From: Rhizobium sp. PP-CC-3A-592
GTDB lineage: Bacteria > Pseudomonadota > Alphaproteobacteria > Rhizobiales > Rhizobiaceae
NCBI RefSeq assembly: GCF_003217095.1
Contig: NZ_QJSR01000001.1
Span: 906,009 to 970,008 of the forward strand
Length of the DNA stretch: 64,000 bases
Direction: 5' to 3'
The translations under genes and the position numbers were made by a program. Positions 1-64,000 of the stretch are shown piece by piece (the first letter of the stretch is position 1; every line of letters begins with the position of its first letter). The notes beneath the pieces were generated by a model that was not told the origin of the DNA, did no database searches, and saw only the letters and a program-made list of their open reading frames with translations.

Positions 1-77
1 AGGCCGGCGCGCTCGAAGATGGCCGAGGCCTCGTCCTTCATGCGGCCCTTGGAGGGGAGCGCGATGGTGATGGTCAT
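1..77 (-). CDS. hisG: ATP phosphoribosyltransferase, catalytic subunit (N-terminal fragment)
   Basis: Only the first 25 or so codons are in the window; the gene continues past position 1. The translated start MTITIALPSKGRMKDEAS is the typical beginning of short-form HisG, which makes phosphoribosyl-ATP in the first step of histidine synthesis. Its ATG overlaps the hisZ stop codon in an ATGA arrangement (74-77), so the two are translationally coupled. Short-form HisG needs HisZ for activity, which agrees with the gene order. Confidence 0.9.
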   Translation of the reverse strand, partial: MTITIALPSKGRMKDEASAIFERAG

Positions 78-1231
78 GCGGGCTCTCCCGTTTTACCCCG
101 TGCGGCGTCGCGCAGCGCCTCGATGCGGTCGAGCCACAGCGAGAAGCCGACGGCCGGGATGTGGCTTTGCGCACCGAGCAGCGTCATCAGCCGGTCGAAC
201 CGGCCGCCGCCGGCCAGCACCTCGGCACCGCCGGAGGCGACGATTTCGAAGACCATGCCGGTGTAATAGTCGAGCGGGCGGCCGAAGGCAGCGCGATAGG
301 TCATGGCGGAGAGATCGGCACCGGCATTGGAAAGTGCTGCAAGACGCGCATCGAAGGCTGCGATAGCAGGACCAAGTTTCAGGTCGGCGGCATCGGCGAA
401 ACCGGCGAGGGCTGCGGAGGCCTCGGCCAGCGGCAGGCGCAGCGTCAGGAACTCGCGCAGCAGCAGGAGCGCCGAACCATCGAGGCGGGTTTCGGCGAGC
501 GAGCGCTTTTCCTTGAGGCGGCGGGCGATTTCGGTGGGTGAGCGGCTGGCATTGGTGGAGTAGCCGGTCTCCTCCATGCGGCTTTCCAGACGGACGATCA
601 GGTCATCCTGCCGGTCGGCCGACAGCAGGGCCTCGATCTCGGGGTCGAGCCCGGTCACGGGCTGGGGGCGGGCCAGGCGGTCGAGAAGGGCTTCGAGCTG
701 GCCGACGTCGCCGAAGGCATGGATCAGCCGCTTCTGCCAGCCGACCGGCAGGCCGAGAGCTGCGACCACGGCCTCGAACACGGCCTGATCGCCCAGCGTC
801 AGCGAGAGGGTCTGAGCCTGGGTCTGGCCGGGCAGCACGACGCGCAGCAGGTCCATCGCATCGATGATGGCGCGGGCATCGGCACTCGCAACGTCCCGCT
901 CTCCCAGATCCTCGATACCGGCCTGATAGAACTCCTCCGCGCCGCCGCGGCGCTGGCGAAAAACCTCGCCGAGATAGGCATAGCGCTTCGGCGTGCCGGT
1001 GGCGGTCTCGATATGGCGCAGGCAGACGGGAATGGTGAACTCCGGCCGCAGGCAGAGGCTCGTCCCCGTCTCGCTCGCGGTGAGAAAAATGCGCCGGCGC
1101 AGATCCTCGCCCGCCATGTCGAGAAAGGGATCGGCCGGCTGGATGACGGGCGTATGCACCCGCTCGGCCCGCCGCGTGGCGAAGGCTGCAAGCAGGTCCG
1201 GGGCGAAATCGGGGAGGTCGTAGCGGGTCAT
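74..1231 (-). CDS. hisZ: ATP phosphoribosyltransferase regulatory subunit HisZ
   Basis: 385 residues, a class II aminoacyl-tRNA synthetase-like protein without synthetase function. HisZ forms a hetero-octamer with short-form HisG and gives it activity and histidine feedback control. Recognisable parts are the motif 2-like stretch around FTIPVCLRHIE, the YLGEVFRQRRGG segment, and the C-terminal FGRPLDYYTGMVFEI paralogous to the HisS histidine-binding loop. It lies downstream of hisS on the same strand, separated by 274 bp of repeat-rich DNA, and overlaps hisG by 4 bp. The ATG at 1231 is the family-like start (MTRYDLPDFAPDLL). Confidence 0.93.
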   Translation of the reverse strand: MTRYDLPDFAPDLLAAFATRRAERVHTPVIQPADPFLDMAGEDLRRRIFLTASETGTSLCLRPEFTIPVCLRHIETATGTPKRYAYLGEVFRQRRGGAEEFYQAGIEDLGERDVASADARAIIDAMDLLRVVLPGQTQAQTLSLTLGDQAVFEAVVAALGLPVGWQKRLIHAFGDVGQLEALLDRLARPQPVTGLDPEIEALLSADRQDDLIVRLESRMEETGYSTNASRSPTEIARRLKEKRSLAETRLDGSALLLLREFLTLRLPLAEASAALAGFADAADLKLGPAIAAFDARLAALSNAGADLSAMTYRAAFGRPLDYYTGMVFEIVASGGAEVLAGGGRFDRLMTLLGAQSHIPAVGFSLWLDRIEALRDAARGKTGEPA

Positions 1232-1300
1232 GGGTGTGCGGTTCCCAAGGGCGTGCGGGCGGGGGTGAGGAGAAGAACCGATACCGTCGCGGGGAGGCTG

Positions 1301-1473
1301 CCCCTCATCCGCCTGCCGGCACCTTCTCCCCGCTTGCGGGGCGAAGGGTGGGTGTGGCGACCGCTTTGCTTACCAAACGTAGCCAGGGTGTGGCGAGTGG
1401 TTGCCGGCATCTTAAGGGGCGCATGAGGCACGTCCCCTCGCCCCGCGTGCGGGGAGAGGGTTAGGGTGAGGGG
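1301..1473. repeat. Rhizobial intergenic mosaic-type inverted repeat
   Basis: Two related GC-rich arms lie in opposite orientation between hisS and hisZ. The left begins CCCCTCATCCGCCTGCCGGC and contains TTCTCCCCGCTTGCGGGG; the right contains CCCCGCGTGCGGGGAGAGGG and ends GGGTGAGGGG. Each arm has its own small palindrome, and together they can form a large hairpin. This organisation matches the RIME class of repeats known in Rhizobium. It fills almost all of the 274-bp gap and could act on the transcript between the two his genes, though nothing here proves that. Confidence 0.75.
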
Positions 1474-1505
1474 CTGCGCTGTCGGCGATATCGAGGACAC
1501 GCGCG

Positions 1506-2990
1506 TCAGCCTGCTGCCCGGTCGCGGTCCTGCCTCTGGGCGTCCAGCATCTCGCGGACTTTTTCCACAAGTTCGGCTTCGGGCACGGAGACCTGCGCCA
1601 CGCGGGCCTCGCGCCAGGTGGCGTTGTCCTCGATCTCGCCGGAAAGGCGCTTGCCTTCGATCAGGTCCTTGATCTGGACGAGGCCTTGTTCGCGCTCGTC
1701 GCCGCCCTGGATGATGGCGAGAGGGGCGCCGCGGCGGTCGGCGTATTTCAGCTGGTCGCCGAAATTCTTCTTGTTGCCCTGGTACATTTCGGCGCGGATG
1801 CCGGCGTGGCGGAGCGCCTGGGTGAAGCGCTGGTATCGGCCGAGCGCTTCGATGTCGCGATCCATGACGCAGACGACGACCGGGGCAAGAACCTCGTCGT
1901 CGCCGAGCTTGCCGAGGTTCTTCAGCGCCGTCATCAGGCGGGAGACGCCGATCGAGAAGCCGGTGGCGGGCACGGGCTGGCCCATGAAGCGGGAAACGAG
2001 GCCATCGTAACGGCCGCCGCCGCCGACCGAGCCGAAGACGACGCTTTCGCCCTTTTCGTTGGTAACGGGGAAGGTCAGCTCGGCTTCGAAGACAGGGCCG
2101 GTGTAGTATTCGAGGCCGCGGATGACGGAGGGGTCGATCTTGATCCGGTCCTCGCCGTAGCCGCCGGCACGCACCAGTGCCTCGATCTGGTCAAGTTCGC
2201 TCATGCCCTGCGTGTAAAGGTCACTCGTCGGCTCGTAGCCGTCCTGCGCGAGATAGGCGAGCACGCTGGCGATCTGGTCGGAGCCGAGGCCGGCGCCCTT
2301 CGTGAAGTCGCCGCTCTCGTCCTTGCGGCCTTCGCCGAGCAAGAGCTTCACGCCGTCGAGGCCGAACTTGTCGAGCTTGTCGATGGCACGGAGCACCGTC
2401 AGACGGCGGCCGGCATTGTCGTCGCCGGCAAGGCCGATGCCGTCGAGAACACCGTCGAAGACCTTGCGATTGTTCACCCGCACGACGAACTGGCCCTTGA
2501 GGCCCAGCGCCTCCATCGTATCCGCCATCATCATGCACATCTCGGCATCCGCCTGAACGCCGGCGGCGCCCACCGTGTCGGCGTCGAACTGCATGAACTG
2601 GCGGAAGCGGCCGGGGCCGGGTTTTTCGTTGCGGAAGACCCAGCCGGCGCGGAAGGTGCGGTAGGGGAGCTGGATCTCGTTGAAATTCTCCGCGACGTGG
2701 CGGGCGAGCGGCGCGGTGAGGTCGTAGCGCAGCGACATCCACTGATCGTCGTCGTCCTTCAGCGAGAAGACGCCCTCGTTCGGGCGGTCGCTGTCGGGCA
2801 GGAACTTGCCGAGCGCGTCGGTATATTCGAACAGCGGCGTTTCCACGGGGTCGAAGCCGTAGCGCTCGTAGACCTCGCGGATTTTCGCCACCATGCCATC
2901 GACGGCGCGGATGTCGGCGGCGGAGCGATCGACGAAGCCACGCGGCAGGCGGGCCTTGAGCTTCTGAGGCTTCTTCTTCTTGTCGTTCAT
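1506..2990 (-). CDS. hisS: Histidyl-tRNA synthetase
   Basis: 494 residues, the usual rhizobial length. It charges tRNA-His with histidine in the cytoplasm. Class II motifs are visible: motif 2 in [20 protein letters not shown], the histidine-specific [11 protein letters not shown] loop, and motif 3 in [12 protein letters not shown]. The C-terminal anticodon-binding domain follows (about residues 385-480). The N-terminus is lysine-rich ([19 protein letters not shown]), with RGFVD typical of the family. It is first in a minus-strand hisS-hisZ-hisG order and is divergent from the small plus-strand genes at 3171. Confidence 0.95.
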
Positions 2991-3073
2991 GGCGTCTCGA
3001 CCGTCTCGTTTGCGGCTGGAAGGGCTCGTTCAAGAGCGTGGCGCCTTCCCTATCCGATCGCGGCCGGAGCGGC

Positions 3074-3110
3074 AAGGCTGGGCGGGAAGGCTGGGCGACA
3101 AGGCTGGGCG
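3074..3110. repeat. Three tandem copies of a 13-bp unit
   Basis: The 11-mer AAGGCTGGGCG recurs exactly at 3074, 3087 and 3100, with a period of 13 bp. It lies in the divergent region between hisS and the gene at 3171. No function can be assigned. Confidence 0.7.
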
Positions 3111-3170
3111 GCGCGAGGGGCACGGAACAGGCGGGCTTCCCTTCGCGCGGATCCTGCTTATGTTGAGAGA

Positions 3171-3527
3171 ATGCGCCCCTTCATCCTCGCCCTCGCCGTG
3201 CTCTGTGCCATCCTGTCGGGATGGACCTCGGCCGTTGCGCAGGCGCAGGGTCTCGCGCATCGGGACACCATCGCTATCGCCCATGCCGCGCATGACGCGG
3301 TGAGCAGCCATTCCGAAGCGCCCGCGTGCGCCAGCGGCTGCCCGCATCCGGCAAAGGGCGCGCATCCCATGCTCTGCTCGGCCTGTTTCGCGCTGGAGGT
3401 TGCAGCCGGCGATCTTGGTCGGCTGCCAGTCCTGGTGCAGCGCGTGCGGCCGGCGGCGGAGCGTCCGTTGGTGGCCTCCGCCCCGCAACCCGCAGCGCCG
3501 CCGCCCAAGGCGGCTCTTTCGACCTGA
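3171..3527 (+). CDS. Small secreted Cys/His-rich protein, DUF2946-like
   Basis: 118 residues. The N-terminus (MRPFILALAVLCAILSGWTS) looks like a signal peptide. A cysteine/histidine cluster follows: ACASGCPHP then HPMLCSACF, resembling the DUF2946 family of exported proteins found near copper-handling genes. The C-terminus is proline/alanine rich. It sits 32 bp upstream of a DUF305 gene in the same orientation, so a shared transcript is likely. A role in periplasmic metal handling is inferred from the cysteines and the neighbour only. The ATG at 3171 was chosen because it opens directly on the signal peptide; the open frame runs much further upstream, antisense to hisS. Confidence 0.65.
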   Translation: MRPFILALAVLCAILSGWTSAVAQAQGLAHRDTIAIAHAAHDAVSSHSEAPACASGCPHPAKGAHPMLCSACFALEVAAGDLGRLPVLVQRVRPAAERPLVASAPQPAAPPPKAALST

Positions 3528-3559
3528 TAGCGTTCATCATCATTTCGAAAGGACAGACC

Positions 3560-3958
3560 ATGTTTCGACAACAGGCCGTATGCGCCGCAACGATCGCCCT
3601 TCTCTCCCTCTCCGTCCCGTTTGCCGTGGCGCAGGACGCGGCCAAACCCATGGATCACAGCCAGATGAACCATGAGGGCATGACAAAGCCCGAGGGCGAC
3701 CAGGGACCATCGAGCCAAGCCTTTGCGAAGGCCAATGCCCGGATGCACGAGGGCATGGCCATCACGTACACCGGCAAGGCCGATGTGGACTTTGCCAAAG
3801 GCATGATCGCGCATCATCAGGGCGCGATCGACATGGCGAAGGTGGAGCTGGAATTCGGCACCGACCCGAACCTGCGCGCATTGGCGCAGGAGGTGATCGC
3901 GGCGCAGGAAACCGAGATCGCCCGCATGAAGGACTGGCTCGCCAAGAACGGCGGCTGA
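3560..3958 (+). CDS. DUF305 family periplasmic protein
   Basis: 132 residues with a signal peptide (MFRQQAVCAATIALLSLSVP... cleaved near AVAQDA). The family core is in residues 65-130: FAKGMIAHHQGAIDMAKVEL, with the paired histidines typical of DUF305, and an acidic C-terminal helix. The segment after the signal is Met/His rich (MDHSQMNHEGM), like copper-binding periplasmic proteins. DUF305 proteins often sit near copper genes; the upstream Cys/His-rich protein agrees with that. The start follows a purine-rich AAAGGACAG. Confidence 0.85.
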   Translation: MFRQQAVCAATIALLSLSVPFAVAQDAAKPMDHSQMNHEGMTKPEGDQGPSSQAFAKANARMHEGMAITYTGKADVDFAKGMIAHHQGAIDMAKVELEFGTDPNLRALAQEVIAAQETEIARMKDWLAKNGG

Positions 3959-4036
3959 GGCCTGAGACATAGAGGCGCGGGGCGGGCCATGGCTTGCCCC
4001 CACGCCGCACGACAAGAAGATTTGGAGGAGAAGGCT

Positions 4037-4225
4037 ATGAAGCGTTTCAAGACGATTGCGGGTGTGCTCTGTCTGCTGGTGGGGCTGATCTGGACGCTGC
4101 AGGGCGCCAATCTGATGGGCGGGAGCTTCATGACCGGGCAGACGCAGTGGCTGGTCATCGGCCTGATCGTCGCCGTCATCGGCGTCGTGCTTCTGGTCAG
4201 CGGGCGGCAGGGCCGTAAGCTGTAG
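4037..4225 (+). CDS. Small membrane protein with two predicted TM helices
   Basis: 62 residues. Two hydrophobic segments (about residues 7-24 and 37-55) are separated by a short glycine-rich loop, and the tail is basic (SGRQGRKL). A strong ribosome binding site (GGAGGAGAAGG) precedes the ATG. It follows the DUF305 gene by 78 bp and converges on tag. Short proteins of this shape are common and uncharacterised in rhizobia; I do not recognise a function. Confidence 0.75.
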   Translation: MKRFKTIAGVLCLLVGLIWTLQGANLMGGSFMTGQTQWLVIGLIVAVIGVVLLVSGRQGRKL

Positions 4226-4228
4226 CGG

Positions 4229-4870
4229 TTACGGCCGCACGAAACGGGCGCGAAGATCCTCGACCGGCTGCCGGCAGATACAGCCCTCGATATGGTCGTT
4301 GACGAGGCCCATGGCCTGCATGAAGGCATAGACGGTGGTCGGGCCGACGAAGGTCCAGCCGCGCTTTTTCAGGTCCTTGGAGATCCGTACGGAGACGGGC
4401 GTCGTGGGATTGGCGGCGATCTCCGCGAAGGTGACAGTGGCAGGCCGCTCGTGTAGGGCCGGCTCGAAGCTCCAGAAATAGCGGGCGAGCGTGCCGAATT
4501 CGGCGCGCAATTCCTGCGCGCGCCGCGCATTGTTGATGGTCGAGACGATCTTGCCGCGATGACGCACGATGCCGGCGTCCGCAACGCAGCGGGCGATGTC
4601 GTCATCGCCGAACGCCGCAACGGCATCGATGTCGAAGCCGGCAAAGGCGGCGCGGAAGGATTCGCGCTTCCTGAGGATCGTCAGCCAGGAGAGGCCGGAC
4701 TGGAAGCCTTCCAGGCAAATCTTCTCGAACAGCCTGATGTCGTCGGTGACAGGGCGGCCCCATTCCTCGTCGTGATAGCGCAGGTAATCCGGCAGTTGGC
4801 CCGGCCAGAAGCAGCGGGTCAGGCCGTCCGTGCCGGTGATCAGGCCCTTGGGTGCCTCGGTCTCGCTCAT
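4229..4870 (-). CDS. tag: DNA-3-methyladenine glycosylase I
   Basis: 213 residues from the chosen start MSETEAPKGLITG. Tag excises 3-methyladenine from alkylated DNA as the first step of base excision repair. Family signatures: RCFWPGQL with YLRYHDEEWGRPV near the N-terminus (Tag uses a Cys/His zinc site), FEKICLEGFQSGLSWLTILR with RESFRAAF, and GWTFVGPTTVYAFMQAMGLVNDH near the C-terminus. An upstream in-frame ATG at 4897 exists, but the GGAAGGCGAGAGCG spacing favours 4870. It ends 3 bp from the convergent gene's stop. Confidence 0.93.
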   Translation of the reverse strand: MSETEAPKGLITGTDGLTRCFWPGQLPDYLRYHDEEWGRPVTDDIRLFEKICLEGFQSGLSWLTILRKRESFRAAFAGFDIDAVAAFGDDDIARCVADAGIVRHRGKIVSTINNARRAQELRAEFGTLARYFWSFEPALHERPATVTFAEIAANPTTPVSVRISKDLKKRGWTFVGPTTVYAFMQAMGLVNDHIEGCICRQPVEDLRARFVRP

Positions 4871-5089
4871 CGCTCTCGCCTTCCCTACATCGAACATCTC
4901 GGCGCTTCATGCTTCGTCAACCATTTTTCGAAAGCACGCAATAACCCTACCGAAGACTTTCACGGGTCCGCCACCCGTTCCGCGACGGCCGTTTACGTTT
5001 CCTATCCCGCTGCGGTGTCAGGCTCCCTCCCACCTGCCGGATGCACCGGCTGAGCCTCCGCCGACCGTCAGATCGAGAACGAGCCCGTC

Positions 5090-5908
5090 ATGAAGACATT
5101 GTTGATCCTCACCACCCTCCTGTCCGTCGCCCTCACCGATATCGGGTCCGGATACGCGCAGGCCGCCGAGCGCTACGGCAACCGCCCGCCGGTGATCGTC
5201 AGCCCGGATCTGACCGCGCCTTGGCTGATGCAGCTCGGCGCCGGCAATGCGCCCGTCGATCAGAGGGGCGTGCGCCGGCAGCGGGCCGCAGGCGACCAGC
5301 CGCGCATCGTCTACCGCGAGCGCCCGGCAGCCTATGCTCCGCGCCAGCAGGTAATCTACCAGCGCCCTTACCAGCGTCCGGCCCCTCAGCGGGCGGCACC
5401 GCTGGTCCGCTCGGCCGGGATGGTGGCGCCGCAGCGTCCCGTGCGGCCGATCGATCCGCAGTTCCTGCCGCAGATGGTGGCCTACGAGACCCGCGAGCGT
5501 CCCGGCACGATCGTCATCGATACCAACAGCCGCTTCCTCTATCTCGTCACCGGCAATGGCGAAGCCCGGCGCTATGGCGTCGGCGTCGGCAAGCCGGGCT
5601 TCGAGTGGGCCGGCGCTCACAAGGTGACGCGCAAGGCGGAATGGCCGACCTGGCGCCCGCCATCCGAAATGATCGCCCGCGAGGCCGCCAAGGGGCATTA
5701 TCTCCCCGCCAGCATGGAGGGCGGCCCCGCCAACCCGCTCGGCGCCCGCGCCCTCTATCTCGGCTCCACGCTCTACCGCATCCACGGCACCAATGCGCCC
5801 TGGACCATCGGCTATGCCGTCTCCTCCGGCTGCATCCGGATGCGCAACGAGGACGTCACCGACCTCTACGAACGGGTGAATGTGGGAACACGCGTCATCG
5901 TGTTGTGA
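5090..5908 (+). CDS. L,D-transpeptidase (YkuD domain), first copy
   Basis: 272 residues with an N-terminal signal peptide (MKTLLILTTLLSVALTDIG). A low-complexity Arg/Gln/Pro region follows (about 60-130), then the YkuD catalytic domain from RPGTIVIDTNSRFLYLV onward. The active-site signature is HGTNAPWTIGYAVSSGCIRM, with the catalytic Cys in SSGCIRM. Such enzymes make 3-3 peptidoglycan cross-links or attach outer membrane proteins to the wall in rhizobia. A paralogue follows 216 bp downstream. It has about 40 more residues of linker than that paralogue. Confidence 0.9.
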   Translation: MKTLLILTTLLSVALTDIGSGYAQAAERYGNRPPVIVSPDLTAPWLMQLGAGNAPVDQRGVRRQRAAGDQPRIVYRERPAAYAPRQQVIYQRPYQRPAPQRAAPLVRSAGMVAPQRPVRPIDPQFLPQMVAYETRERPGTIVIDTNSRFLYLVTGNGEARRYGVGVGKPGFEWAGAHKVTRKAEWPTWRPPSEMIAREAAKGHYLPASMEGGPANPLGARALYLGSTLYRIHGTNAPWTIGYAVSSGCIRMRNEDVTDLYERVNVGTRVIVL

Positions 5909-6124
5909 GGCGAGGAGCGCGTGAGCGCGTAAGCCGGTTTCGACGCAGTATCGTGCTTTTTCGGCAACAGCCGTTCCCGAGGTGACATCGGGGACGGTCA
6001 CATTCGGTCGATGTTGCAACCGATGATCTTGCGGGATGCGTGCGATCGAATAGCGTTTCCCCGATGCGTTGCGCAGGGCGCGACTGAACGGCGCGACTGG
6101 CGGGCTCGAGTGGGAGAGACACAA

Positions 6125-6823
6125 ATGACAATGACAGCGAGAAGACTGGCAGGGGCCGCCCTGTCGGTCGCGATCTTGATCGGCGGCGCCGGCGTGGCAT
6201 CGGCGACGATGATCGAGCGACCGGCCGCGACCATCGGGCAGAGCGACGTGACGACCGTTGCCGCCCCGCAGCGCAAGCCGGCGCGCGAATTCTGGCGCAC
6301 CAAGGTGCGGCTGCGCACCGACGAGGCGCCGGGCACCATCATCGTCGATACCAACCACAAATATCTCTACTACGTCGAAGGCAACAACAAGGCGACGCGC
6401 TACGGCATCGGCGTCGGGCGCGAGGGTTTTGGCTGGTCGGGCGTGGTGAAGGTGCAGCGCAAGGCCGAATGGCCCGGCTGGACGCCGCCCGCCGAAATGA
6501 TCGTGCGCGAGCGCAAGAACGGCCATATCCTGCCGGCTTACATGGAAGGCGGGGTCAACAACCCGCTCGGCGCCCGCGCCCTCTATCTCTACAAGGGCAA
6601 GAGCGACAGCGGCTTCCGCATCCACGGCACCAACCAGCCCTGGACCATCGGGCAGAACATGTCGTCCGGCTGCATCCGCATGATGAACCAGGACGTCGAG
6701 CACCTCTACGAGCGCGCCTCGATCGGCGCCAAGGTGATCGTGGTCGGCCCCGGCAACAGGCAGGGCGAGGTCTCCTACGACGATCGCGGCATCGATCTGC
6801 TGCGCACCATCTTCGGCGGCTGA
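6125..6823 (+). CDS. L,D-transpeptidase (YkuD domain), second copy
   Basis: 232 residues. Signal peptide MTMTARRLAGAALSVAILIG, then a short linker, then the YkuD domain starting APGTIIVDTNHKYLYYV. The signature is HGTNQPWTIGQNMSSGCIRM with the nucleophilic Cys. A GGGAGAG box before the ATG at 6125 decides this start over the upstream frame opening at 6011. The catalytic domain is very similar to that of the gene at 5090, indicating tandem duplication. It is followed by a clear terminator. Confidence 0.9.
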   Translation: MTMTARRLAGAALSVAILIGGAGVASATMIERPAATIGQSDVTTVAAPQRKPAREFWRTKVRLRTDEAPGTIIVDTNHKYLYYVEGNNKATRYGIGVGREGFGWSGVVKVQRKAEWPGWTPPAEMIVRERKNGHILPAYMEGGVNNPLGARALYLYKGKSDSGFRIHGTNQPWTIGQNMSSGCIRMMNQDVEHLYERASIGAKVIVVGPGNRQGEVSYDDRGIDLLRTIFGG

Positions 6824-6844
6824 TCGTTTGGGTGTAAACTTTGA

Positions 6845-6880
6845 GGACCGGTCGGCTTGATGCCGGCCGGTCCTTTTTTC
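6845..6880 (+). terminator. Rho-independent terminator after the second L,D-transpeptidase
   Basis: Stem GGACCGGTCGGC / GCCGGCCGGTCC (12 bp, one G-T pair) with a 5-nt loop, followed by TTTTTTC. It lies 22 bp after the stop codon. Confidence 0.9.
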
Positions 6881-6953
6881 GTCTCTTGTTTTGTCGCATG
6901 ATCCGACGCCGAAGCGATCTCGCTTGGGCTGGACATGCTGTGGGGGGAAGCGC

Positions 6954-7739
6954 GTGGCGGACGAGCCTGTCGAAATGTTCTCCGCCATCCCTCACAGCCG
7001 GGCGGCCGACGAGATCGTGCAGCGGATCGAGACGCTGATTCTCGACGGTGTGCTGCGCGACGGCGACCGGCTGCCGGGAGAGCGCGACCTTGCCGCCCGC
7101 TTCGACGTCTCCAGGCCGATCCTGCGGGAGGCACTGAAGGAACTGGAGGCGCGCGGACTGCTCGTCAGCCGCCATGGCGGCGGTACCTTCGTCGCGGATA
7201 TCATCGGCGAGATCTTTTCCGAGCCCATGCGCGCCCTGATCGTTCGCCACGAAAAGGCGGCGCGGGACTATCTGGACTATCGCCGCGAGATCGAGGGGCT
7301 GACCGCCGAGCGGGCCGCGCGCCATGCGACGCCTGCCGATCGCGAGAGCCTGACACGGATCGTGGCGCGGATGCGGGCCGCTCGGGATGCGGACGACCGC
7401 GACAGCGGTCTGCGCGCCGATATCGACTTCCACATGACGGTGGGCGAAAGCGCTCACAACATCATCCTGCTGCACACGCTGCGGTCGTGTTACCGGCTGC
7501 TGGAGCAGGACATCTTCTTCAGCCGCACCACGGTGTTTGCGGCGCCGGGGGCGGCCGACCGGCTGCTGGAGCAGCACGAGGCCATCCATGCGGCCATCCT
7601 TGGCGCCGATGGCAATGCCGCGCGCCGGGCCGCCGAAAGCCATATCGATTTCGTGATCGGCGCAAGCCTCGATGCACACCGGGCCGAGGACCGCGCGCGG
7701 ATTGCGCGTCTGCGCCTGCAGGAACGGCAGCAGGATTGA
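6954..7739 (+). CDS. GntR-family transcriptional regulator, FadR subfamily
   Basis: 261 residues from a GTG start preceded by GGGGGGAAG. The N-terminal winged helix is seen in AADEIVQRIETLILDG, GDRLPGERDLAARFDVSRP and ILREALKELEARGLL. The C-terminal all-helical FCD ligand domain has the metal-ligand pattern (DIDFHMTVGESAHN, then EQHEAIHAAI and ESHIDFVIG). This resembles PdhR/LldR/GlcC-type regulators of organic acid catabolism. No target operon adjoins it, so the effector is unknown. An in-frame ATG at 6891 would add 21 residues without a ribosome binding site. Confidence 0.88.
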   Translation: MADEPVEMFSAIPHSRAADEIVQRIETLILDGVLRDGDRLPGERDLAARFDVSRPILREALKELEARGLLVSRHGGGTFVADIIGEIFSEPMRALIVRHEKAARDYLDYRREIEGLTAERAARHATPADRESLTRIVARMRAARDADDRDSGLRADIDFHMTVGESAHNIILLHTLRSCYRLLEQDIFFSRTTVFAAPGAADRLLEQHEAIHAAILGADGNAARRAAESHIDFVIGASLDAHRAEDRARIARLRLQERQQD

Positions 7740-8036
7740 ATTGCGCCATTGGCTGTCGCATCCGCGATAGGCAATGGCGGTGCGCGACCATATCTGTGCA
7801 AGATTGCAGGCATAGTGAGAATCACGGTCAGAGACATATTTTTCATGGACTGTGCCAGCGTCTCCGGCCATTCGGATCATTCGAACTTGCGGGAAGTGCG
7901 CGAGTCGTATCTTTTTTACAGGATCATGGATCGACCTCCCGTTTCAGGAGTTAGACCGGGTATTCCCCCCAGCGCCGTTTTCGGCGACCGCGATTGTTCT
8001 CCCGGATATCGCGTCCGGTGAAAGGGCCACACGTCA
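7740..8036. other. Intergenic region without recognised feature
   Basis: 297 bp between the GntR gene and the NUDIX gene. It holds only shadow reading frames. I see no hairpin with a T-run and no recognised operator; the promoter of the NUDIX gene presumably lies here. Confidence 0.5.
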
Positions 8037-8546
8037 TTGACCATCCTCGACAGCATCGTTTCCGAAGTCCGCCTGATGTTCCGCCGTCCCGAGCGCATGC
8101 AGTTCGCTGCCCTGTGCTACCGGTTCCGGAAGAAGAGTGCCGTGCCGGAAATGCTGCTGATCACCAGCCGTGATACCGGGCGTTGGGTCATTCCCAAGGG
8201 TTGGCCCATGGAAGGCAAGGCCTCGCACGAGGTCGCCGCGCGAGAGGCCTGGGAAGAGGCCGGCGTGAAGGGCGAACCCTCCTCCGATTCCATCGGCAGC
8301 TTCATCTATGAAAAGGGCATGAGCAAAGGCCTGAAGATCACCTGCCGGGTTCATGTCTATCCGGTCGTGGTGTTCGACATGGCCAAGCGCTTTCCCGAAA
8401 AGGGCTCGCGCACGCTGGAATGGGTCACCTTCACCGAGGCTGCCGGCCGCGTTGCGGAACCGGGCCTGCGCGCACTCATCCTCGACTTCCAGACGCAGCT
8501 TCTCGCGACCATGCAGCCCGACGAGCCCCGCAGCGCCGCGCAATAG
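8037..8546 (+). CDS. NUDIX hydrolase, diphosphoinositol-polyphosphate/Ap(n)A hydrolase-like
   Basis: 169 residues from a TTG start after GTGAAAGGG. NUDIX enzymes hydrolyse nucleoside diphosphates linked to another moiety. The box reads GWPMEGKASHEVAAREAWEE then AGV, which fits G-x5-E-x7-REUXEEXGU except that the first conserved Glu is Lys; the metal-binding REAWEEAG core is intact. PKGWPMEGK is characteristic of the DIPP/Ap(n)A hydrolase branch in alphaproteobacteria. The substrate is inferred only. A shorter start at the Met in RLMFRRP is possible. Confidence 0.85.
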   Translation: MTILDSIVSEVRLMFRRPERMQFAALCYRFRKKSAVPEMLLITSRDTGRWVIPKGWPMEGKASHEVAAREAWEEAGVKGEPSSDSIGSFIYEKGMSKGLKITCRVHVYPVVVFDMAKRFPEKGSRTLEWVTFTEAAGRVAEPGLRALILDFQTQLLATMQPDEPRSAAQ

Positions 8547-8833
8547 CGCATCTTATTTTCGCGCCGATCCTGCAGCGCCATTCGTTGGCGGCCTGCTTTC
8601 GGCCGCTTTCGAGCGGCATGCAGGGCGATCGTAAGACTGTCAGGCTTGTGGGATACCCTCAATCTGACAAAAGCTCGCCGGCGGTGATGTGGCGACGTTT
8701 GCACTCTTGGCAAGCGTCGCGCGAGACTTCCCGTATAAGAGGACGACACGATACGGACGGCGCCTGCCCTGCCGCGCGACTCAACCGTCGCGCGGGGCTC
8801 TCGCGGCAGCGCGCCGGTGCGACGAGGAATGAC

Positions 8834-10339
8834 ATGGGGAAGACGACACCCGCTCTGGAGAAATCGACACTCGACAAGGACCTCGACAAGCTGACGCTGA
8901 ACGAGGAAGCGTCGCTCTTCGTCCTCAAAAGCTCCGTCGGCCTCGGTCTCGGCTTCATTTTTCTCATCTTCGTCATGATCATCGCGGCGAGCGCCGTCTC
9001 CGAAGCACCCGGCGCGATCATCGTCGTCGCGGCGGCGGCCATCGCCGGCTATATGGCGATGAATATCGGCGCCAACGACGTGACGAACAATGTCGGCGCG
9101 GCCGTCGGCGCGCGGGCGATGACGATGACCGGCGCGCTCGTGATCGCCGCGATCTTCGAGATTGCCGGCGCGCTGTTTGCCGGTGGGCGGGTGGTCTCGA
9201 CCATCGAGGGCGGGCTCGTGGACGCCACGGCCTTCACCGACAGTGCGACGCTGGTCTGGGTCATGATGTCGGCACTGATATCGGCTGCCGTCTGGATCAA
9301 CATCGCGACATGGTGCAGCGCGCCGATTTCCACAACGCATGCCATCGTCGGGAGCATTCTGGGCGGCGGCATTGCGGCCGTCGGGTTCTCGTCGGTGCAA
9401 TGGCTGTCGCTCGGCGGTATCACGCTCAGCTGGATGCTGTCGCCGTTCATCGGTGGCGGAGTGGCGGCCGGCCTTTTGTTCTTCATCAAGACGTTCATCA
9501 TCTACCGGGAGGACAAGATCGCCGGAGCGGTGTTCTGGATTCCGATCCTGCTCGCCTGCATGGGCGGCGTCTTTACCGCCTACTTCGCGCTGATCGGGTT
9601 GGAGCGTGTCTATGAGATCCCCCTTGTCGAAGGGCTGGCGGTAGGCCTTGTCGTCGGTATCCTGATCTATCTCGTTTCGCGCCGCAGCGTGGCGCGCCGG
9701 GCGGTCGGGCTCGAGAACCGCAACCAGTCGCTGCGGCCGCTGTTCCATCTGCCGCTCGTCGTCTCCGCGGCCCTTCTCTCGTTTGCGCACGGGTCCAACG
9801 ATGTCTCGAATGCGGTCGGGCCGCTGTCGGCCATCGTTGCCAATGTCGGCACGCTGGTGCCGGCGGACACCGCGGACGTCGCGTTCTGGGTTCTCCTGAT
9901 CGGCGCGCTCGGCATTTCCGCCGGGCTGCTGCTCTACGGACCGAAGCTTATCCGCGTGGTCGGCGAGGAGATCACCAAGCTCAATCCGGTGCGCGCCTTC
10001 TGCGTCGCGCTCGCCACGGCCATCACCGTCATCTTCGCCTCGACCTTCGGTCTGCCGGTCAGCACGACCCATATCGCCGTCGGCGCCGTCTTCGGCATCG
10101 GCTTCTTCCGCGAATGGTACACGCGCAATTCCAAGCTGCGGCTGGACTATGTGCGGCGGAAGACGGGACAGTCCGAGTTCCAGCTGCGGGCCGAGCATGG
10201 CGCGGACGAGACGCGGCGGCGGCAGCTGGTGCGGCGCTCGCATTTCATGACCATCGTCGGCGCCTGGATCATCACCGTCCCCGCTTCCGCCTTGCTTTCG
10301 GCGCTCCTCTACATTCTCTTCTCCGCGATCTTTCTGTAG
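8834..10339 (+). CDS. pit: Inorganic phosphate transporter, PiT family
   Basis: 501 residues with 11 or so hydrophobic segments. Low-affinity phosphate:cation symporter of the inner membrane. Both PiT repeats carry their signature: GANDVTNNVGAAVGARAMT at about residue 78 and HGSNDVSNAVGPLSAI at about 320, with CSAPISTTHAIVGSILG and LPVSTTHIAVGAVFG as the paired PISTTH motifs. The start follows GACGAGGAATGAC; the open frame extends upstream without support. It ends 9 bp before rsmE, suggesting cotranscription. No PhoB box was found upstream. Confidence 0.93.
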   Translation: MGKTTPALEKSTLDKDLDKLTLNEEASLFVLKSSVGLGLGFIFLIFVMIIAASAVSEAPGAIIVVAAAAIAGYMAMNIGANDVTNNVGAAVGARAMTMTGALVIAAIFEIAGALFAGGRVVSTIEGGLVDATAFTDSATLVWVMMSALISAAVWINIATWCSAPISTTHAIVGSILGGGIAAVGFSSVQWLSLGGITLSWMLSPFIGGGVAAGLLFFIKTFIIYREDKIAGAVFWIPILLACMGGVFTAYFALIGLERVYEIPLVEGLAVGLVVGILIYLVSRRSVARRAVGLENRNQSLRPLFHLPLVVSAALLSFAHGSNDVSNAVGPLSAIVANVGTLVPADTADVAFWVLLIGALGISAGLLLYGPKLIRVVGEEITKLNPVRAFCVALATAITVIFASTFGLPVSTTHIAVGAVFGIGFFREWYTRNSKLRLDYVRRKTGQSEFQLRAEHGADETRRRQLVRRSHFMTIVGAWIITVPASALLSALLYILFSAIFL

Positions 10340-10348
10340 AACCGCATC

Positions 10349-11086
10349 ATGAGAGCCAATTTTCGCATGCAGCGCCTGTTCGTCGAGCCGGATCTCGTCT
10401 CCGACAGCGCGGTGGAGACGTCGAAGGACCAGTTCAACTATCTCGCCAATGTGCTGCGCATGGAGGAGGGCCGCGATCTCCTCCTGTTCAACGGGCGTGA
10501 CGGCGAGTGGCGGGCGGAGATTTCCATGCCCACCCGCAAGCGCATGGCGCTGATCCCGCGGGAGCAGACGCGGCCGCAGTCTCCCCTGCCCGATCTCCAC
10601 TATCTCTTCGCGCCGCTAAAGGTGGGACGGCTCGACTATCTCGTGCAGAAGGCGGTGGAGATGGGTGCCGGCCTCTTGCAACCCGTGATGACACAGCATG
10701 TGCAGGGGCGGATCACCAGCCTCGAACGGCTGCAGGCCAATGTCATCGAGGCCGCCGAGCAATGCGGCGTGCTGGCGGTGCCGCAGGTGTGCGAGCCGGT
10801 GCGGCTGGAGGCGCTGCTGGAGACGTGGCCGCGCGACCGCCGCATCCTTTTCTGCGACGAGGGCGATGCCGGCGACAACCCGCTGCCGGTGCTGCGCGGG
10901 CTGACGGATGACCGGTTCGCGCTGCTGGTCGGTCCGGAAGGCGGGTTTTCCGAGGCGGAACGCAATACCTTGCGCGGGCTCGACTTCGTGACGGCGATCC
11001 CGCTCGGGCCGCGCATCCTGCGGGCCGACACGGCGGCCGTCGCCGCCATGGCGATCATTCAGGCGACGCTGGGCGACTGGCGCTGA
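10349..11086 (+). CDS. rsmE: 16S rRNA (uracil-1498-N3)-methyltransferase
   Basis: 245 residues. SPOUT-superfamily enzyme that methylates U1498 in the 30S decoding region. The N-terminal PUA-like part ([11 protein letters not shown]... [13 protein letters not shown]) is followed by the knotted domain with [13 protein letters not shown] and [17 protein letters not shown], which bind S-adenosylmethionine. It follows pit closely and is 144 bp upstream of gshA in the same direction. Confidence 0.94.
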
Positions 11087-11230
11087 AACGCCACAGGGCT
11101 TGCTAAATTTTGGAACCAAGGTTGAAATATTTTTGCTTGCACCGCATCTGAAAGCGGTTCAATCAGCCCATCATAGCTGCTCTCATACCCTGCTATCCGG
11201 CCGGGTTTCTCCGTTACCGAGACGATACCC

Positions 11231-12604
11231 ATGGCCCGCGATACGACCGACCAGACACCGGTGACCTCCGTTTCCGAGTTGACCGAATATCTGGCGGACG
11301 GCAACAAGCCGAAAGAGGCCTTCCGCATCGGCACCGAGCACGAAAAATTCGTGTTCTACACCGCCGACAACAGCCCCGTGCCCTATGCCGGCGGTGCCGG
11401 GATTTTGGCGCTTCTGGAAGGCATGCAGCGGAAGACCGGCTGGGAGCCGATCATCGATGCCGGCCACCTGATCGGCCTCGTGGAACCGACGGGCCGCGGC
11501 GCGATCTCGCTGGAGCCGGGCGGGCAGTTCGAGCTCTCCGGCGCGCCGGTCGAGACGCTGCACGAGACCTGCAAGGAATCCAACACGCATCTGGCGGTGC
11601 TGCGCGATATCGCCGAACCGCTCGGCATCCGCTTTCTCGGCATCGGCGGCAGCCCGACATGGACGCTGGCGGACACGCCGCGCATGCCGAAGTCGCGCTA
11701 CGACATCATGACCCGCTACATGCCGAAGGTCGGCCGCCAAGGCCTCGACATGATGTACCGGACCTGCACGATCCAGGTGAACCTCGATTTCTCGTCCGAA
11801 GCCGACATGGCGGCGAAGATGCAGGTGTCGCTGAAGCTGCAGCCGCTGGCGACCGCGCTGTTTGCCAGCTCGCCCTTCACCGAGGGCAAGCCGAACGGCC
11901 TGCAATCGTGGCGCGGTGAGATCTGGCGGGATACCGACAACCAGCGCGCCGGCGTGCTGCCCGCAGCCCTCACCGGCCATTTCCGCTTCGAGGAATATGT
12001 CGAGTGGGCGCTGGATGCGCCGATGTATTTCGTCGTGCGCGACGGGCGCTACCACGACTGTACCCATGTGACCTTCCGCCAGTTCATGGCCGGCGCGCTG
12101 AGGGGCGAGCTTGTCGACTGGGAGCCGAACATGGGCGACTGGACCAACCATCTCTCGACGCTGTTTCCCGATGTGCGGCTGAAGCGGTTCCTCGAAATGC
12201 GCGGCGCGGATGGCGGCCCCTGGCGGCGCATCTGTGCCCTGCCCGCCTTCTGGGTCGGCCTGCTCTACGACGATGCCGCTCTTGCGAGTGCCGCCGAGCT
12301 GGTGAAGGACTGGACCTATGAGGACGTCATCGCACTGCGCGATGCCGTGCCCGCGCAAGGCCTGGACGCGACGGTGCGAGGCCGCAAGCTCGGCGAGATC
12401 GCCCGCGACGTGCTCTCGGTCTCGCGCGCCGGCCTGAAGGCGCGCAACCGGCTGAACGGCGAAGGCGTGGACGAGACCCATTTCCTCGCGCCGCTCGACG
12501 AGGTCGTCGCCCGCGGCACCACGCTCGCGCAGGAAATGCTGTCGCTCTACAAGGGTCGCTGGAACGGCTCGGTCGAACCGGTGTTCAAGGACTACGCCTA
12601 CTGA
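11231..12604 (+). CDS. gshA: Glutamate-cysteine ligase
   Basis: 457 residues, the standard length of the alphaproteobacterial/plant-type GshA. It makes gamma-glutamylcysteine, the first step of glutathione synthesis. Recognisable parts: FRIGTEHEKFVF at the start of the catalytic domain, GRGAISLEPGGQFELSG, and the MYRTCTIQVNLDFSSE segment. GshB is not in the window. The ATG follows GTTACCGAGACGATACCC; the next stop is 100 bp before the DUF937 gene. Confidence 0.95.
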   Translation: MARDTTDQTPVTSVSELTEYLADGNKPKEAFRIGTEHEKFVFYTADNSPVPYAGGAGILALLEGMQRKTGWEPIIDAGHLIGLVEPTGRGAISLEPGGQFELSGAPVETLHETCKESNTHLAVLRDIAEPLGIRFLGIGGSPTWTLADTPRMPKSRYDIMTRYMPKVGRQGLDMMYRTCTIQVNLDFSSEADMAAKMQVSLKLQPLATALFASSPFTEGKPNGLQSWRGEIWRDTDNQRAGVLPAALTGHFRFEEYVEWALDAPMYFVVRDGRYHDCTHVTFRQFMAGALRGELVDWEPNMGDWTNHLSTLFPDVRLKRFLEMRGADGGPWRRICALPAFWVGLLYDDAALASAAELVKDWTYEDVIALRDAVPAQGLDATVRGRKLGEIARDVLSVSRAGLKARNRLNGEGVDETHFLAPLDEVVARGTTLAQEMLSLYKGRWNGSVEPVFKDYAY

Positions 12605-12704
12605 GCGGCGCGGTAACCGGCGGCCTGGGTTAGAAAGCAATTTCCTATCGTCTTTTTCCCGTTATAGTGCAGCAGAGAGCGCTGCCTGCAACAAGGATGA
12701 GACG

Positions 12705-13550
12705 ATGATCCCCCTATTCGACATGATGATGCAGGCACAGAACGGGCGTGCCATGGATGTCATGGCGCAGCAATTCGGGCTGGCGCAGGAGCAGATGGCC
12801 AAGGCGACGGCCGCGCTGATGCCGGCCTTCTCCGCCGGGCTGAAGACCAACGCCGCCAACCCCTATGACTTCGGCACGTTTCTCGCGTCGATGAGCAGCG
12901 GCGGCTATGCCAAATATTTCGAGGACATGACCAAGGCCTTCACCCCGCAGGGGCTGGCCGACGGGCAGGCAGCGCTCGGGCAGATCTTCGGCTCGAAGGA
13001 CATGTCGGGCGCCGTCGCGGCGCAGGCCGCGCAGCTGACCGGGATCGGGCAGGATATCTACCGGCAGATGCTGCCGGTGGTGGCGAGCGCCATCATGGGC
13101 GGGCTGTTCAAGCAGGCGACGGGGCAGATGAGTGCGCCGCCCTCCTTTGGCGACAACCCGTTCGGCCCGGCGATGCAGACCTGGCTGGAGACGATCGGCC
13201 TTGCTCGCAAGAAGGAGCCGCCGGCCATGCCGAACCCCTTCGACAATCCGTTCACGCAGGCGATGCAGGCCTTCTTCACCCCGCCGAAGTCGCCGGAAAA
13301 GCCGCAGGCCGCACCGGACATGTTTGCCGGCAACCCGTTCATGAAGGCCTTTCAGGACATGATGAGCATGGCCGTGCCCCAAGGTCAGGGCCAAGGTCAG
13401 GGCCAGGCAAAGCCGGCCGAGGCCCCACCGATGCCGAAGGCTCCTGCCGTCGATATGTTCAACACCATGTTCGACAGCGGCATCGAGGCGCAGAAGGAAT
13501 ATCAGAAGGCGATCGACAGCCTGTTCAAGCCGTTCCCGCCCAAGGGCTGA
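12705..13550 (+). CDS. DUF937 (YidB-like) domain protein
   Basis: 281 residues. The N-terminal half (about 1-125) has the alternating Gln/Ala/Leu helical pattern of DUF937: QFGLAQEQMAKATAALMPAF and LTGIGQDIYRQMLPVVASAI. The C-terminal half is Pro/Met rich, with three related NPF-type repeats (DNPFGPAMQ, DNPFTQAMQAFF, GNPFMKAFQDMM) and a Gly-Gln tract (QGQGQGQG). No signal peptide. The NPF repeats resemble short linear interaction motifs. Function is unknown. Confidence 0.8.
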   Translation: MIPLFDMMMQAQNGRAMDVMAQQFGLAQEQMAKATAALMPAFSAGLKTNAANPYDFGTFLASMSSGGYAKYFEDMTKAFTPQGLADGQAALGQIFGSKDMSGAVAAQAAQLTGIGQDIYRQMLPVVASAIMGGLFKQATGQMSAPPSFGDNPFGPAMQTWLETIGLARKKEPPAMPNPFDNPFTQAMQAFFTPPKSPEKPQAAPDMFAGNPFMKAFQDMMSMAVPQGQGQGQGQAKPAEAPPMPKAPAVDMFNTMFDSGIEAQKEYQKAIDSLFKPFPPKG

Positions 13551-13569
13551 AGAGCTTGGTTCTCCGTAT

Positions 13570-13606
13570 AAAAAAGCCCGGCGCCGAACGGATCGGAGCG
13601 CCGGGC
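13570..13606 (-). terminator. Rho-independent terminator for the DUF1127 gene
   Basis: On the minus strand a GCCCGGCGCT...GGCGCCGGGC hairpin is followed by TTTTTT. On the plus strand the T-run is missing, so it mainly serves the minus-strand gene at 13771, although it also sits 20 bp after the DUF937 stop. Confidence 0.8.
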
Positions 13607-13770
13607 AAGCGGCAGGGTCGTTGGCTGTAACCCTGCGGGGAACGCGGATGATGCGAGCGGCCGCACCATCCGGGCGCCGCCTGCCCGGGGAGAGCACGCG
13701 GCGCCAAAGAGGCTTGCCTCGCCGTCACCTGCCTTCGATCGGGGCGGGCTCACGGCGGCGGCGTCGGGTG

Positions 13771-14061
13771 TCAGCGGGTGCGGGCATCCCGGTAATAGTG
13801 GTTGACGCGCTCGCGGGCGGCCCTGGTCAGATGCCGGCTCGGATCCTCGAAGAAGGCCGACATGGTGGCGTCGCGCACATCGTTCCGGCTAAGGCCGATA
13901 TCGGCGAGTTGCCGGTCGTCGAGGTCGTGCAGATGGCCTGTGGCGCGGCGGTTCTTCAGCAGGCGCCAAACCGTCATGAGACCCTGCGTCAGCGCGGACA
14001 TGCGCAGCACGGCCGGCTTTCCGGCGAGGGTGATATCAAGGGCGGTATCTGGCGTGCGCAT
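13771..14061 (-). CDS. DUF1127 domain protein
   Basis: 96 residues. The C-terminal half carries the DUF1127 core LHDLDDRQLADIGLSRNDV. These small arginine-rich proteins are abundant in rhizobia; some bind RNA or affect phosphate and carbon metabolism. The start at 14061 follows CAGGAGCAAAGCC, a good ribosome binding site; the longer frame from 14238 has none. Divergent from the LysR gene at 14259. Confidence 0.85.
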   Translation of the reverse strand: MRTPDTALDITLAGKPAVLRMSALTQGLMTVWRLLKNRRATGHLHDLDDRQLADIGLSRNDVRDATMSAFFEDPSRHLTRAARERVNHYYRDARTR

Positions 14062-14258
14062 TGGCTTTGCTCCTGAAAAGGCACGGGTCGGACATCCCAC
14101 GTCTTCGAGCGGACGCAGGTTGGATGGAGGTTGACCGAAGCATTGGCGCCGCGGGAGGTGGGAAGACGTTGTTTGCAGCCCGACAGTCGCAAATCGATAT
14201 TGATCAGTCCAACGAATGTTTCTAATGGTATTCATCAAACAAACTTATAGGCACCGCC

Positions 14259-15209
14259 ATGGCCTCTCCTCTCGACCTCGATCAGCTCCAGACTTTCGTC
14301 GCCATCGCCGACACGGGAAGCTTTACCCGGGCAGCCGAACGGGTGTTCAAGACGCAATCGGCCGTGTCGATGCAGATGCGTCGGCTGGAAGAGCGGATCG
14401 GCAAGGCGCTGTTTGCCAAGGACGGGCGCGGCAACCGGCTGACGACCGAGGGCGAAAAGCTGCTCAACTATGCCCGCCGCATGATCCGCCTCAACAACGA
14501 GGCCGTCGCCGCCTTCGACGACAACCGGCTGGAGGGCACGCTGCGCATCGGCACGCCGGACGACTATGCCGACCGCTACATGCCGGAAATCATCGTCCGC
14601 TTTGCCAAGACCCATCCGAATGTCGAGCTTTTCATCGTCTGCGAACCCTCGGTGGACCTTGCCGAAAAGATAGCGCGCGGTGAACTCGATATCGCGCTCG
14701 TCACCCACAATCCGCGTATTCGCGCGTCCGACGTCGTGCGCACGGAGCCGCTCTGCTGGGTGAGTTCGGCCAATCATCCCCTGTCGGAAAATGCCTCGGT
14801 GCCGCTGGCCGTGGGAAAGCGCGACTGCCAATGGCGCCAAGCCGCCTGCTCGGCGCTGGATGCGACCGGCAAGGAATACAACATTCTGTTCACGAGCTGG
14901 TCCTCGACGGTGGTCGCGGCCGCCGTCCTTGCCGGCATGGCCGTTTCCGTGCTGCCGGAATCCGCACTTCGCAGCGGCATGAAGGTGCTGAGCCAGGCCG
15001 ACGGCTTTCCCGCGCTCGCCCCCGTGCAGATCGGCATCATGAAGCGGCCGGGGCTCTCGCCGTCGCTCTCCACCGCCATCAGCAACCACATCACCGCCTG
15101 CCTCGACAACATCACGCCGCAGGTGACAGGCGACGATCTGGACGGCGACCTCAAGGGCCTCACGCGCATTCCCCGGGCCCGGCAGAGCCAGCTTCTCTCC
15201 GGCTGGTAG
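14259..15209 (+). CDS. LysR-family transcriptional regulator
   Basis: 316 residues. The N-terminal winged helix spans about 5-65: LDLDQLQTFVAIADTGSFTR, then TQSAVSMQMRRLEERIGKAL. The periplasmic-binding-like effector domain runs from GTLRIGTPDDYADRYMPEII. The effector region resembles the LrhA/HexA group. It is divergent from the DUF1127 gene, with 197 bp between, where LysR proteins usually regulate. Target and inducer are unknown. Confidence 0.88.
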   Translation: MASPLDLDQLQTFVAIADTGSFTRAAERVFKTQSAVSMQMRRLEERIGKALFAKDGRGNRLTTEGEKLLNYARRMIRLNNEAVAAFDDNRLEGTLRIGTPDDYADRYMPEIIVRFAKTHPNVELFIVCEPSVDLAEKIARGELDIALVTHNPRIRASDVVRTEPLCWVSSANHPLSENASVPLAVGKRDCQWRQAACSALDATGKEYNILFTSWSSTVVAAAVLAGMAVSVLPESALRSGMKVLSQADGFPALAPVQIGIMKRPGLSPSLSTAISNHITACLDNITPQVTGDDLDGDLKGLTRIPRARQSQLLSGW

Positions 15210-15646
15210 GGCGCCCGAAGCCGCCCTTTCAAAGATATCCACATCCCGACATCAACCTCTGGACGCATTCTTCGGCCTGCGCCATACTGATCTTCAACGG
15301 GGACTGGCAGCGGTTCCCGGCATCATTCTGGGCCCCGATGCGCGGCATATGCCGCACATCGGGGGTTCAGCAGACATGGAATCGGGAAGACGGGAGTGAC
15401 GGCATTTTCGGGTGCATCGGCGTTTACAGCCGATGAGCCTCGAGGATATCGGGACCGGCGTGGCCGAAGGGCGGCGCAGGCGCTGATAAAGCCGGACAGT
15501 CGAACCCTGATCGCATATTCGAGCCTGCCTGCAGCACGCGGTGTCCCTCGTCAGGGCATTCCTGCTGCGGATCTTGAAACCGGTGCATGGCTTTCTCGTG
15601 GGCGTTCCAGCGTTTGCAAGCGGGCAATGCCGTAGCGGAGCGATCC
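15210..15646. other. Intergenic region upstream of the purine permease
   Basis: 437 bp with no convincing gene. A 6-bp inverted repeat (CCCTGA at 15505-15510, TCAGGG at 15551-15556) encloses a GC-rich stretch. A leader or riboswitch for the permease could lie here, but I could not match a known consensus. Confidence 0.4.
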
Positions 15647-17044
15647 ATGACCGCCTCAGTCCATCCCGTCGACCAGAAGCTTGCCCCCACCCTTCTTGCG
15701 CCGCTGGCGCTGCAGCATGTGCTCGTGATGTATGCGGGCGCCGTCGCCGTGCCGCTGATCGTCGGCCGCGCGCTCAATCTCGCGCCGGAGGAGGTCGCCT
15801 TCCTCATCAGCGCGGACCTCTTCGCCTGCGGCATCGCCACCCTCATCCAGTGCTTCGGCTTTCCCGGCGTCGGCATTCGCCTGCCGGTGATGATGGGCGT
15901 GACCTTCGCCTCGCTCGGGCCGATGCTGTCCATGGCGAACGCGCCGGATGTGGGGCTTCTCGGCATCTTCGGCTCGGTCATCGTCGCCGGCCTCTTCGGC
16001 CTTCTGGTCGCGCCGTTCATCTCGCGGCTGCTGCCGCTGTTTCCCCCCGTCGTCACCGGCACCATCATCCTCGTCATCGGGCTCTCGCTGATGCGGGTCG
16101 GCATCAACTGGGCCGGCGGCGGGCAGCCGACGATGATGAAGGTGGTCGATGGCGTGCCCGGCGCCTTTCCGAACCCGAATTACGCGCAGCTACCAGGGCT
16201 GGCGGTCGCCTTCTTCGTGCTCCTCGTCATCCTCGCTTTGCTGCGCTGGACCACAGGTTTTGCCCGCAACATCGCGGTTCTCCTCGGCATCGTCGCCGGC
16301 TGCGTGCTGGCTGGCCTGCTCGGCATGATGCATTTCGACAAGGTCGGCCAGGCGGCCTGGGTCGGCATCATTCTGCCGTTTCACTTCGGCATGCCGCAGT
16401 TCCACCTCGTCCCCTCGATCACCATGTGCATCGTCATGATCGTGGTGATGATCGAATCGCTCGGCATGTTCCTGGCGCTCGGCGACATCACCGGCCGCAA
16501 GATCACCCGCGAAGCCCTGACACGCGGCCTGCGCGCCGATGGCCTGGGCACGCTGATCGGCGGGATCTTCAACACCTTCCCCTACACCTCGTTCTCCCAG
16601 AACGTCGGGCTCGTCGGCGTCACCGGCGTGCGCAGCCGGTGGGTCACGGTCGCGGGCGGCGGCATCCTCATCGTGCTCGGCCTCCTGCCGAAGATGGCGG
16701 CGCTGGTGGAGGCCGTGCCGCAGGTGGTGCTCGGCGGCGCCGGCCTCGTGATGTTCGGCATGGTCGCCGCCACCGGCACCCGCATCCTCGCGACCGTCGA
16801 TTTCCGCACCAACGCCAACAACCTCTTCGTCGTCGCCATCTCCGTCGGCTTCGGCATGATCCCGATCGTCGCCCCCACCTTCTTCAAGGCCCTGCCGCAT
16901 GACCTGCACCCGCTGCTGGAGTCCGGCATCCTGCTGGCGGCGATCGTTTCGGTTTCGCTGAATGCGTTTTTCAATGGGGTGAAGAGCGAGGCGGAGGCCA
17001 GCGCGGAGGCGGCCGGTGCGGCGGCGGCGGTGGAGCATGCCTGA
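15647..17044 (+). CDS. NCS2-family nucleobase (xanthine/urate-type) permease
   Basis: 465 residues, about 13 hydrophobic segments. Inner-membrane purine:cation symporter. The NAT signature is QNVGLVGVTGVRSR; Q-N-x-G-x4-T-G is found in xanthine/urate transporters rather than the E-N-x-G-x4-T-R of uracil permeases. The conserved QH in LALQHVLVMYAGAVAVPLI is present in TM1. The start at 15647 follows AGCGGAGCG; a 20-residue longer form is possible. The tail is Ala/Glu rich. Confidence 0.9.
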   Translation: MTASVHPVDQKLAPTLLAPLALQHVLVMYAGAVAVPLIVGRALNLAPEEVAFLISADLFACGIATLIQCFGFPGVGIRLPVMMGVTFASLGPMLSMANAPDVGLLGIFGSVIVAGLFGLLVAPFISRLLPLFPPVVTGTIILVIGLSLMRVGINWAGGGQPTMMKVVDGVPGAFPNPNYAQLPGLAVAFFVLLVILALLRWTTGFARNIAVLLGIVAGCVLAGLLGMMHFDKVGQAAWVGIILPFHFGMPQFHLVPSITMCIVMIVVMIESLGMFLALGDITGRKITREALTRGLRADGLGTLIGGIFNTFPYTSFSQNVGLVGVTGVRSRWVTVAGGGILIVLGLLPKMAALVEAVPQVVLGGAGLVMFGMVAATGTRILATVDFRTNANNLFVVAISVGFGMIPIVAPTFFKALPHDLHPLLESGILLAAIVSVSLNAFFNGVKSEAEASAEAAGAAAAVEHA

Positions 17045-17089
17045 AGTGGGTTGAGGTATTGGAAGAAGGAAGAAAGTAAAAAAGGAAGG

Positions 17090-17244
17090 CCCTCTCTGCC
17101 CTGCCGGGCATCTCCCCCACAAGGGGGGAGAGGACTCGCGGCTCGCTCACCACTTCACAATGCTACACCAACTATTGGAATGGGAGGCCAACCCCAAGTC
17201 TTCTCCCCCCTTGTGGGGGAGATGGCCGGCAGGCCAGAGAGGGT
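17090..17244. repeat. Large inverted repeat, rhizobial intergenic type
   Basis: The left arm (CCTCTCTGCCCTGCCGGGCA then TCTCCCCCACAAGGGGGGAG) is mirrored by the right arm near 17199-17243 (TTCTCCCCCCTTGTGGGGGA then GATGGCCGGCAGGCCAGAGA). Each arm also has an inner palindrome. The element lies between two convergent genes, the permease and katA. Confidence 0.8.
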
Positions 17245-17249
17245 CTTTC

Positions 17250-17305
17250 TTCCTACTTCCTACTTCCTACTTCCTACTTCCTACTTCCTACTTCCTACTT
17301 CCTAC
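17250..17305. repeat. Eight tandem copies of TTCCTAC
   Basis: Perfect 7-bp microsatellite, eight units (56 bp), directly after the inverted repeat. The unit length is not a multiple of three, but no gene reads through it. Copy number probably varies between strains. Confidence 0.92.
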
Positions 17306-17319
17306 TCCCACCCCACAGC

Positions 17320-17349
17320 AAAAAACCGGAAGCGTCTCCGCTCCCGGTT
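17320..17349 (-). terminator. Rho-independent terminator of katA
   Basis: On the minus strand AACCGGGAGCG, a 4-nt loop, CGCTTCCGGTT, then a TTTTTT run. It lies 27 bp after the katA stop codon. Confidence 0.88.
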
Positions 17350-17375
17350 CCTTGATATCAAAACCCTGACGCCGA

Positions 17376-18872
17376 TTATTCAGCGGCGGCGGGCTGGTCG
17401 GCGCTGATGGTGTCGGCCTGGTAGCCGTGCGCCTTGTTGAGGGCGGCGCGGACGCCGGCTTCGTAGTCGGGGTGGACCAGTTTGAAGTGGGCGAGCTGGC
17501 GCTCGACGATCTCGCCGGGAACGCCGCCCATCGCGGCCGCGATGTTGGAGAACAGGCGGGCCTTCTGGTCGGCGTCGAACAGGTTGAACAGCGCCGTCAC
17601 CTGGACGTAGTCGTTGTTGCCGTCGCGGTGGTTGAAGCGGGCCATGTCGCCATCGATCCGCAGCGGCGGTTCGACGGCTGCGGGCTGCTCGACCGGGCCG
17701 TTGAACGAGTTGGGCTCGTAGTAAGCATCCGGGTTACCGGTGCGGATACCGCCGAACGTGTTCATCTGGCCATCGCGATGGTAGTGATGGACCGGGTTCT
17801 TCGGCTGGTTGACCGGGATGTGCTCGTAATGGGTGCCGAGGCGATGACGGTGTGCGTCGGCATAGGAGAACACCCGCGCCTGCAGCATCTTGTCCGGCGA
17901 GAACGCGATGCCGGGAACGATGTTCGACGGCGAGAAGGCGGCGTTCTCGACTTCCGCGAAGTAGTTTTCCGGGTTGCGGTTCAGCTCCATCGTGCCGATT
18001 TCGATCGGCGGATATTCGCTGTGCGGCCAGACCTTGGTGAGGTCGAACGGGTTGTACGAGGTCTTGTCGGCATCCAGTTCCGGCATGATCTGAACCTGAA
18101 CGGTCCAGCGCGGGTAGTTGCCTTCCTCGATCGAGCCGAACAGCGCTTCCTGGTAGGATTCGCGCGTCTTGCCGATGACCTGCTCGGACTCTTCGTTCGT
18201 GTAGAACTTGTGGCCGTGCTGGGTCTTGAAGTGGAATTTTACCCAGTAGCGTTCGCCGGCATCGTTCCAGAACGAGAAGGTGTGCGAGCCGTAGCCGTTC
18301 ATGTGCAACGGTGAGGTCGGACAGCCGCGGTCGGACATCAGGATGGTGACCTGGTGCAGGCTTTCCGGCGAGAGCGACCAGAAGTCCCACATGGCGGTTG
18401 CCGAACGCAGGTTGGTCTTCGGGTGGCGCTTCTGGGTGTGGATGAAGTCGGGGAACTTGTAGGGGTCGCGGACGAAGAACACAGGCGTGTTGTTGCCGAC
18501 GAGGTCCCAGTTGCCTTCGGACGTGTAGAACTTCAGTGCGAAGCCGCGCACGTCGCGCTCAGCGTCGGCTGCACCCTGCTCACCGGCAACGGTGGAGAAG
18601 CGGGCAAGCATCGGGGTTTCCGCACCCGGCTGCAGAACGGCGGCCTTGGTGTATTTGGAGATATCGCCGGTGATCTTCAGCGTGCCATAGGCACCCCAGC
18701 CCTTGGCATGCACGGCGCGTTCCGGAATACGCTCGCGGTTCTGGTGCGCCAGCTTTTCGATCAGCTGGTAGTCCTGCAGCATGATGCCGCCCTTGGGGCC
18801 GGCCGTCAGCGAGTTCTGGTTGTCCGGCACGGGCGCGCCGGCGGTCGTCGTCATTGTCGGGCGATCAGTCAT
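17376..18872 (-). CDS. katA: Monofunctional heme catalase
   Basis: 498 residues, small-subunit catalase. It converts hydrogen peroxide to water and oxygen. Catalytic His is in [12 protein letters not shown], catalytic Asn in [15 protein letters not shown], and the proximal heme Tyr in [14 protein letters not shown]. The start at 18872 follows AGGAGGACGAA; the frame opens 12 codons earlier without better support. It is divergent from oxyR across 298 bp, the classic rhizobial arrangement in which oxidised OxyR activates katA. Confidence 0.96.
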
Positions 18873-19170
18873 TTCGTCCTCCTGTCTGGACATGTCGGGC
18901 CCGGTCATGCCGGTCCCGCTCGTTCATCGCCGGGGCACATGGGCGCTCCGGCACGTTCGGCTTGCAAGTCTCTCATCGAGCTTGCTCCCCCAATTCCGCT
19001 TGCAAGGCCTCTGGAGCCCTTCCAGCCCTTAGGCCTGAGGCTCATCTTGATCGTCCAACATGCCGAAAATGCGACATGCGTCAGATATCAGAAGCCAGAT
19101 CTTCTTCTCGCACCCGGGATCGATAATTTCCAATTGTATTTCTTGTAATGTTCGATAGGAAATTCCGATC

Positions 19171-20070
19171 ATGCTTACCGTCCGACAAATGCGCTATTTC
19201 GATGCCCTTGCCACCACGCGCCATTTCGGCCGCGCGGCCGAGATGGTCAATGTCAGCCAGCCGGCGCTTTCGGCGCAGATCGCGGAGATGGAGAAGGACC
19301 TTAACGTCGCCCTCTTTGAGCGCAACCGCGCAGGCGCGCTGCTGACGCGGCAGGGAGAGGCGCTGCTGCCGGAGGTACAGGCGATCCTGCGGGCGGTCGA
19401 TGCCCTCTACGACCGGGCGCGGCAGGTTACCGGCATTCTCGAAGGGCGGTTGCGGCTCGGCATCATCCCCACGGTCGCACCCTATCTGGTGCCGGTGCTG
19501 ATCCCCATGCTGCGGGAGCGTTTTCCCAAGCTCGAGATCGAGCTGCGCGAGCTGCTCACCTCGGGCTGCGTCGACGATGTGAAGGCCGGGCGGCTCGACT
19601 GCGCCATCGTGGCGCTGCCGCAGAACGAGGAGACTCTGGAAACGCTGCTGCTGTTCCAGGACCGGTTTCTCATCGCCACGGCGGACGACGAGAGCACCGT
19701 GCTGATGTCGCCGATGACGGAGGCGCAGGTGGATGTCGATCGGCTGCTGCTGCTGGAGGAAGGCCACTGCCTGCGCGACCAGGCGCTGGCCGTCTGCGGC
19801 GCCTCGGCCGGGCGGCGGGTGGCGAATTACGGTGCGACCTCCATGGCAACGCTTTTACAGATGGTGAGCCATGGCATGGGCATCACGCTCATTCCGGAGA
19901 TTGCGGTGAAGGAAGAGCGCGGGCGCAGCCGCATGCGCATCGTGCCCTTTGCCGAACCGCAGCCATCGCGGCAGATCGGGCTCGTCTGGCGTGGCCGGTC
20001 GCGCCGGACCGCCGATCACCGGGCGCTCGCCGAGGTCGTCATCGATGCCTCGGCGAAATTGCTCGAATAG
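19171..20070 (+). CDS. oxyR: Hydrogen peroxide-sensing LysR regulator OxyR
   Basis: 299 residues. The winged helix is MLTVRQMRYFDALATTRHFG with SQPALSAQIAEMEKDL. The two redox cysteines are present as C200 and C209 in EEGHCLRDQALAVCG, matching C199/C208 of E. coli OxyR. Oxidation forms a disulfide that switches the protein to an activator of katA, its divergent neighbour. The shared region contains AT-rich stretches with GATAATTTCC and GATAGGAAAT near oxyR that could be binding half-sites; I could not define a full operator. Confidence 0.94.
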   Translation: MLTVRQMRYFDALATTRHFGRAAEMVNVSQPALSAQIAEMEKDLNVALFERNRAGALLTRQGEALLPEVQAILRAVDALYDRARQVTGILEGRLRLGIIPTVAPYLVPVLIPMLRERFPKLEIELRELLTSGCVDDVKAGRLDCAIVALPQNEETLETLLLFQDRFLIATADDESTVLMSPMTEAQVDVDRLLLLEEGHCLRDQALAVCGASAGRRVANYGATSMATLLQMVSHGMGITLIPEIAVKEERGRSRMRIVPFAEPQPSRQIGLVWRGRSRRTADHRALAEVVIDASAKLLE

Positions 20071-20083
20071 GCTGATATCGGCT

Positions 20084-20866
20084 TTATCGCATGCCCCAGC
20101 CGTGGCTGACCATCAGCGACTGGCCGGTGAGGGCATTGGTTTCGAAGCCTGCGAGGAACAGCGCGACATTCGCCACATCCTCGATGGTGGTGAATTCGGT
20201 ATCGACCGTGCCGCCCAGCATGACGCGCTTGACGACCTCTTCCTCCGAAATGCCGAGGGCGTTGGCCTGTTCCGGGATCTGCTTTTCCACCAGCGGCGTC
20301 TTGACGAAGCCGGGGCAGATGACGTTGGAGCGCACCCCATGCGGGCCGCCTTCCTTGGCGACCACGCGCGCGAGACCGAGCAGGCCGTGCTTGGCGGTGA
20401 CATAGGCGGATTTCAGCGGCGAGGCTTCATGGGAGTGGACGGAGCCCATATAGATCAGCGCGCCGCCGCCCTGGCGCTTCATGTGTGGCATGCAGGCCTT
20501 GGTGGTGAGGAAGGCGCCGTCGAGGTGGATGGACAGCATCTTCTTCCAGTCCTCGAACGGGAAATCCTCGATTTTGTGGACGATCTGGACGCCCGCGTTG
20601 GAGACGAGCACATCGACGCGGCCCCATTTGTCCATGACAGCGGCAACGCCAGTGTTGACCGCCGCCTCCGACGTCACGTCCATCGCAAGGCCGATCGCTT
20701 CGCCGGGACCGGAGGCGGTGAGGTCCGCGGCGGTGGCATCCGATGCCTCCAGCTTCAGGTCGGCGATGGCGACACGGGCGCCTTCGGCGACGTATCGCGC
20801 GGCGATGGCCCGGCCGATGCCGCTGGCGGAGCCGGTGACGATGCAGACCTTGTCTTTCAGTTTCAT
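20084..20866 (-). CDS. bdhA: 3-hydroxybutyrate dehydrogenase
   Basis: 260 residues, short-chain dehydrogenase. It oxidises 3-hydroxybutyrate to acetoacetate with NAD in polyhydroxybutyrate use. Motifs: cofactor loop [20 protein letters not shown], catalytic Ser/Tyr/Lys in [22 protein letters not shown], and the family tail [11 protein letters not shown]. The start at 20866 follows GGGAGAG. Convergent with oxyR (13 bp apart). Confidence 0.93.
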
Positions 20867-20966
20867 GTTGCTCTCCCTCAGTGCCCGGTGGTCGTGGCCG
20901 CGGCTCGGACGATAATCGCTTCGCACGCCGGGTAAAGCCGGGCCGCGCAGGAAAATTCCGGAACGA

Positions 20967-21377
20967 TCAGACGATGTGGATCGCGAGCAGCAGCCAGAGC
21001 AGCGCGTTCAAGAAAAAACCGGCGACGAACAGCCTGTGGCGCAGCATCAGCCGGTTGGAGGTGACATGCACGAAGGCATGACCGTAGCGGGAGAGGACGA
21101 AGAGCCATGCCGCGGAGACCGTCAGGATGGACACGCCGTCCGTAACATAGAGAAGCGTGCAGACGAGGGTGAAGAGGACGGGAAGCTCGAACTGGTTGGT
21201 GAGATTGCGCGCCACCGTCGCGCTCGTTTCCGGCTCGACCGACGGGATCAGGAAATCTCGGGCACGGGCCGTTCCCTGCCGCACGGCGCCGAAGCGCCGT
21301 TTTCCCATCAGGCCATAGACGATGTAGACGAGCAGAACCTGCGCGATCACGGGCCAGATCATGGCGGTATTGGTCAT
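20967..21377 (-). CDS. MAPEG-family membrane protein
   Basis: 136 residues, four hydrophobic helices. The MAPEG signature [18 protein letters not shown] is clear, with [20 protein letters not shown] following. Bacterial members are related to microsomal glutathione S-transferases, but most are uncharacterised. Upstream of bdhA on the same strand and downstream of guaB. Confidence 0.85.
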
Positions 21378-21448
21378 GCGGCTTGTTCTCCTCGCCTGAT
21401 GATCGGTTCGATATGTCCGGGAGAAGTAGGTGAGGTCCTGCTAAAGGA

Positions 21449-21480
21449 AAGGGAGCCGCGCGGCTTGCGTGCGGCTCCCT
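21449..21480 (-). terminator. Hairpin terminator of guaB
   Basis: GGGAGCCGC and GCGGCTCCC form a 9-bp stem. On the minus strand it is followed by TTTCCTTT, 25 bp after the guaB stop. Confidence 0.7.
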
Positions 21481-21504
21481 CCGGAATTCAGCAGATTCTC
21501 ACAA

Positions 21505-23323
<1,819 letters not shown>

Positions 23324-23632
23324 ATGACCGCACTGCGCAAGCGAGCCCATGCTCAGGAAATACGTTTTGTACGTGAAGAAGAACTGACCTTTCGCGCCGA
23401 AGCGCGCCGTAACGCGCTGATCGGCCTGTGGGCCGCCGTCATGATCGACACGCCGGATGCCGAAGCCTATGCCCGTGGCATTGTGGAGGCCGGTGTGGAG
23501 AATCCGGACGGCGTCATCGACCGGCTGCACAGCGACTTCGAAGCCGCTGGCGTGATCTTTCTGGAAGACGACATTCGCGACCGCATGACCGGCATGCTGC
23601 GCTCGCTGCGCGACGAGATGTACGCCGCCTGA
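23324..23632 (+). CDS. DUF1476 protein, F1-ATPase zeta-subunit type
   Basis: 102 residues from MTALRKRAHAQEIRF, which aligns end to end with the family start M-T-x-x-x-K-R. The core FRAEARRNALIGLWAA is diagnostic. In Paracoccus and rhizobia this protein is the zeta inhibitor of the F1-ATPase, binding the catalytic interface through its N-terminus. An in-frame GTG at 23294 adds 10 residues without family support. Confidence 0.85.
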   Translation: MTALRKRAHAQEIRFVREEELTFRAEARRNALIGLWAAVMIDTPDAEAYARGIVEAGVENPDGVIDRLHSDFEAAGVIFLEDDIRDRMTGMLRSLRDEMYAA

Positions 23633-23638
23633 CGGGCC

Positions 23639-23660
23639 GCCTGCGTCAAAGGACGCAGGC
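23639..23660. terminator. Hairpin between convergent genes
   Basis: Perfect 9-bp stem GCCTGCGTC / GACGCAGGC with a 4-nt loop, 6 bp after the DUF1476 stop. It has no long T-run on either strand, so termination strength is uncertain. Confidence 0.5.
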
Positions 23661-23668
23661 CAAAACCG

Positions 23669-24670
23669 TCAGAGATACAGCTGATACGACGCCGGCACGA
23701 AGCGGTAGCCGGCGTCCAGCTTTTCGGCATAGCCCACGGCCGGGAACGGCATGTGGTAGCCGATGAAGGGCAGCCGTTCGGAAGCCACCATGTCGAACAC
23801 CTTGCGGCGCGACGCGGCCGCCTTTTCCTTGTCCATGTCGAACTTCACCTGCCAGTCCGGCTGCTGGAGCGACAGGACATAGTGATTGGCCGTATCGGCC
23901 GTCAGCATGAGATCCTTGCCCTGCGAGGAGACGCGGAAGACCATGTGGCCGGGCGAGTGGCCGAAGGCGGCGATGGCCGTGATTCCAGATGCGACATCGG
24001 CGCCATCGCCGATCAGCGTCGCCTTTTCCACCAGCGGCACGACATTCTTCAGCACCGCCTTGTGCCCGCCCTCCGCTGGCGACCCCACGCGGGCCGGATC
24101 CTTCCAGAAGGCGAGCTCCGTCTCGCCCATGACATAGCGCGCATTGGGGAAGGCCGGCTTGCCGCCGTCCATGAGGCCGTTGATATGATCGCCATGCATG
24201 TGGGTGAGTACCACGAGCGTGATGCTTTCCGGCGGATAGCCAGCCGTCCGCAAGCCCTCCAGCAGCAGGCCGGTGCCGGCGGCACGCCCCGCCTCGCCAT
24301 TGCCGGTGTCGAACAACACGACCTCCGACCCGGTATCGACGACCACGGGCGAGAAGCCGTTGGCAAAGCGATCGGTCGGCAGGAAGTTCTTTTCCAGAAG
24401 TGCGGCCACGGCCTCCGGCGGCTGGTCGATGCCGAAGGTTTCGCTCGGCTTGTCGGCGAGCCGCAGACCGTCGCTGACGACGGTGACGGTGAAATCGCCG
24501 AGCTTGAAGCTCGAGCTCTTGCCGCCCGGCGTGGCCTTCGGCGTTTCCTTCGCACCCTTCCCCGCCGCATCCTGCGCAAAGGCGGCGCGCTTCATAATGA
24601 GGGGCGCGGCCAGCGCGCCGATGGCGGTTGCAGCGAAGAGGGCGCGTCGGCCGAGGGAAAATCCGTGCAT
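23669..24670 (-). CDS. Exported metallo-beta-lactamase-fold hydrolase
   Basis: 333 residues. The N-terminus (FSLGRRALFAATAIGALAAP) is Tat/Sec-like, with RR before a hydrophobic run. The metal-binding motif is THMHGDHINGL, followed by AAFGHSPGHMVF and TADTANHY for the remaining ligands. This is the quorum-quenching lactonase/glyoxalase II fold. The substrate is unknown; export argues for a periplasmic role. Confidence 0.87.
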   Translation of the reverse strand: MHGFSLGRRALFAATAIGALAAPLIMKRAAFAQDAAGKGAKETPKATPGGKSSSFKLGDFTVTVVSDGLRLADKPSETFGIDQPPEAVAALLEKNFLPTDRFANGFSPVVVDTGSEVVLFDTGNGEAGRAAGTGLLLEGLRTAGYPPESITLVVLTHMHGDHINGLMDGGKPAFPNARYVMGETELAFWKDPARVGSPAEGGHKAVLKNVVPLVEKATLIGDGADVASGITAIAAFGHSPGHMVFRVSSQGKDLMLTADTANHYVLSLQQPDWQVKFDMDKEKAAASRRKVFDMVASERLPFIGYHMPFPAVGYAEKLDAGYRFVPASYQLYL

Positions 24671-24902
24671 CGATCGTTTCCTTTGTCTTTAAACCTCAAG
24701 GCCCGGCCACGGAGCGTGGTCACCCGTATCCGACCATGAAGCGCAGCCATGAGCCGCCCTGCATCGTGCGTGACCGCGCAGGCAGAAGCGCCCTAGGTAG
24801 CGCAAGACGCACGCCTTGACAGAACGCGCATTACGCCTTCACAGGAAGTTGACTATCGCGTGAGACGGGACACGGGACTTTCGTGTTTCCGTTTCTATCT
24901 CC

Positions 24903-24938
24903 CTCGCCATACAACCTCGCCTCGCCATACAACCTCGC
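24903..24938. repeat. Perfect 18-bp tandem duplication
   Basis: CTCGCCATACAACCTCGC occurs twice head to tail. It lies in the 373-bp region (24671-25043) between the MBL-fold gene and the MFS gene, which otherwise holds no recognised gene. Confidence 0.85.
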
Positions 24939-25043
24939 AAGGCCGCGTGGCCCCCGCGCACCGGCACCTGCTCCCTACCGTACCGGCCATCCCCGGCATT
25001 CCCCGCCGGGCGCCCGAGAGGCCGTCGAAAGGCTTGCCTTCGC

Positions 25044-26468
25044 ATGAACCGCATCGTTCCGCTGATCCTCGCCGTCGCTCTCTTCATGGAGCAGATGGAC
25101 TCCACGGTCATCGCGACCTCCCTGCCCGCCATTGCCCGCGACCTCGGCGTCGGTCCGATCACGCTCAAGCTGGCGCTGACGTCCTACATGGTGTCGCTCG
25201 CGATCTTCATTCCCTTAAGCGGCTGGATGGCCGACAGGTTCGGCGCCAAGCGCATCTTCCGCTCGGCCATCCTCGTGTTCATCGTCGGCTCCATTCTCTG
25301 CGCCATCTCCGGCGATCTCGTCTCCTTCGTCGGCGCGCGCTTCCTGCAGGGCATGGGCGGCGCGATGATGACGCCCGTGGCGCGGCTGGTGCTGGTGCGC
25401 AGCACGCAACGCAGCGAACTGGTAAGCGCGATGGCGCTGCTCAGCATTCCCGCGCTGACCGGGCCGCTGGCCGGGCCGCCGCTGGGTGGCTTCATCACCA
25501 CCTATTTCTCCTGGCACTGGATCTTCATCATCAACGTGCCGGTCGGTATCCTCGGCTACATCCTCTCCGGCATCTACCTGCCCGAGGTCGTCAGCGACCG
25601 TCCGCCACCGATCGACGTCACCGGCTTCTTCCTCAGCGCCATTGCCGCCTCCGGCACCATGTTCGGCCTGTCGGTCATGAGCCTGCCCGCTTTGCCGCCG
25701 AGCGTCGGCGCTATCGCCGCCGGCATCGGCATTCTCTGCGGCTTTCTCTACGTCCGCCACGCCCGGCACCACCCGGCACCGCTGCTCGATCTTAACCTTT
25801 TCAAAGACAGCGCCTTTCGCGCTGCGGCCATCGGCGGCACGCTTTTCCGCATTTCCATCGGCGCCATTCCCTTCCTCATGCCGCTGATGCTGCAGGTGGG
25901 CTTCGGCCTGTCGCCGTTCCAATCCGGCATGATCACCTTCGTCGGCGCCATCGGTGCGCTGACGACGAAGTTCTTCGCCAAGCGCGTGCTCGTTTTCGCC
26001 GGCTTTCGCACCACGCTGATCATCGCGGCGCTGATCGGCACCGTGCTGACCTTCGTCAACGGGCTCTTCACACCGGCCACGCCCTATATCGTCATGTGCC
26101 TCGTGCTGCTGATCGCCGGCTTTGCCCGCTCGTTCTTCTTCACCAGCATCAACGCGCTTTCCTTCGCGGACATTCCCGACGCCATGGCCAGCAAGGCGAC
26201 CGCGATGAGCGCCGTTCTGCAACAGATGAGCCTGGCGCTCGGCGTCGCCGTGGCCGGCGCCATTCTGGAAGTGGAAAACCGCTGGACCGGCACCCAGCTG
26301 GAACTCGGCGATTTCCAGCTCGCCTTCATGCTGATCTCCGCCATCACCCTCACCTCCGTCATCCCCTTCATCGGCATGGCGAAAACCGCCGGCGCCGAAG
26401 TGTCCGGCCACGGCGCCGCAGCGCGGGAGAAGGGTGAGGCACAGCTGGAGTCGCTTGGGGGGAAGTAA
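25044..26468 (+). CDS. MFS exporter, DHA2 (EmrB/QacA) type
   Basis: 474 residues with about 14 hydrophobic segments. Drug:proton antiporter family. Motif D1-like LFMEQMDSTVIATSLPAIA in TM1, motif A GWMADRFGAKRIFR, motif B RFLQGMGGAMMTPVARLVL, and motif C ALTGPLAGPPLGGFI. The substrate is unknown; no adaptor (EmrA) gene is adjacent. The C-terminal 25 residues are hydrophilic. Confidence 0.9.
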   Translation: MNRIVPLILAVALFMEQMDSTVIATSLPAIARDLGVGPITLKLALTSYMVSLAIFIPLSGWMADRFGAKRIFRSAILVFIVGSILCAISGDLVSFVGARFLQGMGGAMMTPVARLVLVRSTQRSELVSAMALLSIPALTGPLAGPPLGGFITTYFSWHWIFIINVPVGILGYILSGIYLPEVVSDRPPPIDVTGFFLSAIAASGTMFGLSVMSLPALPPSVGAIAAGIGILCGFLYVRHARHHPAPLLDLNLFKDSAFRAAAIGGTLFRISIGAIPFLMPLMLQVGFGLSPFQSGMITFVGAIGALTTKFFAKRVLVFAGFRTTLIIAALIGTVLTFVNGLFTPATPYIVMCLVLLIAGFARSFFFTSINALSFADIPDAMASKATAMSAVLQQMSLALGVAVAGAILEVENRWTGTQLELGDFQLAFMLISAITLTSVIPFIGMAKTAGAEVSGHGAAAREKGEAQLESLGGK

Positions 26469-26555
26469 TACGGTTGATCACGTCCTGAAAAGAAAAAACA
26501 GAACCGTAAACGTCTCGCCGCGAGGCTGCGTTTTTGAAGGACGGGCCACCTTGCT

Positions 26556-26674
26556 CTCCGTCATTCTGGGCCTGACCCGGAATCCATTCAGCCCAAGTCC
26601 TTGGGCTGAGAAGCGTTTTTTGACCTGACGGACGTCAGGTCGCTCGATTCCGGGTCAAGCCCGGAATGACGGAG
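26556..26674. repeat. Compound palindromic intergenic repeat
   Basis: 29-bp outer arms (26556-26584 and 26646-26674, two mismatches) enclose two further hairpins: TCAGCCCAAG/CTTGGGCTGA (26588-26609) and GACCTGACG/CGTCAGGTC-like (26621-26641). It sits between convergent genes and resembles the dispersed GTCATTCCGGGCTTGACCCG repeats of alphaproteobacteria. It can form a cruciform. Confidence 0.85.
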
Positions 26675-26685
26675 CTTCGGGCCGT

Positions 26686-27471
26686 TCAGCCCTCGTCGTC
26701 GTGTTCCGTCACATCCTCGCGCTCGTCCCGAAAGGTCTGACCTTCCGCCCGAAGATCGTCGTGATCCGAGATGCCCTCGCGCCGGCCCTTGAAGTCCTTT
26801 GCCAGCAGGAACATCTCGACCGATTCGGCGCGGGAGGAGGCCGGCTTGATGTGCAGGACCTGACGGAAATTCTGCTTCAGCAGGTTGAGAAGCTCGCGCT
26901 CCGTGCCGCCCTGGAAGGTCTTGGCGAGAAAGTGCCCGCCGGGGCCGAGCACATCGATGGCGAAGTGGGCGGCGACCTCGCAGAGGTGCATGGTGCGGAT
27001 ATGGTCGGTCTGGCGGTGGCCCGTGGTGGGGGCCGCCATGTCGGAGAGCACGAGATCCGGCGTGCCGCCCAGCGCATCCATAATGGCGTCGGGAGCGGAG
27101 GGATCGAGGAAATCGAGCTTCAGGATGATGACGCCGGGCAGCGGATCGACATCGAGAAAATCGATCGCCACCACGCGCGGGTCCGTATCCGTCGAGCTCG
27201 TGACCTTGGCAGCGATCTGCGACCAGCTGCCGGGTGCGGCACCCAGATCGATGATGCGCTTGGCGCCGGTCAGGATCTTGTGCTTCTCGTCGATCTCCAA
27301 GAGCTTGAAGGCCGCGCGGGCGCGATAGCCTTCCAACTGGGCGCGCTGCACATAGGGGTCGTTGATGTGGCGCTCGATCCAGCGCCGCGACGACGCCTTC
27401 AGCTTGCCCTTCTTCACCCTCTGCCCGAGTTTGCGTCCGGTCCGATTGCCGCCGATGGGGGGCTTGGTCAT
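26686..27471 (-). CDS. rlmE: 23S rRNA (uridine-2552-2'-O)-methyltransferase
   Basis: 261 residues (FtsJ/RrmJ family). It methylates U2552 of the ribosomal A loop. SAM motif [15 protein letters not shown]; the K-D-K-E tetrad residues lie in [32 protein letters not shown] and the ESVEMFLLA region. It has a basic N-terminus and a charged C-terminal extension of about 30 residues. It overlaps the upstream ppx/gppA gene by 4 bp (ATGA). Confidence 0.95.
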
Positions 27472-29699
27472 GAGTTTCGGCCCTCCTCGGAGCCAGTTTG
27501 CGGGCCGGGACGCGACAGGCGGCGGCCTCGACCGCGGCGCCAGACGCCGTCATCGGCCATCATATCCGTCAAAAGGCCTTCGCGCAGCCCACGATCGGCA
27601 ACCCGCATGCGGGTCGACGGCCAGCGCCGGCGAATGGCTTCCAGAATGGCACAGCCGGCGAGAACGAGATCCGCCCGATCCGGCCCGATGCAGGGATTGG
27701 CCGCGCGCGCCGCGAAATCCCAGGAGAGCAGGCGTGCCTGCATGGCGGAGACCTCGTCATCCGACAGCCAGAGCCCATCCACCCGGCGGCGGTCGTAGCG
27801 CGGCAGGTCGAGATGCACGCCGGCGAGCGTGGTAACCGTGCCGGACGTGCCGATGAGGTGGAAATCATCGGCCGCGCGAACGGCCTCGATCTCCGGGCAG
27901 TCGAAGCGATCGAGCATGCCGGAGACTTCGCGGATCATGCCCTCAAAACTTTCCGGCGTGACGTCGCGGCCGCCATGGCGCTCCGACAGCGTGACGACGC
28001 CGACCGGCAGCGACGTCCAGTGGGTGATGTGATTGGCAAGCCGGCTCGACCTGGTGTCGCCGATATGCAGCACGGCGATTTCCGACGAGCCGCCGCCGAT
28101 ATCGAACAGCACCACGGAGCGCGCCTCGCGCCCGACCAGCGATGCGCAACCGGACACGGCCAGACGCGCCTCGGTTTCCCGGTCGATGATCTCAAGCTCG
28201 AGCCCGGTTTCCGCAGACACGCGCTCCATGAAGATCACGCCGTTTTCGGCAGCGCGGGCCGCTTCGGTCGCGATCAGCCGGGCACGCCGGATGTTGCGGT
28301 GCCCAAGCTTCGCCGCGCAGATCTTCAGCGCCTCGACCGAGCGGTTCATGGCATCCTCGGACAGGCGGCCGCTGGCCGCAAGGCCTTCGCCGAGCCGCAC
28401 GATCCGGGAGAAGCCATCCACGACCCGGAACTGCCCCGGCCGCGTCGGCTGCGCGATCAGGAGACGGCAATTGTTGGTCCCGAGATCGAGCGCGGCATAA
28501 AGCGGCGGCGGGCCGGAATCTTCGCTCTCGAACGTATCCGTGCGCCAGCTGGAGGCTGCGGCACGGTTTCCGGCGTTGGAGCCGGGCCGCGCGGCGTACC
28601 CGCCCTCCGCAACCGATCCATGATGCGCGCCCTGCCCTGCGCCGTTGGCGCCGCGCCCGTGGCCGGCATGACCGGATGTCTTGTTGATCGCAGCACTTGC
28701 GTGCGGCCCGCTGCGGGCCCCGCCCTGATTGGTGCCCTGTTCGAAGCGCTGATGCCCGGAATGGCCGCTTTGCTGCGACACCGGGCGACCGGAGGCGCCA
28801 GCCTGTGAACCGGCACCCTGTGCTTCCGAATGCGGCGCGGCGGCACCGCCCTGGACGCCCGGATTACGGCCCGGCCTCTGCCCCGCCGACGCGCGACCGT
28901 CGCTGCCGGCTCCGCCAACACGATCCCGCCCGGACCTTACGACATCCGTGCCCTGCAGCGGACGCGCCTGGGCATTGCGGCGATGACGATGCTTGTGATT
29001 GCGGTGGCCTTTGCCGGCCGATTCCGCCCCGCGTCCCTGCGCAGGCTTCGAACCGTTGCCACTGGACGCACCCTGTGCCGCCGATCCGCCATCGGGATGG
29101 CTTCGCGAAGCGCCGGCCGCACCACCTGCATCCTGTGCCGCAGCACCAGCACCGCCACCTGCATGACCATAACTGCCCGCTTCGTCCCGCCGCTCGCCCG
29201 ACCGGCGACCGGAAGCGTGACGCGAGCCGTCGAACGCACCGCTACGATGTGCATCCCCATCGCGTGCATCACGGGACGGGAGATTACGTGCTGGGCCATC
29301 CTGTGTTCCGGCATCCTGCGGTTGAGCGCCGCGGACATGCGGGTCCGAGCCGGACGCCTTGATGTCGGCGCAGTGAACCGCACCATCACCATGCAAAGCG
29401 CCACGCCCCTGCGCAGAACCTGACGACGCGGACTTCGTGCGCCGCCGCCGCTTGCGTTTGCGCGCAGGTTCGCCATCCAGAACGGTCTGTCCGGAATGGC
29501 CGGCTCCGGATACGGAGGGGCCTTGGGAACTGTCATGTGGGGAGCTGGCATGTGCGGAGCCCTTGCGCGCCGCCTTACGACGCCTGCGCTTGGCTTTGCC
29601 GGACCCGGGGATGGATTGCCCCTGGTTTCCGGCCGCTGCCGACGCCCCGCTCTCATACGGCGTATCGCCGTGCTCGGGGTCTTTCACTGATCTTACCAC
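27468..29699 (-). CDS. Ppx/GppA phosphatase with a long disordered N-terminal extension
   Basis: 743 residues. The catalytic domain starts near residue 400: [16 protein letters not shown] (phosphate loop 1), then [17 protein letters not shown] and [13 protein letters not shown]. This actin-fold family hydrolyses polyphosphate or pppGpp. The first 400 residues are Gly/Ala/Ser/His/Arg rich with basic clusters ([38 protein letters not shown]) and no predicted fold. Such enzymes are usually 300-530 residues. Frame integrity through the extension supports it being real. Coupled to rlmE by a 4-bp overlap. The true start could be further in. Confidence 0.85.
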
Positions 29700-29966
29700 C
29701 GCGTCGCGCGAAGCCTTACCGGTCGCTCAAGACGCTCTCTCGATTTTCGTTGCCCCGACTCTACCAGCGCGCCCGCCTTTCGCCAACTGCTTTTTCCCGA
29801 ACGACAATCCGCCCCGCCAAACCGCGCCATTTCCCCCGAAACCTCCCGGTTCCCCAGACAAAAACCCCGCCATTCGACCATCCCGCAAAGTTTTTCAAAA
29901 ACCCCCTTTGCATCCCGCCTCCTTTTGTCTATAAGCCCGGCACACCGACGGGCACAGCCCGCGCGT

Positions 29967-30040
29967 TGGGGAATAGGTTAACGGTAGACCCACGGACTCT
30001 GACTCCGTTAGTCCTGGTTCGAATCCAGGTTCCCCAGCCA
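29967..30040 (+). tRNA. tRNA-Gln, anticodon CTG
   Basis: Complete cloverleaf: acceptor TGGGGAA/TTCCCCA, anticodon stem ACGGA/TCCGT with loop CTCTGAC (anticodon 29999-30001), T-arm CCTGG-TTCGAAT-CCAGG, discriminator G, and encoded CCA. Its 3' end is the integration target of the element that follows. Confidence 0.97.
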
Positions 30041-30041
30041 A
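30024..30041 (+). other. attL core, in the tRNA-Gln 3' end
   Basis: TCCAGGTTCCCCAGCCAA, identical to 47981-47998. It covers the 3' half of the T-arm, the acceptor strand and CCA plus one base, so the tRNA stays intact after integration. Confidence 0.93.
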
Positions 30042-30092
30042 TCTTCCCGTGGAAATTCAATAGTTTAGCTTCATGTCGCCAGTGTTGGGAAC

Positions 30093-30113
30093 ACCCCCAC
30101 GCTGCACCCCCAC
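30093..30113 (+). promoter_or_regulatory. Paired ACCCCCAC sites, left end (probable integrase arm sites)
   Basis: ACCCCCAC at 30093 and 30106, a 13-bp step. The same pair with the same step occurs at the right end (47897 and 47910). The sites lie between attL and the integrase gene. Arm-type binding by the integrase or a directionality factor is inferred. Confidence 0.6.
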
Positions 30114-30128
30114 AAGGTGCTTTTGGCG

Positions 30129-31868
30129 ATGTCAAACTTTCTGCGGCGCGAAGCCGATTCTTTCTTCTTCAGGCGACGAGTTCCTGCACCTCTCCAGGCT
30201 CGTCTTGGCCAGCGCGAAATATACCGGTCCTTAAACACAACGGTGCGAAGGATAGCCAAGGCGCGAGCGGCGCACCTTTTCATTGGCACAGATCGGCTGT
30301 TCCTGATGCTTGAAGACGATGAATTCCCTTTAACGGATGACGACATCCGCGTTGCCGTGCGCACTTGGCTGGACACAAGCCAGTGGAGAGGACGGCTCAA
30401 GATCGTCGATGAAATGTCGCCCGGAAGCCTCCGAGCATACCATGAATCCCTACCGAACACTCTCCTCGACATGAGCGCCGAAGAAGGTGTTTCCTACGGC
30501 GACAACCTCAGCCAGGAAGCGAACGCTGCTCTCGAATATTCAGAATATTTCGACGTTCGAAGCGGCGACCGTCTCCGTAGGACGACGGCGGCACTTCAGG
30601 ATCAACTACTTGAGTATGTCGATCGTCGAATGGAAACCGTTTTCGGACAGAAAACCACTATAGCTGCCCCGGTGCAGACTGTAGCTGGAGCAGCTCCCCT
30701 AGAACAACCCGCGAACATGATGAAGCTCTCGAGCTACATCAAGGGTTGGCAAAAGGACATCATCGCCGGCTACAACCACAACAAAGGTCTCAGCGACGAG
30801 ACAACCGATCAGTACCTCAAGACCGTGCTGATGTTCATCGCGTTGATGGGCGACCTTCCGGTCGGAAAGATCACCTTCGACATCGCCGCGGAGTTTCGAG
30901 AACTCGTACTTCAGATGCCTGCCTCCCACGGCAAAGGCTCGACGGGATCGCCGAAGAAGGAGCTTGCTCGCGCCAAGGCCGACAAGACCTTACGTCGCGT
31001 GACTATGAAGACGGCGAAGCGGCACTTTTCCGGTATCAACTCGATCTGGAAATGGCTCGTTCACAACAAGCACGTTCCCGTAACTACTCAACCCTTTTCC
31101 GATCATTCGTTTCCGGGAACGAAAGGGAAGAAATCCGCTCGCGACGATTGGTCCCGCGAAGACCTGCAATGCCTCTTCACCTCGCGCGAATATCGCGACG
31201 CATCCGAGTCCAGCGCCCTGCACTGGCTGCCCCTCATCTCTCTACACTCAGGCATGCGACTGGAGGAGATATGCCGTCTGCGACCGGCAATCGACATCAT
31301 CGTGAAGGACGGCGTGACATGCTTCGACATCGTCGCGCGCGACGGATGGGACCCCAAGACCGAGGCAGGAACGCGCATCATCCCCGTGCATTCATGGCTG
31401 ATCCGACACGGTTTTATGAACTTCGTTACGCAGCAGCGCGCTAGAGGCGCAGAGCACTTATTCTCTCCCGAACTGACGCTGCACAAGGGCACGATAAGCT
31501 CAGGATTCAGCCGTGAGTTTTCCAGGCTCAAGATTTATCTCGGAGTCGGCGAGAAGACCGCATTCCACTCGTTCCGGCATAGCTTCCGTACTGTTCTGGA
31601 ATCGACGGACCTTAAGGAATCCCACATCGATGCCGTGATGGGTCACGAGGGCGGAGGTGGTCAAGGGCGCACCTATACCAAGCGCGTCACAACGGCCAAA
31701 CTCAAGCAGGTAGTGGAAGCCTTCGAGCCGCCTCTTGAACTTGACTTTCTCCGAGCGGCGACGGCATGCTCTCCATCACCAGTGCTCAAGGTCGCCGTAA
31801 AAAAGCGGAAACTAACGCCACCTGTTCTTGATGCGAATGGCAGGATCGTTCGGGGGCGGAAGCCTTAG
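30129..31868 (+). CDS. int: Tyrosine recombinase/integrase
   Basis: 579 residues. The N-terminus SNFLRREADSFFFRRRVPAP is the DUF6538-type start common to tRNA-targeting integrases. The catalytic domain at about 340-545 has the Arg in HSGMRLEEICRL, HSFRHSFRTVL (H-x-x-R), GHEGGGG (His) and the nucleophilic Tyr in GRTYTKRV. It should cut and rejoin at the 18-bp core. The start at 30129 fits family alignments; a GTG at 30117 would add four residues. All catalytic residues look intact. Confidence 0.93.
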   Translation: MSNFLRREADSFFFRRRVPAPLQARLGQREIYRSLNTTVRRIAKARAAHLFIGTDRLFLMLEDDEFPLTDDDIRVAVRTWLDTSQWRGRLKIVDEMSPGSLRAYHESLPNTLLDMSAEEGVSYGDNLSQEANAALEYSEYFDVRSGDRLRRTTAALQDQLLEYVDRRMETVFGQKTTIAAPVQTVAGAAPLEQPANMMKLSSYIKGWQKDIIAGYNHNKGLSDETTDQYLKTVLMFIALMGDLPVGKITFDIAAEFRELVLQMPASHGKGSTGSPKKELARAKADKTLRRVTMKTAKRHFSGINSIWKWLVHNKHVPVTTQPFSDHSFPGTKGKKSARDDWSREDLQCLFTSREYRDASESSALHWLPLISLHSGMRLEEICRLRPAIDIIVKDGVTCFDIVARDGWDPKTEAGTRIIPVHSWLIRHGFMNFVTQQRARGAEHLFSPELTLHKGTISSGFSREFSRLKIYLGVGEKTAFHSFRHSFRTVLESTDLKESHIDAVMGHEGGGGQGRTYTKRVTTAKLKQVVEAFEPPLELDFLRAATACSPSPVLKVAVKKRKLTPPVLDANGRIVRGRKP

Positions 31869-32429
31869 CCCAGGGCAGACCCATGGAATGCCTCGACGGG
31901 GGCAGAAGGTCCCGCGTCCCGCCCCCGGCGGCGCTTTGCTGACGCTCCTGCTACTACCCCGAGAACCGCCGACACATGCGCGAATTCCCGCCGTCCCGCT
32001 TGCAGCGCCGCTATGCTGACGGCTCCGATATGCTCATCGTTTTGTTTCTCCTCGCGGGGGTTTCGGCCCCCTGACGCGGCCTGCCGGCCTTGTCCACCCC
32101 TACGCTCATTGGCGCGCGCCTAGTCCAGACCAGCGCATTGCGGCCTCTGGCCTCCTTTTCCTGCTCTGGGGGCGGTAGGGTTGGGTCGCTCCGGTCCGTC
32201 AAGCACAATCAGCCGGACCGTGTCCTCGCTCGCCTACGGCGATCTGCGGGCCGCACTAACCGTCAGATTCTCCCTGACATCCCTTCCTCTCCGCGGTGCC
32301 GATCTGATCCACATTAATAACTCCGACGCCTCGTTCGAAGAACTCCGGACCATATATGCGACAGGCCTGGGCTCCGGTCGTAATCATGCCTATAAAATCA
32401 ATTTTTCCAATGGTTTGTGAGACATCTCG
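31869..32429. other. Non-coding region downstream of the integrase
   Basis: 561 bp with only short shadow frames. The part from 31890 to 32260 is GC-rich, unlike the rest of the element; the remainder is AT-richer. It contains a small hairpin GGGGG-TTTCGG-CCCCC at 32056-32071. I see no gene. Confidence 0.5.
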
Positions 32430-32669
32430 ATGAAGACCATCACCACTGTAATTCGCGGCATCGCAACAGATGTCCTCGTCATAGAGACAGTGCAAACGGA
32501 TGCCGTTGGCACTCTTTTCTATCGCGCTGAAATTCTCGTTCTACATCGAAAAACTGGAGCACAGAAGCTCGTTCGACGGACCAGAATTCCGAACACTGCC
32601 CGAATCCTTGCCCGCGAGTTGCACCTCAGAGGTCTGCGAGCTTTAGAAGCTTTTTCGACCGTAGAGTGA
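32430..32669 (+). CDS. Small hypothetical protein
   Basis: 79 residues, mixed beta/alpha character with a basic middle (LHRKTGAQKLVRRTRIPNTA). No recognised domain and only a weak ribosome binding site. It begins the small plus-strand gene group after the integrase. Confidence 0.45.
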   Translation: MKTITTVIRGIATDVLVIETVQTDAVGTLFYRAEILVLHRKTGAQKLVRRTRIPNTARILARELHLRGLRALEAFSTVE

Positions 32670-32890
32670 AATATTTTTCCAAGGACTCGTTCCGGCAAAT
32701 GAAGGATTCAATGTCCCTCGAATCCTTTGTGGCAAGGACTCAAAACGCTCGCAACGACACTGAATGCTCCCCTCAAGGATATGAAATACCTCGCTTTTTT
32801 TCTCGGAAGCGGCAACCCTGTGTCGGTCATCAGGGCTCGCAGGGCGGGTCGAGAAGGCCGCTGCGCCTGACAACCGGAAAGGACAAACAC

Positions 32891-33520
32891 ATGCAGAATA
32901 CGGACATCATCATAGAGTCTTGGGACGGCGACCTCGCCTTCACTACAGAAGCAACAGCATCTGACGGCCGTTTCCTCAGCCTCTATGCGGCTCCGCTCCC
33001 GGCATGCGTATGGGGTAGGTGGATGTACACCGTGGACACTAGCGAAGAAGCCGGCGACCATGAGCTACGGCCCATCGCAATGGAAATTGCGTACACAAAA
33101 GAAGACGCATTCGCCGCTGCCGAGGAAGCCGCCCGACAGTGGCTGCGTCCTACCCTCCGACTCGAATTAGTTGCTTTGAAAGGAACGACAATGGACTTCA
33201 ATACCTGGAAACATCTCTCCCCGGTCCAAAGCATGGCAGAACGGCTTGGCTTCCAGGCCTTGGCAATGTGCCGCGACTGGGACGACTACAGAAACCGCTT
33301 CATCAGCGCGAATGGTGACGCGGGCAGAATGGTCAAAGCGACAGAAAGTCTCTGGGACTACCTCTCGACGGGTGAACGGCCGGTCTTGGCCGCGATGTTG
33401 CATGCGGCTGACTTCTCAAGGCTTGCAGATCGTTTTTCCGGGGATGAAACCTGGACGACATTGGATCGCACGGAGGGAGACCATGCATTGGCAGTCGCCC
33501 TCGCGGTCCTGCGACGTTGA
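32891..33520 (+). CDS. Hypothetical protein of the mobile element
   Basis: 209 residues from MQNTDIIIESWDGDLAFTTE, preceded by GGAAAGGACAA. The open frame goes 75 codons further up but that part looks non-coding. Tryptophan-rich; a predicted alpha/beta N-terminal half (to about 95) and a helical C-terminal half with DWDDYRNRFISANGDAGRM. No family recognised. No signal or TM segment. Confidence 0.6.
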   Translation: MQNTDIIIESWDGDLAFTTEATASDGRFLSLYAAPLPACVWGRWMYTVDTSEEAGDHELRPIAMEIAYTKEDAFAAAEEAARQWLRPTLRLELVALKGTTMDFNTWKHLSPVQSMAERLGFQALAMCRDWDDYRNRFISANGDAGRMVKATESLWDYLSTGERPVLAAMLHAADFSRLADRFSGDETWTTLDRTEGDHALAVALAVLRR

Positions 33521-33796
33521 ACGCGTATGGGCGCATTCCAAAACCCAGACAGAGGCCTACATTGCGCTCCACGGCCTTCGAAACCAACGAACATCGACAG
33601 CGGGGCAGATTGGCCCCGATGAAGTTGACCAGCGCGATTTGATTGGCCAAATAAGTCCGTCAGTCGAGATCCAAAGCCCCATTCTCAAGCTCTTCGGCAA
33701 CATTTACTTCAACGTCCCGGTTTCCGAGCGATTGGAATCGATGCTAGTGATCGGGGAGGTCAGCGAGGCTAGTGCCGAAGAGTTTGATGCCGTCGA

Positions 33797-34414
33797 TCAT
33801 GGTTTCAACCCCGTTCCTGACGCTGGTTCGCCAGAACCGTCCTGTCCGGGATCAGGGGGCGTGTCTGGCAATTTCTGCTGCGCGGCCTCCCAACGCTTCG
33901 CCTCAGCGAGTACAGCGGCGGCAATTTCATCCTCGCTGGTTCCGTTGCGGCCCAGCATCTGCAATGACATCCAGTCTTCGATCAAAATGAGGCTGCGGAG
34001 CCAATCAACCGCCGCCGGCGGCACTCTGTATTCGAGTAGTTCGCTCGCCCTTTTCCTAGCCCGAGGACGTTTCAGATCTTTAACCAGCCGAGACCAGGTA
34101 GGTGCTGCACGACTGCTCGTCCTATTGAACGGAGGATCGATGCCACGCTCCATTGCAAATGCGGTAGGACCGCGATCCTCATCATCCAGATGATTGAACT
34201 CAGCTTTCCGAAGGGAGCGGGTCTCCGATGCGCGGAACCAAGCCTGCGGATTCGCCTCATGGTCATCGCACAGGCGCGAGGTCGCTCTGCTCCGACGCAA
34301 CGAGATGCCTACGGGCAACCGTAGGCAACGGGACTTAGGTACGAATGAGAACGACGGCATCGACGGCAAGATTGCCAGCGTGGCAGAAATCATTGCGAGT
34401 AGCTTGAGCAACAT
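33797..34414 (-). CDS. Hypothetical, possibly exported protein
   Basis: 205 residues from ATG 34414, which follows GGCAGGAAAG. It opens with a hydrophobic stretch (MLLKLLAMISATLAILPSMP) like a signal peptide or anchor. The middle is basic; the end has a helical segment (DEIAAAVLAEAKRWEAAQQK) and a Pro/Gly tail. No family recognised. Divergent from the first cytosine methyltransferase. A longer frame opens at 34516 without a good ribosome binding site. Confidence 0.45.
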   Translation of the reverse strand: MLLKLLAMISATLAILPSMPSFSFVPKSRCLRLPVGISLRRSRATSRLCDDHEANPQAWFRASETRSLRKAEFNHLDDEDRGPTAFAMERGIDPPFNRTSSRAAPTWSRLVKDLKRPRARKRASELLEYRVPPAAVDWLRSLILIEDWMSLQMLGRNGTSEDEIAAAVLAEAKRWEAAQQKLPDTPPDPGQDGSGEPASGTGLKP

Positions 34415-34686
34415 CTTTCCTGCCGGATCGCCTGTACGTTGGCGTTGGCGTCCGGTGAGATCATGACGCATCCGATCAGCGCAGTTCCGGTGCCTCTTTT
34501 TCGAGTTCGACTTCATCGGCGGCTACCTTCCCATTGCGTGCAACACTGCAAGAAGGATGCGTTTCGGCTTGTGCCGGCGCAATCGTAGTTTGACCGATTA
34601 CCATGCGCGTAGGTCGTTCATGCTTCCGGTGGTCCTTTGTTTCCGGTTTGGTAGGGAGGCATGGTCCATATTCCGTCACTTAATTC

Positions 34687-34696
34687 TACGTGATGC
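34687..34696 (+). promoter_or_regulatory. TACGTGATGC motif before the first dcm start
   Basis: This 10-mer ends 13 bp before the methyltransferase ATG. The same 10-mer forms the arms of the perfect inverted repeat at 38258-38287. It may be a shared operator. Confidence 0.4.
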
Positions 34697-34709
34697 CACG
34701 GCGGACATT

Positions 34710-36068
34710 ATGCGGGTAGTTGAATTGTTTTGCGGAGCTGGGGGAATGTCTCTTGGGCTCAAAGAAGCGGGATGCGATATCCTAGCGGCATACGATGCAT
34801 GGCCCGTCGCCGTAAGAAATTACAATCTCAATCTCGGCGATCATGCCCAGGTCTGCGACCTCGCAGATATTCTCGGTATTGTTCCGGACCTGTTGCGTCT
34901 GGCACCTGATCTTATCGCGGGTGGGCCGCCGTGTCAGGACTATTCAAGCGCCGGTCGTCGTGAGGAATCAAAGAACGCTCGACTAACGCTTGCATTCGCC
35001 ATCCTCGTTGCAACTGTGCGGCCTGCCTGGTTCCTTATGGAGAACGTTATCACCGCTCAGAAGTCAGCGACATGGCAGGAATCGCGGCGGGTCCTAAAAT
35101 CGGCTGGGTACGGCCTGACTGAAAGCAAGATCGACGCGAGCCACTACGGCGTTCCCCAGAGTCGTCGACGCTTCTTCGTCATTGGACGACTGGGGGAGCG
35201 TGATGGTTTCCTCTCTTCGGCAATCGCCGCAGCGGCAGCACCCCGGCCGATGACCATCCGTGATCTTTTCGGAGGCGATACACCCCTTGCCGTGTTTCTC
35301 CCTGGTACATCGGAGTCCCGGCGCTCGGTCTGGACAGGGGACGAACCCGCCCCAACTATCCGTGAGCGTAGTATCCGACCGCTCCCTGCCTCGTATCGGC
35401 CCCATCCCGACGATGCCATGGTGATCGAGAGAGGCTTCTTGTATTCACGGCCCGTGCGCGCCGGCCGCGGTGTCCGTTCGATCGACGAGCCCTATCCGAC
35501 AGTGACACGGACCGCGTGGGAACGTCCGACATCACGCTATCTCTCGTCGCCTCATCCTCGTGACCCCGTAGCCGCGGCATCCTCCGCGGTCTTGACCATT
35601 CCACAGATTTCGCAAATTCAAGGATTCCCGAGCTGGTGGAAATGGGAGACCACGGCGAAACGGGACATGCTACAGATGATCGCCAATGCCGTTCCAAGCC
35701 CGGTTTCAGCCGCGCTCGGTCGCGTCATCCTCGACCGTGAAGCGGGCAAGACCGCACCAGACATTTCCGGCGGGTTCTTGCAATGGCTTCACAAGCGGGG
35801 TCGATCTAAGGCATCCGCACGCAACGCGAAGGCATCCGCTGGCCGTGCGCGTCGGCTGCTCGGCGGGCGCACATTCGAGAACCCAGCGTTGGAGATCGCC
35901 GCCCTCGAGGGCATCGCGGAGTTTCAGAGGATGACGAAGCCGACCCAATCCGATCTTCGTCAAGCCTTGCGGTTATTGACGGAATACCAGATCAATCGCG
36001 TCCAGCGCCGAAAGAAGACGCAGCAGAGCATCGCGCAGCCGATCGATAGGTTTGCCGCAGCGGCCTAA
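34710..36068 (+). CDS. DNA (cytosine-5-)-methyltransferase, first copy
   Basis: 452 residues from MRVVELFCGAGGMSLGLKEA (motif I). Motif IV GGPPCQDYSSAG with catalytic C75, motif VI FLMENV (E111), motif VIII QSRRRFFVIG, then a variable target-recognition region (about 190-290), IQGFPSWW and a motif X-like QMIANAVPSPVS. A basic C-terminal extension of about 110 residues (residues 345-452) is unusual. No restriction gene adjoins it, so it may be an orphan that protects the element. Start chosen on motif I; the frame opens 51 codons earlier. Confidence 0.93.
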   Translation: MRVVELFCGAGGMSLGLKEAGCDILAAYDAWPVAVRNYNLNLGDHAQVCDLADILGIVPDLLRLAPDLIAGGPPCQDYSSAGRREESKNARLTLAFAILVATVRPAWFLMENVITAQKSATWQESRRVLKSAGYGLTESKIDASHYGVPQSRRRFFVIGRLGERDGFLSSAIAAAAAPRPMTIRDLFGGDTPLAVFLPGTSESRRSVWTGDEPAPTIRERSIRPLPASYRPHPDDAMVIERGFLYSRPVRAGRGVRSIDEPYPTVTRTAWERPTSRYLSSPHPRDPVAAASSAVLTIPQISQIQGFPSWWKWETTAKRDMLQMIANAVPSPVSAALGRVILDREAGKTAPDISGGFLQWLHKRGRSKASARNAKASAGRARRLLGGRTFENPALEIAALEGIAEFQRMTKPTQSDLRQALRLLTEYQINRVQRRKKTQQSIAQPIDRFAAAA

Positions 36069-36280
36069 GGATGATGTTCGTTGTACTTGGGTATCCTTGG
36101 ATGCCGTATCGAGTATCCAGTATCGAACTCCGACGTACCTGAAAGTGCCAGACATCGTTAAACTCGCTGTACGGCCTTGTACGACGCACAAATTTTGGGC
36201 AAATCGAGATTTCTAAGCGTTTTGATGTCTATTGCAAGGAGATGAGGCCTATGGCTCCCGCCAAGAACTCTGATGAAAGA

Positions 36281-37552
36281 TCACGGGCGTCGAACAGTGG
36301 GTTTCGAAATGTCGGGTTCCGACGGACGCAGTGTCGCGAGTTCCTGTCGGGCCGCTGCCAATTGCCGCCCGGTGTCGGTGAGACTGTCGCGTAAGGTCTT
36401 CGCCCGCGCCTCCGCCTCCTTACGCCTGGCATCGGAGGTGCGGGCACGGTCGGTGGCATCGGATACGGCACGTCGGAGCGCTTCCATTTCGGTATCGACA
36501 GCAGCGCGGAAGCGGGCCGCCACCTTCGACTTTTTGAAGCCATCGAACGCGCTGCGCAGCGCGCTCGGTAGTCGTTGGAGCCGTGCCGTCGCCTCGCGGA
36601 CGCGAGCGGCCTCCTCGCGGACGCGGGACATCATCGATCGGGCTTTACGCTGTTCTTGCACGGCCTTGTCCTGAGCCGCTAACGCGGCTTCCGTCGCGGC
36701 CCTCGCGGCGGCAAGCTGGCGATCCGCTTCGGCCCTCATGGCAGCGGCCGCGGTCGCGATCTGGGCGGCCTCGTCCTTCGTTGCCGCAATCATGGATTCG
36801 CCTCGCACCTTCACAGCCATCGCACGTTCTATAGTCGTGCGTAGGGCATTGGCTTGAACCTGTTCTGCTTGCCATTCCGCCCGTGTCAGACGCCGCCGCT
36901 GCGGGCCGAGGCGGGTCAGGCCGCACGGGATAGCGACGGTCTCGTGATAAGCATCTTGCCATGCCCGCATCGCGGCCCGATATGCCGCATCACCGCGCTT
37001 GTTCAGGGCCTTGGTATCTTCACCGTCAACGGGACCGGTCGCCATCACAGCGGCCTTGGCGCACTGCCCTGGATGAAGGGCCGAGGCACGCATGGCCGGA
37101 TCGTCTGGCAGGATGTAGGCATGCAGATGGTAGTGAGCCTCGTCCTCATGTCTGATCACAGAAACCAGCTTGTCGCCGTGCTGGGACCTCAACCACGCTA
37201 TAGTTCGTTGTCCCCATTCCTCCGCCTCACGTTGCTTTTCCAGATCGGCGCGAACTTCTTCAATTGTATGCGGGTGACTGGCAACGACGGTCATGAGCGT
37301 GTGCTGGGTCTTCTGGACGCGCCGGGGCTTGCCGCCATTCGGCGTTGTCATGGCGGCATCGACGGCGGCATCGTGCAGCCGTTCCACCTCGTCCACGCCG
37401 ATGCCGAAAACGACGACGGGCGGAGATGGATTCGCAACGTGGACGGACGCGCCGGAATCGCGTCGGGCTTCGGCGAACACGAAACCCGTGGAGCGGCCCT
37501 TGCCGTCGCCCTTGCGCGAGAACGCTTCGAGATGGACGAATTGGAAACTCAT
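36281..37552 (-). CDS. Mob_Pre (MobV)-type relaxase
   Basis: 423 residues. The N-terminal relaxase domain carries the metal-binding triad HEDEAHYHLHAYILP (H135 to H144), matching H-x-D-E-x2-P/Y-H-x-H of plasmid mobilisation/recombination proteins. The C-terminal half (about 215-400) is a long Ala/Arg/Glu coiled coil. It would nick oriT and lead the strand in transfer. It is last in a three-gene operon, sharing TGATG with the upstream gene. Confidence 0.85.
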   Translation of the reverse strand: MSFQFVHLEAFSRKGDGKGRSTGFVFAEARRDSGASVHVANPSPPVVVFGIGVDEVERLHDAAVDAAMTTPNGGKPRRVQKTQHTLMTVVASHPHTIEEVRADLEKQREAEEWGQRTIAWLRSQHGDKLVSVIRHEDEAHYHLHAYILPDDPAMRASALHPGQCAKAAVMATGPVDGEDTKALNKRGDAAYRAAMRAWQDAYHETVAIPCGLTRLGPQRRRLTRAEWQAEQVQANALRTTIERAMAVKVRGESMIAATKDEAAQIATAAAAMRAEADRQLAAARAATEAALAAQDKAVQEQRKARSMMSRVREEAARVREATARLQRLPSALRSAFDGFKKSKVAARFRAAVDTEMEALRRAVSDATDRARTSDARRKEAEARAKTLRDSLTDTGRQLAAARQELATLRPSEPDISKPTVRRP

Positions 37553-37824
37553 CAGTGCTTCCGGGAGGTCGCCCCGCCTTCCGCATGGACATCTCGAATA
37601 AGCCGTTCGAGGAGATCAACGTTGCTACACACCATGCCGAGCGTCTTGGCTTCGAGGATCATGGATTCCTCGTATGTAGCCTTGTGCTCGGTATAGAGCG
37701 GTCCGAACCTCGGATCATTCTTGATCTGGGTCAGCAGAGCGATGCCAAGGCCATCCGCGCGAGCCTTGGCATAGACCATGCGGCGAACGCGATTACGCAG
37801 CGTGTAAGTGATACTCAGGACCAT
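37552..37824 (-). CDS. Small hypothetical protein of the mob operon
   Basis: 90 residues from the ATG at 37824; a GTG one codon earlier is possible. Basic N-terminus (TYTLRNRVRRMVYAKARADG) and no recognised domain. It shares one base with the upstream gene's stop and with the relaxase start (both TGATG), so the three are coupled. An auxiliary mobilisation role is inferred. Confidence 0.65.
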   Translation of the reverse strand: MVLSITYTLRNRVRRMVYAKARADGLGIALLTQIKNDPRFGPLYTEHKATYEESMILEAKTLGMVCSNVDLLERLIRDVHAEGGATSRKH

Positions 37825-38081
37825 CACAGAGCCTCCGCATAGTCGTAGTCGATGCCTTGGGTGAAACTGACGACAAGTCGGACGCGATTGAGGAATGCTT
37901 CATCGCCCAGATGCTCATAGCAGCCGTTCAGTTCTGTCCGGCCCTGCGAGAAGCTGGCATATCGTTCTGGGTTCTCCCAGACTACCGCGTACCACGACGT
38001 TGGCAGCCGAATGACCTTGAGCAGCGCCGACGTAGGCAGGCTATGGTTCGTGACAATGATTGGCAGATCGTATTGCCGCAT
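37824..38081 (-). CDS. Small hypothetical protein, first gene of the mob operon
   Basis: 85 residues (MRQYDLPIIVTNHSLPTSAL...). Predicted alpha/beta, not obviously DNA-binding, no family recognised. Its upstream region contains the two inverted repeats at 38258-38311, a candidate oriT or operator. Confidence 0.6.
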   Translation of the reverse strand: MRQYDLPIIVTNHSLPTSALLKVIRLPTSWYAVVWENPERYASFSQGRTELNGCYEHLGDEAFLNRVRLVVSFTQGIDYDYAEAL

Positions 38082-38257
38082 GTGATCCTCCCGGAGAATG
38101 CTGGTGGAAGAATCTTCAGCGCCGGCGGAGCCGGGAACAAGTCTTTAGTGACCGACTAATGGCTTTCCCTGCGGTCAAGCCGTCGGCCCTTCGGGGAGGC
38201 TTCCGCCAGACTCTTCCGAGGCACCTGGCAAGGGCCTTGTCACCAACCTTCGGACGA

Positions 38258-38311
38258 ATAGCATCACGTAGTTTTACGTGATGCTATGGTGACGACCATT
38301 ATCGTCGTCAC
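38258..38311. promoter_or_regulatory. Two adjacent perfect inverted repeats (candidate oriT or operator)
   Basis: ATAGCATCACGTA / TACGTGATGCTAT with a 4-nt spacer (38258-38287), then GTGACGAC / GTCGTCAC with a 7-nt spacer (38289-38311). They lie in the 374-bp non-coding stretch (38082-38455) between the mob operon and the replicase-like gene, where an origin of transfer is expected. No other gene is visible there. Confidence 0.55.
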
Positions 38312-38455
38312 GTCGCTTCGCGATAGCGTCCGTGTCGTACAACGATGGACGCTAGATGACGCGGTAGGAGGTGTATTTCTGGTATGGCCGAGGGATGCTG
38401 CTACCTTTTTATCTATACACCTATCTTCACCGTCAAATAGTTGTGGTCACCGCGC

Positions 38456-39802
38456 CTACACAACTTCTCTCCATCGAGCTGTTGCTGTACGGACGGAAAC
38501 GCCTGCTTCAGCGGCAAGCGCCGCCCGCGTCACGACCTTGCCTGACGAGATGAGCCGTTGGTGGCCTTCTCGTAGCCGCTGGAGCGTATTTACGCCTTTT
38601 GCCTTCCCTGAATACCGTCCGCCCGCCGACTGTCGCTCAGTGACCGTCTTAAGACTATCCACGACATCGAGAATGCGGCCACGGTTCACAGCCTTTCCTT
38701 CGAGTTTCATCGGATCAAAGTTCGCGACCAGATAGTCGGAAACCTTGGCCGTGACATAGCTGACGGTCTTGTCTTCATGACCGACCTTGTCGGCGTAGTC
38801 GGCAAGCGCCTCATGGAGATGATCGGCCAACGCGGCGGGGCTACCATGCATGCGTGCATCGGCTCCGAAATGCCATTCGGCAAGGAGTCGTTGGCCCTCC
38901 ATGCGCAACGCGTCGAAGATCGCGTTCGATGCCGTGAGACCCAGCCCGGATTGCGCCGCCGCAGCCTTGCGAACGAGAACCGCCCGTCCGACGCTGGTGT
39001 CCACGTAGTCAGTGTATTCCGACAGTGTGGGCCATATGCCTTCGTTCGGCGTCAGCGTGTGCCAGTACGGACTAGTCGGGCATTTCATTCGTCCGGTCAT
39101 CGTCGGTGCTGCCGGATCGGCTCCTATATCCAGGAGCGCCGCCGCAAGGCCACGCGCTACCGCATCGAACAACTGGATGGGCTTCTGGCGGCATCGCTTG
39201 TCGTCGCTCCGCCAGACCGCCGATCCTTGCGGCAGCAGCCAGATGAAGTGCGGACGGGAATAGCGACCATCTTTCAGCAAGTCGCCGACGATGATATGCG
39301 GAAGGCAAGGAACCCGACCGTCCCGCACCTGTTCCGTTAAAGCGGCAAGGCATGCGGCCGGACTCAGAAATACGCCGTCGCAGTCCACGCGTAGCGCAGC
39401 CATGAACTCCCGGTTTAACTCGATGTACGGATAGTCGAGAGTCAAAATCTTTTGCGGACATTGAACGTCGAGATTCGCCTTGTCCCAAGACGCTCGTGCC
39501 CGGCTACCCTTCGGGACAAGCGTGACGAAATATTTGAGCACCGCGTTGTCTTCTGATCGTAGGCCCATTTCATGGACCCCGCTCCGCCACCGGCCGCCGA
39601 TGTGGCGTTCGCCTGACTGGATATAGCCACGCGACAGCCGCTTCCTCACGAGTTCTCGCTGTTCCGCTGCCTGCCGCGCGAAGAATGCGGTGTCGTAGTC
39701 GGTAGTGCGCTCGGCGCGATTATCGCGCTGTTCCGCCTTGCGAAGGCGCTCACGGCGCGTAAGCCGCTGAGCTTCCTCGTACCGGGTTTCGAAGCCAGTC
39801 AT
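38456..39802 (-). CDS. Plasmid replicase-like protein
   Basis: 448 residues from MTGFETRYEEAQRLTRRERL. The N-terminus is a basic coiled coil. The centre (PHIIVGDLLKDGRYSRPHFI, then WLLPQGSAVW) resembles the plasmid replicase/primase family, and FDAVARGLAAALLDIGAD follows. The C-terminus has a helix-turn-helix (VTRAALAAEAGVSVRTATAR). It suggests the excised element can replicate. A longer start from TTG at 39895 is possible. Confidence 0.75.
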   Translation of the reverse strand: MTGFETRYEEAQRLTRRERLRKAEQRDNRAERTTDYDTAFFARQAAEQRELVRKRLSRGYIQSGERHIGGRWRSGVHEMGLRSEDNAVLKYFVTLVPKGSRARASWDKANLDVQCPQKILTLDYPYIELNREFMAALRVDCDGVFLSPAACLAALTEQVRDGRVPCLPHIIVGDLLKDGRYSRPHFIWLLPQGSAVWRSDDKRCRQKPIQLFDAVARGLAAALLDIGADPAAPTMTGRMKCPTSPYWHTLTPNEGIWPTLSEYTDYVDTSVGRAVLVRKAAAAQSGLGLTASNAIFDALRMEGQRLLAEWHFGADARMHGSPAALADHLHEALADYADKVGHEDKTVSYVTAKVSDYLVANFDPMKLEGKAVNRGRILDVVDSLKTVTERQSAGGRYSGKAKGVNTLQRLREGHQRLISSGKVVTRAALAAEAGVSVRTATARWREVV

Positions 39803-39892
39803 GGCGTTCGTCGACACCGGGAGTAATTGTTGACAATGATTTTGGGTGTGCGTGGGCGTCGTTGCGGCTGGGGTAAGATCCAGCCGGCGGGT

Positions 39893-40026
39893 CAACGACC
39901 CGTGTGAAGGGTCTTTACATCAATGTCGCCGTAAGCAATCATGTGAATACATTCCTAAAAGCCGCCGAGGGTTCCAGCCCGATGACAGCGGCTTTTATCA
40001 TGCTCTTTCTACGGCGCACGTGTGTC
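39893..40026 (+). repeat. Structured repeat, copy 1
   Basis: About 130 bp, similar over its length to 45770-45907. It has hairpin A (GACCC/GGGTC followed by TTT, 39896-39917) and hairpin B (AAAAGCCGC 39957-39965 with GCGGCTTTT 39988-39996). Inside B a 3-bp stem GGG/CCC closes a TTCCAG loop. It lies upstream of the replicase-like gene on the opposite strand. See copy 2 for the compensatory change. Confidence 0.75.
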
Positions 40027-40039
40027 AAGCCGATGAGGC

Positions 40040-40762
40040 TCAATCCCATACAACTTCAGTTGCCAGGTACTCGGCAACGACTGCCCGAACCCGTATGCCG
40101 CCGTCATGGTCTAAGTGGTAGCGATAGTGTCCTCGCTGAACCACGATCCAACCATCTTCAAAGTCATCACCGGTCACCAAACGGCTCATCAATCGACTGC
40201 CCGCCTCCGGCCAACCTGAGATCCCTTGTAGCGAAAAGAAATCTTCCCGTTCTTCGTCGGTCATCGACGCCAACGGAATTGCCTTGACGAAGATCGGATC
40301 GTCCAGCATCGGCTCGCCTAGTTCGTAGTACGCGTGTCCGCGCGCATTCTTGACGACGACCCGCTTTATGCGTTCGTCATCAGGCATCCACAATATCCGG
40401 GTCTCGCCCCCAAGAGTAAGATATTCCTTCTTCGCAGCTTCAATCCTTGCCTGCAGGGCGGGGTTACCCGCCAAGGTCCGGGCAGCGACCTCCGACCTCT
40501 GCAATTCAGGATCGGTAGAACCAGAAAGGACAGCTCCAAGGAAGGCGACGAAATACTGTTCGTCCAAGGAGAATCCGACGTTGCACTCCGTGCAGATTTC
40601 CACGACGGGAAGCTGGGTAGGAAAAGGGCGCGAAAGTAGGCTCTGACTCGGCACATGGTCTCGATTGGTGCTTCTGCCGTGCAGCGTTCTGCTGCAGTGA
40701 ATGCACCACGACTTGTGGCGAAGGTCGGATGCATCCTCAATGCTTTTCAAGGAACGGGCCAT
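40040..40762 (-). CDS. HNH-like zinc protein, probable nuclease
   Basis: 240 residues. The N-terminal 65 residues hold C20-x2-C23, DHVPS (D35, H36) and C57-x2-C60-N61, the pattern of a zinc-stabilised HNH domain. The remaining 175 residues, with DDFEDGWIVVQRGHYRYHLD near the end, match nothing I recognise. Overlaps vsr by 26 bp, so it is probably cotranscribed with vsr and dcm. A restriction role is inferred from position and fold. Confidence 0.7.
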   Translation of the reverse strand: MARSLKSIEDASDLRHKSWCIHCSRTLHGRSTNRDHVPSQSLLSRPFPTQLPVVEICTECNVGFSLDEQYFVAFLGAVLSGSTDPELQRSEVAARTLAGNPALQARIEAAKKEYLTLGGETRILWMPDDERIKRVVVKNARGHAYYELGEPMLDDPIFVKAIPLASMTDEEREDFFSLQGISGWPEAGSRLMSRLVTGDDFEDGWIVVQRGHYRYHLDHDGGIRVRAVVAEYLATEVVWD

Positions 40763-41180
40763 CCGGTTTCACAGATGACAGGATTTCATGGAGCCTCTGG
40801 CGAAGCTCGGCATCGGTCTTGGTCTCGCACTCCCAGATAGTGGCTACATTCCACCCTCTCGCTTCGAGCTCGATGCGCATGCGTTCATCCCTTTCAACAT
40901 TCGCCGAAAATTTGGAGTGCCAATATTCTTGCCGACTCTTGGGGAGCGATGCTTTCCTGCAACCGAGGTGTCGGTGCCAGAAGCAACCGTGAACGAACAA
41001 TGCCAAACGCTTCTTCGCGAACACGATGTCGGGTGTACCTGGAAGATCCTTGCGATGTAGACGAAACCGAAAGCCCAGCGCGTGGGCCGCCTTCCTGACT
41101 CGCATCTCTGGAGTCGTGTTCTTGCCCCTGACACGGGACATCAGCCATGACCGTCGTTCCGGAGTGAGCCGATCTACCAA
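40737..41180 (-). CDS. vsr: Very short patch repair endonuclease Vsr
   Basis: 147 residues. Vsr nicks T:G mismatches made by deamination of 5-methylcytosine. Signatures: RSWLMSRVRGKNTTPEMRVR, GTPDIVFAKKRLALFVHGCF (catalytic Asp), WHRHLGC (zinc site) and KFSANVERDERM. It starts 2 bp after the dcm stop, so it is paired with that methyltransferase. All key residues seem intact. Confidence 0.95.
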   Translation of the reverse strand: MVDRLTPERRSWLMSRVRGKNTTPEMRVRKAAHALGFRFRLHRKDLPGTPDIVFAKKRLALFVHGCFWHRHLGCRKASLPKSRQEYWHSKFSANVERDERMRIELEARGWNVATIWECETKTDAELRQRLHEILSSVKPDGPFLEKH

Positions 41181-41182
41181 AT

Positions 41183-42271
41183 CTATTCCGCCGCTACCTG
41201 CCTCTTTCCATCGATATCAAGCCGCTCGTAGACCTTTTCAAGGACTGCTTTTGCCATGATCGGAGAGACGCTGTTTCCTATCATCCTGAAACTATGCCAA
41301 GTGGTCGGATGAAATTTGAAGGAGTCGGGAAAGCCTTGTAGTCGAGCCGCTTCGCGGACTGTGATAACTCGCGGCTCTACAGGATGGAGCGGTCGTACCG
41401 CTTGGTAGGACCCTCGGTCGCTTCCCGTGCCGGCGCGTAACGTCGGGCACTGACCATCCCAAGCGAGCCGTGGGTGACGACCGACCTTATCCACCGTTCC
41501 AGGTTGAACCATCCGGAACCTTTCCACGACATTCGGGGTGTGCTCCGTACGGCGATTTCCGGTGAAGAGGCGATCCTCGCTTCCGAGGGATCGAGCGTAG
41601 GGACTTAGGTCAATGCGTTTGACCCTTTCCCAGACATCGAAGCCATCTGGATCCTCTTCGACATGCCTCGCCGACGATAGATCCATGATGGCATCCGACA
41701 CGGTTGCCGGGGCGGTCTTTGCCGCCAGGATGTCTTGAAGCGACAGAGGATCACAGCGTCGTCGATCAGTGCCGATTACAAACAGCCGCGGGCGTCGTGT
41801 GGCTGCCCCGAAGTCGGCCGCATCTAGGATTATTGGCCCGAGTAGATCGTATGCACCTTCAAGCAAATCAATAGCTTTGTTGAGCACCGGAAGCGCATCT
41901 GCGTATGCTAGACCTTGAACATTCTCCATCACGAAAAAGGCTGGTTTCAACTCGTTGACGAGGCGGAAATAGTGGCCCAAAAGATCGCGACGGGGGTCAT
42001 CCTCCCTACGATGCCCCATCGCACTGAACCCTTGGCAAGGCGGCCCGCCGAAGAGCCCGTCAATCTGACCGCCCGCCGCTACCTCGATGTCGCCGCCGGT
42101 CAACACGCCCAGATCAGCAAGAGCGAGCTTCGTGCCGGGAAAATTGGTCGAAACGGAGGATGTCAGAATGGGATCAATGTCGAACGAGACGGTCGGAGCG
42201 AGCCCTGCGCTGTGAGCACCCAGGGAAAAGCCCCCGCAGCCGCAAAAAAGGTCCACAATACGTGGTTGCAT
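41183..42271 (-). CDS. dcm: DNA (cytosine-5-)-methyltransferase, second copy (Vsr-linked)
   Basis: 361 residues from MQPRIVDLFCGCGGFSLGAH. Motif IV FGGPPCQGFSAMGHR (C79), motif VI FVMENVQG (E116), motif VIII region GAATRRPRLFVIG, target-recognition region about 180-280, and motifs IX/X in AARLQGFPDSF and RMIGNSVSP. It belongs to a different lineage from the copy at 34710. It forms a minus-strand operon with vsr and the HNH-like gene and is divergent from the GHKL ATPase with 89 bp between. Confidence 0.95.
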   Translation of the reverse strand: MQPRIVDLFCGCGGFSLGAHSAGLAPTVSFDIDPILTSSVSTNFPGTKLALADLGVLTGGDIEVAAGGQIDGLFGGPPCQGFSAMGHRREDDPRRDLLGHYFRLVNELKPAFFVMENVQGLAYADALPVLNKAIDLLEGAYDLLGPIILDAADFGAATRRPRLFVIGTDRRRCDPLSLQDILAAKTAPATVSDAIMDLSSARHVEEDPDGFDVWERVKRIDLSPYARSLGSEDRLFTGNRRTEHTPNVVERFRMVQPGTVDKVGRHPRLAWDGQCPTLRAGTGSDRGSYQAVRPLHPVEPRVITVREAARLQGFPDSFKFHPTTWHSFRMIGNSVSPIMAKAVLEKVYERLDIDGKRQVAAE

Positions 42272-42360
42272 TTTAACTTTTTCCCGCCCAAAACTTCTGT
42301 TTGAATTCCACATACATCATCTGCAGCGATTTTGGATACGCAATCTTTGGGGGATACAGA

Positions 42361-43785
42361 ATGTCAACCGACCAAAAAGTCATCGGCGAGGCTACGTCGT
42401 CCCCAACAAAGCTTTTCTTTGTAGCGATGCTAACTCGTGACATCGAACTCCAAGACGCGTTGCTCGACCTGCTCGACAACTGCGTTGACGGGATCCTACG
42501 ATCCGGTGGGGCTAAACATAATGCCGCCAAGCCGTATCAAGACTTTCACGCGATGATCGAACTGTCCAAGGACGGCTTCATCATCGAGGACAACTGTGGA
42601 GGAATACCGTTCGAGATCGCCGAGAAATACGCGTTCGCCATGGGGCGTCCGCCTGGCAATGCCGAAGGGGAAGGTACCGTCGGGATGTATGGGATCGGCA
42701 TGAAGCGCGCGATCTTCAAGATGGGTTCTGAGGCTCGGGTGGAATCCCGCAGCGATAAGGGCTTTGTCGTCGATATAACGTCGGAATGGATGCAGGACGA
42801 TAAATGGGCCGACTTGCCGATGTTCGAGCTGAGCGACGACGAAATTCCGGCCGGCGGAACGAAGATTATTGTGACATCGCTTCACCCGGACATCGCCAAG
42901 AATTTTGGAGACCCAGAATGGGTCGACGAGTTCCGAAAAGCCGTCGCCAGGCACTATGCTATTATTATTGCCAAAGGCTTCGAGGTGAAGATCGGCTCCC
43001 CTGAGGAGCTCGCAGCAGGAATAGGCCCAGTTCATGCCGAGGGGTTTCAACTGCTCGCCAGCAAATCTGAAGACGGTGGTAGTGTTATCGAACCCTATAT
43101 CTACAAGGGAACGTTACATGACGTGTCGGTCGAGATTTATGCAGGTCTATACCGCCAACTCCTGAATGCGGAGGAATTGGAGGACGAGGATGAGACCAGA
43201 GGCAGTACGGACGATGCAGGATGGACCGTTGCTTGCAACGACCGGATCGTGATCTGGAAAGACAAGTCGAAACTCACCGGCTGGGGCGAAGGTACCGTGC
43301 CCAACTACCATGGACAGTTCATTGCAATCACTGGACTAGTGCTGCTGTCGGCCAATGATCCGCACAAATTGCCATTGACGACAACCAAGCGAGGGATTGA
43401 CGGCGCTTCCAACGTGTATCTCGATGCCAAGGATTTGATGCGGGAAGCTACGAAGGCCCTGACGAGTTTCACCAATAAGTGGAAGAAATTTCCAGAGCAG
43501 CTTGAAACCCTTTATAAGGAAAGCGGATACGTCGATCTGCCAGCATTGCAAGCGATTTCTGCCGGCGCAAAGATGGACGTTGTCCGAAAATACCCGGACG
43601 TTCGCAAGATTGAGCCTCGACTACCAGTCCCTCCACAAGAGAAAACCAGTACACGGATCAGTTTCGTCGCGGAAAAGGCCGATGTCGGCCTGCTGGCAAC
43701 AAAGTTTTTCGACGACATTCGGACGAAACCTGGGATTGTCGGCGAGGAGGCGTTCCGACGTGCTGTGACCGAGGCGAAGCGATGA
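42361..43785 (+). CDS. GHKL (HSP90/MutL/MORC-like) ATPase
   Basis: 474 residues from ATG 42361 after GGGGGATACAGA. Bergerat-fold motifs: N box ALLDLLDNCVDG (D36, N40), G1 EDNCGG (D77-G81), and G2 GMYGIGMKRAIF (G108-G113). A linker domain resembling the GHKL transducer follows (about 210-370, with ALVLL-type strands and LPLTTTKRGID). The C-terminal 100 residues are variable. MutL/MORC-like ATPases are known in restriction-modification and defence loci. It overlaps its partner gene by 4 bp (ATGA). Confidence 0.9.
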   Translation: MSTDQKVIGEATSSPTKLFFVAMLTRDIELQDALLDLLDNCVDGILRSGGAKHNAAKPYQDFHAMIELSKDGFIIEDNCGGIPFEIAEKYAFAMGRPPGNAEGEGTVGMYGIGMKRAIFKMGSEARVESRSDKGFVVDITSEWMQDDKWADLPMFELSDDEIPAGGTKIIVTSLHPDIAKNFGDPEWVDEFRKAVARHYAIIIAKGFEVKIGSPEELAAGIGPVHAEGFQLLASKSEDGGSVIEPYIYKGTLHDVSVEIYAGLYRQLLNAEELEDEDETRGSTDDAGWTVACNDRIVIWKDKSKLTGWGEGTVPNYHGQFIAITGLVLLSANDPHKLPLTTTKRGIDGASNVYLDAKDLMREATKALTSFTNKWKKFPEQLETLYKESGYVDLPALQAISAGAKMDVVRKYPDVRKIEPRLPVPPQEKTSTRISFVAEKADVGLLATKFFDDIRTKPGIVGEEAFRRAVTEAKR

Positions 43786-44795
43786 GCGGCGCCTCTATAC
43801 CTTATCACCTACGGCCACACAAAGCGGTTGACCGACGACTTTTCCTCGATCTGCTTGGTCGGCTCGAACGTTGGATGCCTTTAAACGACTACGCTTACGT
43901 GAGCATGGGGGCCTATCCTCTCGAGGACCATCGTCTTGTTCACCGAGTGCTCGGCATCACTCGACTACTTGCATTCGACTTCGACGGCGAAGTTGTGGCA
44001 AGACAGGAATTCAACCGACCGCTGGATTCATGTCGCTGCGTCGAACTGAGCGCGCAAAAGTTGGTGGATGATTTCGACCGCATATTAAGTGACCAAGGTT
44101 TCGGTGATGCCCGAGGCGCGATCGTGTGGCTGGACTACACGGATCCTAAGCAACATGCGCAGCAGCTACGGGAGTTTCAAACCCTTCTCGACAAGCTGAC
44201 AGAAGGCGACATAGTTCGCGTCACGGTCAACGCTCACATCAACCTCCAGGTCGACAGTGCCGTCGGCTCCAAACCACTGACGAAGGATGAGAAGAGAGCT
44301 AAGATGCTCCAAATCATCAAGAGCAAAATGGGTGAGTATCTTCCTTCGAACACGACTGTCGACGACATGACCCAGGATAGGCTTCCCTCGGTGATCTCCA
44401 GGTCGTTCGGCGCTGCTGCTCACAAGGCATTCCAGTCGACCGGAACGAATACGTTCAAGCCGCTGTCGATCACCAGATACTCGGACGGCACACAAATGCT
44501 CTCAATGACGGGCATGGTCATTGCTCGGACTAAGGTTGAGGAGTTCGATGCCCGTATGCAGTGGCCTTCGTGGCCATTTGCTTCGGCGGACTGGGGAGCT
44601 GTACATCATCTCGTGGTCCCAAGTCTTACGTTAAGAGAGCGGCTTTTCCTCGAAAAGGGCATTGGCCGCACCACCGATGAGCTGATCAGCGAGCTCGGCT
44701 TCATATCTGCGGCCGACGTTCCACTCCAGGAATTTTTAGCGAGTTATCGGAACTACTACCGCTTTTACCCGACCCTGCTTTCGGCGGACGTGTGA
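43782..44795 (+). CDS. Partner protein of the GHKL ATPase, unrecognised family
   Basis: 337 residues. The N-terminal half has the strand/helix order of a Rossmann-like fold: YAYVSMGAYPLEDHRLVHRV, LLAFDFDGEVVARQEFNRP (acidic strand end), then GAIVWLDYTDPKQHAQQL and GDIVRVTVNAHIN. This resembles class I methyltransferase-type domains, but no SAM motif is certain. The C-terminal third is helical. It is translationally coupled to the GHKL gene and should act with it. Confidence 0.7.
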   Translation: MSGASIPYHLRPHKAVDRRLFLDLLGRLERWMPLNDYAYVSMGAYPLEDHRLVHRVLGITRLLAFDFDGEVVARQEFNRPLDSCRCVELSAQKLVDDFDRILSDQGFGDARGAIVWLDYTDPKQHAQQLREFQTLLDKLTEGDIVRVTVNAHINLQVDSAVGSKPLTKDEKRAKMLQIIKSKMGEYLPSNTTVDDMTQDRLPSVISRSFGAAAHKAFQSTGTNTFKPLSITRYSDGTQMLSMTGMVIARTKVEEFDARMQWPSWPFASADWGAVHHLVVPSLTLRERLFLEKGIGRTTDELISELGFISAADVPLQEFLASYRNYYRFYPTLLSADV

Positions 44796-44825
44796 CGAAT
44801 TAGGCGATCAAGCATCTGACAAAAG

Positions 44826-44853
44826 TCATCGACGATGGCAAGATCGTCGATGA
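44826..44853. terminator. Perfect hairpin after the GHKL operon
   Basis: TCATCGACGAT / ATCGTCGATGA, 11 bp, 6-nt loop, 30 bp after the partner gene. No T-run follows, so it could be an operator for the next gene instead. Confidence 0.5.
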
Positions 44854-44904
44854 TTGAAGTTGCTTCTATTTAGGATCATCGAAGCTCCGGATACGAATGG
44901 TCAT

Positions 44905-45669
44905 ATGGGTATGGGAATGCCGATGAAATCGTGGAAAGCAGAGTGGAAACCAAGACAGAAGCGAAACAGCACGTCAAGGCAAAAATTAAAGGCGTTCCTA
45001 TCCTTCCGATGGATCGGTCGGATAGTACGCTCGCAGTTTTTTTGGGAAAAGTTCGCGATCCTGGTCTCAACATCGGCTCTTATCGCGACGGCTATGCAGA
45101 CAGCCGCCTCACGACAGCAAGTGGAACTGATGCAAGCTCAATTGACCGCCGCCGACGTGAACGCGACAAGGATCAAACTCGGCACCGCCATATATAGTGC
45201 ATGTAATAAGCTCGCAGCCGGCCCTGTCAGGGCCTTCAAATACGATAACTTCCGCGTCGCGGGAAACGAGAGTGCTCCCCCCTTCACACTCCCCGTTATC
45301 GAGGGAAAGCCCTACGAAATCACTCCGAAAGACCGCGAAATCTTCGGTATGGCAATAGAGGATACAAAAAACGAAATTGGTCTACTTTTCATGCAAGCGA
45401 GTATGTTCGGCTCCATGGATTCTCTTAGTTTAATCGGCGAGATGAATAATGCTGTAGAAAATTATTTGACGCGAGCTCAAGACCTCGCCTCAGACTATAG
45501 ATCGCAGCGCGTGGATATTCGGTCTATCAACCGACTCGGTCATGAGTGCATGGGAGCCCTCCAAACGATTATTAATCGGTCATCGAAGTCGAGAGACTCG
45601 GCCGAGCATCTTAGGAAGATCGATCCGGACAACCAATTTCCTGCGCTTCATACCTCCGTCACCCCATAA
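44905..45669 (+). CDS. One-TM membrane protein, hypothetical
   Basis: 254 residues from the first ATG. A basic N-terminus (KAEWKPRQKRNSTSRQKLKA) precedes one TM helix (WEKFAILVSTSALIATAMQT), followed by a soluble helical domain. The frame opens at TTG 44854; the true start is uncertain among several Met codons. No family recognised. Between the GHKL pair and AbiTii gene, so it may be part of the defence cargo. Confidence 0.6.
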   Translation: MGMGMPMKSWKAEWKPRQKRNSTSRQKLKAFLSFRWIGRIVRSQFFWEKFAILVSTSALIATAMQTAASRQQVELMQAQLTAADVNATRIKLGTAIYSACNKLAAGPVRAFKYDNFRVAGNESAPPFTLPVIEGKPYEITPKDREIFGMAIEDTKNEIGLLFMQASMFGSMDSLSLIGEMNNAVENYLTRAQDLASDYRSQRVDIRSINRLGHECMGALQTIINRSSKSRDSAEHLRKIDPDNQFPALHTSVTP

Positions 45670-45769
45670 GGCCGCGTTTCCGGGATCCCACAATTGCGTT
45701 AGATTCGGAGATCGGCATTGAGATTATAAAATTCCTGTCGATCGGCTGGCTGATATGCCAGCCCCCGGC

Positions 45770-45907
45770 TCAAAGACCCGTTCTACGGGTCTTTGCAAAC
45801 CTTACGCCGTTGTTCACCATTATTGAACATTCTCCAGAAAAAGCCGCCGAGGATTCCAGTCCTGTTACAGCGGCTTTTTTCATGCTCGATCGTCGGCGCG
45901 AAAGCGT
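45770..45907 (+). repeat. Structured repeat, copy 2
   Basis: Homologous to 39893-40026. Hairpin A is AAAGACCCGT/ACGGGTCTTT (45772-45794). Hairpin B is AAAAAGCCGC (45838) with GCGGCTTTTT (to 45879), ending in a T-run. The inner stem is GGA/TCC around the same TTCCAG loop, where copy 1 has GGG/CCC: a compensatory base-pair change. It also acts as a probable terminator before the AbiTii gene. Confidence 0.75.
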
Positions 45908-45997
45908 CAAGGACCTCCAGTTACATCTCTTACAACGAGTGATGGAAATTGAGCTTGTGGCTCACTACATTCACAATTCGATGGTGTGGGGGATTCG

Positions 45998-46894
45998 ATG
46001 TCAGGACTGATTGAAGAGATACAGCGCGACGCGTTGAATAAAAACGTTCCGGTAGACGCGCTTCTTCGGAAAGTAAAACTCGCCGCCGCGAAGCTTCAGC
46101 TTGAATCCCTTGAGACGTGGATTGAACAGGAGCTGAACGGCTACAGTGGCGAGCTGCCACACTATAGAAAGATCACTGGGCAGCCGGCAGGCTGGAATCC
46201 ATACAACGGCTGGATACCCATTTACTCGGGCGACGAAAGGTTCATGGAGCTGATCAGCGAAGCTCCATTGGGACAGTCTGTGGCAACCCTACAAGACCTC
46301 ATCGACAACAATTCTGGCGGGTTACTTCACTTTCCTCTCCCGCCGGGCATGGTGGCATCACTCAATGAGCTCATGAGTTTCCAGACGCCGCGTATTGTGA
46401 TCCAGTTCGGGCGAGGGAGCGTCATCTCTGTCTTGGACTCAGTTCGGAACATGGTTCTCGATTGGGCGATCGAGATGGAGAAGAAGGGTGTGCTCGGAGA
46501 TGGGATGTCCTTTGATCCGCAAGAGAAGATACAGGCGAAACAGGCTATGACTACGTTCCACATCGGCAGTATCGGAAACTTTGTTGGAAACATGGGGGCG
46601 GGCAACACGTCCGGAGACATTGTCGCCTCCATAGAAGCCATTCAGAAAATCAAGGACGTCATCGACCAGATAAAGTCCTCTCAAAACGAACTGGTGAGGA
46701 GCGGGGTCGATGGCAACCAACTTTCATCCAAGATCGAGGAGATCGAGGATGCCGTGAACGCCCCGCAGCCCGAGAGAGGGCGGCTGAGAGGGCTTCTGGA
46801 AGATACCCGGACTATATTAACCGGGGCTGCTGGAAACCTAACCGCAGAAGGCGCAATCGCGTTAATTACGGCGCTTGCGAGTTCACTGGGATAG
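45998..46894 (+). CDS. AbiTii-domain protein (abortive infection candidate)
   Basis: 298 residues from ATG 45998 after TGGGGGATTCG. The N-terminal AbiTii domain (about 1-190) is seen in SGLIEEIQRDALNKNVPVDA, LLRKVKLAAAKL, LESLETWIEQELNGYSGELP and HYRKITGQPAGW. The C-terminus has a glycine-rich turn, a coiled coil (IQKIKDVIDQIKSSQNELVR) and a hydrophobic end. AbiTii proteins are linked to phage resistance; the mechanism is unknown. It is 3 bp upstream of the zinc-ribbon gene. Confidence 0.82.
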   Translation: MSGLIEEIQRDALNKNVPVDALLRKVKLAAAKLQLESLETWIEQELNGYSGELPHYRKITGQPAGWNPYNGWIPIYSGDERFMELISEAPLGQSVATLQDLIDNNSGGLLHFPLPPGMVASLNELMSFQTPRIVIQFGRGSVISVLDSVRNMVLDWAIEMEKKGVLGDGMSFDPQEKIQAKQAMTTFHIGSIGNFVGNMGAGNTSGDIVASIEAIQKIKDVIDQIKSSQNELVRSGVDGNQLSSKIEEIEDAVNAPQPERGRLRGLLEDTRTILTGAAGNLTAEGAIALITALASSLG

Positions 46895-46897
46895 CCG

Positions 46898-47845
46898 ATG
46901 AACGACAAGCCAGAGCACAACAAGCTGGATGGTGATGATTGCGTTCTACCGCCCGACCACCCGCTACCGGCCGACCAACTTGGCCGATACAGTCCGGAAC
47001 GAGACTTTTACGCCGAGCGAGACATTGCAGACTATGTCGAAGGCCAGGCTCGTGGCGAAGAAACTGTGCTGAACGTGGAGCGTGTGAAGACCGAATACGT
47101 CCTGGGTGATGCATACGAAATTTGGGATGTCCATACCGACATAGACCGTTGGTGGGTCATTACTCACCCGACCAACCTCTACTCTCAACGACATTTCCCG
47201 AGCCTTGATTACACGTTGTCGTTTCACATCGGGCTCATGATGAGGGTGATGAGCCGATCTGAGAAGGACGGTGATGACGAGGGCTCGCCATTCGATGAAG
47301 TGACGCGCCGTCAGGTGCAAGCGGCAAAACTACTTGAAAGAGCGATCGAGGCCGTCGACTTCCAATCTGTCGGGATGCAGCTTCGCGAATGCCTGATCTC
47401 ACTGGTCAGTGCTGTGAGAAGGAGAGTGGAACTTGAGGCGGAAGCTGAGCAGCCAAAGGACGCAGATGTTATCGGCTGGAACCGCCTTTTGACCAGCAAG
47501 CTGTGTCCTGGTGAGAGGAACGACGAACTCCGCAACTACATGCGAGCAGTTGTCGAAAAGGCTTGGCCCCTGGTCAACTGGCTTACTCACCATCGGAATG
47601 CGAACAAGACCTCCGCACTGATTGCGCTGGATGCCGTGGATGCCATCGGCAAGCACTATATGCGACTGCTCAGTCGAGAACGGCATGACCGAACCGATCA
47701 GTGCCCAAGGTGCGCCTCTCGAAATTTGCGGACGTTCTTCGACATAGCGATCGCCCCCGAGGGAACCTACTTCGAATCCTGCGCCGAATGCGGCTGGGAT
47801 AGCCATCCGGGTTATCCCGATGACGAAGAAGTCGAGTCGCTGTAG
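46898..47845 (+). CDS. Zinc-ribbon hypothetical protein paired with AbiTii
   Basis: 315 residues. The C-terminus has a zinc ribbon CPRCASRNLRTFF ... SCAECGWDSHPGYP (two CxxC). The main body is helical (about 120-250) with an N-terminal segment containing EIWDVHTDIDRWWVITHPTN. No family recognised. The 3-bp gap after the AbiTii stop implies coupling and a shared function. Confidence 0.65.
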   Translation: MNDKPEHNKLDGDDCVLPPDHPLPADQLGRYSPERDFYAERDIADYVEGQARGEETVLNVERVKTEYVLGDAYEIWDVHTDIDRWWVITHPTNLYSQRHFPSLDYTLSFHIGLMMRVMSRSEKDGDDEGSPFDEVTRRQVQAAKLLERAIEAVDFQSVGMQLRECLISLVSAVRRRVELEAEAEQPKDADVIGWNRLLTSKLCPGERNDELRNYMRAVVEKAWPLVNWLTHHRNANKTSALIALDAVDAIGKHYMRLLSRERHDRTDQCPRCASRNLRTFFDIAIAPEGTYFESCAECGWDSHPGYPDDEEVESL

Positions 47846-47896
47846 CTTTCAAGGCAGAGTTCGCTGTCGCCGCGATGCCCCCTTTTAATTGTTGAC

Positions 47897-47917
47897 ACCC
47901 CCACAAACTACCCCCAC
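47897..47917 (+). promoter_or_regulatory. Paired ACCCCCAC sites, right end
   Basis: ACCCCCAC at 47897 and 47910, the same 13-bp step and orientation as at 30093/30106. In the circular form the two pairs would flank the core. Confidence 0.6.
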
Positions 47918-47980
47918 ATTGTTGACGCGACATTGAGCAACGCGTTGAAAATTAATGGGATTCCAGAGCGCCCGTCCGGC

Positions 47981-47998
47981 TCCAGGTTCCCCAGCCAA
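47981..47998 (+). other. attR core
   Basis: Exact copy of the 18-bp tRNA-Gln end (30024-30041). ATCTT follows in both places with a one-base shift. It ends the mobile element. Confidence 0.93.
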
Positions 47999-48158
47999 AT
48001 CTTGCTAAATCCCGATTTTTGCTAATATTTTCGTCATTCCGGACCCCTTTTTGGCATCATCGGCGACCTGATGCCATGCGGCGCTGAGCGGCTTGCATCT
48101 CCCGGGCTCCCTCTTTGCTGGCTACCTGGCGATGGGGCGAAGCGGCCGTTCCCTTCCC

Positions 48159-48183
48159 GGAACATTGGCTCCCGGCCGGCGTT
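48159..48183 (+). promoter_or_regulatory. EcfG-type promoter
   Basis: GGAAC-N16-CGTT, an exact match to the general stress sigma factor consensus, 28 bp before the ATG at 48212. Confidence 0.75.
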
Positions 48184-48211
48184 TTCGATCAGGAAACCAA
48201 GGAGAAGCGAC

Positions 48212-48469
48212 ATGGCCGACAAAGACCGGGCTGGCGAAAAGGCTCATACGGACCGCAATCTCGATATTCATGACGAGGATGTGACGCCGATCGGGAGTGA
48301 GGCGGAGTTGAGAGGCAAGGATGGGGATGATGTGGAGCCGGATGATGTGATGTCGGCGGCTGCGCGTCGGGAGGCGGTTCGGTTGAAGGGCGACGTTTTT
48401 CTGGTGCGTTCCGATCTGGAAGATGCAGATCAGCGGGAAGCAACGCCGGGTGTGCGTGAGCAGGACTGA
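48212..48469 (+). CDS. Small acidic stress-associated protein
   Basis: 85 residues from ATG 48212 after AAGGAGAAGCGAC. Very rich in Asp/Glu, no hydrophobic core, probably unstructured (GSEAELRGKDGDDVEPDDVM). Function unknown. First gene right of the mobile element, with an EcfG promoter and a terminator of its own. Confidence 0.75.
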   Translation: MADKDRAGEKAHTDRNLDIHDEDVTPIGSEAELRGKDGDDVEPDDVMSAAARREAVRLKGDVFLVRSDLEDADQREATPGVREQD

Positions 48470-48504
48470 CGTTCTCTCAACAGGGATATCGAACGGTGAA
48501 AAGC

Positions 48505-48537
48505 GAGCGGCGGGGTGAAGCTCTGCCGCTCTTTTTT
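48505..48537 (+). terminator. Rho-independent terminator
   Basis: GAGCGGC / GCCGCTC stem followed by TTTTTT, 36 bp after the stop of the acidic protein gene. Confidence 0.85.
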
Positions 48538-48579
48538 CGTGTTTGCCGCGCTTGGCGAACGGGCCCGGGGCACCTCACA

Positions 48580-48604
48580 GGAACTTAAGCTTCGACGGTG
48601 CGTT
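48580..48604 (+). promoter_or_regulatory. EcfG-type promoter
   Basis: GGAAC-N16-CGTT, 48 bp before the ATG at 48653. Confidence 0.75.
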
Positions 48605-48652
48605 TTCTCTGCATGTGCCGATATTCGGCGAAACCACAAGGAGGAAGCTGTC

Positions 48653-49192
48653 ATGAACCAGCGTTTTGATCCGAACGAAAAACGCCCCGCAAATCCCACA
48701 TCCTGGCCCGCAGATGATGCGGCGAGAGCCGAGCAGGCTGCTCGCACGGACGCGGCGACGATGCGCCCGACCGCCGGGATTGACCCGGTGACGGCGGCAC
48801 CGATGGGTGATCCCTCGGCCCAGCGTCCGCTGGATCCGGCAGCACCGACCGCGCGGGCCCGTCGCAGCAACTGGCCGGTTCTGATCATTCTGCTTGCCGG
48901 TCTCGTACTGGCACTGCTGGTGTGGCTCCCGGCGGAAATGTCGAATGACACGTCCGACACGGCGATACAGCCCGCACCTGCCAGCCAGACGGCGACGCCA
49001 CCGGCCGCAGACGCTCCTGTTGCCACCGGTACGCAGGCCCCTGCAACGGCGCCGACCCCGACCCCGCCAGCGGCAACTGCCCCGGCTGAGACGGCTCCGG
49101 TCACCCCGGCAACGCCGCCGGCTGCAACGGATACCGCTCCGGCAACCGGCACGGCTCCGGCAACCGGTACTGCGCCGAGCACGGCTCCGTAA
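48653..49192 (+). CDS. One-TM protein with Ala/Pro/Thr-rich tail
   Basis: 179 residues from ATG 48653 after AAGGAGGAAGCTGTC. A disordered cytoplasmic N-terminus of about 70 residues, one TM helix (NWPVLIILLAGLVLALLVWL), then a low-complexity Ala/Pro/Thr periplasmic tail ending in repeated PATGTA units. Function unknown; a general stress response gene from its promoter. Confidence 0.8.
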   Translation: MNQRFDPNEKRPANPTSWPADDAARAEQAARTDAATMRPTAGIDPVTAAPMGDPSAQRPLDPAAPTARARRSNWPVLIILLAGLVLALLVWLPAEMSNDTSDTAIQPAPASQTATPPAADAPVATGTQAPATAPTPTPPAATAPAETAPVTPATPPAATDTAPATGTAPATGTAPSTAP

Positions 49193-49518
49193 GTCAGGCG
49201 TGAAGCTCGGTAAGTGCGTTTTAAGAATAATGAAAGCGAGGCCGGAAGGTCTCGCTTTTTTATTGGCGCGTTCCTTCGCCACGCTGACGCATTGCCCGGG
49301 TCGGTAAGGATGCAAAGAGACTCGCTTATCCGAGTGAGATGCTGGACGGCATCTCGACGGTGGCGTCGGCTCCTCGCCCACCCCATGCTGAGCAACCGTT
49401 ATCGTCTGGACGTGGCGCGCGTGCGGTACCGATGGCGTGACATAATCAGCCGCCCGGTCGAACCAAAGCCTCGCTCAGCGGTTTACCCACGTGAAACGAC
49501 CAGATCGAGGATCAGACG
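49193..49518. other. Intergenic region before the BON gene
   Basis: 326 bp. It holds the terminator at 49235 and, near 49458, only a degraded EcfG-like match (CGAAC-N16-GGTT, two mismatches). No gene seen. Confidence 0.4.
49235..49262 (+). terminator. Rho-independent terminator
   Basis: AGCGAGGCC / GGTCTCGCT (one G-T pair, GGAA loop) then TTTTTTATT, 43 bp after the stop at 49192. Confidence 0.88.
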
Positions 49519-50004
49519 ATGATCGAGAAAACCACACGCCGTGAAGAAGACTATCGTGATTATGAAGACCGAGACCTGAAGGACGGGTGGCCTTATGCCG
49601 ATGACGTCTCCGGTTCGCCGACCGATGTCGCCAACCGGTCTTATGGCGAGACGCCGGAGAGCTTCGACGAGTCGGGCAACCCGGGCTTTGAGACATCGGA
49701 CGAGACGGTTCGGATCGGCCATGGAGGCCCGGATATCCTGCGTGACGATCCGGAAGCCGATACTGACGATGATGGCATGGAAGAAGCGCTGTCCAACGCG
49801 CTCGAAGAACATGAGATCGACACCTCCGCCGTCGAGATTAAAGTTCTGCGCGGCGTTGCCGAACTGTCTGGTGAGGTCGAGACGGCAGCCGATCGTCGCG
49901 CTGTCGAGGAACTCGCATACCGCATTCCCGGCATCTCCAAGGTCCGTAACGACCTGACGACGATTGCCGTCGATGCGGCATTCCCGAGCGGGTTGAACGA
50001 TTGA
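49519..50004 (+). CDS. BON-domain protein
   Basis: 161 residues. The N-terminal 85 residues are acidic, Tyr/Asp rich and probably disordered. The BON domain (about 88-152) shows ALEEHEIDTSAVEIKVLRGV, AELSGEVETAADRRAVEELA and GISKVRNDL. BON domains bind phospholipids in OsmY-like stress proteins, but this one lacks a signal peptide. Preceded by GATCGAGGATCAGACG. Confidence 0.87.
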   Translation: MIEKTTRREEDYRDYEDRDLKDGWPYADDVSGSPTDVANRSYGETPESFDESGNPGFETSDETVRIGHGGPDILRDDPEADTDDDGMEEALSNALEEHEIDTSAVEIKVLRGVAELSGEVETAADRRAVEELAYRIPGISKVRNDLTTIAVDAAFPSGLND

Positions 50005-50150
50005 GATCTTACCTGCGCGTGGGCGGCTTATGTGGCGTCGGTGCATCGGCATTTGCCTAAGCTTGATGACTAGGACTATGAATCTTGGATAGTCTGTCTG
50101 CGCGGTCCTTCGGGCCGCGCAGTTTCGTGTTTGGCGCGTTGGGGGTGACG

Positions 50151-50990
50151 ATGGGGGATGTGGACGAGGCGCGCGGGGCGCCGTTTCATACGACGGCGTT
50201 CGTAACTGGGCTCGGCCGCGGTATTGCGGGCGCCCTCCTCTTTGCCCTGCCCATGCAGATGACGATGGAGATGTGGGATCTGGGCTTTGCCATGGATCGC
50301 TTCCGGCTCGCTCTGCTTCTTGTGATTACCGTGCCCCTGCTCGTGGGCATCGCCCATCGCATCGGTTTCGAGAAGACGTTTTCCTGGCGCGAGGATATTC
50401 GCGATGCCATGATCGCCTATGCGATCGGCATTCTCGCCAGCGCGATGATCCTCACCTTGTTCAAGCTTCTGACGCCGGAGACGGCCGAGCAGGATTTCCT
50501 CGGCAAGATCGCGCTGCAGGCCGTTCCCGCCGGCATCGGCGCGCTTCTCGGCCGCAGCCAGCTCGGCACCGACCCTGACGATGCGGAGGATGAGCCGGAC
50601 AGCGGCTATGGCGCCGAGCTTTTCATGATGGCGGTGGGTGCGCTGTTTCTCAACCTCAATATGGCGCCGACGGAAGAGATGATCCTGATCTCCTACAAGA
50701 TGACGCCGTGGCATGCGCTGGCCACCATCGCCCTGTCGATCCTCGTCATGCACGCCTTCGTCTATGCCGTCTCGTTCAAGGGTGGGCACGAGCTGGAGGA
50801 TACGCCGGGATGGCACGCGCTGATCCGGTTCACCCTGCCGGGCTACGTCATCGCGCTGCTCGTCAGCCTTTATTGCCTGTGGAGTTTCGGCAGGCTGGAC
50901 GGATCAGGCTCCATGCCGGCCTTGATGTCCACCATCGTGCTCGGCTTTCCCGGCGCGATTGGCGCTGCCGCCGCACGGCTGATCCTGTGA
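50151..50990 (+). CDS. TIGR02587-family (DUF2391) membrane protein
   Basis: 279 residues, about seven TM helices. Fits the TIGR02587 family of uncharacterised membrane proteins, e.g. GALLFALPMQMTMEMWDLGF and LNLNMAPTEEMILISYKMTP. It is followed 7 bp later by its usual partner, a TIGR02588-type protein. The start at 50151 follows TTGGGGGTGACG; the frame opens at 50085. Confidence 0.82.
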   Translation: MGDVDEARGAPFHTTAFVTGLGRGIAGALLFALPMQMTMEMWDLGFAMDRFRLALLLVITVPLLVGIAHRIGFEKTFSWREDIRDAMIAYAIGILASAMILTLFKLLTPETAEQDFLGKIALQAVPAGIGALLGRSQLGTDPDDAEDEPDSGYGAELFMMAVGALFLNLNMAPTEEMILISYKMTPWHALATIALSILVMHAFVYAVSFKGGHELEDTPGWHALIRFTLPGYVIALLVSLYCLWSFGRLDGSGSMPALMSTIVLGFPGAIGAAAARLIL

Positions 50991-50997
50991 GGTTCTG

Positions 50998-51405
50998 ATG
51001 GCACGTTCCCGCCGCAAGATCGTTCGCCGCCACCCGCACTGGATCGAGTGGACCACCGGTCTTCTCTCCACCGCGCTCGTCGCCACCATGACCGGCATGA
51101 TCCTTTACCACGGCCTGACCGCCAAAGATGCGGCACCGGCGCTCAGCGTCACCATCACCACACAAAGGCCGACGGTGCAGGGCTTCGAAGTTTCCTTTAT
51201 CGTTTCGAACGCCGGCAAGAAGACGGCTGCCGGCGTGCCCGTGACGGGACGGCTGCTGGATGGTGAGCGGCAAGAGGTGGAGACGCGGGAGGTGACGATC
51301 GACTACGTGCCCGCACAGTCTCAGGTGGAAGGTGCCCTTATGTTTTCTGCGGATCCCGGCACCTATCGGCTTGATATTCATGCCTCTGGTTACAGCGACC
51401 CCTGA
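50998..51405 (+). CDS. TIGR02588-family protein
   Basis: 135 residues. Basic N-terminus, one TM helix (about 18-38), then a periplasmic immunoglobulin-like beta domain (QGFEVSFIVSNAGKKTAAGV). It regularly pairs with TIGR02587 membrane proteins; function of the pair is unknown. Confidence 0.82.
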   Translation: MARSRRKIVRRHPHWIEWTTGLLSTALVATMTGMILYHGLTAKDAAPALSVTITTQRPTVQGFEVSFIVSNAGKKTAAGVPVTGRLLDGERQEVETREVTIDYVPAQSQVEGALMFSADPGTYRLDIHASGYSDP

Positions 51406-51429
51406 CCTCTTGTTCCGCTGATCTCGCCA

Positions 51430-51630
51430 TCAGTGAACGCGGTCGGCCATGGCCTCGCGGGTCGCGGCGATGTGGGCGGTCACGGCCTGATGCGCGGTGG
51501 CGGGATCGGCATAGACTTCGCCATCGAGCGGCCAGACGTGGAACTTGACGGCCATGAAGCGCAAGCCGCGCGCGTGCGGCATCAAGGTGCCGACGGCTTC
51601 GCCGGCAATCTCAACGATCTGTTTCTGCAT
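51430..51630 (-). CDS. Small hypothetical protein
   Basis: 66 residues from ATG 51630 after GCGGGAGATAGAC. Contains HVWPLDGEVYADPATAHQAV; helical, with no TM segment or recognised family. Confidence 0.6.
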   Translation of the reverse strand: MQKQIVEIAGEAVGTLMPHARGLRFMAVKFHVWPLDGEVYADPATAHQAVTAHIAATREAMADRVH

Positions 51631-51805
51631 GTCTATCTCCCGCTGCCGTGCCGCGGCAACCCATCTCTTCGCAGCCACGACGGCCTGTCGTGTGCAGCGA
51701 CGGGGAAACTGCAGGAGAGACCTATCGTTCCGTGTCCGACATCAAACAAACTTGTCCGCATCGCGAGGTTCATTTGATGGGACCGGGCGTTGCGAAGGCG
51801 TGGGC

Positions 51806-53062
51806 TCAGGCGACGAAGCGTTCCGGACGATAGGGGCCGAGATCGACGATGGTCGTGCGTTCGCCGGTCATCTTTTCGGCCAGCGCACGGCCGGTGACGG
51901 GGCCGAGGGTCATGCCGTGATGGGCGTGGCCGAAGGCAAACCACAGGCCTTCATGCCGCGGCGCCTTGCCGATGATGGGCATCATGTCCGGGGTGCAGGG
52001 CCGCGCACCCATCCAGGGCTCCTCGTCGCGACGCTCGGCGAGCGGGAAGAAGTCGCGGGCGACGCGCTCCGCGCGGGCGAGCTGCACCGGCGTCTTCGGC
52101 GCATCACGGGTCGCGAACTCAGCGCCGGTCGTGAGCCGGATTCCGCGCAGCATGGGCGCGAGAAAGTATCCCTTCTCGGCGTCGAGCACCCAGTTGTTCA
52201 GCCGTTCGCCCTCCTGCGTGCCGTAATGCATGTGGTAGCCACGCTTGACCGCGAGCGGGTACCGGTAACCGAGCTTGCGGGTGACGGTGTCCGCCCAGGG
52301 ACCAAGGGCCACGACGACCTCCGCCGCCTCAATCGGTCCATCCGGCGAAGCGATACGCCAGCCGGGACCTTCCAGAACGTGCTCGAGCGTTGCGGCATCG
52401 CCCGCGACCAGGCGCCCGCCCAGGGACTGGAAATAGGTGAGGTAGGCCTTGTTCAGGCTATGGGGATCGCGGATCGACCACGGATCGGTCCATCGCAGAC
52501 CGCCGGCAAGGTCGATGCGGATCGAGGGTTCCAGTGCCTTGACATCGCTCGGCGACAGCTTCTGGTGATTGACGCCGAAGCCGGCCGACAGGCGCTCGGC
52601 CTCCTTATAGGCAGCATCGCGGGCGGCATCCGTGCGGAAAACCTTCATCCAGCCATCGCGCTGGATAAGGTTGTCGGCACCGGACGCCTTGATGAGGTCG
52701 GCATGCTCGGTGATCGAGTTCTCGATCAGCGGGGCATAGAGCCTTGCGATATGCTGGTGCTGGGTAAAGCCCGAATTCCACCAGTAGCGCACCAGAAACG
52801 GCACCAGACCCGGCAGGGCCTTCAGGTGATAGTGGGCGTCGATCGTGTTGTTCAGGGCATAGCGGAACAAGGCGCCGAAATCATGCGGGAAGCCGTAGGG
52901 CACGACGCCCTCGCGCTGGATGAGGCCGGCATTGCCGAAGGAGGTCTCCTCCCCCGCCCCGCGGCGGTCGACGAGCAAAACCGATTTTCCGCGCCGTGCG
53001 AGATGGATCGCCGTGGACAGGCCGACAATCCCTGCACCCAGAACCGCCACATCCGTCTTCAT
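51806..53062 (-). CDS. FAD-dependent D-amino acid dehydrogenase-type oxidoreductase
   Basis: 418 residues from MKTDVAVLGAGIVGLSTAIH, the FAD-binding G-x-G-x2-G. DadA-like features: ETSFGNAGLIQREGVVPYGF, VKRGYHMHYG, and the C-terminal ARPCTPDMMPIIGKAP with GHAHHGMTLGPVTG. DadA-type enzymes deaminate D-amino acids to keto acids at the inner membrane. The exact substrate is unresolved; no alr gene is nearby. Confidence 0.85.
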   Translation of the reverse strand: MKTDVAVLGAGIVGLSTAIHLARRGKSVLLVDRRGAGEETSFGNAGLIQREGVVPYGFPHDFGALFRYALNNTIDAHYHLKALPGLVPFLVRYWWNSGFTQHQHIARLYAPLIENSITEHADLIKASGADNLIQRDGWMKVFRTDAARDAAYKEAERLSAGFGVNHQKLSPSDVKALEPSIRIDLAGGLRWTDPWSIRDPHSLNKAYLTYFQSLGGRLVAGDAATLEHVLEGPGWRIASPDGPIEAAEVVVALGPWADTVTRKLGYRYPLAVKRGYHMHYGTQEGERLNNWVLDAEKGYFLAPMLRGIRLTTGAEFATRDAPKTPVQLARAERVARDFFPLAERRDEEPWMGARPCTPDMMPIIGKAPRHEGLWFAFGHAHHGMTLGPVTGRALAEKMTGERTTIVDLGPYRPERFVA

Positions 53063-53180
53063 CGTGCTCAACTCCATATTCCCAGTGCGTCGCGTCGTTG
53101 TGCCTATGTCAGCATTTTCCAGACGTTCCGCAACAGGTCTGATCAGGAATTCGCTGTTCAGCCGTCCTCTCCGCACAACG

Positions 53181-53208
53181 AAAAAGGGAGTGGCGAACCA
53201 CTCCCTTT
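53181..53208 (-). terminator. Rho-independent terminator of the DUF1328 gene
   Basis: AAAGGGAGTGG / CCACTCCCTTT, CGAA loop; on the minus strand it ends in TTTTT. It may also act in the other direction. Confidence 0.85.
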
Positions 53209-53241
53209 CCGATGATATCCGTACGTCGTTTCCGTCAACAC

Positions 53242-53409
53242 TCAGGTGCGGCGACGCATCACGCTGGCGACGAGCGAAATGACGAGGAACGCAAGGAACA
53301 GGAAGAACAGGATCTGCGCAATACCGGCAGATGCGCCAGCAATACCGCCGAAACCGAGAACACCTGCAATGATGGCAACGACGAGAAAAACAAGTGCGTA
53401 GTACAGCAT
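53242..53409 (-). CDS. DUF1328 (UPF0391) small membrane protein
   Basis: 55 residues: [20 protein letters not shown], then [20 protein letters not shown] and [15 protein letters not shown]. Two TM helices. A full match to the DUF1328 family of short stress-associated inner membrane proteins. The ATG follows CGGAGGAAGAAGCC. An EcfG promoter lies 31 bp upstream. Confidence 0.92.
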
Positions 53410-53440
53410 GGCTTCTTCCTCCGATTAATTCATGCTCACC

Positions 53441-53465
53441 AACGCATCACAATATCGTTTGTTCC
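53441..53465 (-). promoter_or_regulatory. EcfG-type promoter
   Basis: On the minus strand GGAAC-N16-CGTT, reading toward the DUF1328 gene. Confidence 0.8.
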
Positions 53466-53694
53466 CCCAGTGCGTGTGATGCGAAGGCAGCTATCAGGAT
53501 TGATGTGATGGCTGCGCGGTACGAGGCCATAGGTAACAGCTGGAAAAATCGGGATCTTTTACCGGCGCATTCGCCCCATTATCGCGGCCACAAAGCGTCT
53601 CCCCGCCAACCGCTTCGGGCAATGACCTTTAAGTATTCATTTACCATAACCGGAGCGCTGGTTCATTTTGACACGACGTTGCCACAGGATGAGC

Positions 53695-53719
53695 GGAACT
53701 TCACCGTGCACGAGGCGTT
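53695..53719 (+). promoter_or_regulatory. EcfG-type promoter
   Basis: GGAAC-N16-CGTT, 32 bp before the ATG at 53752. The rest of the 342-bp region 53410-53751 shows no gene. Confidence 0.78.
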
Positions 53720-53751
53720 GAGTTCACGATTCATTGAGGCGAGACACCAAC

Positions 53752-53952
53752 ATGACCGTATCGAACGCACATATCTGGAAGTCCGTTGCGGCCTCGGCGC
53801 GGCCCGCATCGCGCTCGAGCGAGAAGAACCTTCACATCGGTCAGACGCTGAAGGATCTCTACTTCAACGGTCAGATGCCGGCGACGGATGGGCGGTTCGA
53901 GCAGTTGCTGGGTGAACTGGATTCGTCGGAAGACCGCAGCGAGCGGCATTGA
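53752..53952 (+). CDS. Second NepR-like anti-sigma factor (paralogue)
   Basis: 66 residues. The C-terminal 35 (HIGQTLKDLYFNGQMPATDG, then RFEQLLGELD) follow the NepR pattern of an amphipathic helix I-x2-x-L-R/K-x-L/V-Y, a Pro turn and D-x-F-x2-LL-x2-LD. Compared with the gene at 56068 the turn is longer. The N-terminus differs. NepR proteins sequester EcfG sigma factors and are released by PhyR. It has its own EcfG promoter, so it could give negative feedback. Confidence 0.6.
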   Translation: MTVSNAHIWKSVAASARPASRSSEKNLHIGQTLKDLYFNGQMPATDGRFEQLLGELDSSEDRSERH

Positions 53953-53976
53953 TTTTCATCAGGCAGAGATCGTAAG

Positions 53977-54001
53977 GGCGGCCCCGTGGGTCGCCTTTTT
54001 T
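53977..54001 (+). terminator. Rho-independent terminator
   Basis: GGCGGCCC / GGGTCGCC (one G-T pair) then TTTTTT, 24 bp after the NepR-like gene. Confidence 0.85.
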
Positions 54002-54038
54002 GTTGTCTGGGAGATGGGTGATGACAATCGGCGAACAT

Positions 54039-54068
54039 GAAAAAGGCGGCCGAGCGATCGGCCGCCTT
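54039..54068 (-). terminator. Rho-independent terminator of the PRC-barrel gene
   Basis: AAGGCGGCCGA / TCGGCCGCCTT, 11-bp stem with 4-nt loop; the minus strand continues with TTT. It is 12 bp after the stop at 54081. Confidence 0.88.
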
Positions 54069-54080
54069 GTCCTTACGAGA

Positions 54081-55061
54081 TCAGGGCTTCGGGTTGGCGA
54101 GCACGATGCTGCCGGGGTCGGCCTTGTAGGCGGCAGCATCGTAGGCGGGCTGGGTTTCCAGCTGCTCCTTGGTGTAGGGCGAGTAGATCGTCATCGCGCC
54201 CTTGGCATCGGCCATCACCTGAATATTGGCAGCACTCATCGCCACTGGCTTCTGCGCGATGCCGAGAAAGCCGCCGACGTCGATGATATAGGCTTCGAGC
54301 TTGCCGTCCTTCGCCAGGATCACATCGCCGACCTCGCCGATCTTCGTGTCGTCGGCCACCTTCACCGGCGTGCCGATCAGCTTGTCGGCCGACAGCATGG
54401 CGGCATCGACCGGCTTCAGCTCGTCCGTGGGTTCGACGGTCGCGGTGGTTGCGGCGTCAGGCGCCAGATCCGGATCGGTCATCTCCGGTGTGGTGCCGGT
54501 CTGCGGAACGATCGGTTCGGCGCCGGCGGCGTCCATCGGAACCTCCGTATTCTCCGGCGTTGCGAGCGGCTTGGCGGCGGTGTCCGTGGATGCTGCGGGC
54601 ATCGTGGCTGCGGTGTCCTTGGTGACGGCACCATCCATGACAGCCTTGCGCTGGAAGGCGGGCGCTGCTTCGAGGTCCTGCTTGGTCATGGAGACCACGA
54701 GGATCTTGGAGCCATCACGCTCCGACCACGAGGCGCGATCGAAATTGACGGCCACATCCTTTTCGCCGATGCCGAGGAAGCCGCCGACGCCGACGACGAG
54801 CGCCTCGGTGGCGCCGGCCGCGTTGATCACGACATCCTTGACCTCGCCGATTGCTTCGCCCTCCTCGTCAACGCCCGTATAGACCGTCTTGCCGATGACG
54901 TTGGACGCGAGCATGTCGTCGCCTGCTGCGACGGCTGCGGGTGATGCCGCAGGGGCAGAGGCTGCCGGTACTGCTGCGGGTGCTGCCGGCGTCTGCTGCG
55001 CCAGTGCGGTACCGGCGAGAGCGGCAGCAAGAACTGTGCTTGCCAGAAGGGTTTTCAGCAT
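54081..55061 (-). CDS. Exported protein with two PRC-barrel domains
   Basis: 326 residues from MLKTLLASTVLAAALAGTAL, a signal peptide. First PRC-barrel at about 55-130 (LASNVIGKTVYTGVDEEG, VGVGGFLGIGEKDVAVNFD), second at about 225-300 (LIGTPVKVADDTKIGEVGDV, VGGFLGIAQKPVAMS). An acidic Ala/Thr/Pro linker joins them. Common stress-related envelope proteins in rhizobia. Start chosen at the signal peptide. Confidence 0.88.
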   Translation of the reverse strand: MLKTLLASTVLAAALAGTALAQQTPAAPAAVPAASAPAASPAAVAAGDDMLASNVIGKTVYTGVDEEGEAIGEVKDVVINAAGATEALVVGVGGFLGIGEKDVAVNFDRASWSERDGSKILVVSMTKQDLEAAPAFQRKAVMDGAVTKDTAATMPAASTDTAAKPLATPENTEVPMDAAGAEPIVPQTGTTPEMTDPDLAPDAATTATVEPTDELKPVDAAMLSADKLIGTPVKVADDTKIGEVGDVILAKDGKLEAYIIDVGGFLGIAQKPVAMSAANIQVMADAKGAMTIYSPYTKEQLETQPAYDAAAYKADPGSIVLANPKP

Positions 55062-55348
55062 CGGATTGCTCCTTGGAACGTGAGACGATGGGACGGAATG
55101 AAATGACGGGTCGGGGTGGCGAGGCGCGTGCGACAGTGTTTCGGGATACGCGCTCTCGGAAAGCATTATGGAACGGAGAGAACATGTGGGAGGCGGAACG
55201 CAGCTTTGAGCGCGTGCCGGCGGCCATCATGGCCGACTTCGTGTTGCAGAGGCGATCGCATCACCCCTTTGGTGACGCCGGATACGTCGCTGATTTCGCG
55301 CCGGTCACCTGCCACACCACACTATCCCTTCATCCACACAGCCCCCAC

Positions 55349-55374
55349 AACGCAGGCAGGGCAGGATTTGTTCC
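55349..55374 (-). promoter_or_regulatory. Possible EcfG-type promoter
   Basis: On the minus strand GGAAC-N17-CGTT, 288 bp upstream of the PRC-barrel gene. The distance is long, so confidence is low. Confidence 0.4.
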
Positions 55375-55457
55375 CATGGCGAGGCAGCAGTCCGCGATAG
55401 AAGCAGGTCGGTGAACGGCTCCTAGATGCGGGTATCAAAGTGGTATGATCAGTGCTT

Positions 55458-55482
55458 GGAACAAAAGGGACAAACGCGCGTT
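55458..55482 (+). promoter_or_regulatory. EcfG-type promoter
   Basis: GGAAC-N16-CGTT, 40 bp before the ATG of the DUF3309 gene. The rest of 55062-55522 shows no gene. Confidence 0.8.
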
Positions 55483-55522
55483 ATAGCTCCGCATTCCGAA
55501 TGAACCCAAAGAGGAACCGCCA

Positions 55523-55678
55523 ATGCTCGGCACAATTCTCGTGATCGTCCTTGTACTCCTGCTCATCGGCGCTCTGCCGACGTGGGGCCACAGCCGCAGC
55601 TGGGGCTACGGACCTTCCGGTGGCCTGGGCTTGGTGGTTGTTATCCTTCTTGTGTTGGTCCTTATGGGACGCATATAA
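55523..55678 (+). CDS. DUF3309-type small membrane protein
   Basis: 51 residues: MLGTILVIVLVLLLIGALPT, then WGHSRSWGYGPSGGLG and a second hydrophobic helix ending MGRI. This is the DUF3309 family. ATG after GAGGAACCGCCA. Transcribed from its own EcfG promoter and probably with the lipoprotein gene 55 bp downstream. Confidence 0.9.
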   Translation: MLGTILVIVLVLLLIGALPTWGHSRSWGYGPSGGLGLVVVILLVLVLMGRI

Positions 55679-55733
55679 AACCTCGGCTTTCCCAGAGGGC
55701 CATCCACATCACGTTGAACCGGAGGATATCACC

Positions 55734-55982
55734 ATGAAAAAAGCTCTTCTCGCCGTCGCCCTGATCATGCCACTCGCAGCCTGCACCCAGACGGAACGCG
55801 GCGCCGGCATCGGTGCCGCATCGGGTGCCATCATCGGCGGCGTGGCAACCGGCAACGTCCGTGGCGCAGCGATCGGCGCTGGCGTGGGCGGCCTTGCCGG
55901 CGCGCTGATCGGCCAGGCAAACGAGCCGGGTCGCTGCATCTACCGCGACCGCAACGGCCGTCGCTACACCGCATCCTGCTGA
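55734..55982 (+). CDS. Small glycine-zipper lipoprotein
   Basis: 82 residues. Lipobox LAAC in MKKALLAVALIMPLAACTQT. A glycine-zipper follows (GAGIGAASGAIIGGVATGNV, RGAAIGAGVGGLAGALIG), and the end has YRDRNGRRYTASC. Similar to the 17-kDa/SlyB-like envelope proteins. GGAGGATATCACC precedes the ATG. Confidence 0.87.
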   Translation: MKKALLAVALIMPLAACTQTERGAGIGAASGAIIGGVATGNVRGAAIGAGVGGLAGALIGQANEPGRCIYRDRNGRRYTASC

Positions 55983-56011
55983 TTGGTTCGATCCATCATC
56001 GACTGACACGG

Positions 56012-56037
56012 AAAAACGGGCCTCGGCCCGTTTTTTT
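56012..56037. terminator. Bidirectional terminator between the lipoprotein gene and nepR
   Basis: AAAAACGGGCC-TC-GGCCCGTTTTTTT. T-runs on both strands; serves the plus lipoprotein gene and the minus nepR gene. Confidence 0.92.
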
Positions 56038-56067
56038 GTGTCCGCAGTCTGGCACTTCGTTCTTTCG

Positions 56068-56253
56068 TCAGCCCTTGCGCGCGTTCTCGACGCTGTCGAG
56101 TTGCTGCAGGAGATCGAGGAACGTGTCGGGAAGAGGTTCCCGCTCCACGGCGCTGTAAACGGCTCTCAGTTTCGAGACGATCTGGCTGTTCGGGTCCAAG
56201 GTCTCCGCGTGTTGCAGAACCGCGCGAGGTTTGGGGTCTGTCATATCCGCCAT
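56068..56253 (-). CDS. nepR: Anti-sigma factor NepR
   Basis: 61 residues. Core NSQIVSKLRAVYSAVEREPL then PDTFLDLLQQLD matches NepR well. It binds the EcfG sigma factor and keeps it inactive until phosphorylated PhyR takes NepR away. Divergent from phyR (213 bp apart), the known layout. However, no ecfG gene follows it; downstream lies a terminator and a lipoprotein gene. Confidence 0.87.
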   Translation of the reverse strand: MADMTDPKPRAVLQHAETLDPNSQIVSKLRAVYSAVEREPLPDTFLDLLQQLDSVENARKG

Positions 56254-56466
56254 GCGTTCAGGTCCGTTTCGTCCGAAATCCGATCGTGCTCATCCCGGTG
56301 CGGCCCGTCGGCATCCTCAAATTGATCACGTCACCCTCATGCTTTGTAATTCTTGCCGATCAAACTTTCCACACGACGGGAAACATGGTCAAACGTCCCT
56401 GTTTCGACTCGTCGAACGATCAAACTCTGTCCGGTTTCGGCGCCAATATATCGAAGGACGTCTTTC

Positions 56467-57270
56467 ATGTCACTTTCCATGCGGATCGCCGCACACCTTC
56501 CCTATGTCCGCCGCTTCTCCCGCGCCATCACGGGCTCGCAAACGTCGGGCGATGCCTATGTCGCAGCCGTCCTCGAAGCATTGATTGCCGATATCGACCT
56601 GTTCCCCAAGGCGTCGAGCGACCGGGTCAGCGTCTTCAAACTCTATTGCTCGCTGTTCGATACGATCACCATCAAGATCGACGAAGAGGCGGTGAACTCG
56701 CCTTACGCATGGGAACAGAGGGCCGCCGCCAATCTGGCGCGGATCTCGCCCGATGCGCGCAAGGCGTTCCTGCTCGTCTCCGTCGAAGGCTTTAGCCCGG
56801 ATGAAACCGCGGAAATCCTGAGCGTTACGCCGGATGCGGTGGCCGGACTGATCCAGCAGGCGTCGACGGACATTGCCCGTCAGGTCGTGACCGACATCCT
56901 CATCATCGAGGACGAGCCGCTGATCGCCATGGATATCGAGGATATGGTGCGCAGCCTCGGGCACGGCGTGGCCGGCATCGCCCGCACGCATAGCGAAGCG
57001 GTCGAGCTGTTCAAGCAGACATCGCCGAAGATGGTTCTGGCCGACATCCAGCTTGCCGATGGCAGCTCGGGTATCGATGCGGTGAACGAGATTCTCTCGA
57101 CGGCAACCGTACCGGTGATCTTCATCACGGCGTTTCCGGAGCGCCTGCTGACGGGCGAAAAGCCGGAACCGGCCTTCCTCGTCACCAAGCCGTTCAACCC
57201 CGACATGGTGAAGGCGCTGATCAGCCAGGCGCTGTTCTTCAACGAAAATGCCCCTGCCGGCGAGGCCTGA
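56467..57270 (+). CDS. phyR: General stress response regulator PhyR
   Basis: 267 residues from MSLSMRIAAHLPYVRRFSRA after ATCGAAGGACG. The N-terminal sigma-like domain (about 5-130) contains ARISPDARKAFLLVSVEGFS and DETAEILSVTPDAVAGLI; the receiver domain (about 140-260) has VTDILIIEDEPLIAMDIEDM, phosphoacceptor Asp in VLADIQLADGSSG, and VTKPF (Lys). Phosphorylation frees the sigma mimic to bind NepR. The cognate kinase is not in the window. Confidence 0.94.
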   Translation: MSLSMRIAAHLPYVRRFSRAITGSQTSGDAYVAAVLEALIADIDLFPKASSDRVSVFKLYCSLFDTITIKIDEEAVNSPYAWEQRAAANLARISPDARKAFLLVSVEGFSPDETAEILSVTPDAVAGLIQQASTDIARQVVTDILIIEDEPLIAMDIEDMVRSLGHGVAGIARTHSEAVELFKQTSPKMVLADIQLADGSSGIDAVNEILSTATVPVIFITAFPERLLTGEKPEPAFLVTKPFNPDMVKALISQALFFNENAPAGEA

Positions 57271-57278
57271 GAGGCTCC

Positions 57279-58406
57279 TCAGCCCGGCAGCTGGCGTTCC
57301 GGCGGCCGGGTGCGGACCTCGTTGAAAATGGTGAGGCCGATCAGCGCGAGCGGCATGGCCAGCATCGCGCCGACGGCACCCCACATCCATGTCCAGAAGA
57401 TGATGGCGATGAAGATCAGGAACGGGTTGATCTCCAGGCGATGGCCGAGGATCGCCGGCGTTACCAGATTTTCCATGACCAGATGCAGCAGGAAAAAACA
57501 GGCAGCCGGCAGCAGTGCCATGATCATGCTGTCATGCGTCATCAGGCCGGCGCAGGTGAGCGCAATCGTCATGGCGGTAACGCCGAGATAGGGAATGAAG
57601 CTCGAGACGAAGGCGAAGAGACCCCAGAGAACCGCGCCCGAGAGCCCGCCGGCAAAGGCGATGAGCGCCGTGATCGTGCCGAGCGAGATATAGATCAGGC
57701 TTGCGGTGGAGAAATAGAAGCCGACCGCACTCTCCGTGGCGTTCATGACGCGGATGGCCGTCAGGCGGCGCTCATGCGTGGCGAAGGCGAGGATGATGGT
57801 CTTGCGCAGATGCGCGCGGCCGATGAGGAACAGGCCAAGGGCGGCGAGAAAGATCAGCGTCTGGACGAAGGCGGGTGTGAGACCCGTGGCGACCAGCCCC
57901 AGCATGGAACCGGCATTCGCCATAACCATGTCGGAGATCGCCTTCTCGTTCGCGCCGTTGATGGCGCGCTTCACCCATTCGAACCGCTCAAAGAAGGGCA
58001 GGAACCGCTGGACCGCGTCTTCCATCATCGCCGGCGCCTTGGCGGTCAGCGTGGAGATCGGCTCGATCAAGGCATTGACGAGGAAAAAGACCAGCACCAC
58101 GAAGACGATGCCGAAGAACAGGCCGCCAAGCATGGGCGGCAGGCCGAAGCGCGAGAGCCGGTCGGCGGCAACGCCAAGCACCATGCCGACGACGATAGCC
58201 AGCGTCACCGGCATCAGGATAGATTCGAGCGTGTAGATGACGCCGGACATCAGGATGATGAATGTGCCGACAATGCTCCAGGCGACGACAAGATCGAGGC
58301 CGGTCTTCGGATCGGCCAGTGCCGTTGCCTCGGACGGCGGCGGGTTCTCGATATGCGCTTTCTTCTTCGCCTTGAACAAGGCTCGCTCCGGTATGGCAGA
58401 ATTCAT
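57279..58406 (-). CDS. AI-2E family (PerM-like) transporter
   Basis: 375 residues from ATG 58406 after GTGGAGGTCCAAG. About eight TM helices; the C-terminal GLSGAVLWGLFAFVSSFIPY and NLVTPAILGHRLEINPFLIF are family signatures. Members export autoinducer-2 or ions; the substrate here is unknown. It converges on phyR with 8 bp between. Confidence 0.88.
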   Translation of the reverse strand: MNSAIPERALFKAKKKAHIENPPPSEATALADPKTGLDLVVAWSIVGTFIILMSGVIYTLESILMPVTLAIVVGMVLGVAADRLSRFGLPPMLGGLFFGIVFVVLVFFLVNALIEPISTLTAKAPAMMEDAVQRFLPFFERFEWVKRAINGANEKAISDMVMANAGSMLGLVATGLTPAFVQTLIFLAALGLFLIGRAHLRKTIILAFATHERRLTAIRVMNATESAVGFYFSTASLIYISLGTITALIAFAGGLSGAVLWGLFAFVSSFIPYLGVTAMTIALTCAGLMTHDSMIMALLPAACFFLLHLVMENLVTPAILGHRLEINPFLIFIAIIFWTWMWGAVGAMLAMPLALIGLTIFNEVRTRPPERQLPG

Positions 58407-58623
58407 CTTGGACCTCCACTCGCAATGAGCGCGGGCCGAAAGCTGCCGCGGTATCTTGCCTGGCGCCCGACACTTGTGGTCTTGCAACGCTCAACGAGCA
58501 TGACCTGACAGCCGGGACGTCCGTCAATTCGAAGACGGGAGAAAAGTTCCCGTAACGCTCTGAATGCTCGCTATTTTCCACCAAAAATGGTGTTTTCAGC
58601 GGGCTCTTTTACATCCGAAGGGA

Positions 58624-58794
58624 TCAAAATTTTTCCGGCGGAAAGATTCGGAGGGTCAGCGAGAAGAGGCCGAGACCGAGGAGGACGACGAGCAGCGTGT
58701 TCGCCACGTCGTCGGAGGTTGCAGAGACGACGCCGACGGCAAGTGCGGCGCAGACGAGCAGAATCAGGCCGAGCCTGGGCAGCCAGTAAAGCAT
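58624..58794 (-). CDS. Small two-TM membrane protein
   Basis: 56 residues: MLYWLPRLGLILLVCAALAV, GVVSATSDDVANTLLVVLLG and LGLFSLTLRIFPPEKF. Two TM helices. The start follows GAAGGACGCCCCT, and an EcfG-type promoter sits 44 bp upstream. No family recognised. Confidence 0.8.
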   Translation of the reverse strand: MLYWLPRLGLILLVCAALAVGVVSATSDDVANTLLVVLLGLGLFSLTLRIFPPEKF

Positions 58795-58837
58795 AGGGGC
58801 GTCCTTCGATGTTCGGAAACGTTAATTCTGGCCTAAC

Positions 58838-58863
58838 AACGGACCGATTTGCCAAATTGTTCC
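58838..58863 (-). promoter_or_regulatory. EcfG-type promoter
   Basis: On the minus strand GGAAC-N17-CGTT, toward the 56-residue membrane protein gene. Confidence 0.68.
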
Positions 58864-58942
58864 CAAGCTTTCGCGAAGCCTGTGATCCGGGGCATTTCCG
58901 GCGGCGTACGTCTCGACGAACAAAGAACCGAGAGCGCGCGCC

Positions 58943-59326
58943 ATGCACAGATTCCTTCTCTCCCTCAGCCTCCTCTTGGCCTCCGGCAGCACCGTAGCCT
59001 TTGCGGCCGGCATGACCGAGGCCGATATCCGCGAAAGGATCATCGGGCGCACGATCTATCTCGAAGCGCCGATGGGCGGAGAGTTTCCGCTGAACTACCG
59101 GACGTCGGGCGTGGTGGATGGGGATGGCAAGGCGCTTGGGATTGGCAAGCTGATCCAGCCGAGCGACACCGGCAAATGGTGGATCGCCGACGACAAGCTC
59201 TGCCAGCAGTTCACCACCTGGTACAAGGGCGCGAAGATGTGCTTCGACCTGACCGTAACCGGCGCCGACAAGGTAAAGTGGGTGCGCGACAATGGCGAGA
59301 GCGGCATGGCGCGGATCGGCAACTAG
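58943..59326 (+). CDS. Secreted hypothetical protein, DUF995-like
   Basis: 127 residues with a signal peptide (MHRFLLSLSLLLASGSTVAF). The mature part begins MTEADIRERIIGRTIYLEAP and has a beta-rich body with WWIADDKLCQQFTTWYKGAK and a Cys pair. The layout resembles DUF995 proteins of rhizobia; this is a tentative match. Confidence 0.72.
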   Translation: MHRFLLSLSLLLASGSTVAFAAGMTEADIRERIIGRTIYLEAPMGGEFPLNYRTSGVVDGDGKALGIGKLIQPSDTGKWWIADDKLCQQFTTWYKGAKMCFDLTVTGADKVKWVRDNGESGMARIGN

Positions 59327-59386
59327 GATTGCTTTCAATGCCGCAGGCGTAACCGGGCGACGGTGTCGCCGCCCGGTGCTTTCGCC

Positions 59387-59731
59387 CTAGAGCGCAGCGA
59401 TGACGATGACTTCGACCAGATATTCCGGGGTCGCGAGCTTGGCTTCGCCCGTGGCGCGAGCCGGCGTGTTGCCCTGCGGTGCCCATTTGTCCCAGACAGC
59501 GTTCATCTTGGGGAAATCGGCCATGTCGGCCAGCCAGATGGTAGCGTTGAGGATGCGCGTCTTGTCGGTGCCGGCCTGTTCCAGCAGGCGATCGACCGAG
59601 GCCAGAGCCTGGCTCGTCTGGGTTGCGACGTCGTCGCCGGCATTGCCGACCTGGCCGGCGAGATAGACCGTGCCGTTGTGAACGACGGCCTGGCTCATGC
59701 GCGGGCCGGTCTCGAAGCGTGTGATATCCAT
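59387..59731 (-). CDS. RidA (YjgF/YER057c/UK114) family protein
   Basis: 114 residues. Signature LNATIWLADMADFPKMNAVW with the conserved Arg/Thr region. Archetypal RidA deaminates reactive enamine/imine intermediates. The substrate-binding Arg of true RidA is not clearly present (PARATGEAKLATPEYLVEVI), so this may be a Rid subgroup with a different role. Confidence 0.88.
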   Translation of the reverse strand: MDITRFETGPRMSQAVVHNGTVYLAGQVGNAGDDVATQTSQALASVDRLLEQAGTDKTRILNATIWLADMADFPKMNAVWDKWAPQGNTPARATGEAKLATPEYLVEVIVIAAL

Positions 59732-59846
59732 GGTGAAATTCCTCTTGCTCGAATGCGTTGACGCCGAAGCGCAGACGCATCGGGGCTTACAGGAGAACAG
59801 GCTTCAGGAAAACCTTCCGGCTGAAAAGTTCGTCGCGGTCCCGGGT

Positions 59847-61214
59847 TTAAACCGGCGCAGGTGACGGGGGGAATTCGAGCTGTACGCGCGTCCCCTCCCC
59901 GGGCCGCGAATCCACCGTCAGCGCGGCATCGTGCAGTTCGGCGATGCGCTCCACGATCTTCAGGCCGACGCCGAGTGCGTCCGAACTCTTGATCCGCCCG
60001 CCGTCGAGGATGTGGCTGGGGGAGCGTCCGAAGCCGGGGCCGTCGTCGGCCACCTCCAGCAGGCCCGTCTCCGCCGTGCGCACCGAGATGCGCGTGCCCT
60101 TCGGCGTGTGCTTGACCGCGTTCTCGACGAGGTTGCTGATGGTGTTTTCGACCAGCGCCGGCACGGCGCGGATCTCGCCACCGCCCTCCTCCACGAATTC
60201 GAGCGTGCGGCCGCTGTTGAAGACGAAGGGCGCGAGCTGGGCGACGACATCGCTCGCAAGCCCCGCCAGCGACACCGGCTTGAACGAGGCGGCATCGACC
60301 ACGTCGAGCCTCGCGAGCGAGGTCAGCTGCTCCAGCATGTGGGTCAACGCCTCCAGGTCCTTTTCGGCCTTGCGCGCACGGGGGTCGTCGATCCGCTCCA
60401 GTTCCATGCGGACGACGGCGACGGGCGTTCGGATTTCATGAGCGATCGATGTGGAGAAGATTTTCTGCGCCTGGATGAGGTCGGCGACCCGCACCAAGAG
60501 CCGGTTGACCGCATTGGCGAAATTGGCGATCTCGCGCGGCATGCCCTCCGTCGAGAGCGGATTGAAGGCCGCACGCGGATCGATGGCGTCTGCCGCCTTG
60601 CCGGCTTCCACCACCGGCTTCAGCGCGCGCCGGACGGAGAGAATGGTGGCGCCGGCAACGAGGCCGAACATCAGCGGCATGGGGATGATCAGATGATCCC
60701 GCAGCTCGTGCAACAGCACGCTGGTGACGAACCCATGGGGATCGCGCAGGACCGCAAGCTCGACGAACACCTCCTGTGTCCCGAACCGGAACGAGCGCCC
60801 GCCGGCGACGCTCAGCGGCTTTCCGGGCGCGATCTCGCGCTGCCAGAAGGTCGGCGGGTTGATTTCGATCGGCAGGAAGTGGCGCTGGCAGAGCGCCTCG
60901 CAGTTGGAAAACAGGACTTCGCCGGCGGAGGTGCGGACCCGGACGAAGATGTCGCCGTCGGTCTCATCCTCGCGCATCGTGTAGCGTTCGGCGAGCGCCG
61001 GCGGCATCTGGAAGGAGATGCGGTCCTTGGCGACGACGATGCCTTCGGCCAGCGTTTCCGCCTCCTGCCCGATGAGAAAGCCGCCGAGATCGGCATCGTT
61101 CGACCAGTATTCGGCGAGCACGATGCCGAACTCCAGCATCATGGCGAGCACCGTGAAGGTGACGATGCGCAGGGAGACGATGCCGATCAGGGAACGATCC
61201 CGCACGGCGTTCAT
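59847..61214 (-). CDS. Sensor histidine kinase
   Basis: 455 residues from the ATG at 61214. Two TM helices (about 8-30 and 180-205) flank a periplasmic sensor domain. HAMP-like region, H box TSIAHEIRTPVAVVRME, N box NLVENAVKHTP, G1 EVADDGPGFG and G2 ALGVGLKIVERIA. Overlaps the response regulator gene by 4 bp (ATGA), so the two form a pair. The signal is unknown. Confidence 0.92.
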   Translation of the reverse strand: MNAVRDRSLIGIVSLRIVTFTVLAMMLEFGIVLAEYWSNDADLGGFLIGQEAETLAEGIVVAKDRISFQMPPALAERYTMREDETDGDIFVRVRTSAGEVLFSNCEALCQRHFLPIEINPPTFWQREIAPGKPLSVAGGRSFRFGTQEVFVELAVLRDPHGFVTSVLLHELRDHLIIPMPLMFGLVAGATILSVRRALKPVVEAGKAADAIDPRAAFNPLSTEGMPREIANFANAVNRLLVRVADLIQAQKIFSTSIAHEIRTPVAVVRMELERIDDPRARKAEKDLEALTHMLEQLTSLARLDVVDAASFKPVSLAGLASDVVAQLAPFVFNSGRTLEFVEEGGGEIRAVPALVENTISNLVENAVKHTPKGTRISVRTAETGLLEVADDGPGFGRSPSHILDGGRIKSSDALGVGLKIVERIAELHDAALTVDSRPGEGTRVQLEFPPSPAPV

Positions 61215-61885
61215 GGCGTGGCCTGCAGCATGTAGCCGACGCCCCGCACGGTCACGAGATCTGCACCTGTTTCGAGCGGCAGCAGCTTCTTGCGCAGGCG
61301 CGACACGGCAAGCTCCAGCGCGTTGGCGGTCATCTCCTCGCCGAATTCCGACAGCGCCAGCTCCAGCTTGCGCTTCTGCACCACGCGGCCGGCATCGCGC
61401 ATCAGCAGTTCGGCCAGCGCCCGCTCGCGCGGCGGCAGCGCGACGATGGTACCGCTGCAGGAAAGCTCCGCCATGGCGGGATCGTAGCGCAGATGGCCGC
61501 ATTCGAGCACCGGCTGCAACGATGTCGGGCTGCGCCGCAGCATGGCGCGGCAGCGCGCCAGGAACTCGCGGTGGTGGAACGGCTTGACGAGATAATCGTC
61601 TGCGCCTGCATCCAGCCCCTCGATCCGCTCCTCGATCGAGCCGCGCGCGGTGATGACGAGGACCGGCAGGTCCTTGTAGGTCTTGCGGATCTGGCGCAGC
61701 AGTTCGAGCCCGTTGCCATCGGGCAGGCCGAGATCGAGCAGGATGAGGTCGTGCTCGCGCAGCGTCAGCGTCACCGTGGCGTCGGCGATCGTCGTCACGA
61801 CATCGAGCCGCCAGCCGGCCTCGCGGACGGTTTCGCCCAGAAGCTCGGCGAGCCGGGGACTGTCTTCAACCAGCAGCAGCCGCAT
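61211..61885 (-). CDS. OmpR-family response regulator
   Basis: 224 residues. Receiver: MRLLLVEDSPRLAELLGETV, phosphoacceptor Asp in LILLDLGLPDGNG, VITARGS, YLVKPF. C-terminal winged helix with LPPRERALAELLMRDAGRVV and VSRLRKKL...VRGVGYML. Resembles TctD/QseB/PmrA regulators. It precedes its kinase, and a PepSY gene lies upstream. Confidence 0.93.
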   Translation of the reverse strand: MRLLLVEDSPRLAELLGETVREAGWRLDVVTTIADATVTLTLREHDLILLDLGLPDGNGLELLRQIRKTYKDLPVLVITARGSIEERIEGLDAGADDYLVKPFHHREFLARCRAMLRRSPTSLQPVLECGHLRYDPAMAELSCSGTIVALPPRERALAELLMRDAGRVVQKRKLELALSEFGEEMTANALELAVSRLRKKLLPLETGADLVTVRGVGYMLQATP

Positions 61886-61969
61886 GCATCTGTCTCACAT
61901 GTTGGAAAAGCGGATCTGGAAACATGCCGACCGTATCAGCTTTCGCAGTCGACGACAGCGCCTCCCGCA

Positions 61970-62272
61970 TCATCGTTGCGGGCCGTTGCTCATGGAGGCC
62001 GCGACGACGTCGCCGGTCATCGGGTCCATGACGACATCGGCCTGCAGGCGGCGCGCCGTCAGGGCCTCGATCTCGTAGCAGGAACCGATGACAATGATAT
62101 GCCGGATATCAGGATAGCCCGCGGCCACGGCCTTGCGGGAGATCGCCTCGCGGCTCATCCAGTGCGCCTGCGGTTCCCGCGTGCAGTCCACAGAACGCTC
62201 GCCGGCCAGCGCCGTGCCCTCGGGAAGTGCGAGGTGCAGAAGAGGAAGCACAAGACGGAGCAGGCGGCGCAT
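61970..62272 (-). CDS. Exported PepSY-like protein
   Basis: 100 residues with a signal peptide (MRRLLRLVLPLLHLALPEGT). The body fits a PepSY domain: REAISRKAVAAGYPDIRHII, then YEIEALTARRLQADVVMDPM and TGDVV. Often found beside OmpR-type systems, possibly as a periplasmic modulator. 84 bp upstream of the regulator gene. A longer start exists at 62296. Confidence 0.78.
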   Translation of the reverse strand: MRRLLRLVLPLLHLALPEGTALAGERSVDCTREPQAHWMSREAISRKAVAAGYPDIRHIIVIGSCYEIEALTARRLQADVVMDPMTGDVVAASMSNGPQR

Positions 62273-62354
62273 CGGCAATCTCCAGGGGCGGACCATTGGA
62301 GATATGCCGATGTCTTGCCGTCATCCGCCTGTCAGCCGACAACCGAAAGGCGCG

Positions 62355-63347
62355 TCAATCTGCCGGGGCCGAGGGCGGGACGTCGTCGAGCGGGTGGTAG
62401 CAGGCGAAGCGATGATCGACCGCACCGTCGAGCGCCGGCATCTTTTCGCGACAGAGATCCGTCGCACGCCAGCAGCGCGGATTGAACGGGCAGCCGCTCG
62501 GGGGATTGAGCGGCGACGGCAGCTCGCCCTGCAACTGGATGCGCTGGCGCTTGCCTTCCGGATTGGCGACCGGGGTCGCCGACAGGAGGGCTGCGGTATA
62601 GGGATGCTGCGGGTTGGTGAACACGCTTTCCGCCGTCCCCGTTTCCACCGGGCGGCCGAGATACATGACCATGATGTCGTCTGCGATATGGCGCACCACG
62701 GACAGGCCGTGCGAGATGAAGAGGTAGGCAAGGCCCATCTCCTTCTGCAAGTCCATCAACAGGTTGAGCACCTGCGCCTGGATCGACAGGTCGAGCGCCG
62801 ACACCGGCTCGTCCAGCACCAGCACCTTCGGCCGGAGCATGAGAGCGCGGGCAATGGCAATGCGCTGGCGCTGGCCGCCGGAGAACATATGCGGGTAGCG
62901 GTCGTAATGCTCCGGCCGCAGGCCGACCTTGCGCATCATCTCCTCCACCTTAGCCCGCCGCGTGGCTGCGTCGTCGGTGGTATTGATCTTCAACGGCTCT
63001 TCCAGCAAGGACCCGACCTTCTGGCGCGGATTGAGCGAGCCATAGGGGTTCTGGAAGACGATCTGCACGAGGCTGCGCAGCGAGGCATCGCCGACGCGGG
63101 CCGGCTTGCCGTCGATCAGCAGTTCGCCGCCGCTCGGATCCTCGATCATGGTGACGAGGCGGGCGAGCGTGGACTTGCCGCAGCCGCTTTCGCCGACGAC
63201 CGCCAGCGTGCGCCCGGAATGCAGCGAGAAGGACACGCCATTCAAGGCGCGCACGGTGGCCGCCGGTTTGAACATGCCACGGGAGACGGAATAGAAGCGC
63301 TGGAGGTCGTGGCCTTCGAGGACGGGTCTGGATGCGGTCTCGCTCAT
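62355..63347 (-). CDS. dppF: Dipeptide/oligopeptide ABC transporter ATPase (DppF-type)
   Basis: 330 residues from [20 protein letters not shown]. Walker [17 protein letters not shown] loop [11 protein letters not shown], signature [16 protein letters not shown], Walker [13 protein letters not shown], switch ISHGL. The C-terminal oligo_HPY part has [14 protein letters not shown] (iron-sulfur/Cys-rich). Overlaps dppD by 4 bp. It energises peptide uptake with the permease genes outside the window. Confidence 0.9.
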
Positions 63348-64000
63348 CGCGTGCCCTCCCCTGCAAGCTCGACGGTCATCGTCGGATGGTTCTGCGGAAT
63401 GCCGTCGATCAGCGGGTAGTTGCACAGCGCGCGGCCGAACTCGGGGCCTTGTCGCATAACGGAGCGCGAACAGAGATCGGTGGCGAAGGCGCAGCGCGGC
63501 GAGAACAGACAGCCTTGCGGGCGATCATGCTGGCCCGGCACGACGCCGAGAATGGAGGGTAGACGCTCGCCGATCTGCGCGCGTTCGGGAAGCGAGGCGA
63601 GAAGGGCCGCGGTATAGGGGTGATGCGGATCGCGGAAGAGCGCCTTGACCGGCTGCTCCTCGACCTTCTGGCCGGCATACTGCACCTGCACACGCTCGGC
63701 GGTTTCCGCGACCACGCCCATATCATGGGTGATCAGCACCAGCGCCATGCCGTTTTCCTTCTGCAGGCGAACGAGCAGGTCGAGGATCTGGGCCTGGATG
63801 GTGACGTCGAGCGCCGTCGTCGGCTCGTCGGCGATGAGGAGCTTCGGATTGCAGGAGAGCGCCATGGCGATCATGACGCGCTGGCTCATGCCGCCCGACA
63901 TCTGGTGCGGGAAGTTCGACAAGCGGTCTTCCGGCGAGGGAATGCCGACGAGCTTCAGGAGTTCGATGGAGCGGGCGCGCCGCGCGGCGCGGTCGAGGCC
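63344..64000 (-). CDS. dppD: Dipeptide/oligopeptide ABC transporter ATPase (DppD-type), 5' part missing
   Basis: C-terminal part of the protein; the N-terminus with Walker A is beyond position 64000. Visible are [20 protein letters not shown] (signature), [20 protein letters not shown] (Walker B), LITHDMG, and a Cys-rich [14 protein letters not shown] in the oligo_HPY tail. Coupled to dppF by ATGA. Confidence 0.9.

Follow-up and report, generated by a model that had tools for sequence, protein, structure and literature searches.

In the excerpts of published accounts on which this comparison draws, GHKL + S5 ATPases of the paraMORC/MORC type are encoded beside DNA methylases and Vsr in laterally mobile restriction–modification loci, sometimes with an HNH protein and sometimes without a helicase (Iyer 2008, PMC2292703). 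The locus that we describe here, found in a 64,000-nucleotide stretch of Rhizobium sp. PP-CC-3A-592 (the window), shares these likenesses and has the neighbourhood by which such ATPases are recognised, a DNA methylase with Vsr or an endonuclease. It is a variant of the paraMORC/restriction–modification theme, although neither a partner of methyltransferase fold nor a cassette of three genes is mentioned in the excerpted text of that paper. The HEF_HK and Response_reg_2 pairs, as excerpted from PMC8011034, likewise couple a GHKL protein to a dedicated second gene near C5-methylases and Vsr. However, neither Pfam domain was matched here, and the partner in our module is Methyltransf_35. The name MZA stands for MutL, Z1, DUF and AIPR. 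In the mzaABCDE (MZA) system of Gao 2020, as cited in the excerpted part of PMC9523054, a MutL-like ATPase also lies in a defence operon, and a related Z1 system there has a cytosine methylase, but no Z1 or AIPR protein was present among the ten window proteins scanned against Pfam. DISARM contains Dcm, and in two DISARM operons the pair described below is inserted with the large methylase gene on one side and drmA on the other, whereas DrmA, DrmB and DrmC were absent from the ten window proteins scanned; the window Dcm matches the DruM and DrmMII profiles, but the best of the general type II methylase profiles score higher. Finally, the GHKL-type Shedu protein VcSduA is a GHKL ATPase with an experimentally shown defence role; unlike the ATPase here, in which a Pfam scan found no fused DUF4263 nuclease domain, it carries one according to the excerpted text (PMC12137116).

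We found no name for the module in profile libraries or the open PMC literature, in which PF20553, Methyltransf_35, phrog_19983 and phrog_20521 occur in no paper. An earlier reading of the sequence alone (the sequence-only reading) had called the module a candidate undescribed system, and this description holds for a recurrent, mobile and Dcm-linked module without a name in the libraries and papers searched. The same reading had claimed five intact genes in two divergent operons; open reading frames, sequence and protein families place all five as claimed. On the minus strand lie genes for Dcm (41183..42313), a C5-cytosine DNA methyltransferase of 376 amino acids with PPC and ENV motifs (PF00145, Pfam E 3.6e-54), for the very-short-patch endonuclease Vsr (40737..41180; 147 amino acids; PF03852, Pfam E 1.9e-28; TIGR00632, 146.2 bits against a cut-off of 97.85), and for an HNH-like protein of 240 amino acids (40040..40762), the last overlapping the vsr gene by 26 bp. 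The HNH-like protein matches HNH_5 at 19.8 bits, below the Pfam cut-off of 27.5, and C..C, DH..P and C..CN residues are readable in its sequence. On the plus strand, the gene for a MORC/paraMORC-like GHKL + S5 ATPase of 474 amino acids (42361..43785) shares an ATGA overlap with that for the Methyltransf_35 partner of 337 amino acids (43782..44795). An alternative Dcm start at an internal ATG at 42271 gives a protein of 362 amino acids; with this start, both the C79 numbering and the 89-bp divergent intergenic region (42272..42360) of the sequence-only reading are correct.

By its predicted fold the GHKL protein is MORC-like, with a GHKL + S5 ATPase module whose ATP-site motifs are conserved, as in paraMORC/MORC proteins. 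It matches HATPase_c_3 (E 7.6e-6, 26.4 bits against a Pfam cut-off of 25) and phrog_20521 (E 5.1e-141), and its AlphaFold2 model (pLDDT 87.1) matches MORC3 (Z 21.8) and MORC2, the latter match reaching residue 420. PF19191 and PF19192 had no Pfam match in this protein or its partner at E up to 0.1. The ATP-site positions D36, N40, D77, G81, G111, G113 and K343 are invariant in an alignment of 52 sequences (52/52). The usual catalytic base of GHKL ATPases is a glutamate. All 52 aligned sequences have an aspartate at this position, a substitution suggesting that ATP turnover may be slow.

The partner had been described as unrecognised and Rossmann-like. It is in fact recognised by PF20553 (Methyltransf_35) over residues 1–333 of 337 (Pfam E 1.1e-77, 261.9 bits against a cut-off of 27) and by phrog_19983 (E 2.2e-66), whereas the second half of the description stands: its AlphaFold2 model (pLDDT 90.5) has a predicted Rossmann methyltransferase fold, and the top PDB matches in the fold search are SAM methyltransferases. 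The closest solved folds are Trm1 and other RNA methyltransferases, the partner matching the Trm1 tRNA (guanine-26) methyltransferase along almost all of its own length (Z 14.1, 221 residues aligned). This is a resemblance of fold and no more, because the profile comparison was negative: hhalign against two Trm1 sequences gave a probability of 0.3%, which lends no support at sequence level to membership of the Trm1 family, and PF02005 (Trm1) was absent from the families matched by 34 partner members at E up to 1. Against PDB sequences, a partner profile of 12 sequences retrieved nothing at E up to 1, and one of 34 sequences retrieved a single isoprenyl transferase at E 0.28, which is not credible. 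Conserved positions in the alignment that would fit a SAM site include G43 (50/52), D/E66 at the end of beta-2 (52/52) and D118 (51/52), and our impression from reading by hand is that D118 corresponds to the catalytic aspartate of Trm1. The partner is predicted to have the fold of a class I SAM-methyltransferase.

Dcm, the GHKL ATPase and the Methyltransf_35 partner form the conserved core. Genome surveys with PF20553, which used neither GHKL nor Dcm for finding loci, covered the window's own phylum; other phyla came in by way of viral, plasmid and phage records. The family was present in 2/61, 5/385, 5/398 and 3/397 genomes, in overlapping draws that amount to 10 distinct genomes, the window's own included. 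The pairing seen in the window recurs elsewhere: a GHKL gene adjoins the partner gene in all eight testable other genomes (the ninth contig begins inside the partner gene), and Dcm lies near the partner in eight of the nine. The link between Dcm and the module is beyond chance, because Dcm genes are few (0 to 5 PF00145 matches per genome with pieces counted, in nine genomes including the window's own but not G1081) and yet one stands at the module in eight of the nine other genomes with the partner. Dcm itself is replaceable, as in a genome without any Dcm match (G714) the pair is accompanied by an N4/N6 amino-methyltransferase, an SNF2 helicase and a NOV_C protein.

Among 79 viral loci found through GHKL, 69 also had the partner and 68 of those 69 had Dcm, in counts that favour pair-type GHKLs because the search alignment was built from the partner's neighbours. 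GHKL and partner share a strand in 80 of 80 pair loci, and in 78 the two genes overlap or are within 60 bp of each other, an arrangement beyond chance. The sequence-only reading had made its novelty claim depend on the pair occurring with Dcm or Vsr elsewhere, and this is what we found: as fetched and scored, Dcm is present in 76 of the 80 pair loci (two loci scored as lacking it, L004 and L006, have their Dcm at the cut end), and Vsr, an optional component, in 16. L001, which has two Dcm genes, is divergent in layout. Used as a query against viral contigs, the window partner had no relative; two other partner proteins gave 15 and 3 loci, on contigs already known from the GHKL search, and a scan of genome contigs found a single locus. 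Pairwise distances correlated between GHKL and partner (r 0.93), GHKL and Dcm (0.60) and partner and Dcm (0.60), and none of 2000 permutations attained the observed correlation for any pair, in a permutation-only test that is not corrected for relatedness. Its 48 rows come from pair loci that have a Dcm row and a partner longer than 250 amino acids, and include the 253-amino-acid downstream piece of a broken S. meliloti partner.

The module travels in prophages and mobile islands. The window copy lies inside an 18-kb integrative element at tRNA-Gln (29967-30040), flanked by an 18-bp exact repeat on the plus strand; the left copy (30024..30041) is the 3' end of the tRNA plus one base, the right copy is at 47981..47998, and the empty site is found in another genome (G002). 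Beside the tRNA, a putative tyrosine integrase of 583 amino acids (30117..31868, plus strand) matches DUF6538 (E 1.6e-12) and, slightly below the cut-off of 27.1, Phage_integrase (E 5.4e-6, 26.7 bits), and the element also encodes AbiTii (Pfam). In three annotated E. coli P2-like prophage loci, which carry identical protein accessions, the three core genes are the whole cargo between the portal and replication genes. Of 5426 E. coli genomes, 47 had at least 80% of this P2-type cassette and 207 more (254 minus 47) had partial matches. Mechanical listing of open reading frames for 21 P2-type viral contigs left the slot from portal to replication gene to the three core genes in 9 of them; the other 12 have one or two extra frames of 81–183 amino acids there. 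The module is also carried by a Pf phage. By annotation, the pair lies inside a DISARM operon on a Microvirga plasmid, with drmA, drmB and drmC around it (L006); in a second DISARM operon (G051), the five flanking genes are 66–90% identical to those of Microvirga. Chromosomal copies lie beside genes for a tRNA synthetase and a hydrolase (L017), or between those for a molybdopterin oxidoreductase and a GGDEF protein (L112). A compact, mobile three-gene module of E. coli P2-like prophages, a Pf phage and DISARM operons is apparently without a name, its parts carrying uninformative labels (O-methyltransferase, ATP-binding protein, incomplete RM).

Our best explanation, which we favour with modest confidence, is that the locus is a restriction–modification-like self/non-self module with a transferable core of Dcm, the MORC-like GHKL ATPase and Methyltransf_35. 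Such a module probably distinguishes self from foreign DNA. Dcm would mark resident DNA as self by methylating cytosines in the motif that it recognises. We infer that the ATPase and its partner work as one complex, in which the GHKL dimer would close on DNA, as do MutL or MORC, with Methyltransf_35 as the specificity or effector subunit; the complex would be held back on methylated DNA and activated by unmodified incoming DNA. Vsr would repair the T:G mismatches to which deamination of 5-methylcytosine leads, and in some loci an HNH protein or another nuclease may contribute cleavage. Several observations speak against this explanation: the location of many copies in prophages, which may themselves profit from Dcm, the extra frames in 12 of the 21 P2-type contigs, the replacement of Dcm in G714, and the aspartate at the usual place of the catalytic glutamate.

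The sequence-only reading had the HNH protein attack unmodified DNA together with the ATPase pair. On such an account, the HNH protein (or Vsr) would be a restriction nuclease guided by the pair, and the system would be the five-gene set. The intact HNH gene with its overlap into vsr is consistent with this, as are the HNH-type proteins that four other loci have close to the module (L063, and L020, L021 and L066 with HNH proteins of other kinds) and a further protein of 264–277 amino acids directly after Dcm in L014 and L016. However, just one of 91 loci has a relative of the window HNH protein (L063, phmmer E 2.5e-43), making it a rare accessory, and Vsr, too, is missing from most pair loci. 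A genome from the same taxonomic order with the window's divergent layout (G1081) lacks the HNH gene, as do the annotated P2-like prophages and a copy between tRNA synthetase and hydrolase genes (G358), where GHKL, partner and Dcm stand without a recognised nuclease gene; some copies have neither a recognised HNH protein nor Vsr. The HNH protein is thus not sustained as the attacking component, and we regard the five-gene reading as improbable. The module is a minimal system for asking how bacterial MORC-type ATPases act on DNA. None of the three core genes was recognised as coding for a nuclease, which raises the question of how a methylase-guarded system acts without one. One answer, which we consider unlikely, is that restriction is nuclease-free: the MORC-like ATPase on unmethylated DNA would activate Methyltransf_35, Trm1-like in its predicted fold, which would methylate phage DNA or tRNA/rRNA and ruin the infection, with Dcm methylation as the off switch. 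If so, methylation would be the weapon and a second, different methylation the self mark.

Alternatively, loss of methylation or an unmethylated invader might, instead of leading to cleavage of foreign DNA, trigger a toxicity that halts the entire cell. In this direction point ten of the 79 viral loci, in which GHKL has no partner; Dcm is present in nine of the ten, and the nine partnerless GHKL proteins that are not clipped by a contig end are all long (573–631 amino acids). Excerpted accounts describe paraMORC ATPases in restriction–modification loci fused to HEPN (Ymh) domains (PMC3710099) and to TIR and nuclease domains (PMC2292703), and by analogy the partner may occupy the effector slot. 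However, that argument is an analogy rather than a test, and the long GHKL proteins matched no HEPN, TIR or nuclease family (six searched with Pfam, eight with NCBIfam), their C-terminal extensions yielding no effector domain. One of them (L099) matches MzaB at 29 bits, far under the cut-off of 850. We consider an abortive mechanism unlikely. We also think it quite doubtful that the module has no part in host defence, with the prophage Dcm shielding phage DNA or regulating the phage cycle and the pair serving replication or packaging. Viral contigs do make up 69 of the 80 pair loci, although the viral collection was searched on purpose. Against a service to the phage stand the chromosomal copies between non-phage genes (L017 and L112), the copies inside DISARM operons, the integrative element with AbiTii, and the P2-like phages themselves, known carriers of defence cargo and of a reported anti-phage hotspot (PMC9122126, as excerpted). 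In Pf prophages, dcm or its pseudogene follows PA0718 in 21 of 182 according to the excerpted text of PMC7549136, which fits a role in the phage; the module might account for some of the seemingly solitary dcm genes of prophages.

All five genes that the sequence-only reading had described were present in the window, with the overlaps and spacings that it gave: an HNH-like gene (40040-40762), Vsr (40737-41180) and Dcm (41183-42313) on the minus strand, and a GHKL ATPase (42361-43785) and its partner (43782-44795) on the plus strand. Dcm, Vsr and the GHKL passed curated cut-offs in profile searches; the HNH-like protein scored below threshold, its metal-binding and DH residues being nonetheless legible in the sequence. 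The partner, which had been called unrecognised, proved to belong to a Pfam family, matching PF20553 (Methyltransf_35) over nearly its full length (E 1e-77). GHKL and partner had no matches in PADLOC-DB 2023 or NCBIfam 2026 at E up to 0.1, and fell into PHROGs families of unknown function (phrog_20521 and phrog_19983, respectively).

The predicted model of the partner (pLDDT 90.5) has a class I SAM-methyltransferase fold. The top Foldseek row was Aquifex Trm1 (E 2.4e-6), and VIA-align placed Trm1 (Z 14.1, 221 residues aligned, rmsd 4.0) and 1wxw (Z 14.1, 168 aligned) joint first, followed by other RNA methyltransferases such as TlyA (Z 12.9) and RlmJ (Z 12.6). Membership of the Trm1 family itself was unsupported by sequence profiles. 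Across the 52 clusters that the partners form at 90% identity (window counted), G43 was conserved in 50, D118 in 51 and the acid that closes beta-strand 2 (window residue D66), which has a role in SAM binding, in all 52, a pattern that would fit a working site. The GHKL model (pLDDT 87.1) best matched MORC3 (Z 21.8, 294 aligned), and a MORC2 match reached residue 420; the comparison scarcely covers the last 54 residues. The ATP-site residues were invariant across the 52 clusters, and the catalytic-base position, usually Glu, was Asp (D36) in every one.

Sought independently of neighbouring genes, PF20553 was found in 2 of 61 relatives, 3 of 397 genomes of the order, 5 of 385 of the class and 5 of 398 of the phylum; these draws overlap and yield ten distinct genomes, the window's own counted, and the family is therefore rare. 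Among the nine other genomes, the GHKL directly adjoined the partner in all eight that could be judged, the ninth (G386) being left out because its contig starts within the partner gene. The sequence-only reading had turned on whether Dcm accompanies the pair elsewhere, and it does: Dcm lay near the partner in eight of these nine genomes and in 68 of 69 viral loci with the pair (from the best 80 of 87 relatives), the one viral exception, L038, being truncated where its contig ends. GHKL and Dcm were likewise present in four additional finds: a Caulobacter MAG, Pseudomonas phage PfAC20, a Microvirga plasmid and the Sinorhizobium plasmid psymA. In psymA the partner gene is split by an insertion that we read from its ORF as probably IS66-type. 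In genome G051, Dcm lies about 8 kb upstream of the pair, heading a DISARM operon. In that operon (L004, 8461-10875) and in one on the Microvirga plasmid (L006, 8570-10990), the pair separates drmA from the gene for the large methylase, with Dcm and Vsr at the start of the operon; such an extension of DISARM went unmentioned in the available portions of the literature searched. Genome G714 had no Dcm match anywhere, and there (L022, 9480-17052) the pair is divergent from genes for a 469-residue protein, an SNF2 helicase, a NOV_C protein and an N4/N6 methylase. Thus, the pair can accompany a methylase type other than Dcm.

Scanning IMG/VR with a GHKL alignment, and keeping 79 loci from the best 80 of 87 relatives, we found that the partner followed the GHKL in 69; the alignment was built from partner-adjacent GHKLs, which biases this figure toward partner-type proteins. 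The two genes were co-stranded in all 80 pair loci, with a 4-base overlap like that of the window in 39. Pairwise distances of GHKL and partner were correlated at r 0.93 over 48 loci, whereas those of either protein with Dcm were correlated at r 0.60 (none of 2,000 permutations reached the value in each case). We therefore read GHKL and partner as a tight two-protein unit whose methylase has been exchanged more often. Dcm also varied in placement: it could converge on the pair, diverge from it (as in the window and L001) or lie to either side of it in the same direction. In the ten remaining viral loci (L090, L092, L094-L101; best 80 of 87 relatives) the GHKL had no partner; Dcm lay beside it in nine, and L098, cut at a contig end, showed none. 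The nine partnerless GHKLs free of a contig-end cut were 573-631 residues long, and a conserved H recurs close to the end of the C-terminal extensions. These extensions may be HEPN-like, an identity that none of the profiles confirmed.

Three-gene copies recurred in several settings. In three annotated E. coli chromosomes, an ATP-binding protein, an O-methyltransferase and a DNA cytosine methyltransferase were the sole genes between P2-like portal and replication endonuclease genes; these loci represent one cassette lineage because their protein accessions are identical. A related cassette was matched at least in part in 254 of 5,426 E. coli genomes, 47 of which held 80% or more of it. The same P2-type portal and replication genes flanked the pair in 21 viral-contig loci, where the interval held only the three module genes in nine and one or two extra ORFs of 81-183 residues in 12 (mechanical ORFs of at least 80 residues). 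Rousset and colleagues report that anti-phage systems cluster at a hotspot in P2-like phages (PMC9122126), and we read the module's slot as that hotspot. In an annotated P2-like prophage (L102, 8365-8414), the 3' ends of the convergent partner and Dcm genes overlap by 50 bp, both coding. The three genes were consecutive in PfAC20, whose description, in the available text, names a cytosine methyltransferase alone and counts it as an incomplete system (PMC11878078), and in genome G358 they sat between class II tRNA synthetase and alpha/beta hydrolase genes.

Vsr accompanied the pair in 16 of 80 loci, and the window's HNH protein had a relative in one of 91 (L063), with other HNH proteins near the module in L020, L021 and L066. 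In G1081, a genome of the same order, Dcm-Vsr is divergent from GHKL-partner among metabolic and signalling genes, with no HNH gene at the locus. Given these frequencies and the three-gene copies in E. coli, PfAC20 and G358, the proposed five-gene set reduces to a core of Dcm, GHKL and partner, with Vsr and HNH as accessories. In L014 (15395-16189) and L016 (7008-7841), a 264-277-residue protein with no Pfam match immediately follows Dcm; its VQAKGG stretch could be a candidate PD-(D/E)XK-type site.

The module is real, conserved and mobile, and is likely a phage-defence system, which we describe as putative. As had been proposed, it has no named equivalent in the family and defence profile libraries or the open-access literature searched. 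In the available text of the sources, MORC and paraMORC ATPases, some of them bearing fused nuclease or TIR domains, are found in restriction-modification loci alongside Dcm, Vsr, HNH and helicases (Iyer and colleagues, PMC2292703), and a later HEPN survey added paraMORC-HEPN fusions (PMC3710099). A further two-gene design is the HEF_HK/Response_reg_2 pair (PMC8011034), and VcSduA, a GHKL-nuclease fusion, was shown to defend against phage (PMC12137116). The module extends this paraMORC/restriction-modification theme, and what is new is the version with a methyltransferase-fold partner. By analogy, the partner would occupy the position where other systems keep their effector; if it proves to be the weapon, the module would be more than a variation on the theme. 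In Caulobacter, a Vsr-like protein is described as harmful once a cytosine methylase is lost (PMC12907096), which would fit Dcm and Vsr genes staying together.

An integrative element of about 18 kb (30024-47998) carries the window's module as cargo; it is delimited by an 18-bp exact attachment repeat (30024-30041 and 47981-47998) and has an integrase-like gene adjacent to tRNA-Gln. In G002, of the same genus, the left flank, complete tRNA included, runs straight into the right flank, giving an empty site. The border comparison, which covered G001 to G005, found just 18-21 bases of the tRNA end kept at the element border in the short loci fetched from G001, G005 and G003, all of the same genus, which suggests other elements at the same border, and no such repeat in G004. 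The element also encodes a second C5-cytosine methylase away from the module (34557-36068; PF00145, E 5.7e-44), an AbiTii-type abortive infection protein (45986-46894; PF18864, E 1.9e-47) and a MobV-like protein whose match was below the cut-off.
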